In this document: piece by piece, positions 1-64,000 of the stretch | Layout: the number at the start of each line of letters is the position of its first letter | Position numbering within the stretch: the stretch's first letter is position 1 | From: Tubiluchus corallicola | Taxonomy: Eukaryota; Priapulida; Priapulimorpha; Priapulimorphida; Tubiluchidae | Reading direction: 5' to 3' | NCBI GenBank assembly: GCA_030141605.1 | Contig: JAQGDQ010000357.1 | Location: 178,686-242,685 of the forward strand | Length of the DNA stretch: 64,000 nucleotides | Notes under the pieces: model-generated | The model's input: only the letters and a program-made list of their open reading frames with translations | What the model was told of the DNA's origin: nothing | The model's database searches: none | Translations under genes and position numbers: made by a program

Positions 1-644
1 TTCTGATGACGTCGTATCCAACGAAGACAGTCACTGAAAATATTTCATAATGGTGGGCACAATGCTTTGCCTGTTTGCCATTTCAAGGACAGCAGTGCTG
101 GTCACGTACTTACTAGTCACATTTAATAATGTTCTAGGATGAAGCGAAGCTTTTGCTGATGGAACTTCTTAAGGTCGCGATAGTAAAGAGTCTAAGTTTT
201 GCGGCTGCAAAGCAAGGCTGAGATGATGCAGCTTGATAAAACGCGAGTTTCATTTTTGATGTATTCCGCTTCTTATTCAGAAGTGCATTATTTGGAGAGC
301 AGGCTTCCCATGTGTGGCAATAATCCACCTAGTCAAGGGTCTTGTCAGAGATGGCGATGTTAAATCAATTGCTAATAAAACAACCAACTCACTGACTTAC
401 TTGAACTGTATGTTTAATTTAATACATTGACTAATACTAAGTTGATTCATGTATTCTGCGCAATGTCTGGTAATGTACAAAACATTTAGGAAAAGTTAAG
501 ATTAAAGACAAATTATTTTTATTTTACAATTTGCACCTTCTATACAAATCCTAGCGATTGCACAAAATGCCTAGGTAAAGTGTGAAAATGTCATAGCAAA
601 AACATTACATATATTTCATACTTTTCTTGAAATGCATGCATATA
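1..644. other. No gene recognised
   Basis: AT-rich sequence with only short reading frames. The longest (minus strand, 328-134) has no recognisable motif and is probably chance. A short (TA)n run at about 640-654 precedes the tandem repeat that follows. Confidence 0.4.
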
Positions 645-1085
645 TATATATATAGCGTCATGAAACTTTACAAGAATGAATTTCATCGATGGTGTCAAAT
701 TTTCGATTTGCCATTTTGAATTCAAGATGGCAGTGAAAATACCAATTTCGAAAAAGCCTAACACTCTGCTAGTTTATAATGAATCATCGTAAAACTTTAC
801 ACCAATGCACTAGAATGAATACTACGTCGACTGACAAAGTCGGATTTTCGATCTGCCATTTCAATTCAAGGTACTCCCCAGAGATAACTTGTTTTCAAAA
901 AAATGCCTAAGGCTATGTCAATTCATAAAGGATCATCATGAAACTTTATAGAAGTAAACTGTATTGACCCTGATTGGTGGAGTCGAATTTTTAAACTGCC
1001 ACCTCTCGAATTCTAGATGACAGCAATAACATCATTTTCAAGAAAAGCCTACGGCTCTGAACATTTTATTTAAATCCATAAAAAG
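645..1085. repeat. Degenerate tandem repeat, about 3 units of ~130-150 bp
   Basis: Three diverged units can be read. They start near 655, 783 and 931, each with a 'cat-catgaaacttta'-like opening. Each continues with a 'gtc-attttcgat-tgccat' block, an 'aattca-ga' block and an 'aaaaagcctaa-gctct' block, in the same order. A single dispersed unit of the same family lies near 32,045-32,190, inside the presumed 3' UTR of the TRIC gene. Such units are typical of satellite-like or Helitron-associated repeats, but the class is not established here. Confidence 0.65.
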
Positions 1086-1099
1086 ATGGCTGCCAGTAT

Positions 1100-1845
1100 A
1101 CATATTTTTTTATTTTATTAACAGTATAGCTTATTTATGCCAAGTTCGAAGGCAACTGACAAAACACGCAAAAATTTTCATATATAAAACATTAGTAGTG
1201 CCTAACTTTTCATATGGTTGCATGTTACCAGAAAATGTCAAAGCTGAATATTTTTCAAAATTAAGAGCGCTTTAAAACAATGCACTGACTGATTTCTGGC
1301 TATTCCTATAAAGTGTCACAAAAGGAACTATTAGGTAACAGTAAGAATTTCAATGAAAACTTACGTATTAGAAAACCGGTGAAACTATCACACTTTAATA
1401 GTCTTAAATAATAAAATACGTTAATGGTCTCAAACTCCCCTTTGAAAATAACAAACTTCCTTGCTTGTCAATAAATTTAAACAAACAATAAATTTGATAA
1501 TAATTCAATAGGCAAGCAAGCAATTTGTCTAGGGAAATTCCTCCCATCTACTATTAAACAATTAGAATCACTGGCTATTTTAAAAAAAATGAAACAATAC
1601 AACTAAATAGATTTCAAAAACCAACTCATGTAAATGATTTAATTCAAATTTTGTATATCTGCAATAATTGAATGAGAATCTCTATATTACAGTACGTGTC
1701 AGGAGTCCTTAATTAAAAATTTGCAATTCCTAATTTGTAAATTGCAAATCTGCAATCTATAGTGTATAAGTAATTTTTGTCTGTACCCAGATATTGTAAT
1801 ATGTAGGCAAATAATATTATATAATGCACATACTAATCCAACAGG
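1100..1845 (+). mobile_element. LINE relic (3' end of reverse transcriptase ORF and tail)
   Basis: The translated + strand keeps the C-terminal flavour of a non-LTR retrotransposon ORF2, with phrases such as NFSYGCMLPENVKAEYFSKL near 1,195-1,270. The frame is broken by stops and shifts. The stretch at about 1,480-1,700 closely matches 60,535-60,740: the same 'caaacaataaatttg-taataattcaata-gcaagcaag' block and the same downstream order. The two are therefore copies of one family. This copy is inactive. Confidence 0.6.
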
Positions 1846-2639
1846 AACAAAATCATTAAGCCAATTAGCTACAACAAACAGAGTTTTCTACTAATAATAT
1901 GCTAAACTGCCCGAGAAAGCGAAATATTGTTTATGACCAGGCATTGGGCTGCCTATGTGTGTCACAACATTACCTGCTTTATACAATTTCGTGCTGTATT
2001 GGACCAAACCAACCGTTGGTTGCGGAGCTAACCAACGCATTCACGTGCCGACCTCGCTAATTTTAAAACATTTTGTTGCAATGGTGTAACATTTCTAGTT
2101 ACAGAGGGGGCACAAGGTTCACACGTAAGTGATTAGGTATTTTACACGCCACAACTCACTGTCAAATCTACCACGTATTATACAGTATCCCAAGCCATTA
2201 CGCAGAACTACGCAATGAATAACTTCTCGTAATTCGATTCAAAGTTCAAATTTCGAAATTCAAGAAGTCTTCTTACCTACGCTAGGTCTGGTTCTGGTCT
2301 AGTGAATGTAATGTCGGTATAGTACATAGCAAAACAATAAAGTCTGACAAAGTGACAAAACAGATTAAAAATCCTAGTCAATTCTTACACTATCAGTGTG
2401 AGCATCAAAATCGCACTGCAAAAAGCTAATTCGGTCAGCTTTTTGGTTACAGCTGTGTTGCAAAATAAATAAATAACTTCAAAACGACGAAACAGTTAAA
2501 ACAGCTACCTCAATATCTTATCGCTAATTTGATACCTATCTATTTGCTAACTAAAAAATCTACATAGTGTAAATTTCCTGCTTACCTTTAAACGTTTTAC
2601 CGCTAAAAAAACTTTAGTACACTACAGGAACTGGCCGCA
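1846..2639. other. No gene recognised
   Basis: AT-rich single-copy-looking sequence with no convincing exon or repeat that I can see. Confidence 0.3.
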
Positions 2640-2930
2640 TTGAACTGTCATCCAACTCTAACTTCCGCCATAACCGCTGAAACATTAAAGGTAATTGACA
2701 CAGGATGTGTGTCAAGGGGCCACGGGCTGTGTACAGACGGCACAGTCCAAAAATATTGGGAAGAATAGTCACGTGATCCGAGCATCTACAGTACTGCGAC
2801 GTTGCTGCCTAGATGGGGGTAGCTCTAGGTGAGCGATGCGCATATTTAAATCTGTTGACCGTTTCATAACAAAAGCGAATTATCAACCAAAAAGTTTTAG
2901 TTAGCTTAGAGATACAAGAAACAGTCGCAC
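2640..2930 (+). promoter_or_regulatory. GC-richer, promoter-like stretch
   Basis: This is one of the few locally GC-rich intervals in the left 12 kb, with several CpG dinucleotides. A TATA-like 'atatttaaat' lies near 2,841-2,850. It is followed by a small ORF starting at 2,931. It could be the promoter of the FRS2-like gene (whose coding start lies about 9.6 kb downstream behind an apparent 3' splice site) or of an unidentified gene. Inferred from composition only. Confidence 0.25.
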
Positions 2931-3039
2931 ATGATTTTGAAACAGCCACATCGTCGGCAGGATTGTGGCCATCTAATACCGAGCAACTGCGAGTTGTTTC
3001 ACTTGTTTGACCTACTTAAGTTGTACAATCTTTTTACTG
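2931..3039 (+). CDS. Candidate first coding exon, unidentified
   Basis: An ATG at 2,931 opens a short frame that contains the phrase CELFHLFDLLKLYNLFT. The frame reaches a plausible donor (ACTG|GTAAAA) at 3,039/3,040 in phase 1. Without splicing it would stop about ten codons later. In phase, this exon could join an AG at 5,248/5,249, inside the 44-codon ORF described next, but the polypyrimidine tract there is weak. No family recognised. It lies just downstream of a GC-rich promoter-like patch. It could equally be chance. Confidence 0.18.
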
Positions 3040-3197
3040 GTAAAAAGAAGTTTTATTAAGAAGTACAGGTCCATTACCATCGGGGCGTCGAACCAATTAT
3101 CAATGTGATGTGCAAACATTTCCAAAGACAGTACGTTTCGACGCAAGCTTTTGGAGAGGTTATTTTGGACAAAAAGTCATTGCTCTTTTGTAATAAT

Positions 3198-3845
3198 TGT
3201 ACAGTGATAATTTGGGCACAAGGTATTTCGGACACAGGCTATTTCAGTGGTTCCCAAACTAGGGGTAAATTACCCACCGGGGGTAATATGGTTTTTTTGG
3301 GGGGGGGGGGGGGGGTAACGGGCACCCCTCTGAAAATTTTTAAAACTTCGCTCGGAATGCATTTTACGTAGTTTTCTTCTTGAAGAGACTGCCTCCGGCC
3401 TCCGGTAATACTTGTTTTGGCAACAATACAACAACAACACCTGGAAATTTATTTATGTCACGAGCAAACATAAATAATTTTGCTTGCTTGTGGCATATAC
3501 GTGTGTTTACTTTTTGAGTTGGAGAAGTAGTACTAGGTGGGGGATAATGGACAAGACCGGGTTTCCTGATTTGGGTAACGGTCCGAGAAAGTTTGGGAAC
3601 CACTGGGCTATTTGGTCGTATAGGTAATATGGACACACGGTGATTTGGACATATAGATCATTTGGATATACAGGCCCTATGGACACTACAGGAATATTGG
3701 TCACGTAGGATGTTTGGAAAGAAACAAGTGTTTTGGACACATATAGGGTATTTAGACACACAGGTCATTTGGACACATGGGTCATTTTCCACAAGGATTG
3801 GCCAAAAACACCTAATGTGTTTGAATGACGTATGTGTCCAAAATG
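3198..3845. repeat. Degenerate 18-bp tandem repeat, split by a MITE
   Basis: On both sides of the element at 3,245-3,605 the sequence is a run of units resembling 'ttggacacataggtcatt'. The clearest 18-bp steps are at about 3,620-3,700. The repeat is imperfect and decays toward 3,845. A period of 18 keeps reading frames open (six-residue repeats), which explains the spurious ORFs here. Confidence 0.7.
3245..3605. mobile_element. hAT-type MITE, 361 bp, with 8-bp target-site duplication
   Basis: The ends are perfect 16-bp inverted repeats: cagtggttcccaaact at 3,245-3,260 and its complement at 3,590-3,605. The flanks carry an exact 8-bp direct duplication, ggctattt, at 3,237-3,244 and 3,606-3,613. 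An 8-bp duplication with a CAGTGGTTC-type terminus is characteristic of hAT-superfamily elements. No transposase is encoded, so it is non-autonomous. A 17-base G run (3,299-3,315) lies inside. Confidence 0.9.
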
Positions 3846-3849
3846 TTTG

Positions 3850-5241
3850 AGTTGAAAAGGCTCGTGTTTAAAACCTTACAACCGACGCTCATGTAGTGTA
3901 CGTATGGCCATAGAGTCTTGCATACCTTTTTCATCTGCTGAGGGTCGACCCTATCATCTTATCTGATGTTCGATGTATTTTCAATATTATCTTTGTATTT
4001 CTTTTATAATATTTGCATCTGACTTATGTCATATTCAATCTTATATAAAATAGATCATTTATCCGACAATTATCTGACAATCCTGCTGAAGAAAGTCTTT
4101 TCATCAGGGATAATAACGCTTGATAAAACATAATCATTTATTTCCACGTAATTACTATTCTGTTCTTGTTTATTAGATCATGACTCTGTTTCAATTATTA
4201 AAGTAATAACTGAATCCCAATAGTGGTGGATTGTGCTGAATTACCTGTGTTGACAGTGATTCACGTGTACCTGTGATTCTGTCAGTGCCTGAATAGCCTG
4301 TTTGTCGATGGATTCACTGGACTGTTATCCAAATGTTCTGTTCGATTTTTTTGAACAAGGCGTTTATAGTTAAACAATTGATACAAAAAGACTTGATGAC
4401 AGTCATCTAATCGTTCGTAGCTCTTCGTATAGATTAGATACTTGCAATGAAATCTTTATCGCACAGTAGTACACATATGTATATCAAATTCGTAGATTGT
4501 ATCTCGCAATATTCTATCTCGTTGTTTATTAGGATGTTTAATCGCTACTGCTTGTCTATGTATTTGCAAAAAAAGAAAATTGTCATTGCTCAAATTATAC
4601 AGTAAAATGTAGTTTGATAAATTAGTGTCATAATAAATAATAAATCGTAACGATGGACTTATATGAAGAGGGCCTGGCTGATATAGGTTGCCTACCGTAG
4701 GGATCCATGAGCGTTTCCGACTTGTGTGTTGATAATTAAAATACAGTTAATCTGATATCACTACTGCATAATTTGATATATAACGTGTATGTTCCACGTT
4801 ACATGTTACATTCATGTCGTCCACAGGTATCCAAAATGTCAAAGTTCATCGTTGATTTCACAGCATCCGCGTTACAGAAAAATAAAAGAAAGTTTCACTT
4901 ACTGGGTATTCGTTTTTAGCTGTTGATTGATGCTTCTGGTAATGTAATGATTCATATCATTCATAGATATGACGCATGGCAAGATCATATAGTGCAATTA
5001 TTTATTTTTATGTAAATCTTATGTTTTTGTTTACAAGTGTGAGTACGGTTCACATCGATAGCTGTACGATACCCTTATCTAAGGACCACAACGTACATAG
5101 TGTTACACACACACCTAATCACATTGAAATGCGCGTATTACATATACATACAGCACTCGTTGCATTACACTTACATAGCACTCGGTGCATTAACTAAACG
5201 TGGACCTAGTTTTGTGACAGTGTCTAGCACTCTAAAGCGCC
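3850..5241. other. No gene recognised
   Basis: AT-rich sequence without a convincing exon or clear repeat. Short ORFs at its right end overlap the candidate microprotein and look like chance. Confidence 0.3.
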
Positions 5242-5376
5242 ATGGCAGGCTTCTTGAACAACTTGGTGGAAATGAGAGGTAGCGCCATGATTTTTGGGAA
5301 GGAACTTCTCTTCAGTGAATTGGTCACATGGCTAACTCAGCTGTTGGCTCGGGAGCACCCACCAGCGCATAAGTAA
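5242..5376 (+). CDS. Candidate 44-residue ORF or unassigned exon
   Basis: The ATG sits in a near-ideal Kozak context (GCGCCATGG). The frame encodes 44 residues (MAGFLNNLVEMRGSAMIFGK...) ending ...HPPAHK-stop at 5,374-5,376. A consensus AATAAA follows at 5,428-5,433, about 50 bases after the stop, so a tiny intronless gene is possible. Alternatively it is an exon: AA|GTAAAG at 5,372/5,373 is a usable donor in phase 2, and CAG|GC at 5,248/5,249 could be an acceptor. The composition looks protein-like (amphipathic, few rare residues). I recognise no family. Confidence 0.3.
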   Translation: MAGFLNNLVEMRGSAMIFGKELLFSELVTWLTQLLAREHPPAHK

Positions 5377-5879
5377 AGCTTTGTTAAAGTATCGTATAAC
5401 TCCGATCTAAATTGTAAACTTGGTTATAATAAAACTTTCATCATTTAAACTTAATATCGAGTTGCTTTAATATTCAAAGAGTTACTAAAAGCACATACTC
5501 GTTAAGACACTAATTGCTTAAAAGAACTTGGTATATTCACACTGAAAAGCTTATTGCGGAAGCCAGCTTGATAACTCGAGAGACAAAGATTTGTACTCAC
5601 AACGCAATATTTCGTGGTTTCAGTTGTGTGGGACATTATCATAGCCCTATCAACTTGACCTAAGCTCTCGGAGTCGGGCAGTTAATCAGATACGAAATTA
5701 ATTGTCTTTAAGCATTCAAGAGTGTGAATGAGTCATTCAATTAATCGATAAGTTGTTTGTGAAAAAAGACAAGCGACAAGACAATTGTGCTGCTTTGAAT
5801 AAAGATTTTATTGCCTCCCCGATGACACTCTTCGCAAGTATTCTTGTTAATGACTCCGTATCTTTTATTCCACAAACAG

Positions 5880-5972
5880 GATCCCTTTGATCTCATCACT
5901 CTACTTGATCAGATTGGACAGGAACCTAATGTCGCCGAAGTTGTATATTGCGTAATGTCTTTACGAGCAACA
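5880..5972 (+). CDS. Exon-like open segment, unidentified
   Basis: The interval is bounded by a clean acceptor (pyrimidine-rich tract then ACAAACAG|GA) and a perfect donor (ACA|GTAAGT). In the frame starting with GAT it encodes a strongly protein-like, acidic, leucine-rich segment that begins DPFDLITLLDQIGQEPNVAE. That frame needs a phase-0 upstream junction, which the candidate exon at 5,242-5,372 does not supply by one base. An in-frame ATG at about 5,850 could instead make it a first exon. I found no continuation exons before 12.5 kb. Family unknown. Confidence 0.3.
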
Positions 5973-7029
5973 GTAAGTTGTCGGTCTCCGTCTGGTTAAA
6001 TGCTTCTAAATTGTATTTTTACAGCTTTGTTTTTTCTCACGTGGAATCTTCTGATGAATGTCTACTACGTTTTAGCTTTTATGTTTTGGTTCAGTGACCT
6101 GATCCTGTCCCCTGTGGTTAGAAAAATAAGAGTACTCGAATCACCCAATGGTTAAGAGTACTAAATATTCCTGGAATCAGTAAAACCTAAGCTTAAATTA
6201 AAGTAAAGTTTGGTCTGACTGCACAAAGTTGTGGTTTTTCTGATAAAAGAGAAAACAATTTTTATTAAAGCATTAAAGATACAAACAGTTAAAAATGTCA
6301 CATTTCATAACTTAAAGCTTTTAGTAAAGGGTGTTTTCTTTTTATAATACTGTGCGGTGGTGTATCAATTGGCTTTATAAAAGAGACTATTTTCACCCAC
6401 TCTTTCTAGTCAAACTATTTGGCTTTATTTTGTTATTATGGAAAACCCCTATAAGAAAAAAAGCAAAATGTAAACTCTAACAATGACGTTTGACTAAATT
6501 TATCAGCTTTTATTGGAACCTAGTTCGCGGTGAAGGTGAAGAAAAGAATATTTCAAAGTAGATTAGCATACAGTAATTGTGATTTTTCAGTGTACTCGAG
6601 TGCGTAATTGAATATTTGTGCCTGCGTAATGTTTAAACTAATAAACAAAACACAAATTCGAATTTAAATCAAAAGATGTCAGATCATGAACTTTGTTAAT
6701 CATTAAACTCAAGGTGGTTCATCAAAAAACAAAGAAATCGAATGCAATGATCAAACAATAAGAATAAAGAAAATGCACTTCGGCTACTTCAAGACAGAAT
6801 TTAAATTGCAACCCAGTTTAATTTTTTTATTGCAAATTGGAGTGCCTAGAAGAATAACGGTATTCCAAAGGATAAAGGCCTTTTACCAGTATTACACATT
6901 AGTGTAATGAGACGATATGATGAATAGTGGTTGTCTGACAGAAAGATAAAACACAGAAAGAAATAAGTTGGAAAATAAAACGCTCAGGCAAATAAGATGG
7001 GGTGATAGAACATTTCGTGCTGAACTTAG
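5973..7029. other. No gene recognised
   Basis: AT-rich sequence. Nothing convincing is seen beyond short chance frames. Confidence 0.3.
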
Positions 7030-7032
7030 ATT

Positions 7033-7090
7033 AGGAGTAAGCATCCCCCCCATCAGAAAACCATTTCGAAACGAGTCGAACTTTTGACGA
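7033..7090. mobile_element. End fragment of a hAT-like MITE
   Basis: The run 'ttaggagtaagcatcccccc-atcagaaa-ccatttcgaa' matches the left end of the complete element at 48,566-48,954 ('taggggcaagcatcctctatcagaaa...'). The opposite end is not seen, so this is a truncated relic. Confidence 0.4.
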
Positions 7091-7439
7091 TTCAAATTAA
7101 GATAGCATGTTAGGGATACAAAATTTCAAGGTGAATTGTTTAAAGTTGATGTGTGAATTCTGTTTTTTCATGTTCTTTGATGTAAGATAGAAAGTGGTAA
7201 CTACTTTTAATGTTAGTGACATGGTGTCAACGGGGGCGCTTATTGCGCAAGAATGGCGCATTAAATTCTCTCCTTCATTTAATAGCCAAAGAGCCCCCGT
7301 ATTGAAATTTTCAGTTTTGTTGAAAATGGTGTAATATCAGTTTAGAAAGTTAATGTTAAATTTCTTAATATTTTATGAGGTAAATTTTGCTAGCGGTATT
7401 TTTGTCGGAAATTTTTAGTGTTACTGAATTTAAAATGCT

Positions 7440-8830
7440 ATTGTAAAACGCATAAAGAAGTATGTATAGCTGCATCGGCCATTGTTATTAATATATTGTA
7501 CTGGTAATATAAATTCAAGTTAAAATTGTAATATAGTGAGGCATAAAAGATTGGTGATTGCCTATTACTTTTTGATCTTCTTTCAAATTTTTCGTGTTTG
7601 TTTTTAATGTTGTTAATTTATGTAGTATTGTACAATAAATAAATCTAATCCAATCTGCTTAGGCATGGCACAGTTAGGTATATTTTGTTTTTGCTTGTGC
7701 TGTCACTTTTTTTACTTAAATTACATTATATGCCTGTAATCTAACAAAACTAGTATTAATTAATGTTTAGTAATCTTGATTATAGTTTTAAATATTATTT
7801 ACACCTACACTAGTAAACTATAAGAAAAGATCAAAATGTACTATCCTAAAAAATTCACAATACCCACCAATTGACACGATTTCAACAAACCAGCAAATAT
7901 AGAATTCATTTTCCCAAAATCATAAATAGTTTTATACTCAGTCCTTTTTTGTGCAGTGATTAGAGTTGACTTTTGATTATGTTAAGCATTATGTTCTTTA
8001 CTCGTTTATGCTCTGTACGTTATGCATTTTGGTTATATTAATTATAGTCTTAGGATAGTCTATTGCCACTATCAGCCCAGCCCTAACTCTGACTCACTGG
8101 TATGCTTTTTCCATCCATGGACGCAACTTACAATTACATACATTGTACCCCTGTGCATGTTTTGTTTTACTGTCGGTGAATAAAGATTTTATCTATCTAT
8201 CTATTGCTGGGATAAATAAACTTTTTTAATCTTAATAATGATTATTATAATTAATGAGGTGAATAAACTTTTTGAATTTGATTACTGATTACAGTTTACA
8301 GGCCAGGGTTATTTCAGAACTGGTGATTCAGATCTATCAAGTCTCATGCATTGAGCATGATTTCATATTGACCCTTAATATACATTCATACACAACCCTA
8401 CTAATCTCATACATTTTTAGTGTTAGTGTTTACGCGGGTAGCAAATATCATACTCGGCTACCCTTTTTCTTATACCCGTCGGGTACTCGGATATCAGATT
8501 GTTAAAATTCAGTGGCAGGTTGGTAAATTGTAATAATTTACATTCACTAATAAATACAACCACTGGTGCATTTGAACTAACTGTGTTATCTTAGCAGTAA
8601 ACATTAAGTTATCACACAAGAGCTGTGAGTCACAAAATTTGTTTTTTTGCCACCGCAAATAATTACTTGTATTGTACGCTTTATCAATGTATCAGCTACA
8701 GCGTAGGGATTATAATCTATCATGGCTTTTGTGTGTTGTTAAACTTAGCAATCCATTTGTTGTTATCATTGTTCGTGGCCTGAATGCTTTTTAGATGTTA
8801 ATAAACTATTTGATTCGAACAATTGATCTT
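7440..8830. repeat. Retroposon-like tails
   Basis: Three places end like 3' tails of LINEs or SINEs: 'aataaataaatctaatcc' near 7,632-7,650, 'gaataaagattttatctatctatcta' near 8,179-8,205 with a short (TCTA)n run, and 'taataaactatttgattcg' near 8,799-8,817. No coding remnants are legible upstream of them. The rest of this stretch shows nothing I can name. Confidence 0.3.
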
Positions 8831-10070
8831 TTTGTAAAGAAATTATAGTTTGTTTTCGATAAAGTTTCGTGGGTTCCCCTTCAGCAAAAGTGGTTCGATC
8901 TGCTATACGATTGCAACTGATAGAGATATACTCCCTGCTGGCTTGCTAATGCTGAAATACACTATTATAGTAGTTCAGAATTATAATGACTATAATAATT
9001 TAGTAACTTTAGAGCAAGTTTCATGTGTTTGAGTGCAGGCAGGCCGTGAAGCCACATTTTCGACAATCAAACCAAAACCGTTTTTTATGCTTGGGTGCCA
9101 CAGAACCAAATGAGTGGCCATGCTACTAATATATAAACAAGCATGTAGGCATGTACTGAATATTCTGTTCACTGAATTTTTTCCCTGAATATCAGTATAA
9201 AAATCTGATCTGGTAAACTTCGGTTGGAATGACTAAAGGTTTAGTGAACTTTTGGTATACCAAAGTTACTTTTTTAATTGACACATTCTGTAAATATTAT
9301 ATTAAACCAATTGAATATTTACGTACAATACTAAGAAAAATTTATCCAAAAAAGCTGATACTAAACTGCAAATGCGTCACAACAGCCGACCATTTGCTTG
9401 CTGCATGATAACTCAAAGAATGTGATGCATCATTGGTATACAAGCCGTGTCAAAGCGCAATAGTGCGGCGGTGCTGTAAATGTTTATAGCAGTATTGGCT
9501 TATTCACTATGTAAAAATAAATCAATGAGAAGAATTCAGTTCGGTAGCACAGCCGATCCATTCGGATAAGCTTCGGTTCGGCGGCACCAAGAATAAAAAA
9601 TTCGGTTTTGGTTTAGTTGGTGATTTAAATCTTCTGTGCACCCTTAGAAGCATGACTGTGCCCTCTGGAAAATGGTAACATTAGAATGTGTTAAATTAAA
9701 AAATACCTTTTTGTATGAGAACAACCTTCACCTATTTGCAATTATGTGCAAAACGGACGAACAGGTATAGTCCAAATAAATATACTAATATGTATTAGAT
9801 AACCAAAAAAGTAAGCGTATACAGTAGACCCAAATAAGGCAGTATAGGCCCTCATTTTTCCCTAAAAATTATTCTTACTATTTCAGTTATTTGGTATTTG
9901 AGAGTAGAGAAATGTCTGAGCTTTCTAAACATGTATAGCACTGTAAATTTTGTTGCTGTGGTCACTTGTACTAGTCGCTAAAATTAAAAACACTAGTCAC
10001 TGTCACGTTAATTCAATATTACCCATCATTGGTTGATATTTATACATAGTATAGACAAGATTTCTACTTT
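8831..10070. other. No gene recognised
   Basis: AT-rich sequence. A patch at about 9,530-9,660 is rich in 'ttcggtt' words and ends in 'gtgcaccctta', like a decayed hAT-type terminus, but I could not find a matching second end. Confidence 0.25.
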
Positions 10071-10322
10071 GAAACCACAGTTAATGATGTGTCTAGATGA
10101 ATGTTCTTAGAGTGGTGATTGGGTATCAGTGTGTGTGACCACTGTCACCTGACAGTATGCTATATATGTCATTCTTACTGAGTTGTGCGATAGAACCACA
10201 GTTGATGATATGTCTAAATGAATGTTCTAAGAATGGTGATTGGGTTATAAGTGTTTGGGTAACCACTCTCACCTTACAGTATGCTATATGTTTCATGGTC
10301 ATTCTTACTAAGTTGTGCGATA
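10071..10322. repeat. Tandem duplication, two copies of ~122-130 bp
   Basis: Copy 1 (10,071-10,192) and copy 2 (10,193-10,322) align through their whole length. Both run from 'gaaccacagttgatga' through 'atgaatgttct' and 'gtatgctatat' to 'agttgtgcgata'. Copy 2 carries small insertions. Confidence 0.85.
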
Positions 10323-10791
10323 AATTGTCAAAGATTGATACAGTTTTCAAGATGCACTAGGTTATAATTTAACTAACTTTTTTAAAATGTGAAAATGAAC
10401 AATTTACTGGATGAAATTCCTGCACAAACCTTTCAAAAGTGCAGTTATTGGAAAGGTGAGAAAATACATACATATATCTGAGTAGAAGTTTAACATGAAG
10501 TTGATGTTAAACTGGATGACAAAAAGTCCCTAAAGACTAAAGTCACTAGTTAGGTTTCCTTCTTGTATATCAGTATAGTTATAAATTACTATTGATACAC
10601 TTATTTGCTAACTTTTATGTCAGTCAGTTGGAAAATAATATTTTTTTACCTAGATTATGCACCTGGCTGCATTAAATTGTTGCTTGTATCATACTTCAGT
10701 ACTTACAAGAAATTACACTGTACCTAAACATTTAAGTATTCGAGTGTATGATATGTGAGCTGTAAGAGACAGGTGGATGGATCAGTTTAAT

Positions 10792-10869
10792 TTTGTTCAC
10801 AAATAAAGTTGATTGCCTAGATAAGTAGTCTTTGTTTACAAACAAAGTTGATCGCCTAGGTAAGTAGTC
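10792..10869. repeat. Tandem duplication, two 39-bp copies
   Basis: Copies at 10,792-10,830 and 10,831-10,869 share 'caaa-aaagttgat-gcctag-taagtagtc' and differ at only a few positions. Confidence 0.8.
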
Positions 10870-11254
10870 ACTATAGAGCAACTAATTACAATATTGTAAT
10901 GTTTACATTGATTATTATACTCATTTATAGTCCATGTAGGAGTGACTCATTTGTGTGGAAGTAAATGCTTAGCAGAGTTTATAATTGGGTGGTCACAACA
11001 TGTGGCTTAAATTGGGAGTAGTACTGAAGCTGGTCAGTCAGTGTGATAGTCGAGTTCAGCCACTACTTCCAGGTACTTTCATTTGCCATACTAATTCTGG
11101 CTGTTTACTTCATGGCTGTTTTCATACCCGAGTGTGACTAATAGTCCAAGACACCTTTGCTGGTTCAGTGTTTCATTTTTCAGGTACAGCCTACATAGTG
11201 AGCCAGATTCCAGTATGACCACAACCATCCGCACTATTGCCCCCTATTGAATTA

Positions 11255-11442
11255 CAGTCAAAACTCTTTATAGTAGTACCCCCTTCATTATGCCAACCTC
11301 GCTTAATGCTCAAACTTTTAGCAAAACAAAATGTCTATATTTGCATAGAAATATATGTATTAATGCACCTCATTATAATGCTTAATTTGTGTGTAAAGTT
11401 TTTTGGAATTCCCAAAGTAGGTGGTATAAAGAGACTTGACTG
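11255..11442. mobile_element. TA-flanked MITE, 188 bp (Tc1/mariner/pogo type)
   Basis: The left end cagtcaaaactctttatag is the near-complement of the right end (complement cagtcaagtctctttata), and TA dinucleotides flank both sides (11,253-11,254 and 11,443-11,444). A TA target with CAGT-beginning termini fits pogo/Tigger-like non-autonomous elements. No coding capacity. Confidence 0.75.
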
Positions 11443-11443
11443 T

Positions 11444-12494
11444 ATTTGCATTGCATCACAAGGTTAAACGATACCTGTTAATTTTGTGTAACTCTTCTTG
11501 GGCACTTTCACCTTAACTATGAAAACCTTAACTAACCTCAGAAATTTCACCTTAACTTTGAAAATTTTCTGTTATAAACTTTGCTTTACCTTCATACTTG
11601 AATATAGCTTGGTTATTAGACTGACTAACTATATTCCAAATTATATGTTCCATATCTATTATAAAAATGTGTACGAGAAAATTGAAATTAAATTACATCC
11701 TGAAATTGGTCAAGGACTTCTGACCACTCTAGCCATTTTATGAGCAAATTTACTTTTTCTTGTGAAAATGAACATTAATGATCGTGAAGTTGAATTTCGT
11801 AGCCTTGAAGTGTCGCATTCAAATTCACATCACGTTTCTACATGTATTGTCTAACCTTTCTGTCTCTACATTGTTTATATGCGGTGCTTCAAGCAAGTTT
11901 ATAATGTCTATTTCACTTTGCCGTGACCTGAAAACGGAACAGTTTCTGCTGCTTACCAATGTTCATGTACTGTGACTGTTGTCCTAGTCCTAGTTTTATA
12001 GTTTACTTTCAGTCCAAGCATGTGTATTTTTGCCGTGTAAAAGGTGTAGAAAATCATTCAAATGGTTCTTTCCGTTTCATTGATTTTATGTTGAAGGTTT
12101 AATAGAAACGTTCAAGATCTATTTTGCAAGCTGACGTGATATGTGCTTGGCACATACTTGCAGTCATAAATGATGCAATTAAGAAAATTGTATATAAATA
12201 CAAACTTTAATAGTTTTAGGAAAGTGTGAATTGTATTGAGTAGATTTTTTTGTACAGTTTTGCCAGATAATCCACGTGCGACAGTGCTTGTGCAATGTGA
12301 AATTCACAACTTTGTATACATATCATATTGTGGATATTTACATTGAAATTTGTTTTTGGCTTTTATAAGATGACAACAACTGATTTACATTAGTTATTTA
12401 GCTATCTTCCTGTGATTGCTCCTGTTTCTGACTGCAGATGTACGTCTTACAAAACAGGGATTGCTGTTTCAAAGTATTTGTCTCATCATTTTAG
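11444..12494. other. Non-coding upstream of FRS2-like coding exon
   Basis: AT-rich with short chance frames. The stretch ends in a good acceptor (tctcatcattttag at 12,481-12,494), implying that the first coding exon of the FRS2-like gene is preceded by a spliced, non-coding 5' exon somewhere upstream. Confidence 0.4.
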
Positions 12495-12509
12495 CTCAAA
12501 TGACTGACC

Positions 12510-12945
12510 ATGGGTTGTGTGAACTCTAAGGGCGAAGTGGACATTGGTTTACGTACGTTCAATGTGTTTAATGTTAATGACAGCGGCGAGCCGCTGACGC
12601 CTGGAAAGATAGAGATCACAGAGACAGATCTGATATTCTATCCAAACAATCGGGACCCCCTCCGTTGGCCAATGAAATGTCTTCGGCGTTACGGATTTGA
12701 TGACGAACAAGAGGTGTTTTCTTTCGAAAGTGGTAGACGGTAAGTGAAGCATTTTGTCATATAATCACACAGACTTATTATCCAGATGTCGCTCGAGTGA
12801 AGAATTATCTTCTATCCTTCCAAACGTTATCACTGTACATTTCTGACAGTTAGTACATTTCTGATGGGTGGTAATATTTTTGACGGGACCACATACGTCA
12901 ACACAACTATACCAGGAAAATTAGATAACCCACTTTATATAAAGA

Positions 12946-12989
<44 letters not shown>

Positions 12990-15175
12990 GATTAGATTCG
13001 CATTTTAACAATTAAATGTTGTCTTGTAAATTAACAACAGAGTAAAAGTGTTTCACCTCACATTTCAACTGCAGCGACTTGGCTGCCATTTCAGCGTAGT
13101 AGACTGTACACAACATTATGACCAATAGGATAACAATAAACAATATTGTGACCAATAGGATTACAATACAAAACATTATGACCAATAGGATGACAGTACA
13201 CACAGTTTCTACTAGAAAGCACATTTTTATGTTATACAATTAACTAGTAAAATGCTTTGAGCTGCAGTACTATTGTTTAGAAGAACTGTGCGATAGAAGT
13301 GTTGTATCACAGTTACACTGCAAAATTAAGTCATAAATTTTAGCCAATCACAAATGTTTCCTAATGTGGTCAAACTGTGTATTACATATTTACTCTAAGG
13401 CAAAGCCAATAAAACTTGGCATCAGTAGTGCTATTAGGTATTCTCACTCGATCTTGAAATTGACTAATGAAAGTTGATAGGGTCTTATATTAGGTAGGGT
13501 TTTTTCAGTCAGAACATTATATTTCAAGGCTGCTGAATCAGCCAAATTACAATTAGTCGTGGGTGGTACTGGCAGAAGAAAGAGCCATTATGGGATCTTT
13601 GACTTTGAAATGCTTGAATTTCACTTCAAGGTCTATAGAGTTATAATATGATATACATGTCCAGAAAGTTTTGGTCATGCTACTAAACACTTAAAGGGTT
13701 GTTATGGGAAATTATCTTACAAACCTAAGCACTTTCAAATAAGGTTACCCATGCCCTAATTCAGATTAATTAACATCAGCTCAGAAAATTTTGCTTTTAC
13801 TGGTTTTTGAAAGTGAACTCTTATATATTCGAGAACCGGATCAACATTTTACCAGTGCAGTTTACGAATGCTGTGCAATACATTTCAATGGCAAGCTCCT
13901 TTTTGTGGTCAATATTGATAACATGATGCAGATGAATGACGAATCACTACATTTTTTTCTTTTCTGTACAGGTGTTTAACAGGAGCAGGTGTTTTTGCAT
14001 TCCAATGCAATCGAGCAGAGGAATTATTCAACATTCTTCAAGAGTGCATCCAAAATGCAGGTCCTGCTCAACAGGAAACCATGGAAACCAATCTGGCTTC
14101 TCGTAGCACCCCAAATAGCAGACCAGCTTCAATATCTGAGAATCCATCTACTGCTGTGCCTGCACTGCCTCAATACCAGCCAAATGGTGGACTGACGACC
14201 GGTACTGTCGTACAGACTGTGAGTAACATGCCAGTTCCGAGTCCGCAACAAGTTGTGCGTGGCATTCACATTGCACCGCAGAACAGAGACGATGCTGTGT
14301 TGCCACCGCTGCCTCAGGATATTGACGTGGGACATGCGGTGGCTTTGGCAAATTATGTTAATGAAGAGGTATTTTCCTCGAACAGTCCGAATAGTCCCAC
14401 GAGTCCGACTCAAATTCATAATTACGTTAACACACCTGCTGGACCGCAAAGTGACACAGAAAGGCTTCGAAATAGCAGTGATGCTTTGAGTGATGTTGCA
14501 CGTCCCGACAGCGTCGTCAGCGTGAGTAGCCACACCAGCAGTTTTGCACAGCAAAGAGAGAAGAAAAGCTCACTTAGTAGTTATACACAGCAACAAATGG
14601 TTATGAACAACAGCAGATCCTCATCAACTGTGGTACAGTCTGCTCAGACCTCTCAAGAATCTGTCATACAGCGTGCTAGGGAACAGTTTGAAATGTTGGA
14701 TAGGGCTGCTGTTGACGACGTGTTCCTTTTTGAGCAGCGCGAGGATGCGCAGCACATGTACATGAACGTGACGCCTGATGTGTTTCCAAACGGTTTCCAC
14801 CAATCCGACACTGAACGTTGTTATGCCAATGTGCCGTTGGGTAATAAAAATGGTGTCGGCTTAGCAGACTTATCGCCAACATTGCCTTTGTTAGGTGTAC
14901 CACCTCAGGACCACCAAGTTAACTACATTGTACTAGATTTAAGTAAGAATGGCCAAGGATCATCAGAACAACCAACTTGCTCCACAGCCCCAGTTTTGGG
15001 GTCTTTTTCTGAACCTAATTCACCTAACGCGAGAGGTTCTGCTGGAGAAGGGTATACCGTGATTGATTTTGATAGGACAGTCGCATTGTCGAAATCTGCT
15101 AATCCCCGTCTCCACGACGACGATGGCTCGTCAAGAAAAACACGCCATAACAGTACAATTACAAGTCCATTTTAA
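12510..15175 (+). CDS. FRS2: FRS2-like FGF-receptor substrate (PTB adaptor)
   Basis: Two coding exons: 12,510-12,739 and 13,972-15,175 (phase-2 junction), giving 477 residues. The start MGCVNSK is an N-myristoylation signal (Gly2) next to a cysteine, as in vertebrate FRS2/FRS3, which are anchored to the plasma membrane. An IRS-type PTB domain fills about residues 10-112: LRRYGFDDEQEVFSFESGRR in exon 1, then CLTGAGVFAFQCNRAEELFN after the splice. The low-complexity tail carries four YxN motifs (Grb2 SH2 type; Tyr205, 228, 340, 361). It ends with two SHP2-type motifs, YIVL at Tyr395 and YTVI at Tyr438. Vertebrate FRS2 also has four Grb2 sites followed by two SHP2 sites. In that family the PTB domain binds the FGF-receptor juxtamembrane segment and the phosphotyrosines recruit Grb2 and SHP2 to drive Ras-MAPK signalling. 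Orthology to FRS2 versus FRS3 cannot be resolved; in invertebrates a single gene is expected. Confidence 0.93.
12948..12989. repeat. (TTA)n microsatellite
   Basis: About 14 uninterrupted TTA units within the only coding-region intron of the FRS2-like gene. Confidence 0.95.
13111..13200. repeat. Three exact-length 30-bp tandem units with CCAAT motifs
   Basis: Units at 13,111-13,140, 13,141-13,170 and 13,171-13,200 each contain 'gaccaatagga' at the same offset. Each is 30 bp, differing only by substitutions. They lie in the FRS2-like intron (12,740-13,971). The minus-strand reading frame across them is an artefact of the period being a multiple of three. Confidence 0.9.
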
Positions 15176-17810
15176 AAATGGCATAGTGTGTGTTTATACA
15201 AGTTGTATATACTTGAATGGAAAACGAATATAATAAATGTTGTTTGTAGAAATGTAAGTGACTTGTTATCAATGGCACATTTAGTAGTTCAGAATTGCTG
15301 AGCTTGGATGATAATTACTTAATGACAGTATCTAACCTTCACACTTCTTAATGTGGTTTCAAATCTGTGTGACATGTACAGATGAACCACTTTCAGATGG
15401 AGAACTATAACAAAGGCATTATGTTAACGTAGAATGTGTTGTCTGGTAGCACACTATTACTTTAAGATGGTATTTAAAATTTCCATACTAGATAAGACCA
15501 CTTGGTGTTTTTCATTTGCACCTAAGCTATGGTTTTTTACTATGAATGGTAATGTAGCAATGAATGGGCACTTAATTTCGGTTTCAAAACAGTTTATGAC
15601 TGCGGCTGTATTCTAGGTCCACTGCTTAATTTTTCTTTGAGAAATGTGCACTTGTGATGTTTTGGTATAAATGTTTTGAGTAGAAAAGGCAGATTGGTAT
15701 ATAATTTTCAGTTTCGTAATAATTAGTTAACTCATATTTCTATCTCGTATTTGTAAAGAGTAGATGCATAAGTGATATGCCACCATGTGTGTGTGTGTAT
15801 AGTTCACCAAGTGCAACAAGTTCATGTTAGAGAGACGAGTGGTGACTGATTTTGCCAGAAATAGATCTGCTGATCAGCGATCGTTTGACAATGACAACTC
15901 GACAGTCTAAATTTGACATACAGCATACTTTAAACTGAATCATGAACACATCGTATTGTTCATGTTCATTTTATCAGAAAAATTTCGTCATTTTAACAGA
16001 AAATGTTCAATTTCAATCTAGATATATACTGATACAGATATATACTTCTGTATTTCTTCAGCAACTCCTGTAGGTGATATTGATAGCACCAGTCACACAA
16101 ATACGATTTTTTATGTCCTTCTGCGGTTTGAAACGGAAACTGTCATCTTCAATTTTGTTTGCTTTTAAATTCAAATGTAAATTTATATTTGAGTAACTAC
16201 ATCAGAGTTGTATTACCTAATTTGTGAGGCAACTTTGGCACGTTATTTGAACAATAAGTTCTAAGCAAGTGGCATACCGAGTACGTGTAAAAGAAGCAAG
16301 TACTGAGATTCTGTTCCAGGTATTGTGTCCAGTTTATCTAGTCAAATGTAATGCCAAAATATGGAAATGTCTTTTGCAATTATGAAGTGTAAAAATATTT
16401 TATAGAATGTCAGATTATTTGAAAAAGTTAAATGAAAGAGAATCTTAAATGCTTTTTTGTTTAAGCAGTTAGACGACTTGCACAATTCTGGTCTCTTTTA
16501 ACTTCAGTACAATAATGAGTTTCTTTTTTAAGAATTAAAACAGTGTTTAATTTAATACAGTGCACTACTGATACCTGTATTGTCCATGCGCAATTTAGCC
16601 AAAGATTTTAATTGTGATTTTATTAAACATTATTTTTACGCCTTTTCAAGCAGGTAGTTTACATACCATTTAATCAATACATAGAGTATAGTTATTTTAT
16701 GAGAGTATAATAATTATTTTATGAAAACATTGCAGTTATATGTTGTAGCTGAATGTACATATATTGGGTAGATTTTATCATTATTTTGTTTTTTAAAGTA
16801 AAAGATCTCTTATTGTTTTTATGCTGGCAATGTAGTTATTAGGAAAAAGGTTTACTGACGTGTGTTCTCAACTGTTTTTATACTTTTATTTAAAAGCGAT
16901 GCTCTCATGAATAGATATTTGGGCAGTGTAATCAGTTGGCTCAACTGTTTTTGGGCATGTGTGTGCTTTTCAGAGTTATTAAAACTTAAAATTGTGGTGT
17001 CAAGTTGAAACGATTATAACTTTCACAACAAGATGTGTTTATTATTTCCGAATTGTTGGCAGTACCAAAGTTGTATAGTGATATGTAATCATGCCATTTT
17101 AATAGGATTTTATGGGATTTTAATAGGATTTGCATGAAAAATGTTTCATTACTTACTTATTTTTATTTGTGTTAACTTTGATGCTTCACATCAATGCAAG
17201 AAACCCATGTTGGCGACAACTTCTTCGAACCCCAGGTGAGAAGAAAGCAGTATTACTGCAGCAGACTTCTGCCCTTCATAAAGTATTTTTAAAACAGATT
17301 AATTTAGTGTTTGTTTCAGATGAATAATTATGTATATTGATCATTTGTGTTGATATACACAGCACAAAAAATAAGCTACAAGGTAAAACTAGCAGTTTTA
17401 ACTGATATTTATAGTTCACATAACCAAATTTGTCAATATTAATAAAGACTTGATGCTAAGAAAAATAAGGACAGATAGAGTGAGTCTAATCTTAATTAAT
17501 GAGTTTCTACAAACTCGTGAGCTGTACAAAATGTTCCTGCAAATTAATTATTCATCTGGCCTGTGAGAAATTTTGTTGTTTTTGCAAACGGTTTTTTATT
17601 ATTGTAGATCACACTCAGTTTTACTAGTCTTTTTGTTTTTTAAACTTTTGTTAGGAGCAGAACAATGTAGAATGTAAAATGTTATTGCTACAATTCTGTG
17701 TATAAATTTTGATTGGACATTGTGTGAATTGATGAAAATTTGTGTAGTGAAAATGCTTTGCAAAAAAGATGAGTAATACAATTAATAAAATCATTTTATT
17801 TAATATTATT
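15176..17810 (+). other. Likely long 3' UTR of the FRS2-like gene
   Basis: No exon is recognisable here. The first AATAAA is at 15,232-15,237, only 57 bases after the stop. Another (17,784-17,789) lies near the end of the AU-rich stretch. Vertebrate FRS2 transcripts also have long 3' UTRs, so either site, or both, may be used. Inferred. Confidence 0.35.
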
Positions 17811-18475
17811 GTCTTAGAGTCTTTGGTGAATGCGCTTAACAGTCATCATCAAAAATAACACATTTTTATGAGTATGAATGCTACATATTATGAATTTGTT
17901 TTTTTTTTCTTTTACATGGTTGAAAAAAGCAGTTTTACAATCTACGCACTTTTTGTAGGTTCATTCTTTTGTATAACTGTATTTGTGAGCAAAATTATGC
18001 AAAAGTATATTAATGAATGAAAAGTTAATTAAGTTCTGATGAAATTGGGCCATTCATAGAAACATACATGGCCATACCATTTTTAGCGACGTATTATTTC
18101 CGTGTGTGGGAATTTTGAAGAAATAAATTGTAGGTTCATAGACCATTGTTCTTAGGCAACTGTTTGTTTTTTGATTATAAAAAACATGAATTTTTCAACC
18201 TGTTTGTTCTCTGATCTGGTTTATAAATTTATAAAAATATTAGAAATTAACGATAATTATTATTCTAATCTTAAATTAGACCCAATTATCTTTATTTTCT
18301 TGTTAGGAGCAACTATTTAGAGCCTCTGCTAAAAATAAATGTTTAGGAGTCGACTAGATGGCGCAGTCATCTGGCAAACGCTTTCGCCCTCTAGGAACGT
18401 TGCTGCTAACTATTTTGTTTCACGTTTGTGATCGTGTTGTTTGTTTAGTTGAGTTTTAATTTTTCAACCATCAAA
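17811..18475 (+). promoter_or_regulatory. Presumed promoter and 5' UTR of TRIC gene
   Basis: Mostly AT-rich, with a GC-richer patch at about 18,350-18,430 just upstream of the TRIC start codon. That patch is the best candidate for the transcription start. No TATA box is obvious. Confidence 0.3.
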
Positions 18476-21400
18476 ATGGACCAAGAAATGTTTTTGGAAA
18501 TAGCGAACGAGGTGGAAAAGTTGGAGATGTTTCCGTATTTTGAGATAGCACATTATGTTTTGATGTGCATGTATGTTAGAGAGGATGTACAAGCAGGTAA
18601 CTTACTGTATCAATTAGAATGCTTCCCTTGCTTATTACACGTTCATTGTCGTCGCTTCTGGGTTGGTCTGGTGAAAGTTTGAATATCATGAAGAAACACA
18701 CACTTAAAGTAAATTTTGTCCGCATTCTCCACCAACTGGAAAACCTGGTCTGTGCATGCAAAATTTCTAGGTTCACATTTGCGAGTTACGAAGTATGAGA
18801 CACCGAAACTCAGATTTGGCATTTTTGCACATCTTGGCAAAACCGAAGTCGATGTAGCGCGCGAATAGGAGTATTATTCTGAGCTGGAAAAGAGAAGAAT
18901 GAAGGATAAAGTGTGATTCAAAAAATAATTACGTAGCTATTACCTGCTAAAATGCCTTGCAAGACGATGTGATTAGTGCCCCAAATGTTATTGTTAGTAT
19001 TTTCGAAAGCAAATTAATAAATTATAACATTGTTGAATCCAAACATTCATTTATCGAACTAACTGCAAATATACATAAAATTATGTGTTGTTTGCCTCAG
19101 TTTTTGTTTAGAAACTACTAGTTTAGGAAATCAAGCTGGTTACTAGTGCCGACTATGATCATTTAATTTTAGCATATTAAAAGAGGCTGACTTAATGACC
19201 TTTTGATCGGCTCGCTATCCTCTGTCCGTTTTACATTACTAGCAATTAGGCTGTATTTACCTATATATACTATTCAACTACTGCATCCTTACAGACTGGA
19301 AGTGTTTACTGTACATTTGTAAATTGAAGAAAAAATAAATTTCAATTCAATTCAGCGCTCAGCGCCATGTGGCCAGAGGAGTTATTAAGTTTGAGAGGTA
19401 AATTAAGAAAAATATTGATTACAAAGCAAGAACTGTGTTTTATAAAATGTGTAAATGCTTGTGAAACCTGAATATAAAATACAAAAGACCATTGAATGAA
19501 AATGATTATAATTACTACATTGTATTGACTAGAACATACTTAACTACAATGACATTATCTTCTTCTTCATGACATTAGTGACAATTCATATCTAACCAGA
19601 AATAACATTTGTTAGGATATTAGGGGTTATTTTGCAGTTAGACTCCCAGGGATTAATACATGAATTATGGCAGAATTTAAATTATTTTAAGAAGTTGGAT
19701 TGTTTGCACTCAACGACGATGCCTGCATTATGTGTATCCAGAAATAAGCTAAACTGCAAGTGGTTTGGCAATTATTCACAACGTTCCTGAGCTGTGTTAA
19801 TATTAAAAAAATATATTTTTATACTTTTTATTTCAAATCTGTTCGAAAAATTCATCTGTTTTTAACCACATAATTTTCAGAACCAATTAGACAAATAGCT
19901 GAATAATGAAAATGCTAAAATGACTGCGTGCCAGTGAGGTTTTTGTCTTGGAAGTTTTAATTGCAACGTCTCTCTTGCAAGTCCTTACTGGCTCATAGTT
20001 TGTGTGGTCCTAACCAATCCGTCGATAGATTCTAGTCATTGTTTAACATAAATAATTACATTTGTTAACTCTGGCTTTTTGCTATTATAATCTATTCTTG
20101 AGTTGACGTGAGCTAATTTAATTGATCAAATAAAATAACTTTGAGAATTTCTTCATCAGAGTAGAGTTGCACTGACAGAGGAATTTGAAAAATTAACACA
20201 CAACCAATTGGAAAAAGTAATCAACCAGTTACTGCTGATTAATTCGTTGATTATTTAAAAAAATTTGGTAGACCATTCTGTTGAACCCTACTCTTTGCTT
20301 TAATTTTGTGCAATATGTAAATAAATTGTTAATTCAGTATTGAAACTTGATTTTGAATAGCCGACAGAAACACTGTGTCATTTCTATGTTTTTTCTTTAC
20401 TCCACTTTCGTCATCTGCTTTTATTACAAAAACACGAAAACTACTGGTTTTGTTTGTTGCCATTCTTGATAATGCCTTGTAGCTTAAAAAATTAATGGTG
20501 AAATATAGTAAAACAAAGCACAATGTTACAAGCTTGTGTTTTGGGACACCTTTGTTTTCAGTAGGCACTGTGTGTGTAAATAGAAAGATTTCTAGATTTC
20601 TACTGCCGCCATTGTGCGTAACTCGCCAATAAGTATTACATGAATTTACTATCGTAATTCAAGCTGCAAAAAGGTTCAAAGATATTCATTTGTTTAATTA
20701 TCAGGCTTCTTGGCAGAGTATTTTTGATATTTTTAGACTAGTAGACAGTATTTGCAAAAATTGGTCAATAAACTGATTACTAGAGACATAATCGGTAGAT
20801 TACGGATTACTAGAAAATTGTCTGTTATTTGTAAAAACTTATTAAATCAGTGCACCTTTACATTTGAAAGTACCCTCATTGTGTAATTGTGGGCCTACTT
20901 TTTAATATATTTAAGGTACTGAAACTAGAGTACTTACATGTGTATAAATTATACCACGCATGTAGTTTAATTTATGATTATATACTATTCTTGATCTTGA
21001 ATGTCATTGCTCTTGCTACTGCCACACAAGCTGGGTACATCATGTTTATGTTTTATATTCTGTATTTTATTGAGATGTTTTATTTTGTAACACTTCCTGA
21101 TTGAATTAATGCAGTGAATTTAGTGTAAATTTAAAACTTTTTAATATTTCATTGTTAGACAAATACAAAAAAAGCTGTCATACACAGTTACTTCTCAATT
21201 TTATATCCTGCATTTATAAGCTCAAGCACTTGAAAATTGATTGTGAGTTACATCAGAATTTTTTTATAATTTATTTAATTTCGTATTAAGGAACTTTTAG
21301 CCTAATTGTAATGAACATCTCATCTCTTAGTTTATTGAATTGATAATCCCTCATCCTAAAACAACCAAACACATTTGGTGCTAGCTGCTGCACAGTCCTC

Positions 21401-24400
21401 CCGGGCCAGGAATCAAATAGCTCTATACTGTTCTGTGTTAGAGAGGGAAGCCTCTTCAGCCATGGCTATTTTGAGAATTATGGTTTCCCCGTTGGCATTG
21501 CTCTACTGTACATGTTGTCTTAAGTCATTTATTAGCTTCGCCTGTTGCCAAATCATATCGATTTAGAAAGTGGTTTTTCTAGGTTGTAACTGATAATATT
21601 GATTGAACCAAACAAATACTTACACTTTTATTTTAGGTTGGGTCTACATTTATAGTTGTTCTGTGAAATGTGATAATTTTCTGTTTTTTGTAAGTTATGT
21701 TTCAATTACATCTAAATAGGTTGAGTAACCACAAATTTCGAGACACAACAATCTGTTGTTCTCATTTTATGTGCATATTCCTTGTTATGTTACAAAGTTT
21801 TTTAAACTTGAAGAATCATATTGCCTGGGAGTCACTGGATTCAAGGGCTTGTTATATTTTGTAGTCTGTAATATGAATATTTTTTAATTTATTAGTTTTC
21901 AGTATGAAAGAATAGCTGTAACTCTAAAATTAATTATATCAAATTATATAAACTAAATGTACACATCTGTCAATCTTATTTAGTTTAGTCATATAGAACC
22001 TGGCCAAGCTTTAGTCCAATAATTTAAACCAATAATGTTTAAGGATCCCTATATTTATATATATATATATATGTATGTATACATGTATGTAGGGATACGT
22101 ATATATCCCTTAAACCATCTAGCTGGTGAGAACCCTATCCTTTATTGCTGTTTTATTTGATTGACTTGCAGATTCTATAGTAGCAGCGTAGATATAAATG
22201 TACACGTAGAATACAACGTATTAGTTTTCAAGAACTAAGCAGGTATTGTCTGCCTAATGCATACGGGGTTAATGTTTCTGTACTGAAGTTTATAAATGAC
22301 TTACACACACTCGGTGTAAATCATAAGAACATGATGCTGTTGAAACTGGTGCCTCTTGGCATATTAGGATCAAATTAAATAAACACTTTTCTGTAATATT
22401 TCAACAGTGTTAATGATCGTTTTTTTTCTTGTCTCCAGGCACTGCAGTATTTTCCAGGAAACATCCGTTCGCATGCTGGCTTTCTAGCATGATGATGGTA
22501 TTTGCCGGCGGGATTATGACGAATTTTTTGCTGGGTGAATCTGTGCTCACACCGTTAGCCGATCACGAACGACTTGGGCTAGCAACGATATGCTGGTGAG
22601 GCTGGTTCAATGCTTATTGTTTCTCAAGTTTATATTTATAGAAGTTTAAGAAATCTAGAGATCAAAAATTGGATGCCCGAATATTAAAATTATGGTTTTG
22701 TCTGTTGGAATTTGCCATCAAATTTTCTTATTTATACAAAGGAGATAAATACATATACATTATACATGGTACACAATTATTTTTATAAAGCAAGCTTGCA
22801 AGTATTTTATTTTGCAATTGTGGAGTTGAAACTTTTAAAATTTTATAAAAGTGACTGCCAACCTGAAATATATATAGCTCACATTAGCTATAGCTTTTTG
22901 CAAAAGCCTGAATTTTGCAGTTTTTTAAATCATTGCAGAATGAAAAGTAGCTGTACATTTTAAAACTTTTGACAACTATAAATGTAGTGAGTATTGACAT
23001 TGGACAGTTTCTGTAAGTTATCATGATTCACTTGTATGATGGACTCACAGCTAAATGTTTTTATTACAAGATGAAGACTTGTTTCCCTTGGCCATCGTCA
23101 CTACCTAGAAATCATATAATTTTTCTTCACCTTTTTGAATGATATTCCAGCTAATCAAGACGCATTTATTGCTCATATAATCCCTGTCTGAAAAAACAGA
23201 TTTTATTCCTTTTTGACGATAAGACTCTGTACATCGCAGATGGTAATTACTTGTTTCATTTGTCGTTTTGCCTGCAGCTAGACTAAGGAATGTGAAATTT
23301 GTCGTATAAGGCAGAATTTAAGGAATGGTAAAGTAAAAAAGCTGTAAGCTGTTTTACCAAACTAATGACCAACATGTACATGCTGCAGGTACTGGAATAT
23401 GTGGTGATTAGAGCCACTGTCTAGTTATGGCTGTAGCGGTACTATATTAAATATTAGCCATGGAACTTTCATTTGCAAGATAACTATGTTCGAGAAACGA
23501 TTACTCGTGTGTTTGACTCGTAGTGAAACAAGAATGGGGTTGTTAGAATATATTGGTTTCCGTTAGTCCTGAATTCGTACTGCAGAAAGGATATTCTGAT
23601 AAGGATAAGGACAGCAGTAAGCCGTTAGTCACTTATGTTGAGTATCAACTTTAGTGGTTTGAAATTTTGCATCATGGGTTCATGGCTGAGTGTTTTATGT
23701 GAGTGGCTGTCGTGGGTTCAATACTTGATTTAGGCAATATCATACATAAACTTTTTATGTCCTCTGCTGGTTCAGTGGCTTATACTTAGACTGATTGTCT
23801 TGATAAAGAGCTAGGCTGCAATTACAATTTGTAGGTAGTTAGCTATGTTATGTAGTCAAACTTGTTTTATCTCATATTTTTGCATTTTTTACAAAGTGCA
23901 AAAGGTTATCCTGTCTTGCCTTTCTCAATGTCAGTTTTTATGGAAAGTCCGGCTGGTATGGAGGTGAAGCATATTCCGTATCCGCAGTCTGGGATACTTC
24001 ACCATGATAGTTTGGTCTGAAGCTTTCAAGTAAAGGCAACAAGCATCTAGAGTTACCCAGAATGTATTCTCAGTTTCAAGTGCGATGAGCACAAGCAGTG
24101 GGTTCCTATTCTCATAGCTCTGACTTGGTTTTAATAGCTTACAGACTTTTGTAGTGAGACCTGGGAAGGGGGCTATGATCAAGGTAAATAAACAGTAAAG
24201 CAATGTTCTTGTTGAATTTCACATAGCAGAAAAGGTTTTCAGAGATGCATTGTTGTGGTCAGTTTATTTGGAGTGAACATGTTCGTTGAGTGTAAACGAT
24301 TGTTTCGGCTATCATAGTCATTTTCAATACTATAAATTAAGCCAAAAAAGGAATAATTAGTACATTAATGATACTAAAATACAAAGGCATAAAGTGTCAA

Positions 24401-27400
24401 TACAAATCAACAGATTAGAATTTAAATTGTCAAAATAAACGTGGATGTAACTAGTTGAAATTGCAAAGAAATTCACCTTATGTGAAATTCAAAGTAATGA
24501 CAGCAGTATTTCATTATGTAGACTTAGACTAATTGTTTACCTTGTTATGACCTTTTCTGGATCTCATATAAGGTGAAATTATTTAATTTCTCTGCAATTT
24601 CAACTAGTTACATCCATGTTTATTTTGACAATTTAAATTCTAATCTGTTGACTTGTATTTACATTTTGTGCCTTTGTATTTTAGCATCATCATTGTACCA
24701 ACTATGCCTTTTTTGCTTGTTTTTAATGTGTATCGAAAATGACTGTAATAGCCAAAACAATTGTCCGTGCTCAGTAAACATGTCGATTGGTAGAGGCTGG
24801 CTCTTTCACATGTTTTCATTTGGAATGATTCCTTCAGACCATTTTGGTCTGAGAAGGGCGTGCTTCTTCGCTTCATGCGTAAAATGACCACCAGTTCATA
24901 TGATAATTGATGTATTACTTGTTGCCAAAGATGCAGCTGGAGTGAATGACTCGTCTGAATGAAGCATCTCTTAAGCACTTTACAAATTAATACTTAATGT
25001 GTCAATGCCTAATGTTCATTGACCAGTGCACAAATCACCACATTTCAGATGCTTTGCGGGCTGCCAGTAATTCGGTGGCTTGAATTACAATATGATAATA
25101 GTGCCATATTGGTTCACTTTATTTTATGTAAATCTAATACAGGATGTTGGAAATTGCATGATGAATCTATTTTGTACTGTTAATAAGACAGAGTACAGGA
25201 AGTCACTGAGCTCTTCTAATAGCTTAAAATTTGTTGAAAAAAGTGTTGATGGAGGCTTGCTAACTTTAGTTAAAGTCTTGGTTTAGTAATTAAAGCTGTT
25301 TTGTTGTAAATGCTATTTTAAACTCTGAGAAATTCAGAGTATTGATGTAAATTATTAGTTCTACTAAATTTTGCAGTAAATGATAATATGATTTTTAAGA
25401 TTTATGATTAATATAAGGCTGGTTCAAGAGTTTGTTTTATATTTCTTTTTTTAAAAAACTTGTCTTGCTGTGTTTTCATATCATTTTAAAATTCTATATT
25501 TTGTACGTATGAAATTATGAATTGTAACTCTTCATATATAAAGTTTGAGCATCTTTAAAGCCCATGATTTTTAGCAGTCGTAGTTTAGAATGATAATTTT
25601 TGATGACCACATCTTTTTTCTAGGTTTCTCATTAATTATGCACCGTTTGATTTGGCATATAAATTATGCAAGTTTGCACCGCTTTTCACGGCCCTGCAAT
25701 TAGTGGTGCAGGTCCGCCGAACGAAGAGAATAACCATCGGCATCGACATGGGCCTAGCAAAAACTGATAATAACATTATTGCCATATGTTGTGGTGTAAC
25801 TTTTGGTAGGATATGTTAAAAATTACATTGTACATGTTTTGGCAGCCATTTTGTATTTGCTAGAAAACAGCAAAAGGAAAACTCATTGATTTACTGTTAG
25901 AGCATATCATTAGTACTGTAAAGCAATTTATTAAAGCGATCTGTTAGTTTAACTTAAAAAAGTATTTTTTCACAAATTATTCTTATTAAATTGCATTTAT
26001 GGTTACTACTATAAAGATTTATTAAAAAATGTCAAAAATTGACAAATATTTCTGTTTTCAACAAAGAAAATCGCTGTCAAATTATTGAGGCTCAAGTAGT
26101 ATTTCCTTAAAGAGTGCAGCATAATTAATAGATCTGTCTAAAGTGTCTGTGTATAGATAATTTCATATTTTATTTAGCTGATAATAGTTTACTACATGTT
26201 GCATCATGACAGCAATGGTGGAAATCTTATGATGTCACTTGCTTGCATTCTTTCTGGAAGCTGCTTCTTTGCAGATTTTTCTCAGTTGCACATTCTCCTG
26301 TCTTTTCTTATTAACTATTCTGGTGATTCGTCGGTAACTAAGCCTTACCTGTTTTTCTCAGGTACGTAATCAACTACACCCCGTTCGATTTGTCCTACAA
26401 GCTTCTCAAGCTGTTACCCTTTAAACTAGTCATCTGCTCTATGAAGGAGATTTTCAGGGCTAAAAAGGTTCATATAGGAGTAACCAAAGCTATGAGCGTG
26501 TATCCAGATGCCTACTTAATCATGGTGACGGTCGGGGTAGTCTATTGTGAGTTTTAATGCCCTCTTGCATGTTAGTTACTGCGTCTGGGCAGACTGTTAT
26601 GTGTTTGATGCAAAATTTGCACTGCTGCAATGCTTGTTTTTAAAGTTAAATTAGTCTGCTGGTTTGTTACTTGTTTAAAGTTAGATTGTGCTGCTAGAAT
26701 GCTACCTGTGCATATAAAGCCAAGTTTATGTTTTGCATTTTAGGCTAAAATTGTTCTTTTGAAAATGTTTGATCACAGTGAGTATTTGCTGCTAAAAAGG
26801 TGTGCTATTTTGTTGTTGTTTGAATGGCTTGTAGCTGTGTCTGAAGCTGATGTCTTAGAATAACTGCAATTAAATTGTTTCTGGCTAAAACATTTTTTTG
26901 TTTTCAATTAGGCTTAAGACTAGCTTTTTTATCGAGAAAGGCATACAAATTTACAGGTTAATCCTAACTTAAAATATCGTCCGTGTTTGAAGAGCTTTGT
27001 GTTGTTCTGTTGGAATGTAACGTTTGATGCAAATTTTAATGTTGGCAATAAAACTTGGCATTTCATCTTAATTAGCCATGCCTGAGTGCTTTGTGGTTGA
27101 GCATGTCATTCGTAAGGTGTGTTTTTTGTGTGCGTCTCTCTAGAATTTTGATTTAAACTAAATCAACATGTTATACTTGTTATGCAGTTGATAATTTGGG
27201 ACTGAACTTGCATGCTCTGATTTCATTTTTACATGCTAAATTATATTCTTAGAGTTTGTGTATTTGCAGCTGCTGCATGTTTGATGACGAAATGCAGTGT
27301 TAAAAAGTTACACATTTGTATTTAGTGGTCTGCGTTTATTAACCTGTTAAAACTTTATAGGTTTGAGACTAAATTAAGCTACTTTGCTCACCTGCGTTAC

Positions 27401-28901
27401 TACTGTCCTGCTTGTTATCACCGCATTCTATAAAGACCTTCGTTATTTACACCTGCGTCTTTCAACGAATGCCACCGGCTACTGATGTGGCTTCCTTAAG
27501 TAATCATAATTTAGCAGATTAACATCCGATTCATCCACACAAAGTTATTAGTGATTTGCAGTGGACATTGGTCATTCATGAATGTTAATATTATTTTCCG
27601 TTTTTGCTAAAATATTCATTAATTTAGCATGTGTTATGTTTTTCGAGTTTCTACACAGCTGTGCACGTTTAAGCTTTGCTTATGTCTGTTCTGTACTAAC
27701 TATTGCTATCAATAGAAATATTTTTGAACTAACTTAATTTTAAAACCTAGATCAGCCTTGTGGGCTCGTGGCATCTACATGTTTGTGTTGTTATTAGACT
27801 GATGTATGTTGAATTTCGCTCCTTCAACAAATTTACTTAAAAAGTCAAAATCAGTTATTGATTTCAATTTGTTTTCGTTGACTGAATGGAATTCGCAACA
27901 AAGTAGAATTGTTGAAGGACAAAGCACAAAAACGTACAGTGAGCGTGTTTCATGTGTTCGCAAAAGCTGAAATTGAAGCACAGTGCTATTGTACAACATT
28001 CAGTGTCATATACAAAAACTCGACAAATTGTAAATTTAAAATTCAAATTTCAAGTTTACAGTTGTGTTCTCGCATGAGCTCTCAAACGTGTGCACTATGT
28101 TACAACCGAACACTTCTTAATTGAGAGGTACAGCACCTGTTCTGTGTGCAACTCGTTTCCAAAATGCAGGCGTTAGTGCCCCTCTAACTAACGCATGCAT
28201 GTAAGCGGAATGCATGTAAGAGCAAAGAGCTAATTATGCGAATACGCAATTGCATTTCTCTGGTAATAAGTCTAGAAAAGTAGTATGTTCTCTTTCAATA
28301 TTGTTTGGAGTAGATTGTTTTGAGTTATAGTTTAAGATTAGATCCAATTTTCCTTTAATATCTAGTTGTTTACTTGCACAGTGGCTCACTCTCAGGAATA
28401 CTTGAAATGATTATGTGTGGGTTAAACCATTGAAAGAGAGTCTCGTCACTTCAAATAAACGTGCTGGCAGCAAGTTTCTTACAAACGTCATTTGGAGATC
28501 TCATCTTATCTCTTCACTTGGTTTATTAACCTTCAACCAAGGGCATTTCAGTCCCGCTGTTTGATTTAATTTGAATTGATTGTGTTACTGCGTTACTCCT
28601 GTGCCAATCAATCAACTTGGAAGAAATTTTGTTTTCAAATTAAAAAAAGTTATTAAGGCATTTAGTTTTCGCACTGAAATGCTGCTGATTTGGTTTGTGA
28701 TGTTAGAAAAGTCAGAAGACTTTGGAGTCAGATTTTTGAGTCAGTATCATTAATTGTTTTTGGAAATTAGAATTTTACAAATTCCTGGAATTAAATTTTT
28801 ACGTTTTTTAATTGAAATTAGATTAATTTAGTTAGTTTTTACTAATTTTCATTAACATCTTAACATCGGTACCACCAGTCCTTCAGTTTCACTAGTAAAA
28901 A

Positions 28902-28933
<32 letters not shown>

Positions 28934-31613
28934 CATCATTATCGTCATCATCATCATTATTATTTTAGTTGAATGTTAAATAATTTTTTTCAACATCATA
29001 TTACATGTCAATTTGGTGGACACTGTCTGTGTACCATTTAACCAAGATTAGGTAGTTGCCATTTGTGAAAATCATTGCCTGTTTGTTTTTTGGGTTTCAA
29101 ACAGTGTAACTTATTTTTCTAAACTGTCATACGAAAAACGCAAATGAATTTCATTGCAGTTGTGAAGAACAAGCTATAGAAATTTGCCGGCATTATTTAT
29201 TGGGAAACTTTTGAAGGTTGTAAAAAAACAACCTCCTGTAATACTGCTTCTATTGCATTCCAAAATGGAATTTTTGTTTCTGATTTTACTGCTTTTGTCG
29301 TGCAGCTGGTGCTAAAGTGTTTTTGTTTTTGGTTCAGGGTGTGTGTGTGTGTTTTCTGGGAAAATTTTAATTGGTAAATGGAATCCAAATCAACAGCATA
29401 AGGTGAAAGCTTACCATGTCAAAATGACCTGTCGAACCTGCATCAGTCATCTAAGAATGCCCTATAATGATAAAACCAATACTTACAAATAAGATGTTTG
29501 CTCACTGTGCATTTGATGGCATGTTTTCCTTAAGATATTCATATTTAATTGAATGTGGCATTGAAATTTGTTGCTGTGAGACATTTTATTTTGTTGCGAA
29601 TTCCATGACAATAAGTAAAAAAAATTACAAAGTAAAATAAAGTATGCATCACGGTTATTTCTTTAATATGCGATTCTCTACTTAAATAATTTCATTATTT
29701 TTGATGTTTTTTTAGTGAATCATAATCATTTAAACTCTTACTGAATTAAATTGGCACTTTTCGGAAATTGTCGTAAAAACAAATTTTAGATGTTCTGGGA
29801 ACTCCAGGTTTTTCAATTAGGCTGGTATTTATTGTTTACGTTTTTCTACTGGTGTAATCATAGCATAAATATGCGCATGGCGTCGCACGTGGAATTACTG
29901 TTTCTGTCTCTATTTGTTTGTGCAATGTTTATAGACGTTCTGGCGGTGCCAGAAAGCTGATTGATATTGAAATTGAGTTCCTTTGGTTATTTTGTTAATA
30001 TAGCATGCGGTAGCAACATGATCAGGACGTTTGAGAGGCTCGTCAGGGGCGTGTGGACTCCAGGACAGCATGAAGCGCTTCAGCCCACGTTGTGAGTGAT
30101 ATATCACTGATATTGCTTAGTATATTATTGTAGTTTGATGTATGGTACAGTGCCTAGCATAATTTGAGATGTCTTATACGCTTATTGAATTATTAAATTC
30201 AGATACAGTAGTTTCAATTTTAATTTCTATTTACTTGTCTCATACTGCAAGTTTACATATTACAAAGTTTTAGTAATGGTTAATATTGTAGCTAAAAAAG
30301 TGACAGTGTGGAGAAAGACCCTATGGTCACTGCGTCCACCAGACACTCAAAATACCATTATATTAGTTTTTGTCGGTGGTGTTAATAAGCAGCTTGTTGT
30401 ACAGTATCTCTAAATATTGTTATTAATTAGAATTAGGTAGAATTCTTGTTCAACAGCAACACATTATAATTTATGTAGAATGTATAAGGAAAAAACTAAT
30501 GCGATAACATGTCAATGATACATAGCAGAAGCAACAGTAATTCTAACCTTGATAAAACTCAATAAAAACATTCAAATTACAGAAGATTTTAACTTTTAAA
30601 ACAGGCAAAAATGCATTAAAATTGGCAAAATAGTCAACAGCATTGTTACAGCAGAAGCAGAATATACAAAAAAGTAGTAATAGAAATGACACTGTGTATT
30701 TCTGACTTGAATGTAGATGGTTGCACAGCCAACTGTCTAAACTAACACTTCCGTAACCTGTGTGGCAATGTGATTTGTAGAATAAATCAAGCAATATGAC
30801 GATTGCAGGTGCAATCCACTAACACCAGTAAATTGTCTGTTGGGCAGCATGTATCTTATGTAGGAGAAAATTTTTGCAGAATGTGAACGTGAATGCAGAA
30901 CATTAAGGCATCTTTGGTTTCCAAGAAGCACCATACTGATTTGTTTTGGAAATGGTGTTTTTCGATTTTGTGGCAGAATTATGTTACATTCACTTATGGT
31001 CCAAAATGAGAATAATTATTTTATACTTTTGTTCTGGTTGAAGTTGCTAAAGAATTTTATCTCCTACTCTGCGAATCCAAGTTAAGCTAAAGACTGCACC
31101 AATTTCTCTTTTCACATGTGTTATGGTATTTTGAAAAACACCACTGACACTAACACTGCGTCATTATTATTTTTGTTCTATAAGTTCTGGTATTCATTTC
31201 ATAGCAATTATGGCAGAAACTTTGTCATAATTGGAAAGTTATTCCTTTTGTTAAATGTAATGGACTTGCTGTTAAGATTACCACTTATTTTGTTTCGTTC
31301 TTTAATTTGCAGTGTATCGAAAGCCTGTTTGGTAGCTGCCATACTATTTGTCTTGGAGAAGAAAACAGATTACATAAACGTTCCACACTCAGCTGTGTAT
31401 CTCGGAGTAGTCGTCTTTTTCGTGTATTTCAAGCTTTCGTCGCTGTTACTGGGAATTCACGACCCATTCGTACCGTTTGAGAACCTGTTCTGTGCCATTT
31501 TCCTTGGCGGGATGTTTGATGCTCTGCGAGACGCCATACAGTCTACAAAAGAGAAGGCAGCCAAAGTTGACGCAAAAAACGGCAAGGCGGAGAAGGACAA
31601 AAAGCGAGATTAA
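18476..31613 (+). CDS. TMEM38: TRIC intracellular cation channel (TMEM38-like), alternative exon 3
   Basis: Coding exons: 18,476-18,596; 22,439-22,595; then either 25,624-25,805 (3a) or 26,362-26,546 (3b); 30,004-30,091; 31,313-31,613. All junctions are GT-AG and in phase. The products are 282 residues (3a) or 283 (3b), close to the ~290-300 of mammalian TRIC-A/B. Family landmarks include MFPYFEIAHYVL near the N terminus, HPFACWLSSMMM with FAGG and LLGE in exon 2, INYxPFDLxYK and the KExxRxxK segment in exon 3, and CGSNMIRTFERLVRGVW in exon 4. The last exon gives KACLVAAILFVLEK and ends in a lysine-rich cytosolic tail (KAEKDKKRD). TRIC channels are homotrimeric ER/SR monovalent-cation channels that supply counter-ions during Ca2+ release. 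Whether it is TRIC-A or TRIC-B-like cannot be told here. Introns 1 and 2 are several kb and contain the inverted repeat at 24,291-24,774. Confidence 0.95.
22050..22098. repeat. (TA)n and TATG-type microsatellite
   Basis: A short run of alternating TA followed by 'tgtatgta/tacatgta' words in TRIC intron 1. The sequence is partly self-complementary. Confidence 0.7.
23665..23830 (+). repeat. Possible tRNA-derived SINE
   Basis: The sequence has an A-box-like 'tggctgagtg' (about 23,680) and a B-box-like 'gggttcaata' (about 23,715), spaced as in a tRNA promoter, followed by unrelated body sequence. It is too diverged to be a functional tRNA. It lies in TRIC intron 2. Confidence 0.35.
24291..24774. 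repeat. Long inverted repeat (~200-bp arms, ~75-bp loop)
   Basis: The left arm (about 24,291-24,487) is matched by the reverse complement of the right arm (about 24,563-24,774). The inner ~75 bp of each arm (24,404-24,478 and 24,580-24,655) is nearly identical, including 'caacagattagaatttaaat' and 'ggatgtaactagttgaaatt'. Identity falls outward but can be followed for ~200 bp. It lies in TRIC intron 2, about 0.9 kb upstream of exon 3a. It may be a foldback element or two inserted copies in opposite orientation. In the transcript it would form a long double-stranded hairpin. Confidence 0.85.
25624..25805 (+). CDS. TRIC alternative exon 3a (divergent version)
   Basis: 182 nt, acceptor TTTTTTCTAG|G, donor TTTG|GTAGGA. 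It enters in phase 2 and leaves in phase 1, exactly like exon 3b. It encodes INYAPFDLAYKLCKFAPLF and then VVQVRRTKRITIGI. It aligns to the same segment of TRIC as exon 3b, at roughly one-third identity. The family's KExxRxxK motif reads VQVRRTKR here: the first lysine and the glutamate are replaced, while the arginine and the last basic residue remain. The codon spanning into exon 4 becomes Ala. Confidence 0.85.
26362..26546 (+). CDS. TRIC alternative exon 3b (canonical version)
   Basis: 185 nt, acceptor TTTTTCTCAG|G, donor TATT|GTGAGT, phase 2 in and phase 1 out. It encodes INYTPFDLSYKLLKLLPFK followed by MKEIFRAKKVHIGV, retaining the complete KExxRxxK motif implicated in TRIC gating and lipid binding. 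It is clearly closer to vertebrate TRICs than exon 3a. The codon into exon 4 becomes Ser. The intron separating 3a from 3b is 556 nt. Confidence 0.93.
26547..30003. other. TRIC intron between exon 3b and exon 4
   Basis: No further alternative exon copies and no coding segment seen. A (TTA)n/(TCA)n microsatellite occupies about 28,901-28,968. Confidence 0.5.
28901..28968. repeat. (TTA)n / (TCA)n microsatellite
   Basis: A run of ATT units passing into ATC units, in a TRIC intron. Confidence 0.9.
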
Positions 31614-34600
31614 CGGGACGGGGTGTGGACTAGGTTATGTAACTTTAGCAATAATTTTGAGTTGGTGTTATGAACTAGTGCAAGAGAATCAAAAGGTGTT
31701 CCAGTGGCTGTTCACTGCCTGTATTATTCAATGCTGTACGTGTTTCATAACTTTCGTTCACGCAGGTGAGGGAATGTCTAGTGAACAAAGGAACTGCACC
31801 TGGTGAACATTTGTGAGTTCTAACAGGTTTTGTCAAAGAAAAATCAAAGAACAATGGCATATCATTTATTTTGTAACAATTTACTGAACAGCTGGAGCTG
31901 CTGAGAAATTTTACCGTATTTTGCACAATAATGTCAAACAGAATATAAATCTATGGCTGTCAGGCATTTTTCTGCAGAAGTTTCATAGCAGGCTTATACG
32001 AAATGTAATATTTTTGGTCAAGGGACTCATCTTGATATTTTGTTGTTTTTGATATGACCTTTTCAAAAAGCCCAAGGCTTCATCATTTCGAATCAGGTCG
32101 TCATGAAACTGCAAGTGAACATACTAGAACATATTTCGTATCTAGACGGAGTCAGATTTTTGATCTACCATCTTGGGTTCACTGAGTCCCTCGACCAAAT
32201 GTTCGAGTCGTACTTGTGTGTACAGTAACATGAGAATGGGAAATGCGTGTCAATAAAGACAAAAAGTTTCAAAAAGTGTTACAAGTTAGCGGCTTTCTGG
32301 ATAATGTTGTAAGGATCTATGAATTTGTTAGTCTCTTAAATTCTTTTCAGACTTGAGGGTTTTTGGCTTTCTTGTTCACTTTAAATAAACAATAATTAAT
32401 AAGTTGGTCTATGGCTGCAAGAGTGTGCTACTTTTTGCTTTCAGAAATCTGTTTCTCATTTACCTTGAGTTTGAAGCTTCGAGTATTTACAAGAAACAGA
32501 AGTAAAGAAGAGTTCATGCAGTTGTGTGTTGAAAAATGATAAAAGAGGGATAATTTTGCTGTTGCTTGACTTTCTAGTAGACACACATTAAATTTACGCT
32601 TTATGCAGCAAAGGACTGTTATAAACAAGTTTCAGAAATAGCTTGTTTAACCCTTGCCCATCTTTAGCTCAAATAAGTACTCTATGAACTGTTTTCTCAG
32701 TACTGTATACATCTATATGGTACTCATTTAGTTGACTGTCAGTTTTCTATAATAATATTTCAGTATATTAGTTACTGATGTTGTCAGCTATAACAAGTAT
32801 TGCTAGGTATCTAGATAAAGTCATTTATGTATTAGTCTACTAATAGTATGGTTGTTAATTTATTCTTTGTTAAAAAGGTGAAATTAGCTATTCTGACTTA
32901 GTTAGTTTATTCTTGAGTAGCGATAGAGTATTTAAATTAGCTTAAAGTTTTCTGTAAAATCTGACATTAAGCTCATTCTAGACTATCGCTCATTAATATT
33001 GTGAATGAGTGACACTTAGTTACCATTCGTGTAACATGTATTTCAGAGGCGTGTACAAAAGTGTGGCTACACTATCATGCCAGCGAGCAAACGTCTGCAA
33101 GGAAAAAGTGCAAAGAATCTAGGCGTTTGAGTAGATGTTATCGGGACGTCGTATGACTCGAGTTGAAGCTGTCATTTGCACACGTCTACACCCACTTTGT
33201 TGATGTGCAATAGTTTAGACAGAGCTTTAGGTTCCTGTAGTTATTATAATTGGGAAACTATTAAGCCTCTTAAGATCTAGTAACTTTTCTGTCAGACTGT
33301 CATGTCCGTTGCAAACTTGCAAAAAGTGCAAAGCTGGCAATGTGTTTTTTAAGTATTGTTTTGACTAGTCTTAGTGTACAACTGTGTATTTGTAATTTTT
33401 CTCCTAATGGATTATTTTGTGATATCTTTGTATATACCGTTATTATGACAAACTATTATTAGGCTTAATGTTGTAGAATTATAGGTGCATCTTTTGACAC
33501 ACATTTGCAGTAATAATGCACCATTTCTCATCACTATTATTTGTTATTGCATTTATGTAGTACTGCTAGGTTTTTCAGTTTTTAAATATCTATGCAAATT
33601 GTTGTTTTTTCATTTTGGTGCCATATTATGTCTTTTGTGCACCAGCATTAGTCATTACTGATTCATTACTTGTGATTTTAGTTATGGTGTCAGTAAGTAA
33701 CTGTCTAGTATGAAAAAACAAAGCTCAAGTTTTTTTGGCTTGTCATTTAGCAAATCTGCTGTAGCTTTTTGCAAATTATTTCTATTAATCCAAATTCATG
33801 TACTGAAACTGTCTAGTGCTAAAGGGATAATGTTGTGATGACTATATTTGAATGTCAGTTCGGTAAGGCAGTGTCTAACAGTATTCTGTGTGCCATCGTT
33901 GGCAACTGCTGACATTCTAATTATGACATTCAGTGAGCCAGAGTTGGCAACTGTTAATTAAATATACTCAGTGTGCCAGTGCTGGTTACTGTAAATTATG
34001 TATTTATGGTATTCAGTCAGGCTGGAAACTGTGTGAATTGTTAATGATGTTCAACACTTGCACCTGCATTGGCAATTGCTAATTTATAGATATTCAATAT
34101 TCCAGCTATTGTAAAGTTGTGCTAATTTGTGGTACCCAGTGACCCAGGTTAGGCAATTCTGTTTATTTACAAAAACTAATTACGAGTATAAGCTTGAGAG
34201 GAATACTTGGTTAGTTAACACCAAAGTACTTTGGTATAACTATGGTTAGCTGCATTTCATCATGCATATCGGAAAATTATAAGACTTTGCATTGTCATAC
34301 GGACTGCCTTATTCTCAGTGATTAATTTTTGCAAAGTTAGATTAACTATAGTATCATTAACTATATGACTTGGTAAAATATGTTGGGGCCTCTATTATTT
34401 CAGGGAAATTTTAGGCAGTATATACTACTCAAGATGTCATAATCTTGCAAGGTAAGGTGTCAGAATTTTGAATTGGATAAAGCAGCCTTGGTTTTAAAAT
34501 ACAGTTTTTTTTATAATACATGTACTATTAAAATTGTTCATGGGCTTCCATACCTGTAATTAAACGCGTATTGCATTCTCATCACATTTCTTGTACAATC

Positions 34601-35870
34601 TGTACACATGGTGGAAAATAATGTATTTCGTATTGTTGTTCACATTGTATGCGTTTGTATATGTTGAAAACATTTGGTATTTATTCGTAATTAGATACTG
34701 TGGACATCGGATGGCGTTGGGAGAGTTTATCTCGTCTGTCCTATGAGACTGAAGTAATTAAATGGGTACACGAACATGAGATGATTTATTAATAGATAGA
34801 CTTACTATTTCAACTACCTAATGGCAGCCATTTTCAACAGTTCAACAAAATGTGAAGTTTTATTAGCCGTCATGTATAAAGATATGTGTAGAAACTACAA
34901 AACTACCCAAAATTTGATTGCAGGAAGGATTACATTCACGAGATGCAAATATTCGAAGACTTTACATCGATTATTATGCAGACACTGAACTTCCTAGAAG
35001 GTTTCTAGAAGGACTTTAGCTTCTTGATTTAATCATATGTTGTACAAGTTTGAATATTTTGGGAAAAGATTGTATCCACGATACGGAATCTGAATTTAAT
35101 CGACTGCTAGGAAGTAACTGATAATGGCAGACTTTACTACATACGTCAAAAGACATTTAGTAACATGTACATCACTGGTTTCTCTATATTTGTCTATAGG
35201 CAATTTCTCTATAGGCAATGAAAAATTAACCTCATTGGATTTTCATTCTTCAGAAAATGAGCAGTTAAATTTTTTGGCATATGTGATAGTCAAATAACGA
35301 TTAATGGAACCTAAATTCAAATACGATCTCAACATGATCATATATGTTTTATCTTGAAAGGCATTTGTCTCATTGTGAATGTCAACTGTGCAATTGGAGA
35401 CTGTGCAATCCTTAATTGATTGCTATTATCCCAATGAAGTGCTCAATGCTAGTCGCAGTGATTTTACAAAGAATGCGTAAATGATGCTGTGGTCTGTGTT
35501 ATAGCCATGATGACAGTTAGCACAAGACACACTTCTAATATTTGTTCACCAACCTCTGGTAATCCACCAACCATCACCTCTGCAAGTTTTGCTACTTTCA
35601 CAGCTAGTGACGCCTTAGCAAATTCTTCAAATTCAACAAAATGCGAAGTTCTGTCTCTTGAGAACTGCTGCCATTGGGTAATTGAAATTTTGAGTTTGTC
35701 TTTTAGGAAATCATCCCTCGTACTAATTTAATTATTTCAGTATGTTTCGAGGTGTTAGTATATGAATAAAACATCTTAATGAGGCTGAACGACATTTTAG
35801 TGTTAGTTTTACTTGTTAACCAGTTTTACTCCTTGTTACAAATAAATTTCTACAAAAAACTTCTGCTGTA
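31614..35870 (+). other. Presumed 3' UTR of TRIC gene
   Basis: No coding potential seen. A diverged unit of the ~140-bp repeat family lies at about 32,045-32,190, and a ~42-bp degenerate tandem array at 33,883-34,172. Candidate poly(A) signals include AATAAA at 32,252-32,257 and 35,841-35,846. The last one is about 45 bp from a minus-strand AATAAA, which would make the TRIC and IPP transcripts end almost back to back. Inferred. Confidence 0.35.
33883..34172 (+). repeat. Degenerate ~42-bp tandem array, seven units
   Basis: Units begin near 33,883, 33,928, 33,966, 34,011, 34,050, 34,092 and 34,134, a spacing of 38-47. Each starts with an 'attcagtg-gcca'-like block, then 'ttggcaactg' and then 'taattta'. 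Divergence is high, so the array is old. Confidence 0.75.
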
Positions 35871-35893
35871 TGAATATTTATAACAACTTTATT
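35841..35893. terminator. Convergent poly(A) signals of TRIC (+) and IPP (-)
   Basis: A plus-strand AATAAA at 35,841-35,846 faces a minus-strand AATAAA at 35,888-35,893. Position between two convergent genes supports use as shared termini, but no cDNA evidence is available. Confidence 0.3.
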
Positions 35894-38785
35894 TAATTTC
35901 AGAACAGTGTTACAGAATTAGAGCACTATAATTTTTGAGAATTCACGCAAAACATTCATACTCACCATTTTCAATTACTTTAAACAACTAGTCAACTGCT
36001 GAAACAGTGAAATGGTAAATAAAATTTAAAAATTATGAACTGCTTTGCTATATACATATAAACATAATTACATCTAAACAATGGCAAACTTTTCTGGCTT
36101 ATGACAACATGCACCAGTTTTACCACTATGATATCACAAAGCACGATTATATCACAAAAATTGATGACTGTACATATTCTGATAATTTCTACATACTTCA
36201 CCGTTTCTATATAGGTTGTTGTTCCCTGAAAACTGACAGTTTTGGTTTAAATTCACAGACAACAAGCAAAGACTTGCAAAAATAATCTGAACATAATTAT
36301 TACTATAATCTGTATATACAAATGCCCCAAAAATGGTGTTCTGACTCGTTCTGTACTAGTCTCAGTTCTAAATATAAATATTTCTTTAAACATTAATGCA
36401 TAAAATGTGAATTGCCCTTTACGTCAATTGCGGACAACGGATGAACAGAATTCTAACAGAGAAAAATAAACGAAGAAGGATTGGTCCCCAAATTCATCTA
36501 TTGAAAAAAAGTGAACTGAACTGAATTGAAAAGAAATTTGTAAATCTGGACATACAGTGATACAACTAATCCAGACAATCCTGTAGTTCTGCTAGTTTAT
36601 ATCATTCCTTGTTGTGACCTCTTTACACACATATGCATCTGGCATAACACATCAAATTGAAGAACTGAAAATTGAACTCATTCTGAGCTATTGCATTTTA
36701 TGTTTGCATATTAGCAGAAGCTGAATAATTCCACAGTCCAAAGTTGCATTAATTAGACATGCTATCTAATAAAGGTCGTGAAATTATCGTCTTTATGAAG
36801 TGAAAAAGGGGAAGGTAGTAACAAAAGTACAAACCAAAGTCTCTACGAGTCACAAAAATTATAAATGTTGTCTTCCTCATTTTCTTCGAAATTTATAGGT
36901 AACTAAATTTTTGACGAATTTTAGAAATAAATGTACTGCATTCAAGTTGGAACTCAACATTCAATGGTAGAGCCTACTTAATAGAGATGGTTGTGGCAAG
37001 ACTAGAACCTAGTTAATAAGGACAGTTATGGCCGGGGTAGAATCCAGTTCATTATTAAGGCTAAGAAGAGACACCGAATAGAGAGAATGGCAATTTATTA
37101 AACAGTTTAACATTCAACCAGTCCAAGCTGGATAGTTCAAAAAGACAATCCCCTGTCAGCACCTAAGCTCTAGAAGAAAATTTCATTTGTTTATTTCAAC
37201 AGTGCATTGCTGCAGGCAAAGACATACTACTTAAACTGGGCATAAGCATTTGCAAACTTAGGCTAGTGAGCACTAAACTTTCCTTGATGTTGTGAAAAAA
37301 GTTTGTAGTAGTGCACTACCATTCAAAAAGTGCCCATTAGTATTTTTATTTGATAATTTATTTAATTATCAACTTATGAAAATACTTTCTTAAATTTAAG
37401 AAGGTTTGTGACTTACAACAACTGCAACATAATTCAGCAAAACAAAATACTATAAACTAAAAACATAATCATGACAATAACAGTTTTGGTTTGCAAACCC
37501 TGATTTCTTCCACTTCATGAGTGAACAATTTCTAATGGGGGTTACCACCTGAAACTTCTATTGATAGGATAGCACCAGTTGTAGACAATGTCAGTTGCAA
37601 TTTATGTAACGATGCACTCCGTTTTTAGATTGATTCTCTACATTTCAAAATAAAAAGAACTTTTTATTATATATTTGTTCAAAGTTGTACAACATGGATA
37701 GTGTCTTAAAACAAATCACTACTGTTGAGTAGCAGCACCTGTGTAAACAAAAGTGTGAGAGATTGTTTCAAGTTATGACACACCACATACAGCTTTGTCA
37801 CAAAGTGACTGTAACCAGTAAAAAAGTCATGTTCCATATTTTCACAACAAAACTTCGTAGGCCAACACAACTAAATAGTGTTGACTATAATGATTTAATT
37901 TCGCGCAGTCAGCTGCCATTTGAAATATTTTCTCACACTAATATTATCATTTTGTTAACATTTCTTAAGCAATCATGAGTGCATTCATAATTAGTTCAAG
38001 TTATCAAGGTTAATAGGTTACACTTTAGATTTAATAGCAGCTATTAACCAGAGGCATACCAAATTGGGGCAGCAAAGGGCAATTGTCTTGTCAGAAGTCA
38101 GCATAGCTGATTTAATTACTATGAACAGCTTAGAAAAAAGCTAAAGTAGTTACTTAATAGCGTGTGTAGGGTGGTGGGTGGCTCAACAAATTGAGAGAAA
38201 CAGAAGTATTATTCTTCAAGTGCCAATTGTATTATTGTAAAGACCTGTAGTGTTCTGCATTCTTTCATAACCTTTGCAAATTTTAATGCTGGAGCTGAAT
38301 GTTAAACGACTGTCGTGCTACGAGCAACTTTCACAGACAAATGTACAGAAAAGAGTTATTCAGGTGCAGTACTGTATATTAAACTCAGGGCGATTCTTAG
38401 AAAAAATGTGTTCATCAGAAAAGTGGAAAAAGAAAAGTGGGGCTTAAGGACGCAACAAATGTATGTAATTTGATCAGTGATCAAACGCTTGCTGCGCCAC
38501 TGCTATTATCAAGTATATTCAAATAACTTAGCAAAAATAAATTTTACAGTCTTCATGCAATTACATGCCAAATACTCTATAACTTCTGATAAGATAAACT
38601 AGCTTGTGCAATTGTTTAGGAAGTGAAATATTGGTCCTTGAATTCAAAATACCAAAATTGTCAAATTTCTGAAATCCCATCTGCACTAGCAAATCTGTGT
38701 CCCGTAGCGCTGAGCTCATTACCTGTAACTTGTGACAAGGAGCATGTGTAGAATGTATATACCCACATAAGTGGATGTTAACCCT
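35894..38785 (-). other. Presumed 3' UTR of IPP gene
   Basis: AT-rich with no coding segment. A short tandem-like passage at about 36,965-37,060 ('gttgtggcaagactagaacctag') recurs at about 63,000-63,025, so it is part of a dispersed repeat. Confidence 0.3.
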
Positions 38786-41700
38786 TTACAACACGGCAAC
38801 ACCTGCATCGCACCTGCCAGAGGGTATAGAAGCCACGGATAGCCATGACTTCGTGTGCGGATCATAACAGTCCACACTATCGACTGTAGTTGGCACGGAG
38901 AAAGTGTTCGCAGCCGTGCGACCGCCGATCACATACAGAAATCCATTGAGAGCAGCAACTGACGCACCTGCTCGTCTTGTACTCATTGGAGGAATGGCTT
39001 CCCAAACATTCTGCACAACAGAAGATAAATACCACATTGAAACCAAAATATTTGTAATGTAAGACATTTACATTCAGTCCCTAGTAGCATGTGTGACAAA
39101 ACAGAAACAAAAGATATTAATTACTCTACAGTTCATGTTGTAGACTATGCTTAATTGGACTCCAGTTCTCTTGTCAAATGTATTAAATCAACAGAACCAT
39201 AACAGTAGGAGGCTCAGAGCATGTATACGCTAATACTGCACCTACATCAATATTTTGAGACATCTAGTAAGCATAATATAGAAAAAACTCCTAGTAGATA
39301 AATATCTGTCAAGCTCTTGTAGCTTTTCCCAAGGCTGCTGCTCTATGAGACTCCTCTCTAACTCTAAAGTGCAACCTTATGCATTCAAAAAGAATGCCAG
39401 TAGCCACATTTGAAGTACCTTTTGCTGTACAGATTCAACACTTGAAAAGCTTCCATAAATAAAGAAAAAACTTTTTTGAGACAAAAATGGTGCCAAAATT
39501 GTGTCCCACATTTCTTTAGATGATTAGGAAACTAAACAAGATGGCCATCGCCCCACGCAAATAATAAACGAAAGCATGACACTGGAAGTATTTACTACAA
39601 AAAGTGTGATAAAATTATTAAAAAATGGTAGAAATGCAGTTTCGCTTCACTGCATATCAAATACCCAGATTGAGAACACACGATGTCACAAATGTGGTAT
39701 CTGCATAAAAGTGAAAAACGATACACAAATCTAGTCCTTAACTATTTCGTAATCCTTATTCTATTTATCCTTTTTTCTGACACAACTAAGATAACTATAA
39801 AATGACTCACCTCTTCAATGTTATAGCTCTCCACTGAGTCTAAAGCACCCTCTGATTCATTCCACCCTCCAACAGCATATATATGTCCCTCTAATGCAGC
39901 TACCCCAACATGGCTCCTCCTCGTTTGCATTGCCATCAATCTCTGCCACTCCGTTGTAACAGGATTGTAGCTATCGGCAGATTTCATCTCTGAACCAAAT
40001 TCATTCACCCCTCCGATTATATAAATGAGACCTGTCAGACAATGCAAATGACTTTTGTAAAACTTTGCTTCAGTGAGAGCAGTTAATAAACTCACTTTGG
40101 GATCGAAGTGTTTTGACCGAATTAACTGACTGAATCCATTAGCTGATGTGTGTTGTATTGGCGGTATAAAAGTACGAGTCATCACTCTTCACCTTAGTAT
40201 ACACTGCAGGCTGTGAGAGCTTAAAATGTTACTTACACTTCTGATTTATTTTTCAACTCTATGCTCTTGGCTGCGTTATGAAATTTACGTTTGTAAGGTC
40301 GCAAAGAAAACTGGCAGATTACTACCGCAGCATCGGTGGCATAACAGCAACAGTTAACTGATTAAATGTTCTGTGAGAAGCAGCAAGGGCTTCAAAAGGA
40401 AACCAATAGGCATGTGATTAATTGTTCAGCCTCCAAAAATTCTCTGGCAACGAGGTTAATTGCAGTGCATGAACAAGTGACAGATTCAAAGCAAAAACGC
40501 CATGCTATAGCATATGTGGAACAAACCTACTTAAGAACAAAACGGCACTTAACGTGATTGTTTCTGCCTAAATTATAATGCACAAAAACCCATAAAGATG
40601 ATATAAAAAAAGTAAAAACTCTTTTATCACCACAAGTGTCTTAGTTTAAATACATGAAGCAAAAATATTGACTCAACAATTACTATTGTTCATAATGTAG
40701 ATATCAATACAGATAATAAGTATCAGACGTTTTTGAGTCTATCTAATAAACGGTGCCCAAGGTAGTATGTGAAAAACAAGAACAGTGAACAGGACATCAT
40801 AATAATGAAAACATGTCTGTTAACAAATACTGGTACATTAGTGCATAAAACTGCAATTTTAAATTTATTGATACGCAAGTTTAAAACTAAACGGCAACAT
40901 TACAAGTTAATACATTAGTCCTTATTTCAAAATTGCACGATAGGATGAGTTACGAAATGTTGAATGTGCAATGAACATTCATATTATCATTTTTTGCTAA
41001 CATATCAGAATTTCACTATGCTTCAGAATTTGTGTGATTTTCTAGTACTTCACAATAAATCTGTGCACTGACTCCTGATTGAAGTCACATGATGATTTTG
41101 TTATGACGTTTTAGTTAATTTTAGTTAAACTTCTTACACATACAAGTACCTTCAAATGCAACTATGCCCATCGCATATCGAGGCGTGCACATTCTCCCGC
41201 AAATTTTCCAGTGATTAATGTCCGGATCGTACACTTCGATCGTGTTTCCGCTCTCCGTGCCCACCCATCCTCCAAAAGCGTAAATGCTATTATTCACGGT
41301 ACAGGCGCCCAAGCCACACCTGCAAGAGTTTAAAGGAAAACAGGATGATTATTCATATCCTGCCCTATTCTGAAGTACAGTAAGTCCTCGCTTAACGATG
41401 CTAATGTGTTCCAGCAAAACACATCGTTAAGTGAAACGATGCTAAACGAAGAAATTATGTAAAAGCATTCAGTTGCACTCCAGAAGTGAAAATCAAAATC
41501 AAAATCCACAGTTCTACATTACCTATTTGATTGATTAAAAAGCAAATTAGTAATTAAGTGTGAAAATTAAAACCTAAAATTCAAACATAAGCCCTTCCTC
41601 CTCTGGTTGCTCTTCTCCATCCATTTTGTTCTCATTTTCTTTCCTATTTTGTTTTTTTTTTCATAAAAAATTTAGAGTTGGTTGCTTAGACTTTTTCCTT

Positions 41701-44700
41701 TTTTCAGCCAGCACTTCTTTATCACAATTCATCTCATTTACTACGCCGTCTTACTTCCGAACTGAATTCATTACCGGGGTCGTTTTCTCTGTTATTTTCG
41801 TCACAGCGAACATGCAAATGAGGAAGATGCAACAATGAACTACATACCTATGTAACAGGAGAACATTTTGTCAACTAGAGAATTTTGTCTAAATGTGAGT
41901 AATCAATGAGTCATCGTGGAATGACTGCTTGCTGTCAGTTTAGTTGGGGAAATTATTAGCAGCGTATTAACCATAATGGTGATCTCAGTTAAGTAGTGGG
42001 CTTCACTTACAGAGAGCAAAGGCAGTAAACAAGATTCAGTGTTTAAAGAAAGGCTGGCTAAAAATCGTAGTTAAGATAGATAAAATATATGCATTATTAA
42101 CACATAAAGATATCCCATATTGATAATAAAAAGCTCCCCTAAAAATTAGTATTAGTGATTCCACCTAAAAGTAAGCTACAGTGACAGTTTGAAACATTGT
42201 GTTTTTCCTTGTTTTTAATTATATACCGTATTTTCCCATGTATAAGAGACCCTTTTTTGCTCAGAATTTTCACTTTAAAAATAGGGGGTCTCTTATACAT
42301 GGGAGTAAGTCTGACACCAACTGGCAAGGTAAGAAAGCCAACCCTTGGAGAAGTCTGCAGCTGGGTCCTCAAGGCATGGAATGGTGTAAAGCCAGAGGTC
42401 ATTATTAAATCTTTCAAGAAGTGTGGCATCTCCAATGCCATGGACGGCACAGAAGACAATGCCATTTTTGAGCAGAGTGACTCCTCTGATGATGAACTGG
42501 CTGGAATTGCTGAAGGTCTGACTCCAGTTGATATTTTTGATGAGAGTGATGAGGAATTTAATGATTTCTATGATGAATAAAGTTATTCATTACCAAAAAA
42601 CTTTTTTCCAGAATTTTTGCCTAAAAATTGAAGGGGTCTCTTATACACAAGGGTCTCTTATACATGGGAAAATACGGTAGATTTTTAAAATTTATTGTTA
42701 CTCTGTTTGGCATTAAGAATTAATTGTCTCTGTTACATTAACTAACATTTAACTGCATTTCAGTTTTAGAAGCATTAAATATGTGGATAATTAAAAAAAA
42801 ATCAGTATTTACAACGCAGGAGATTCAAAAAAGCAAAACCGTTTCTAGCAAACTGCTAGTACTGCCATATGACTGATGTATTTTAGTTTACCTGAAACAA
42901 GCTGTAAAACTCAAAATATTGGACACATTTTTTTAATTAAAATTAAATTGTAATCTCATCATTACCACAGAAGTACTGCTGAGTGATCAATCAGTAAAGT
43001 CATGTTGTTTTGCAAATTCTGGTATGAGGATGATCCATTTCGTAAGGCAAAAATTCCTTAGGGGAAAAATTTGTGTTTAAGAAACCAAATTGTCAAAAAA
43101 TCAATAACTCCTCACCTGGGATTTGTAAGACTCGCTATCATTTTCCATACTTTCTCCTCGGGGTCGTACATTTCACAGTTGTCATATATCAAAGAGTTGC
43201 TCTCACCACCAATGGCAAAGATCTTCCCTTTCATGGTGGCGACCCCTAGTCCACTACGGGCATAGTTTAGTGGAGGCAACAGCGACCACCCTTGTTGCAA
43301 AGAATCAAACATGGCCATATTGCCAAAAACAATACTGTCGTGCCATTTAGCATTCTCGGGGCGGGAGTAGCCACCTGTGAGAAAAACAGAACTATTACCA
43401 TTCTTGTATTGAACAAATTCAATGAGTGAACAAACATTGTTTTTGCTTTTCCTATACTGCACTTGAGGAAGCCAGTTTGAGATAGCCTTGCAGTCAACAA
43501 ACCATGCTAATATATTTCCCGGAAGTCTTCAGGCCAATATATTGACAGTTTGATAGGTATATATGAAAGAAACCAAAACCAAAAAACAAACTTTTTGAAA
43601 CTTACAGTACGATGAGTGTTGTAATTCAAGATTTGGTAACAAATTTGTTAATCAGGAGCAGATTAAAATTATAATAAAACTTGCAAATTATTGCAAGATA
43701 TCTTTTTTATACAATTTAATTTCTGAACAATGCAGAGAAATCTGTAGCACCAAGTTATTTCAGTTTTGAAAGAATTCTGGGTAGGAGATATCATTAGACC
43801 TATCTCTGGCCTGTACTAATATTAAAATGCAATAAAACAGTTTCTCAAACAAACTAATTGCTTAGCCAGAGGAGTATAAGTGACATCCCACTAAAGACCT
43901 AATCCAGACATGATTGTTAAGCTGCGCTTCAAAAACACATGCTGCTAGTTTTAAAGCAAAATTTTTGTACCCTACAAACAGCAATCGACTGTTTCTTATG
44001 CAATTAATATGTGTGCATAGAAAGAGACATTTTTAGCCTTAATTGGCTAGTAAAAGCATGGGAATTTTGATTTACGGTTCACGGAGCTGTTTTGTAAAGC
44101 AAGCCTCCCTTTTACTGCTTGCATACAAAATATGTTAAAAAGTTCCTAATCAAAACAATCAATGTATGGTTTGTAGCAAACTAATATGCACATTCAGGGT
44201 GAGAAACTTTGATGACACATTTTAGACCTGCATGTATTTGACCACATTTAAAACAGTTTGAATAATCTGGGTGCTTGGCTGTTTCTCCCACCCATTCCCT
44301 CTAACCAGTCAAAATTACCAAGAGCTCATACACAGTAAGCCTACTTTACAATCTTACCTATGACATAGATGTTTTTCCTAGCACACTGCCGTGGTTGCCA
44401 GTTTATTGGATTAATTTTTCCTAGTCTGGTGTCCCTTGCAAGAGAAAACTCCTTTTTATAATCCTGTAAGAACAAAAAAGTTATCAGTTTTAAAAGGTGA
44501 AAACACGGACCATGCAGATTTTACAAGAAAACATCAATTTTCTACCAAAGCAAGGTGTTGTCTGCTGTACTCATTTAGTTATTCATTTCCTGGTTCAATG
44601 TAGTAATGCTTTCACTCTGCAAGCTGAGATACAGCACTCGTTGGAAGCACAGTGCAGATATATGTAGGAGGACTGCTACCTAGTGCATTACCAAAAATAA

Positions 44701-47700
44701 TCCTCCAAGACGAGACACTGAACTATCTGAGTTAAGCACCTTTAGCAGTGCTTGGATGCATATAGTACACAGACACAGACAGTACGACAAATAAAACCTC
44801 TTAGATGCTGATCATCCATCCAATTACAACCAGGCTTGATTTTGCTTAACTACGGTCATTGCTGTAGCAAATAAAATTACTAATTTGATCACTAGAAAAA
44901 TATATAAATAAAGATATTCATAAATTGCCTGGACTTCGTGTCCAAACTTGCTAAGTACTAGTTTACAGTGTGGTAGGAATTAAATCAAATTATCAGTATG
45001 TTTCAATAGAGAAATCCCATTCGAAAATGGTCCGATGGACTGCAATTTCAAAGTAAGCAAAACAACAGCAGATGTTAACGGAAGCAAATGGGTTTTCTAA
45101 CCTCATTTAGCAACCAAGCCACCCCCCTGCTTCAGGCGCCTTTGTCCTGTTCTGCAGCAAAGAGGTAAATTCTATTCCATTACAACCAAACTGAAGTTCT
45201 TTCTTTATACAAGACAATCTTCACATACATGTATGGAAAATAACAAGGTCGGCAGCCACTGTAACTGGAGAAAAACTTGGGACTAGAGTGCTATATACAA
45301 ATTTATGGAGCTAAACTTGAAACATACCAAAGCTCACAACATGCTCATAAGTAAATAAATGACGACAAACCTCACACATCTTCTTAAGAGCAAACTTCAG
45401 GGTGAGGTCCTCAATGGTCCCAATGTACCTGTCCAGTTCGGAGCGAGAAATGATCGGAATTCGAACGCATTTCATCAGCATAAACACTGAACGCCGTCGA
45501 CGTTGAACGTCATGCAGAATCCAGCTCATCGCAGCTTTAAACACCTAATATACAAAGACAGATGACTAAATAGCAATAACCGGGTATATTAACACATACT
45601 ATATACTAAGACAGTGTTGTTGTGAATGACTAAAAAAGTGCATTTAATTTGTAATTAGTTTTCTAATCTGTAGTAGATGACTTCTGTCTATGTGTTACAC
45701 TATTCTAAATGTGGGCTTAACCCAGTAGTGAACAGTCTGTTCTATTTTTTCTAGATTCTGTTCTCGCTAGTTGGCTGTTACCCAAACTGATATGCAGACA
45801 TCCTTTTGCATATCTTTTTAGTCTTCTACATCAATAAACGTTTAAAGGTATGTCCTACTGTTTATACCTTTTGTCATCACAACACTAAGTGTATAATATT
45901 TTCATATTTCTTTAATGTTTTACGTAATACACTTGCTTATTAGATATAGTAAATCCATACATTTTACAAACCTGCAACTTAGTGAAAAAATCGATGAAAG
46001 AATAATTTCAATTATTTAGCAAAGAAATAACTTTACTTGCTAAAATCATCTCAGCAAAAAACTCGTAGTTTCAGTTTTTTGCATTCTGTCTTTCATACAG
46101 TATTTATAGTTTGAATCGTTCCCTCCTGGTTAAAATACGGCTAACTAATGTCCAGTTTTGTCTAGGAAAATATAAGAATAATTTTCAAGTGACTGCATGA
46201 ATAGTTCACCATATTCACTGAGTTAACTTCTTGTAATATGGGACACCAATTTTAAGAGAATGAATAGAACAAAATTGGACTTGAGCTTGCAGCTAGCATC
46301 AGCAGACTAATACTAAGAGTATTTTCCTAACCTCTGGTACTTTTTTGCAAGATTCGTTTTTCTGCTGTTGTGCGTAGTTTATATTACTATTTTTATATGG
46401 ACAGTCTTTTATATTTCTTCTTTCCGGCCCATTATATGTAGAATTCCCTACTACATAATTGTTTTACTGATAGCAAACTTGCCTGCTCTAAAAGAATTCA
46501 ACAAGAAAAGACTACATGACACTATTGAAAAAAGCATTATCACCGATGCTAGCCAAAAAATGCTTCTGTCTTACCTCGTGAGCTCAAAAGGTATCAGTAG
46601 GAATAATTTTTTATAAAACTTTGTGAATTTTTTGTGCAATATTAAAAATCAGTTGAAATCAAAGTTTATTTCCCACTGGTTAACAGTATTATTTTAAATT
46701 TTTTTAATGCACATTTTTCCACGCTTTGTTTTTTAGTTTTTTGTTCACGTTACTAAATTATCGTATAATTATCCATTATCGAATACTCTTCTTTGTACGA
46801 TATGAACATATGTTCTGATAATTATGGTATAAGCGGCAACACTACCTGGCCATTAATATGCTAAAAATTTGACAGAAAATACCATATTTTTCAGCCTCCA
46901 ATACGTAATCAGCATCATACAAAACTGCACCCCGGCCGAGAGTTAGATGTAAAAAAAGATGGCTGCATCCTCGCCAAAACAACACGATGTTATATTTATT
47001 ACTGCGTCTTGCGTTTTAAATTAAAAAATACACTATTACACAACTGAGTCAGGTAAGTATATGAATGTACAAAAAATTATAAAATTACCAGCCGGGTGTG
47101 CAATAAAAAATATTATCATGGGCGATTAGACGGAAACAGAAGTATTTTTATTGTTGGCGTGATGTAAATAAAACAGTAGAAATGTTGTCACAGTTTCCGG
47201 CGTTGTTATGAATCTGAATTTTGAGAGATCTATAATTCTGGTCAGTGACAGCTGACAGGAATTGAATACATTCATGACATGCTACCTGGAACTCGTTATC
47301 AATTCTGAGTTTCTCGCTCTTCAACATTTGTGACAAATCATCCTGACTTAAGCAGAAGAATTCATCCTCATGGATAACATCCTGGAAGTTGGCATGAATA
47401 TATGACTTTGCCACATCCTTTAACTCTTTACATGCATGAGCATCTCCGAATAAGTAAATTCCTAAATGGTAAAAAACAAATTTTGTACCACTGTTTTTTT
47501 GGCAGAAAAAAAAGTTGATAGCAAATTTTAGTATGTTTGTAAACGAAAGTACAACACAGAGTTATATTAGTGCCAAAAGAATTTTGAGAGACAATAGAAC
47601 ATTGCTTGAACTATCAATAGTTTGCCAGGCAAATTATTCATCATCAAATCCAGGCCAAAGACAATGATGCTTTGATAATGCTTAAATTTCCTTGCTATTT

Positions 47701-50700
47701 TCAGTCAAGCTATTCTGTAAATAACAGGTCAGCAATGAAATTCCGTGAATAAAAATTCAATGAGGTCTACGACTCACAGAGAAAAAAGTCAAAGCAAGAG
47801 GTTTGCCAATGCACCAAGCGACTACAAGCTATCAAAATTATAAAAAAAACATTTGTAAATAATTGTAAATATTTGTTCTAATAATACAAATATTTGTAAA
47901 ATTTGAGATTCAATATTAAATTTCTTGTTTCCGGTATCTTCTTCTTAATCTACCATTGTACCATGTAACAATTGAAATAAATATTCAAAGATATGTAAAA
48001 TGATCATTATTTATAAAAAATAAATAAAAAACTAAATTTATTGCCGAACGGTTTCGAACAGAACTGTTCATTATCAAGGCATCTAACACAAAGAAATTAA
48101 AAAGAATTTAGAAACAACATTGAAATACAATTCTGTAGTTAATAGCCAAAAGTAAAATGAAAGTTTTTTTGAAAAACCAAATATGGATAATAATAATACT
48201 AATAATAATGTTAAATAAGTGAAGCATAAAACATTACCTATGCAGTTAGATGGATCAAGATTTTCTATCATAAATTGAGAACAAGCCGCAACTACATCAT
48301 TCAACTGTAGCATATCAGCAGCTGCTAACAATTCTTGAACATTATCCGTGTGTATCAGCAAATCACCTGTGGTGCACAAACAGATCTTAATGTTTTGAAA
48401 CTTTTTGAAAGTAGCAGCACAAAAGTAAAAATGCTATCATTAGATAGTTTTTAGACTAGATATGATAAGTACGTGACTATAACACTAAAAAATTGCTCCT
48501 AATACATTATACATAAATAACATTAACACTAGACACTCAAGAGCTCATTTGAGTACATTGTTTATTAGGGGCAAGCATCCTCTATCAGAAAGCAAATTCG
48601 ATTCGAATCGAATTTGTGACTTTCGAATTCGAATCAAACAGAACCTTAGCATTTTCGAATCCTAATCGAATTCAAATTCAGTTTTAAAGATTTTCGAATA
48701 AATTTTGAATTACTCATTAAAAGTAGTCTCATAAAGATCATGTATATTACTTGACTTTGTTCTGTAGTAAACACACTAATAATTTGTTTAAAATGCACAA
48801 AAATCTCAGCAAAACTGTGCTGATTGCATGTTTCAAACGTTTTAATGATACAGAACATATAAAGTTAAAGTGCCGAAATCTACAATTTCAGGTTCGAATG
48901 GAATTTAAAATAAAAAAAAAATTGTTCGGATAAAATGTTCGGTGCTTACCCCTATTGTTTATCCTTTTATCAACTCAACAACACTAATCAGTACAGCAAC
49001 AAACTCCCACAAATCTTTTGCCTGAAGGTGTTCATTGAGTGCCTTATCAAAAATTTCAGTTTTTTACTTCTAAAATATACAATATACAATCTAAAATATT
49101 ACAAATATTGATTTTTCACATGGGGTAACAATATAATTTTTTTCATGGTGTGGCACTCTGCCAACAAGGACCCGTGCAAAACAGCAAGGTCTACTTAAAA
49201 TAGTTTGTTGTATCAGAATCAGAACCTACATAATTAGCAAAGATAACCTTAAGAGATGAGCTGTATCTCAGTTATGTTTAGAAATATCTATATATCCTCC
49301 CTCTGTGAACTAAACAGCCGTGAAAACTGTCCAGGAGCAGTAATTCTGATGGTCAACCATCCATTTATGACCAAGCATGGCATTGCTTAACTCTATTTTC
49401 TAACCAGACACAGTGATTCCGTTATTTCTTTCACCCCGTCATACATTAATGCATATGAATAGCCTCCAACTAACTTTATAACTAATTAAAAATGATCAAT
49501 AGATTAATGAACATAGGTTTCATTTGATAAATGTTCGATTAATGGAAATTAATTTTGTATATATTTACCACTGTATATAAACTCGATCAACTGCCTGAAA
49601 ATGTGGGGACTGACGGAGCAGATTTTGATTTCATTTTTGCTAGATTCAACTAATCCACCCATGAACATAGCGTGAAAATACGAACAACAAGCGGAGAGCA
49701 ATGCACGGTGCAAGGAGAATGTTTCGCCGCCAACTGTGATATCAACATCACAAAATTGACTCTCCAGCCTAAATAATACAATAAATACTGTACATACTTA
49801 TGTACAAGTCGAATTTTTGGGAAGCGATTTTAGGGTGAAATTTTTGGGGTCGACTAACACTTAAGATATGTTTTTTCGGATCCTGGCCGCGATATCCTAG
49901 GCTTAAAGGCATTACAAACAATTATGCATGATGAAAGGCCAGACTGCATTATCATGGATTGCATTGAGGGCCCTCAACATGAATATACACACATACATAT
50001 AATATATATACATAGGTATATACACTCAGTAGGGTACATATACTCCGGTAGGTATAATATACTTGGCCCAGGCACTTGCACATATCTTACACACTTACAC
50101 AGTAGGCTACTGATTTATTACTCGGACATTGTTGACATCATTTACTCTGGAAGATCTTAATATTTTATGATCGACTTGTACAGAGAGGTAATATAGAAAA
50201 TGATGCAATTTTTTGTCTTAAAATGCACATCGACTTGCACATAAGGTTGACTTGTACACATGTATATAAGGTACATCTATTCAAAGCAAATTAAATTATT
50301 TCTAATTTTCACATAAAATTAATTTAATTTCACAAGATTCTGCAATAGACAAATTAAATAGACACTAATCAACAGACATTAGTCCACCTTGTGCTGTCAC
50401 TTGTAACTACATAAAAGAGGACATAAACTAACTATTAATAAAAGTGGGATATAGCTCTAGGTAAATCAAATTACTGCTTATCACACCTAGGAATCGAGGT
50501 CTGTAGGACTTGCAGCAAGTCATTTGTTCTGAAATTGATTTCTGCAGAGCAACATAGAAATAAAACTTTTTATATGTAACTTAAAGGTGACTTTTGCGAC
50601 CTTATCTTTTTTAGACCTTGACAAAACAATAACTGTATATTGTAAAGGTGGAGTGTGATAACAACTCCAATGAAATTGTTCTAATAAAATCTTTCTCTGA

Positions 50701-51117
50701 CATTTCATTTGCATACTCAATCTGTGCTGCCTCCTAACATACGAAGCCGTAACAGCATCTGTCTTTCTAGCACAGCATACAAGGAGGAAAGACGGTTGGC
50801 TCGGCCACCATTTTTCCCCATTGTAAGTGTAAAATGTTAAAGTTGCAATGATCAAAGAGTGCTATTCGAGTGGAGCATGCCTTGAAAAAGGTTGCATGAG
50901 TCGACATGAGTAGAATTTGAACCCAGAAACTCTGGATTGGCAGTCAAGCACTATACCACCAGGTCATTATGTCTAACATATAAATAACAGTAAACTAGCT
51001 CTACAATATTTATCTTATCACAAAAAACACTAACAGTCATTACCGCAACTTGTTATAATTTCGTAGAATTGTGTTTGCATGGTTAGTGGCATGAAAACTG
51101 CGTCTTTCCACCGGCAT
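38786..51117 (-). CDS. IPP: IPP (KLHL27): BTB-BACK-kelch protein
   Basis: Ten coding exons on the minus strand: 51,117-51,044; 49,768-49,569; 48,366-48,238; 47,461-47,286; 45,544-45,371; 44,463-44,358; 43,374-43,116; 41,319-41,150; 40,031-39,811; 39,010-38,786. Every phase agrees, giving 577 residues (human IPP is about 584). A BTB domain starts near FCDVDITVGG (residue 30), with HRALLSACCSYFHAMF. It is followed by NVQELLAAADMLQLND and a BACK domain (GDAHACKELKDVAKSY, VFKAAMSWILHD). Six kelch blades run from about residue 282 to the end, with GG doublets in IGGYS, IGGES, GGWVG, IGGVN, VGGWN and IGGRT. IPP is the best match because of NVQEL, SNCIGI, GGYSRPENAKW, GNTIEVYDPD and the C-terminal GVAVL. 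The family acts as Cullin-3 substrate adaptors, and IPP is reported to bind actin. The donor after exon 5 (GAG|GTTTGT) is weak, but it is the only one that keeps the frame. Confidence 0.95.
41378..41840 (-). mobile_element. Tigger/pogo-like DNA transposon relic
   Basis: The left end cagtaagtcctcgcttaac (41,378-41,396), preceded by TA, is a typical pogo/Tigger terminus. Just inside, 'cttaacgatg' and 'catcgttaag' form a hairpin. On the minus strand around 41,700-41,650 the sequence reads KEVLAEKRKKSKQPTLNFL, resembling the C-terminal 'QPTL-F' tail of Tigger-type transposases. The second terminus was not found, so the right boundary is approximate. It lies in an IPP intron. Confidence 0.5.
42226..42677 (+). 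mobile_element. Non-autonomous pogo-like element, 452 bp, with TA flanks
   Basis: Perfect 27-bp terminal inverted repeats (42,226-42,252 and 42,651-42,677, beginning ccgtattttcccatg) are flanked by TA. Inverted copies of the inner terminal repeat (gtctcttatacatggg) recur at about 42,287-42,302 and 42,633-42,650. An in-frame remnant between about 42,299 and 42,580 encodes the acidic C-terminal end of a pogo/Tigger (POGK-like) transposase: VCSWVLKAWNGV, then SFKKCGISNAMDGTED, then a D/E-rich tail and stop. The catalytic domain is absent, so the copy cannot transpose itself. It sits in an IPP intron, transcribed antisense to it. Confidence 0.85.
44640..44865 (-). repeat. 5S-rRNA-derived SINE (copy 1)
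   Basis: On the minus strand, 'agttaagcaaaatcaagcct' then 'ggttgtaattggatggatga' matches the internal-promoter part of 5S rRNA (AAGC-rich A box, GCCTGGTTAGT, TGGATGGG-GAC C box). It is followed by SINE body sequence. It lies in an IPP intron. Confidence 0.6.
46700..46940. repeat. Dispersed repeat shared with 63,340-63,790
   Basis: The block 'gttactaaattatcgtataa' here matches the reverse complement of about 63,350-63,395. The block 'taatcagcatcat-caaaa' near 46,907-46,925 matches about 63,759-63,777 in direct orientation. One inverted and one direct match suggest pieces of the same inverted-repeat-ended element. Class not determined. Confidence 0.4.
48566..48954. mobile_element. hAT-like MITE, 389 bp, with 8-bp target-site duplication
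   Basis: The termini taggggcaagcat and its near-complement atgcttaccccta (one or two mismatches) are flanked by an exact 8-bp duplication ttgtttat at 48,558-48,565 and 48,955-48,962. The interior is rich in 'ttcgaat' words and has no transposase. The 8-bp duplication and TAGGGG end fit the hAT superfamily. It is inserted in an IPP intron. Confidence 0.85.
49140..49430 (-). repeat. 5S-rRNA-derived SINE (copy 2)
   Basis: Minus strand: 'agttaagcaatgccatgctt' then 'ggtcataaatggatggttga' and 'ccatcagaatta' follow the 5S rRNA order A box, GCCTGGTTAGT, TGGATGGGAGAC, GGGAATAC. The body downstream resembles that of the other copies. It lies in an IPP intron. Confidence 0.6.
49795..50275. repeat. Possible MITE with 'acaagtcga' ends
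   Basis: The left side carries 'cttatgtacaagtcgaat' (about 49,798-49,815). The right side carries the complements 'atcgacttgcacataag' (about 50,229-50,246) and 'gttgacttgtacacatg' (about 50,247-50,263). This is a terminal-inverted-repeat arrangement with a duplicated right subterminal motif. No exact target-site duplication was established. Confidence 0.45.
50886..50974 (-). repeat. tRNA-Gly-like pseudogene or tRNA-derived SINE
   Basis: On the minus strand, 'ggtggtatagtgcttgactg' is an A-box region and 'ctgggttcaaattc' a B-box region. The anticodon-loop-like 'ctgccaa' would carry GCC (Gly). Stem pairing is imperfect and the acceptor stem does not close, so it is not a functional tRNA. Confidence 0.45.
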
Positions 51118-51926
51118 GACGAGTAGGAGAATACTACCCACTATCTGACATCCATCTGTAGAACATGGTATGTGCTGGTATTAAAGGTTATAACTTTGCT
51201 TTAGAGGAAGTCATAGTAAAATGAAGTTTAAACCTAGAAAATATTTAAACACAAATTGCCAAATTTCAGTGTATGCAAGTACAATAGCTTGCAATTCTAG
51301 CACATAAAATAATCTCTATTATGTATGCTGAGACTGTTGACCGTACAGTAGCGTTACTTTGTCCGTGCCTACTGTACCAACAGAGTATATATATTCTTAC
51401 TTAGGCTTACATATATCCAAAGTCCCAAATTATACAGTAACATCAGATATAATGGATTATGAAAGCTGATTATACCGAACTCGTACTACACAACATTTAT
51501 ATAAAGTGAAATATGTAATTAGATAAATCATAATCAAAAATATAACAAAATGACCATGAACCATTCATGAAAAACCTACTGTACACAGAGCGTGAAATGT
51601 GTGCATGTGGCGATCTCCCACGGCAGATTTGGTAATTAACTTTCCACAACATTGCTTCAAGCGTTTGGTATGAAACTTGCTGTACGCGGCACGACTGGTT
51701 TAAGTGTCAAATCGATTGGGGGTGACTTTTAAGGTATTATTTAGTCCGTAACGTAATGCAACCATAACGTAGGCGATATAGCAGTATATTTTACTTAGTA
51801 GTCTTCTTTGTATAATTTTATTCGTGGTATGTCAAATAAGTGTTCTTGGTAGAGATCGTTCAGTGTTAATTACGTTGCAGGTAGTGACCATTGTAGGACT
51901 ACCGAGAAATCCACCCCAGCTTCAAA
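51118..51926. promoter_or_regulatory. Divergent promoter region of IPP and dehydrogenase genes
   Basis: About 0.8 kb separates the two head-to-head start codons. It contains no coding sequence and is GC-richer with a few CpG steps toward its right half (about 51,600-51,780). A shared bidirectional promoter is the simplest reading. No specific elements are claimed. Confidence 0.4.
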
Positions 51927-54900
51927 ATGAATTGGTCTTTTGGATCGCGCTGCCTGTGCCTGAGTGGAGTTGTGAGTTGCAGGAGTTTTCCGTCCAGAAT
52001 TTCTGTGATTTTCTCTCAAAAAAGAAGCATGGCTGAAGCCACTAATAACTTGGTACCACAAGGAGAAGCCAAGGAATTCATGGTGAGATGTATGACAGCT
52101 GTAGGAACAAACAAGAGTCACGCACAGCAGCTGGCTGATGTTCTGGTGGCTAGTGACTACAGGGGGCATTTTAGTCATGGTCTCAATAGGCTAGGTAAAA
52201 GTGTTCTAAATTGCAATGTTTTATTTATCTGTAGACAGTCTGCTTAATTTTTACTGTTTAATGGTGTTTTGTTCATGTATTGCAAATTAATAGAAATCAC
52301 TCACTGAATTATGGTTCTGTTATCCAGATAGCACAACTACACTGCCGGACAAATAATTATATAATAATAATTAAATAATTATATTTAAGGGTGGAGAAAT
52401 TGCTGACCAATTTAGTGGTGTGCACTTGCGACTTCAGTTAAGCAGTGCTTTGTTTGATTGGTAAATGGATGGGTGACTGGCTGGAAATCTGCCATTTGGT
52501 AATCATAGCGCCTCTGGTTATTTACCTCACTGAGAGGAGATGTGCACACGCACACATGCACATTTACACATATGCTTACAAGTGGCAAAGGCACCTCTGG
52601 TGGTTCTCTGCCACATGCTTGATAATGAGAAAATGCCACTCGTGCTACAATCTCTTATATTAAGGAGGGTCTGTCATTGGGTGTTGAATCCCAGTTTGCT
52701 AAATGCTAAGTTATTTGAATAAACTTCTAAGAGCCTCTTGTGGTCATTCTTAACTATGTTCACCGATATAGTTTTCTCTGGAAAACTTGGGTAAAATTAA
52801 AAACTTATAAAAAGTAATCGCTGCACAACATTTCTGATATATTATTTTTCTATTATTTCTGCAGACATGTACATTCACGACATCAAAAGTGGCATTTGTA
52901 AGAGAGATGGGGCACCTATCATCAAGAATGAGACTGCAGCAACAGCTTACGTGGAAGGCAACAACCTGTTGGGTCCGGTAGTCGGAAACTTTTGTATGGA
53001 TCTTGCAATAAAGAAAGCAAAGGAGGCCGGTGTGGGCTGGGTGGTTAGTAAAGGTAATTAATACGACTGAACAAATTCAGGCCCAAGCCTGCGAGTACAT
53101 TTTAAGAACTAGTTTTCTGTCCTACATTTCAAATTTGTAGCTTTAAAAGCTTACACGATAATTTCACTTTTCACATATTATCAACTTCGGCCAATGGTTT
53201 GTATCTTGCAGAAGTCTGTATTTTGAATACATGTATATCATTGATTGTTTTATTCTTTTATTATCATTCTTGGATGACTAAGAAATTTTTTATATGTCTC
53301 CACTGTACTGTTTATATAGGATCCAATCATTTTAGTATTGCCGGATGGTACAGTATGAGAGCTTGTGAGGAAGGCCTTTTGGTAAGTTTCCCTGGCAATT
53401 ATATTAATCATTTCTAGCATAGGTTGACTAGTTGTACAGGTCACTAGTCATTTATAGCACTGGTCAACCGGATATGAAATTTGCTGGTCATAAATAGGTA
53501 AAAACAATTTCACTTTAACACAGGTTTTTTTTGCCCTGGGTATACACGTTGGCTTACTATTCAGAATACCATGTAGAGTAGAAATTATACTGACAGCAGT
53601 TATTGTACCCTTTATGTACACACATTGTGAGTTGCATTTCCTTGTTTTTGAATTAGATCAACAAATTTCTGCAATTGCATATTATTTCTTGATTATTTGA
53701 GTTACGAATTGCGTTTCTACAGTTTTTAAATATTTGTCAGTCATAAGTTGGGTAAAACTGTTATTGTCAATTTTCGTTATAGAGAAATTGTTTTGTCTTA
53801 TATAGTTTGAGGATGAATTTTGTGACATTCTTGAAAGCATTGCAGCAAACTGGTACCCTATTACGTTAAAATAGTGATTAAATAATAAGCTAATTCATAA
53901 TTTCTTGTGCAACGGGTATTGTAATTGCCGGAGAACTCTAATCATGCTTGTTTTTTCAATATTTTTAGGGAATGGCATTTACAAATACGTCGCCATTAGT
54001 TGTGCCTACAAGAGCAAGGAAGGTGAACTTACTTATTTTTCTTTAGTTATTGAATTGAATTACCCTATGAGGAGACCAAAGTGAAGTCCATAAAAAGTTT
54101 CATTTAATTTATTTTAGTTTGTTTATTATCTTGTCTGTTGTCTCATGGGCTGACTGTTTCACTCATCCGTCCTTACATTCACTCGTTTGTTTATTTTAAT
54201 TTTCTTAGTTTATTTGTTCATGACTACTGTTATTATGTCTCCATGAATAATTTTGAAAGCATCATCGGTTAAAATTTAATAGCTTTTGCAATGAAATTGT
54301 CCTTTAAGTATTTGAAGGGCAAAGTATTTACATTGCTAGCCTGATTTGCTGATTTCTTTTATTGTATAACTCATGCAAGTCTAGGCTCTTTATCTTAAAA
54401 TCTTATTTTAAGTACATTATTGCTGTGTAGTGGTTCCCAGGTGCCACGTTTCTTGTTTGTTGGATTTCAAATGGCCTGGCCAAATAACAACATGTAATTA
54501 TTGTAAACCTGTTATAGAAACTCGGCTGTTTAACTTTCCTATTATGTGTTTCATGCTTGACAAAACGAATAAGTCTCACTAGTTACATTAAATCTTGGTA
54601 AAGAAAGTTGATATAGAGGAAAATTTATATATGTGCTTTTGATCTTGAATGGCCTCAGAACCTATGCATCTGCCTTGTAGTTATAGCTACAGATTATGTT
54701 ACATTACAGAGAAGATGGCTGTTGGATATTGTTAAATATTCTGAATAAAACACACTCAGATTTTACTCATGCTGTATGCTTCGGTGAATGAAAATTTCAA
54801 ATAAAGTCTTAAAGGGGAAGAAAACGGAATTTTAAAGTGCATTAGAAAACTTCCCACACAAAGCTATATTACCTAACATTACGCTTACCTGTTTGAAAGA

Positions 54901-57900
54901 CTTGGTATATAATAAGACTTTTCGTATTATGTAAGGCGAAAAGAAAATGGTTAACAATTTAAAATTTTTGTGCCAAACCGTCATTAACTCACTTTCCTGG
55001 TGTTCACCACTCAGTCACCATCACGGTATTGATGTTATTAACAGTATAAAGTAATTTAATCCTTTTCTTAGTTAGCGAAGAGTTGTCTTTTTTGCAACTG
55101 GTGCTGCTCTGTGCTTTTCTTACTATATTACATTAACGTATTTATTTACATCAGCCAGGTGAAGTTACAGTGATACATCTCCACACACTGTTTCTGCATG
55201 TATGGGAGCAGAATAAATTTTAGCGAGTTTTAGGGACAAATCCATTACTTAGTACCATTTGCTGAGTATGAGTTGCCTTGTTTTCATGTTTTTTTTTTGT
55301 TTGAATATTTAGCCAATTTTAGGGACAAATCCATTAACGTTAGCTGCTCCTGGAAAAGATGGCGATGATTTCGTCTTAGACATGGCTACTTCAACATGTG
55401 CAGTGGGGAAGGTAATTATTCTGATAATGTTTTTCTTTGCAGTTATTGAGATCTTTTGTGCTTGTTTCAGCAGTTGTTGGTTTAACTACATTTTTCATAT
55501 TCAAGATTTAGCTTGTGTGGCTCGTGATTGTTGCCCAGCCATGGTACCGACTTCTACTGTGCACTGTTTATAAAACACACTCCCAAAAAGTGAAATTTTT
55601 TTAAACTTTTCTTGGTACCATGTTCTCTTAATTATTTATAATTTGATTTCAAGACTATCAGTTAATGATGGAATTATTAAATTTCTGAAATCGAGTTTAA
55701 TTGGAAGAAAGGAAATATTTACGAAAAAGTAGTGACTAAGCTAGGATTTGAACTGGCGACCCCAAAAATTCCAGAACAAGCTGGAGTGCTCCTTAAAGAT
55801 ACTGAACTAAGAAGTGTGGCTTAACTGACTTGGAAATATCTAGCTTGGATAAAGAGAGTGTTTTCCCTAGATTCATAATATGTGTGCTTGCTTAGCAAAA
55901 TCGTCCATAAGTTGGCAATTAAGCTTTTCTAGTTATTCACATACCCTGAATCTCCATTTCATAAGGGTCATTTTGATACCCAAGCTCATCGCTCTATATT
56001 ATTTCTGAGCTGAGATAATCTACATTGAAGTCGAGGTGCACGCTACATACTGAAAAACATAACCGTGAGAAAATCGCTGTTAAAGTTAGCTATTGTTTTT
56101 TATCATGTTTCTACAAAACGCTTAGCAACCTCACAAATGATGATTGCTTTCGTACTTTGCAAGAACACATTAATGTTATGTTTATATCCAGTAGGTGGCT
56201 CTTCCTGATGAAGGTCTTGGCTTGGCAAAAATGATTGCTTCCATGAGCTACTACCAGAGTTTGAAATAATTGTAGTACTAGTTTCTAAACAGAAAAGTGA
56301 GTATGGGGTTGTAAAATTGGATTTTTAATATTCTTTAAAAATTTTCTTGATCATTTAATGCTAGAACATTAAAGTTCAATATATCTTAGCATTTGTTTTT
56401 ATAAAAAACAAAAAAAATTACATTTGACCAAATTTTTGGTGCATTCTACTTTGAAGCATCATAACGTAGTTTTAGCTGTGCCGACTTATGGACAATTGTG
56501 GTTTGCAAGCACACATTAGCAAATCTTCTGTCTTCATTATCCTTCCAAGTACTAACCCCAGGTAGCAGCGCTTAACTTTAGAATACTGCAGTGACTGACC
56601 TTTAGTGTACATTGTGATACTGATTAATCATTCTAACAAAACTTCGAAGTTGATAACAAGGAAAAGATATGTTCCGTAGTATTGATTGTTGAGAAAATAT
56701 TCATTATAGTAAATTTTATTGTTTCTGCAGATAGAAATTCAACACAGGAAAGGTATGGACATACCTAGTGGTTGGGGAGTTGATGCACAAGGAAAGGTAT
56801 GTGTACTTGATTGCCAGCTTAACATATTCATGTGTGGAAAAATTTAGTTTGTAAAATGGTGGATGATGTATATGCAGCACAAATATAATACAACAGAATA
56901 TATCTGTAAATTCAATTGTTAATATAAAGTATAATCATTTTAATAGTTTCTTCTGTGCACTTGAAATCTTGAATGTTTGGTAAGTGGCCAAGACTGCCAA
57001 GAATTCTGTACATCGTGAAATGCACCGCAGGAGTTCTGCCAGTCGAAAATAATAGATAATTTTACAAGATCAGAAGTTTCTGCAGGGCTTTACAGTTTAT
57101 TCAGTGAACAAAACAGAGTCAACACTTTTGCAAATTTCAAAATTTTAAATGTAGCACAAATTCAATGTCCTTGCGAAGTCAGTACATTTTTTATATTAAC
57201 ATATTTTGCTTTGTTCAATCATACCTTTGGTATACAGTTATACACAACTGTGATCAATGATTCATTAATGCTAAAGAAATGCATGTTACAAAGTATAATT
57301 CTTGACAATTATGTGTTAGTAATGAATTAAATATTGATGTTAAATTAGTAATACTACATACAGGGAATTGATGAAAAACAATGAGTAGATTTTATAAGGT
57401 CTCGGATAGTTTAAAACAATGTATTATTTTGCTTGTAGTTTAGTTGAGAGGATTCGAAAGGACCTGTCGAAACTACTCAAGTTATTTATGTTAAACAGGA
57501 AAACATCTCGTTAATATAAAAGTTAGTTGTTCCTCAAGTTAGTTATTCTACTAACTGTGAATACGTAACTATATTCACCAGATATGGGATCACTTATACT
57601 GTAGTACAAAAGGAATCACTAGCTAGCTAACTTGGAAATATGTAAAAAAACATAGTTACTGAGTTTAAACTTAGATCTGCTTCTTTTTGAGTAAAGGTTA
57701 CTGTTCTAATTATTTTGCCACAGTTAAGCATTTGAAGCTAGAAAAGATTGTCTTTACAAATATTTAAACTTTTACACAGTGCAAAGAATTATAAGTTCTA
57801 TAAACATTCTAGGCTAAATAAATTTGTAGTGCTCACTTATCACCCAGGAGGTTGCAGTTCAACTCCCGACCTAGTCATAAGAAAGACTTAAAAAATAATA

Positions 57901-60900
57901 CAGTTGGTTATTCAACCTACAATCACTCGAACTTATCAAAGTAACTTGTGGGTAATAATAATTGGGACCAGCTTGCAAATAAGTATTGAGTGACTTATTG
58001 TGTTATCCCTGTATTACGTCTTAAAGGAACTTTATTACTATCTTTAAGTGCTCATAAACTTCAGTTTTGCATATGACAAGACACTAGTTGTTTTACAAAA
58101 CTCATACTCAATTTAGTCGTATGTTTCTGGTCTCTTTCTGCAAAATGGACAACATTTGTACACCTTTCTTGCCGCAATCTGGAATTCTTCGAGCTTAATC
58201 GAATAAACCATAGCATTTATGGTGGAGTGACATATAGCTGGTAGGAGTGCCCACTCATACAGAGATGGTGTTAGGTGAGAGTCTTCACCGTGTACCAGGA
58301 GGGCGATATGCACCACAAAAACAGGCGTCCAGCATATCCCACTGAGACCGATCGTAATGAGCAGCGTCTTTACCAGTCGCAGTTTTTGATGCGGTGCCTC
58401 ATCTACAGCGGCTGAAACATTTTCCTCATTCATAGCACGGATGTGGTTCAGTGTCACTTTGGCAATTCTCATATAGCAGAAGAATGTTGTTAGTCCAAGG
58501 ATAGGAATACAAAGACAGTAGACGATAGACCACATGTAGAACGCCTTTCCGTGGATGCACTTGCAATATCTGCAAGTTTCGCCATCTTGGATGTAAAACG
58601 TGATTCCAAGACTCAAGTGAATAAGTATCACAGCCCATAAGAAGAAAACTAGGATGCAAAAGTTACGACGGGAAAAGAAGTTTTCTGCACTAAAGGGATA
58701 AAGAATTTTTATATACCGTTCAATGATGACTGACGCCTGATAGTATCCCGATGCAACAATGGAAACAAATATGCTGTTTTCTTTGATGGCACACCACACC
58801 AGGTTGCATGCCATTGGCCAATTCCCAAAGTAAAAAAAGGCACTGAGTATTGCTGCATAACCGACACGTTGATCAGCAAATGCCAAGTGTGCCAGTAAAT
58901 AGTACGGAATCGAACGCATCGATGGTGACTTGTAGATGACATACATGACAATGTTGTTGCTGATGACGGCACTGTATCCAGCAACTAATAGCAGGACATT
59001 CAAAACTGAGTCGCTTAACGTCTGCTCGATGATGCATACGTCTTCTTCTGCTGTGGTTGTAGTCAACGAAGAGTTTACTAAGAACATATTTTTTGAAAGT
59101 TTACTTCCCCAATCAGTAATTTGTTAGAATGGTTGAAAACAAATTACTGAATCATGGTATTCCCATAAATACACTTGACAGAAATGTTGCTTCCATTAGT
59201 GAGTTTGTGAAACTGAGACAATTTCGTCCCCTGCGTCACATCAATTTAAAACCACATTAGGTAATTACATCAGTAATTATTTTCAGTATGACAGTGACAT
59301 GTTTATGCTGCACTCATTGTTACATGTTTTCGTGTATGCGTTTTTGTATGGCACATGACAAACTCTACAAACTGTTTTTTACTCAAAATGTGACATTTTA
59401 TTTTATATGTGACAATGAAAGGTGACTTTCATTTTAGGCAGATTATTGCTTTTAATATGAAAAGTGTTTTCTCTGTATGTAAACAGTGAAATTGCTCGTT
59501 GGACGTAATGGTACCATAAATCTGTGTGCGTGGTGTGAAGCCAATACATTATGAATACATTTCATTGTAATTATGTCACACCACTGTTCATGTTTGTTCA
59601 AAATTACTAATGCATTTTAATGCATCACATTAACACAGTACATCTAGCAGTAGCAGTAGCAGTAGTAGCGGTTTGTTCATATACTACCAGAACAAAATTA
59701 CATGGATCTTTAACATTAGTAATGTATTAAGATGACCCACAAAATCAACTTAGAAAAAATAATTGATGTATTTCCACTTGCGGTCCCAATGTAATAGTAA
59801 TGTTTTCCTGGTAAATAACCTATTTTATACAAGTTACATAGAAAATAAAATCAGTACAATATAGTATTTAATTGAAGCTTAAAGTGTACACAAAGCAGCA
59901 GAACAAATATGGCCCACTTTAGGTGTGTATATATCCAAATGCAGCTAAGGTACTTCTGCTGGATCAGTGGCTCACTTTAAAGGACTAGCCTTTACAATGA
60001 GCCAGGGTCTGATTATGTTACAAACTTTGCACTGGGTAGATGTGCCATTCAATGCTGGATTCCGTCTTGCAGTAAGTGTACAAGTAATTAAGTAAGTTCA
60101 TTAGAACATTACAGGTAAAAAACTGAATTACTGCATTTATGCAAAAATTTAAAAACCTAGCTAAATTTTCCAAAGCTTTTCACCTGATTTTTTGTAACCT
60201 TTGCCATTCAATAATCAAATTAAATATTCTAAAGGTGATGTATAATATCTGTCAGCACTACATTTTTTTAAATATACTTTCATTATTTCTGGTTGATCTT
60301 AGACCTGGTTGTTCTCTCGTTGCTGGAATTAAAGAATATAAAAAGCAAGCCAAAAGTATAAATCTGTTTTCATGTGTGTTTTGAAAATGAATTATTGGGT
60401 GGGAAGTAGTGAACAGTTTTATGTTTGGTGCTACACAAAATGTGAGGGAGGCATAAGTGTACCATTTTTTACCCCCGCTTTAAGACTAGCTATTGATCAG
60501 AATAGCCATACTAATAACCTAAAGCAAACTCAGACAAACAATAAATTTGGTAATAATTCAATAAGCAAGCAAGAAATTTATGTATGGAACTCCCCCATCT
60601 ATTGTCAAACAATCAGAATTGAATCACTAACTGTTTTTAAAAAGAAACTGAAACAACACTAACTAAGCCAACTAAGAAGATTCCAAAAGCCTACTTACGT
60701 AAATGACAATAACTTCTTTAATTTAAACTTTGTACACCCATGTCCCCAATAAGTAAAAGAGAAATTTCTTTAATTATAAATTCGCAACTCATAATTCATA
60801 AATGCTAATGTGTACAAATAATTTTTATTAGGTATGTATATACTAATGTAATGTGTAGATTGTAATAATTGATGAAAATTTTGCTTTACATTTATTATGT

Positions 60901-62494
60901 ATTTAACTTATTGTATTGGACCTATTTTTTTGTTATGTATTATGTATTTAGTGTATATTGTAATAAATTTATATAAATTTTATCTTACATTTATTATGTA
61001 CTTTACTTATGGTATGGTGCCTATTATAGTAGTGTGAACCTATTGTATCTATGTATATAATTGCTTTTAGTTTTAATTTTTATCCCGTAGTAGTTTATAG
61101 TTTTGCATCAGACACATTTGCCTTTAACAGTGTTTTAGTATTGAAAATATTTTTAACACTGAGGATTGTAATTTTATTGTAATCTATTTTATGGCAAATG
61201 AAAGTATATGTATATGTATACCTATTGTTTCTTCTTGCAGGAAGTACATGATCCAGAAAAAGTACTGAAAGGCGGTGGACTTCTACCACTAGGGGGCACC
61301 GAGATAGGCAGTGGCTACAAAGGCTACGGTCTGGCGATGCTAGTGGAAATCTTCTGTGGGATACTAGGAGGAGCCGCTTACGGGCCGAACGTTCGCAAGT
61401 GGATGAACACGACAATCGAGGCTGATCTGGTAAGAATAATTTTTTATTGTAAGTTGTTTATTATATTGTCAAGCAGAAGTACAATGATGAATACAAGGAC
61501 TCTAATGAAGCCTTTTTTCCTGCCATCTAAATTTATTTTTTATTTTTTTGCAAGTGCACTAGTTTTTCATTTTTATAGCCAAATTCCACCAAATGTAACT
61601 CACTCCTTGACACAAAGGTTATTAAGGTACTGGATTAAATTTGTATTACTTGTATTTCTTTTGCACATGGGGTTCTTCCTACACTAGCTACACAGAAAGT
61701 AGTTTGTTCAAGCTTATAACACATTACTCCGACTAGGGATAGATCTGACCAAAATTTAGAGCCAACCCACAGATGGAGCCAAGATATTAGCCGGAGCTCG
61801 ATCTCGGATGTCTGATGGTTTTTAAATTTGCATTAGTCGTCGGCACAATTATGCCGTTTGTTTTTATTAAATCTATAAATGTTTCGTGTGAAACAATGAA
61901 CTTCTAAGTTTCTCTTCTACAGTTCTTTATTAAAAACAATAAACTGCTGTAACTTAGAAAAATATTCCCATTTTTTGTGATTGTACTGTCTTTTTTAAAT
62001 GCTAATTTTAAATTGAAATTAAAAAGGTAGTGAAGTTAATTACATTGAAGGTTATACCTTCGAACTAGGTCATCTGTCATTGTGTTTCTGTTGATTTATT
62101 TCTGCTTAAGTAAGCAAATGTTTATGCTACTGATTCCTAAACTGGCAGAATATTGCAAAGTATTCCCATTTGCTACCTAATTGCGCAATTATAAGAACAC
62201 CTTAACTCTGTACTTTACTTTTGAATTTTATTTATAATTATAACAGTAGCCCTAGCTATAATATCGAATTTCGTTGGGGCCAAAACCCCTAGGTTGGCCA
62301 AAGACACCAGTTATACTAAAAGTCTCCAGGTCAGTTATAAGCACAAACCCCTAGCATTCTATTGTATGTAGTATCATGTTTTTTTTTATTATTTGCAGGG
62401 TCAGTGTTTTATTGCCATCAATCCGGAAGCTTTTGCTCCAGGTTTTAAGGACAGGATGAGTGATTTGATGGGAATCTGCCGAAACCTTGATCCG
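51927..62494 (+). CDS. Malate/L-lactate dehydrogenase (Ldh_2 family), 3' end outside window
   Basis: Exons: 51,927-52,194; 52,865-53,053; 53,320-53,381; 53,969-54,022; 55,313-55,411; 56,731-56,796; 61,241-61,429; 62,399-62,494. All are GT-AG and in phase, giving 341 residues so far. The open donor at 62,494 and the missing family C terminus show that at least one exon lies beyond the window. Family signatures: RGHFSHG (residues 79-85), GSNHFSIAGWY (from 153), GTNPLTLAAP, DMATSTCAVGK and GYKGYGLAMLVE. This is the NAD(P)-dependent malate/lactate/ureidoglycolate dehydrogenase superfamily (YjmC-like), not classic MDH or LDH. The first 34 residues lack acidic residues and contain R and S (MNWSFGSRCLCLSG...), like a mitochondrial targeting peptide. 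A second ATG (MAEATNN) at 52,029 matches the usual family start. The substrate cannot be assigned. Confidence 0.93.
52430..52735 (+). repeat. 5S-rRNA-derived SINE (copy 3)
   Basis: The sequence 'cagttaagcagtgctttg' then 'ttggtaaatggatgggtgac' and 'tggctggaaat' follows 5S rRNA from the A box through the C box to GCCTGGGAAT. After about 200 bp of body it ends near 'ttgaataaacttctaa'. It lies in intron 1 of the dehydrogenase gene. Confidence 0.65.
55224..55265 (+). pseudogene. Partial duplicate of dehydrogenase exon 5 start
   Basis: Eighty-nine bases upstream of the real exon-5 acceptor there is a second TTTTAG|C acceptor-like site. It is followed by a near-copy of the first 24 coding bases (22 of 24 identical, the last 20 perfect). 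It reads RVLGTNPL instead of PILGTNPL, then runs into a stop (tga at 55,263-55,265) with no further homology. If spliced in, it would truncate the protein. Confidence 0.6.
55737..55812 (-). repeat. tRNA-like SINE or tRNA pseudogene
   Basis: Minus strand: 'cttagttcagtatctttaag', then 'gagcactccagcttgttctg', then 'gccagttcaaatccta' reproduces the order A box, anticodon arm, B box of a tRNA. The D-arm region has an insertion, so it is non-functional. It lies in intron 5 of the dehydrogenase gene. Confidence 0.45.
57812..57990 (+). repeat. tRNA-derived SINE
   Basis: The sequence 'agtgctcacttatcaccc' then 'aggaggttgcagttcaactc' has a tRNA-like anticodon arm and B box. It is followed by a non-tRNA body ('aaaaataatacagttggtta...'). 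It lies in intron 6 of the dehydrogenase gene. Confidence 0.5.
58113..59087 (-). CDS. Class A (rhodopsin-like) GPCR, intronless, orphan
   Basis: A single-exon 324-residue seven-transmembrane receptor. The N terminus has an N-glycosylation site (NSS at 5-7). Helices lie at about 29-52, 62-86, 95-126, 143-164, 184-208, 239-264 and 277-297. Class A landmarks: LAFAD with Asp72 (2.50), Cys99 (3.25) available to pair with an ECL2 cysteine (172, 175 or 177), ERY at 123-125 in place of DRY, CWTP at 252-255, and NAMVY at 291-295 in place of NPxxY. A CC pair at 312-313 is a possible palmitoylation site. The ligand is unknown and no monoamine-type Asp is evident in TM3. The gene lies wholly inside intron 6 of the dehydrogenase gene on the opposite strand. 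An intronless structure suggests retroposition or an expanded lineage-specific GPCR family. Confidence 0.92.
   Translation of the reverse strand: MFLVNSSLTTTTAEEDVCIIEQTLSDSVLNVLLLVAGYSAVISNNIVMYVIYKSPSMRSIPYYLLAHLAFADQRVGYAAILSAFFYFGNWPMACNLVWCAIKENSIFVSIVASGYYQASVIIERYIKILYPFSAENFFSRRNFCILVFFLWAVILIHLSLGITFYIQDGETCRYCKCIHGKAFYMWSIVYCLCIPILGLTTFFCYMRIAKVTLNHIRAMNEENVSAAVDEAPHQKLRLVKTLLITIGLSGICWTPVFVVHIALLVHGEDSHLTPSLYEWALLPAICHSTINAMVYSIKLEEFQIAARKVYKCCPFCRKRPETYD
59640..59672. repeat. Short CAG/TAG trinucleotide run
   Basis: About eight trinucleotide units (cagtag-type) in dehydrogenase intron 6. Confidence 0.6.
60455..61060 (+). mobile_element. LINE relic (C-terminal end of reverse transcriptase ORF and tail)
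   Basis: An open stretch of about 65 residues ends in WNSPIYCQTIRIESLTVFKKKLKQH and a stop. The pattern WNSxP, then S-x-FKKKLK just before the stop, is characteristic of the C terminus of jockey/RTE-type LINE ORF2 proteins. A related copy is at 1,100-1,845. It is 5'-truncated, lacks the catalytic domain, and is followed by an AT-rich tail. Confidence 0.65.
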
Positions 62495-64000
62495 GTAACT
62501 CTTTTTCCTTTTAAAGAATCATATAATACTTTAGTTTTTATTCCATGAAACTTTTATAGTTCTTTTCTCTAAAAATATGGGAAATTTTTTGTGAAATATA
62601 AAAAAATTCTTTTTAGAGTCAAGATATAACAATTTAAGTGATGTTCATTTAATGTGTAAGTTGGGGATAACCCGGAGCATACTATGCTTGAATATGATTC
62701 ATGTTTTGTCCAATCCAGTTTGTGTAGCCCATAACCATAAACCTTATGATGCAACCATGTGCACAAACACATCTGTTTGGAAGTTCTTAAGACATAGAAA
62801 TCTAAATTGGCATAGAAACTACTTTTACTAATTATTTATGATATTACTTTTCAGTTTTCAACTTGCAATAAAATAAACTCACATTTATTAAATTCGAACT
62901 CTAGCGTAAATAAGGTATTTTTTATACCTATTGTTGTCTGGCATCTTCAAACCGATGTCCAGCGCTCAATAACAAGGCATATCACTAATGTTGAGTGGTT
63001 GTGGCAGAACTAGAACCTAGACTGTCATTAATTAAGACTTATCCATGTTGAGCGTAGCTCATAAGTTAATTTCTTCTGCTATGCCCATAGCACTGCAATG
63101 CATTGCTGATTTGCTATTGTATAACTTTTATTTTTGTATTGTGCTAAATGGATGAATCAATAAATCTATTCTAAATTGAATCTAAATGTAAAGCACTCAA
63201 CGGTCAGGTTCATTTCGGCCATAGTAGGATGATTTGCCACAAACCTCAACATGATAAGATGGAAGAGGCATTGGATGCAGTGTTGCTGTTTATACAGTAT
63301 TTATTGGAACGTACCATAATTTGAGGCTTTAGAGCGTTCAAAAAAGACCGTGCGATAATCAATAATTATACGATAATTTAGTAATAAGAAACAAAAAGCA
63401 AAAATGTGAAAAATTGTGCATTGAAAACATTCAGAACATTACTGCTAGCAAGTGGGAAGCGAATAAACGGTTTCATTGTAGTCTGCAGCGTGCTGGTTGT
63501 AGTTACCTAGAAAAAGCAACCATTTCATAAAAGAATGTTCATGATGGCGACACCAAGGCTTGATTCTGCATGAACCCAAATTAGTGAAATTTCACTGTAT
63601 TATGATGTATTTGATTTTACACTTGTTAATGCCAGTTATTTGTGTTATACTTACTTATTAAGTACATAATTATACAACAATTTGCTGTACAGTACATAAT
63701 AATTTTGGATTTGGGGCAGTGTGGTGAAAAATATGATACTTTTTAGTCTGTAGTACTATAATCAGCATCATGCAAAAGGGCAACTCTGAGGGATGTGAAC
63801 GATACCTTTCAATAGCAGTTTAACCAGTAGTCGCTCATCTGCTTCACTTACCCTCAAAAAGCTAGCTTTCTATACTCAATGTGTGATAGTGTAATGATAC
63901 TACATTTAAACAGAAGTCTTTTGATTAGTTAGAACTCTTCGTTAAATCCCGTGCACAGCATTAATAATACATTTCGGTATCGTATTGTTAATTTGTTATT
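62495..64000. other. Downstream intron of the dehydrogenase gene
   Basis: No last exon of the dehydrogenase is visible. A retroposon-like tail ('atcaataaatctattctaaattgaa') lies near 63,156-63,180. The second copy of a dispersed repeat lies at about 63,340-63,790. Confidence 0.4.

Follow-up and report, generated by a model that had tools for sequence, protein, structure and literature searches.

A probable mutually exclusive exon pair, of tandem-duplicate origin, across the KEVxRxxK segment of a TRIC channel gene in Tubiluchus corallicola

The stretch of Tubiluchus corallicola DNA analyzed here (contig JAQGDQ010000357.1, 64,000 nucleotides, hereafter the window) contains a complete TRIC (TMEM38) gene, a single locus on the plus strand at 18476–31613. 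TRIC channels are trimers of seven-helix protomers and conduct K+. The gene has five coding positions, the third of which is occupied by two alternative exons, 3a and 3b, arranged in tandem. Its features, in window coordinates, are as follows:

18476–18596, plus strand: TRIC exon 1, from the ATG, with a frame that runs into exon 2 and an N-terminus that aligns with Caenorhabditis elegans TRIC-B1 (5egi)
22439–22595, plus strand: TRIC exon 2, flanked by splice sites and ending in phase 2; Pfam TRIC positions 2–56, 64.1 bits
22596–25623, plus strand: intron 2, 3028 nt
24277–24783, no strand assigned: foldback (inverted-repeat) element inside intron 2, arms 24343–24473 with 24585–24715 and 24277–24330 with 24730–24783
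25624–25805, plus strand: alternative exon 3a, 182 nt, motif VQVRRTKR; Pfam TRIC, 38.4 bits; codon-position pattern described below
25806–26361, plus strand: intron between 3a and 3b, 556 nt
26362–26546, plus strand: alternative exon 3b, 185 nt, motif KEIFRAKK; Pfam TRIC, 71.4 bits
26547–30003, plus strand: intron 3, 3457 nt
30004–30091, plus strand: TRIC exon 4; Pfam TRIC positions 117–147, 20.6 bits
31313–31613, plus strand: TRIC exon 5, stop codon included; Pfam TRIC positions 147–192, 45.4 bits

The foldback element in intron 2, whose arms measure 131 nt, at 91% complementarity, and 54 nt, is dispersed in the assembly (at least 107 matches, itself included, with 40 of 302 candidates scored) and is probably incidental to the splicing question. 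Elsewhere in the window, an uninterrupted rhodopsin-type receptor frame lies on the minus strand at 58116–59123 (PF00001, 88.7 bits), flanked by two plus-strand fragments of a malate/L-lactate dehydrogenase (PF02615, about 51897–61684), so that the receptor gene may be nested in a dehydrogenase intron. The minus strand at 39745–48433 carries stretches of the Kelch, BACK, and BTB families that likely belong to one KLHL-type gene. An open frame of 411 codons on the plus strand (13940–15172) has no Pfam match; judging by eye, we take it to resemble the C-terminal region of an adaptor of the FRS2 type.

The coordinates, lengths, and phases that the initial annotation gave for 3a and 3b proved correct, each exon being preceded by AG and followed by GT. 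Exons 1 and 2 sum to 278 nt and end in phase 2, and either 3a or 3b exits in phase 1. It had been claimed that either exon joins exon 2 to exon 4 in frame and that inclusion of both shifts the frame, and translation of all four combinations bears this out. With 3a only, the transcript of 849 nt encodes a full TRIC protein of 282 residues, and with 3b only, 852 nt encode one of 283 residues. Double inclusion leads to a stop at codon 156, three codons past the end of 3a, and skipping of both leads to a stop at codon 96. Because the reading frame breaks with both exons or with neither, single inclusion is the sole productive outcome. Such a guard is common: exon lengths are not divisible by three in 377 of 629 human mutually exclusive clusters (PMC5740500, section 7). 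The pair shares the sequence attributes of mutually exclusive exons, namely near-equal length, homology, introns of the GT-AG type, common phases, internal neighbors, and a frame that admits one exon only. No exon was found between 3a and 3b by a TRIC profile search or in the gene model.

The two exons are related to each other and to the TRIC family. Aligned with one codon of gap, they are identical at 20 of 60 residues, which agrees with the earlier estimate of about a third, and their BLOSUM62 score of 99 lies far above those of 2000 shuffles (mean −23, maximum 15). Each by itself matches the Pfam TRIC profile (PF05197, curated cut-off 25.9 bits) from profile position 56, 3a with an E-value of 1.2e-9 and 3b with one of 9.6e-20. 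The GC content of 3a is 0.42 versus 0.30–0.33 across the five introns of the gene, where only 224 of 11204 sixty-codon stretches (2%) are open. The full predicted proteins, isoform A (with 3a) and isoform B (with 3b), cover profile positions 2–192 of 193 with 215.5 and 249.7 bits, respectively. Among solved relatives, both isoforms score highest with C. elegans TRIC-B1 and TRIC-B2 (257.9 and 239.5 bits for isoform A, 282.9 and 260.2 bits for isoform B), and vertebrate TRIC-B and TRIC-A come after these. By profile both predicted isoforms are thus members of the TRIC family, isoform A being one without the animal motif discussed below.

A search of the assembly (343.5 Mb, 2344 contigs) with PF05197 found no second TRIC locus. 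It returned seven places, of which five lie within the TRIC gene (four of them over the cut-off) and two elsewhere, below it. The latter two, on contigs C1937 and C1776, were considered as a possible further gene or processed copy, which could have revealed the exon in use, and were rejected, the matches being below the cut-off and the translations judged by eye to be chance. When the 3a protein was used as the query, the assembly yielded 3a itself, 3b, and one match with an E-value of 0.4 on C2222, and no third copy of exon 3 was established. In a tree of 58 columns 3a adjoins 3b with a support of 60, and none of four placements is rejected (AU p of 0.54, 0.09, 0.64, and 0.39, with replicates too few according to the program's own warning), so that the tree sets no date for the duplication.

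Several other properties of the assembly were recorded alongside these searches. Equal match scores at matching offsets on C2264, C2138, and C1787, and again on C1776 and C2120, suggest that these five contigs are duplicated or haplotypic copies. The homeodomain gives 118 matches, and arrays of both TTAGG and TTAGGG are present. The assembly gave no match to Chitin_bind_4, innexin, or connexin (E 0.001) or to GFP (E 0.01), for which control genomes were likewise silent, nor to COX1 (E 0.001).

By alignment, the alternative exon encodes the counterpart of CeTRIC-B1 residues 102–159 and more, including the KEVxRxxK motif, and with helix limits taken from published descriptions we infer that it holds TM4. 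All four solved animal TRICs that were aligned have K, E, V, R, and K at the motif positions. Exon 3b retains K, E, R, and K, with I for V (KEIFRAKK), whereas 3a has lost the first K and the E, which are replaced by V and Q, keeps the R, and carries a second R where the motif ends in K (VQVRRTKR). As the motif is kept in the structures of both TRIC-A and TRIC-B, the difference between 3a and 3b is not the difference between A and B. Counted from the alignment, the lysine lost in 3a is residue 122 of TRIC-A and residue 129 of CeTRIC-B1. In CeTRIC-B1, K129 and R133 make contact with PIP2.

Earlier work bears on the function of these residues. KEVxRxxK has been called a consensus for lipid binding and a likely source of voltage sensitivity (PMC9899828), the voltage dependence of eukaryotic TRICs rests on lysine and arginine conserved in TM4, and the PIP2 site is at the protomer interface (both PMC11059273); the CeTRIC-B1 trimer is destabilized without PIP2 (PMC5477506). 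In TRIC-A, the K129A mutant is always open and K129Q is mostly closed (PMC7940156). The motif ends in this K129, at which 6iz1 has Q and 6iyu has K. The idea that isoform A might be constitutively open like K129A was rejected: 3a carries R at the place of K129, and permanent opening of isoform A is therefore not predicted.

Splice sites were ranked by means of an approximate weight matrix against all 692 AGs and 879 GTs in the gene. By this matrix, the acceptors of 3a, 3b, and exon 4 rank 8, 2, and 107, and the donors rank 43, 31, and 27, respectively. The claim that both exons have good splice sites needs to be qualified by these ranks, on which the donor of 3a falls slightly short of the 3b donor. 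We speculate that the weak acceptor of exon 4, which is common to both isoforms, leaves room for regulation. Steric hindrance, for which PMC5740500 uses a limit of about 50 nt from the donor of 3a to the branch point of 3b, is excluded because the intron of 556 nt is too long. Docking and selector sequences were sought in three ungapped arrangements, the first of which scanned the whole of intron 26547–30003, and the observed score was reached by 60, 46, and 66 of 100 shuffles. The intron flanks of 3a and 3b resemble each other only in matches of 9–14 nt. With no steric hindrance, both introns of the GT-AG type, and no docking site beyond the level of the shuffles, a choice made by splicing factors would be the reading that fits.

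The divergence of the two exons is distributed unevenly over codon positions. Identity between 3a and 3b at positions 1, 2, and 3 is 25, 38, and 17 of 60, and positions 2 and 3 differ significantly (Fisher p 2e-4). Identity at position 2 was reached by none of 5000 codon shuffles, and identity at position 3 is no better than that of shuffled codons (p 0.29). In a model in which 3a is neutral throughout and 3b changes at third positions only (substitution settings assumed, no indels), six times were tried with 2000 runs each, and at none of them did neutral decay of 3a reproduce the observed pattern together with an open frame more than once. The pattern is therefore a sign of selection on protein, and these sequence comparisons support the view that the 3a protein has long been under selection. 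That selection looks weaker than, or different from, that on 3b. At the 13 columns that are invariant among the four solved TRICs, the family residue is found at 6 in 3a and at 11 in 3b, and 3a equals 3b at 5 of these 13 versus 14 of 44 other columns (p 0.74), with no preference for conserved columns. Changes private to 3a or to 3b number 16:5, 13:6, 15:6, and 12:4 with four outgroups, exceeding 3.84 in three of the four, and on such counts 3a is the faster evolving of the two. Third-position GC is 0.43 in 3a compared with 0.61 in 3b.

Faster change, lower third-position GC, the loss of K and E from the motif, and the weaker donor could all be expected of a dying or dead exon, that is, one that was once used, has lately lost its function, and now enters few transcripts or none. 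A stop-free frame would not contradict this, as it can outlast 0.1–0.2 neutral substitutions per site: in neutral simulation it survived in 1550 of 3000 runs at 0.1 substitutions per site and in about 30% at 0.2, so that a recent death of 3a is possible. The codon-position pattern, however, excludes neutral decay over the whole time since the duplication, and the frame, the phases, and both splice sites of 3a are intact, and we regard such a loss of function as unlikely.

Alternatively, 3a might act as a regulatory poison exon, inclusion of which beside 3b would lower the amount of channel by decay of the transcript. The early stop in the frame of 3a followed by 3b would suit this role, but a poison exon needs neither a TRIC segment, nor the right phases, nor selection on protein, and the protein with 3a only is open and full-length; this function for 3a is accordingly quite improbable. 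Still harder to credit is the use of 3a as an alternative last exon, where transcription would run on unspliced into the 556-nt intron and end at a poly(A) site there, giving a truncated TRIC. Three ATTAAA hexamers in that intron (25930, 25985, and 26021) could be taken as signals, but ATTAAA is expected anyway in AT-rich DNA and AATAAA is absent from the intron. The product would moreover be devoid of the second half of the channel, and the retained donor would be purposeless.

We therefore consider it probable that 3a and 3b arose by an old tandem duplication and are spliced as a mutually exclusive pair, and the likeliest reading is that one gene yields, through such splicing, two channels that differ in their gating by lipid or voltage. 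The initial annotation had already proposed two channel types from one locus; this is partly supported, in that the anatomy fits mutually exclusive exons in every respect visible in sequence, with selection on the 3a protein in support, and both the splicing choice and the two channel products are inferred. In the proposed mechanism, the cell would choose one of 3a and 3b per transcript, and products with both exons or neither would be cleared by nonsense-mediated decay, so that the frame would ensure that every full protein contains exactly one of the two exons, whichever trans-factors make the choice. The choice would exchange, in a counter-ion channel of the ER, the segment that bears TM4. 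Isoform B would be the canonical channel, with the K, E, R, and K of KEVxRxxK, and isoform A would keep the positive charge of TM4 at the gating lysine while its binding of, or response to, a PIP2-type lipid would be altered. Mixed A/B trimers might form if one cell expresses both. More tentatively, the exchange may pair a canonical subunit with one that, devoid of K and E, depends for its gating less or not at all on voltage or a PIP2-type lipid, and mixed trimers may grade the ER counter-ion current by tissue; of this fuller scheme we are less than half convinced.

What is new here, as read from the predicted exons, is that the pair falls on KEVxRxxK, with 3b keeping and 3a losing the first K and the E. 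Since 3a alters these two residues while the protein outside the exon is unchanged, the gene, if spliced in this way, would offer a natural experiment on the motif, making it testable on which of its residues lipid binding, voltage response, and trimer stability depend. We found no report of mutually exclusive exons in TRIC genes in open-licence papers, a partial literature in which the same statement of the initial annotation goes uncontradicted; isoform predictions in gene databases may already list such pairs. PMC10427696, considered as a paper on CG4239, was set aside, as its available passages concern CG42390. A review (PMC11059273) describes invertebrate TRICs as being without the functional diversity of vertebrate TRICs, a view that a splice-swapped gating helix, if true, would contradict.

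Among known systems, the human (PMC5740500) and fly X-chromosome (PMC3228551) exon clusters resemble the present pair in being tandem, internal, homologous, near-equal in length, and equal in phase, in affecting a folded membrane domain, and in having a frame guard. Of the 16180 exons on the fly X chromosome that lie outside the mutually exclusive class, only 90 show the like length, phase, and homology (PMC3228551). The present pair differs from these clusters in lying in a TRIC gene, in having a third of its residues in common, in being known from sequence alone, and in that no competing RNA structure was found. The closest solved relatives over most of the protein, C. elegans TRIC-B1 (Y57A10A.10, 5egi) and TRIC-B2 (Y57A10A.28, 5eik), are the products of two separate genes and both have the motif, whereas here one gene has exchangeable exons and 3a is without K and E. 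Vertebrate TRIC-A and TRIC-B (TMEM38A and TMEM38B; 6iyu and 6iz3) provide two channel types of one family per animal, as is proposed here, but from two genes, both with the motif. If the fuller scheme of exchanged subunits is true, a non-vertebrate animal would gain by splicing what vertebrates gained by gene duplication.
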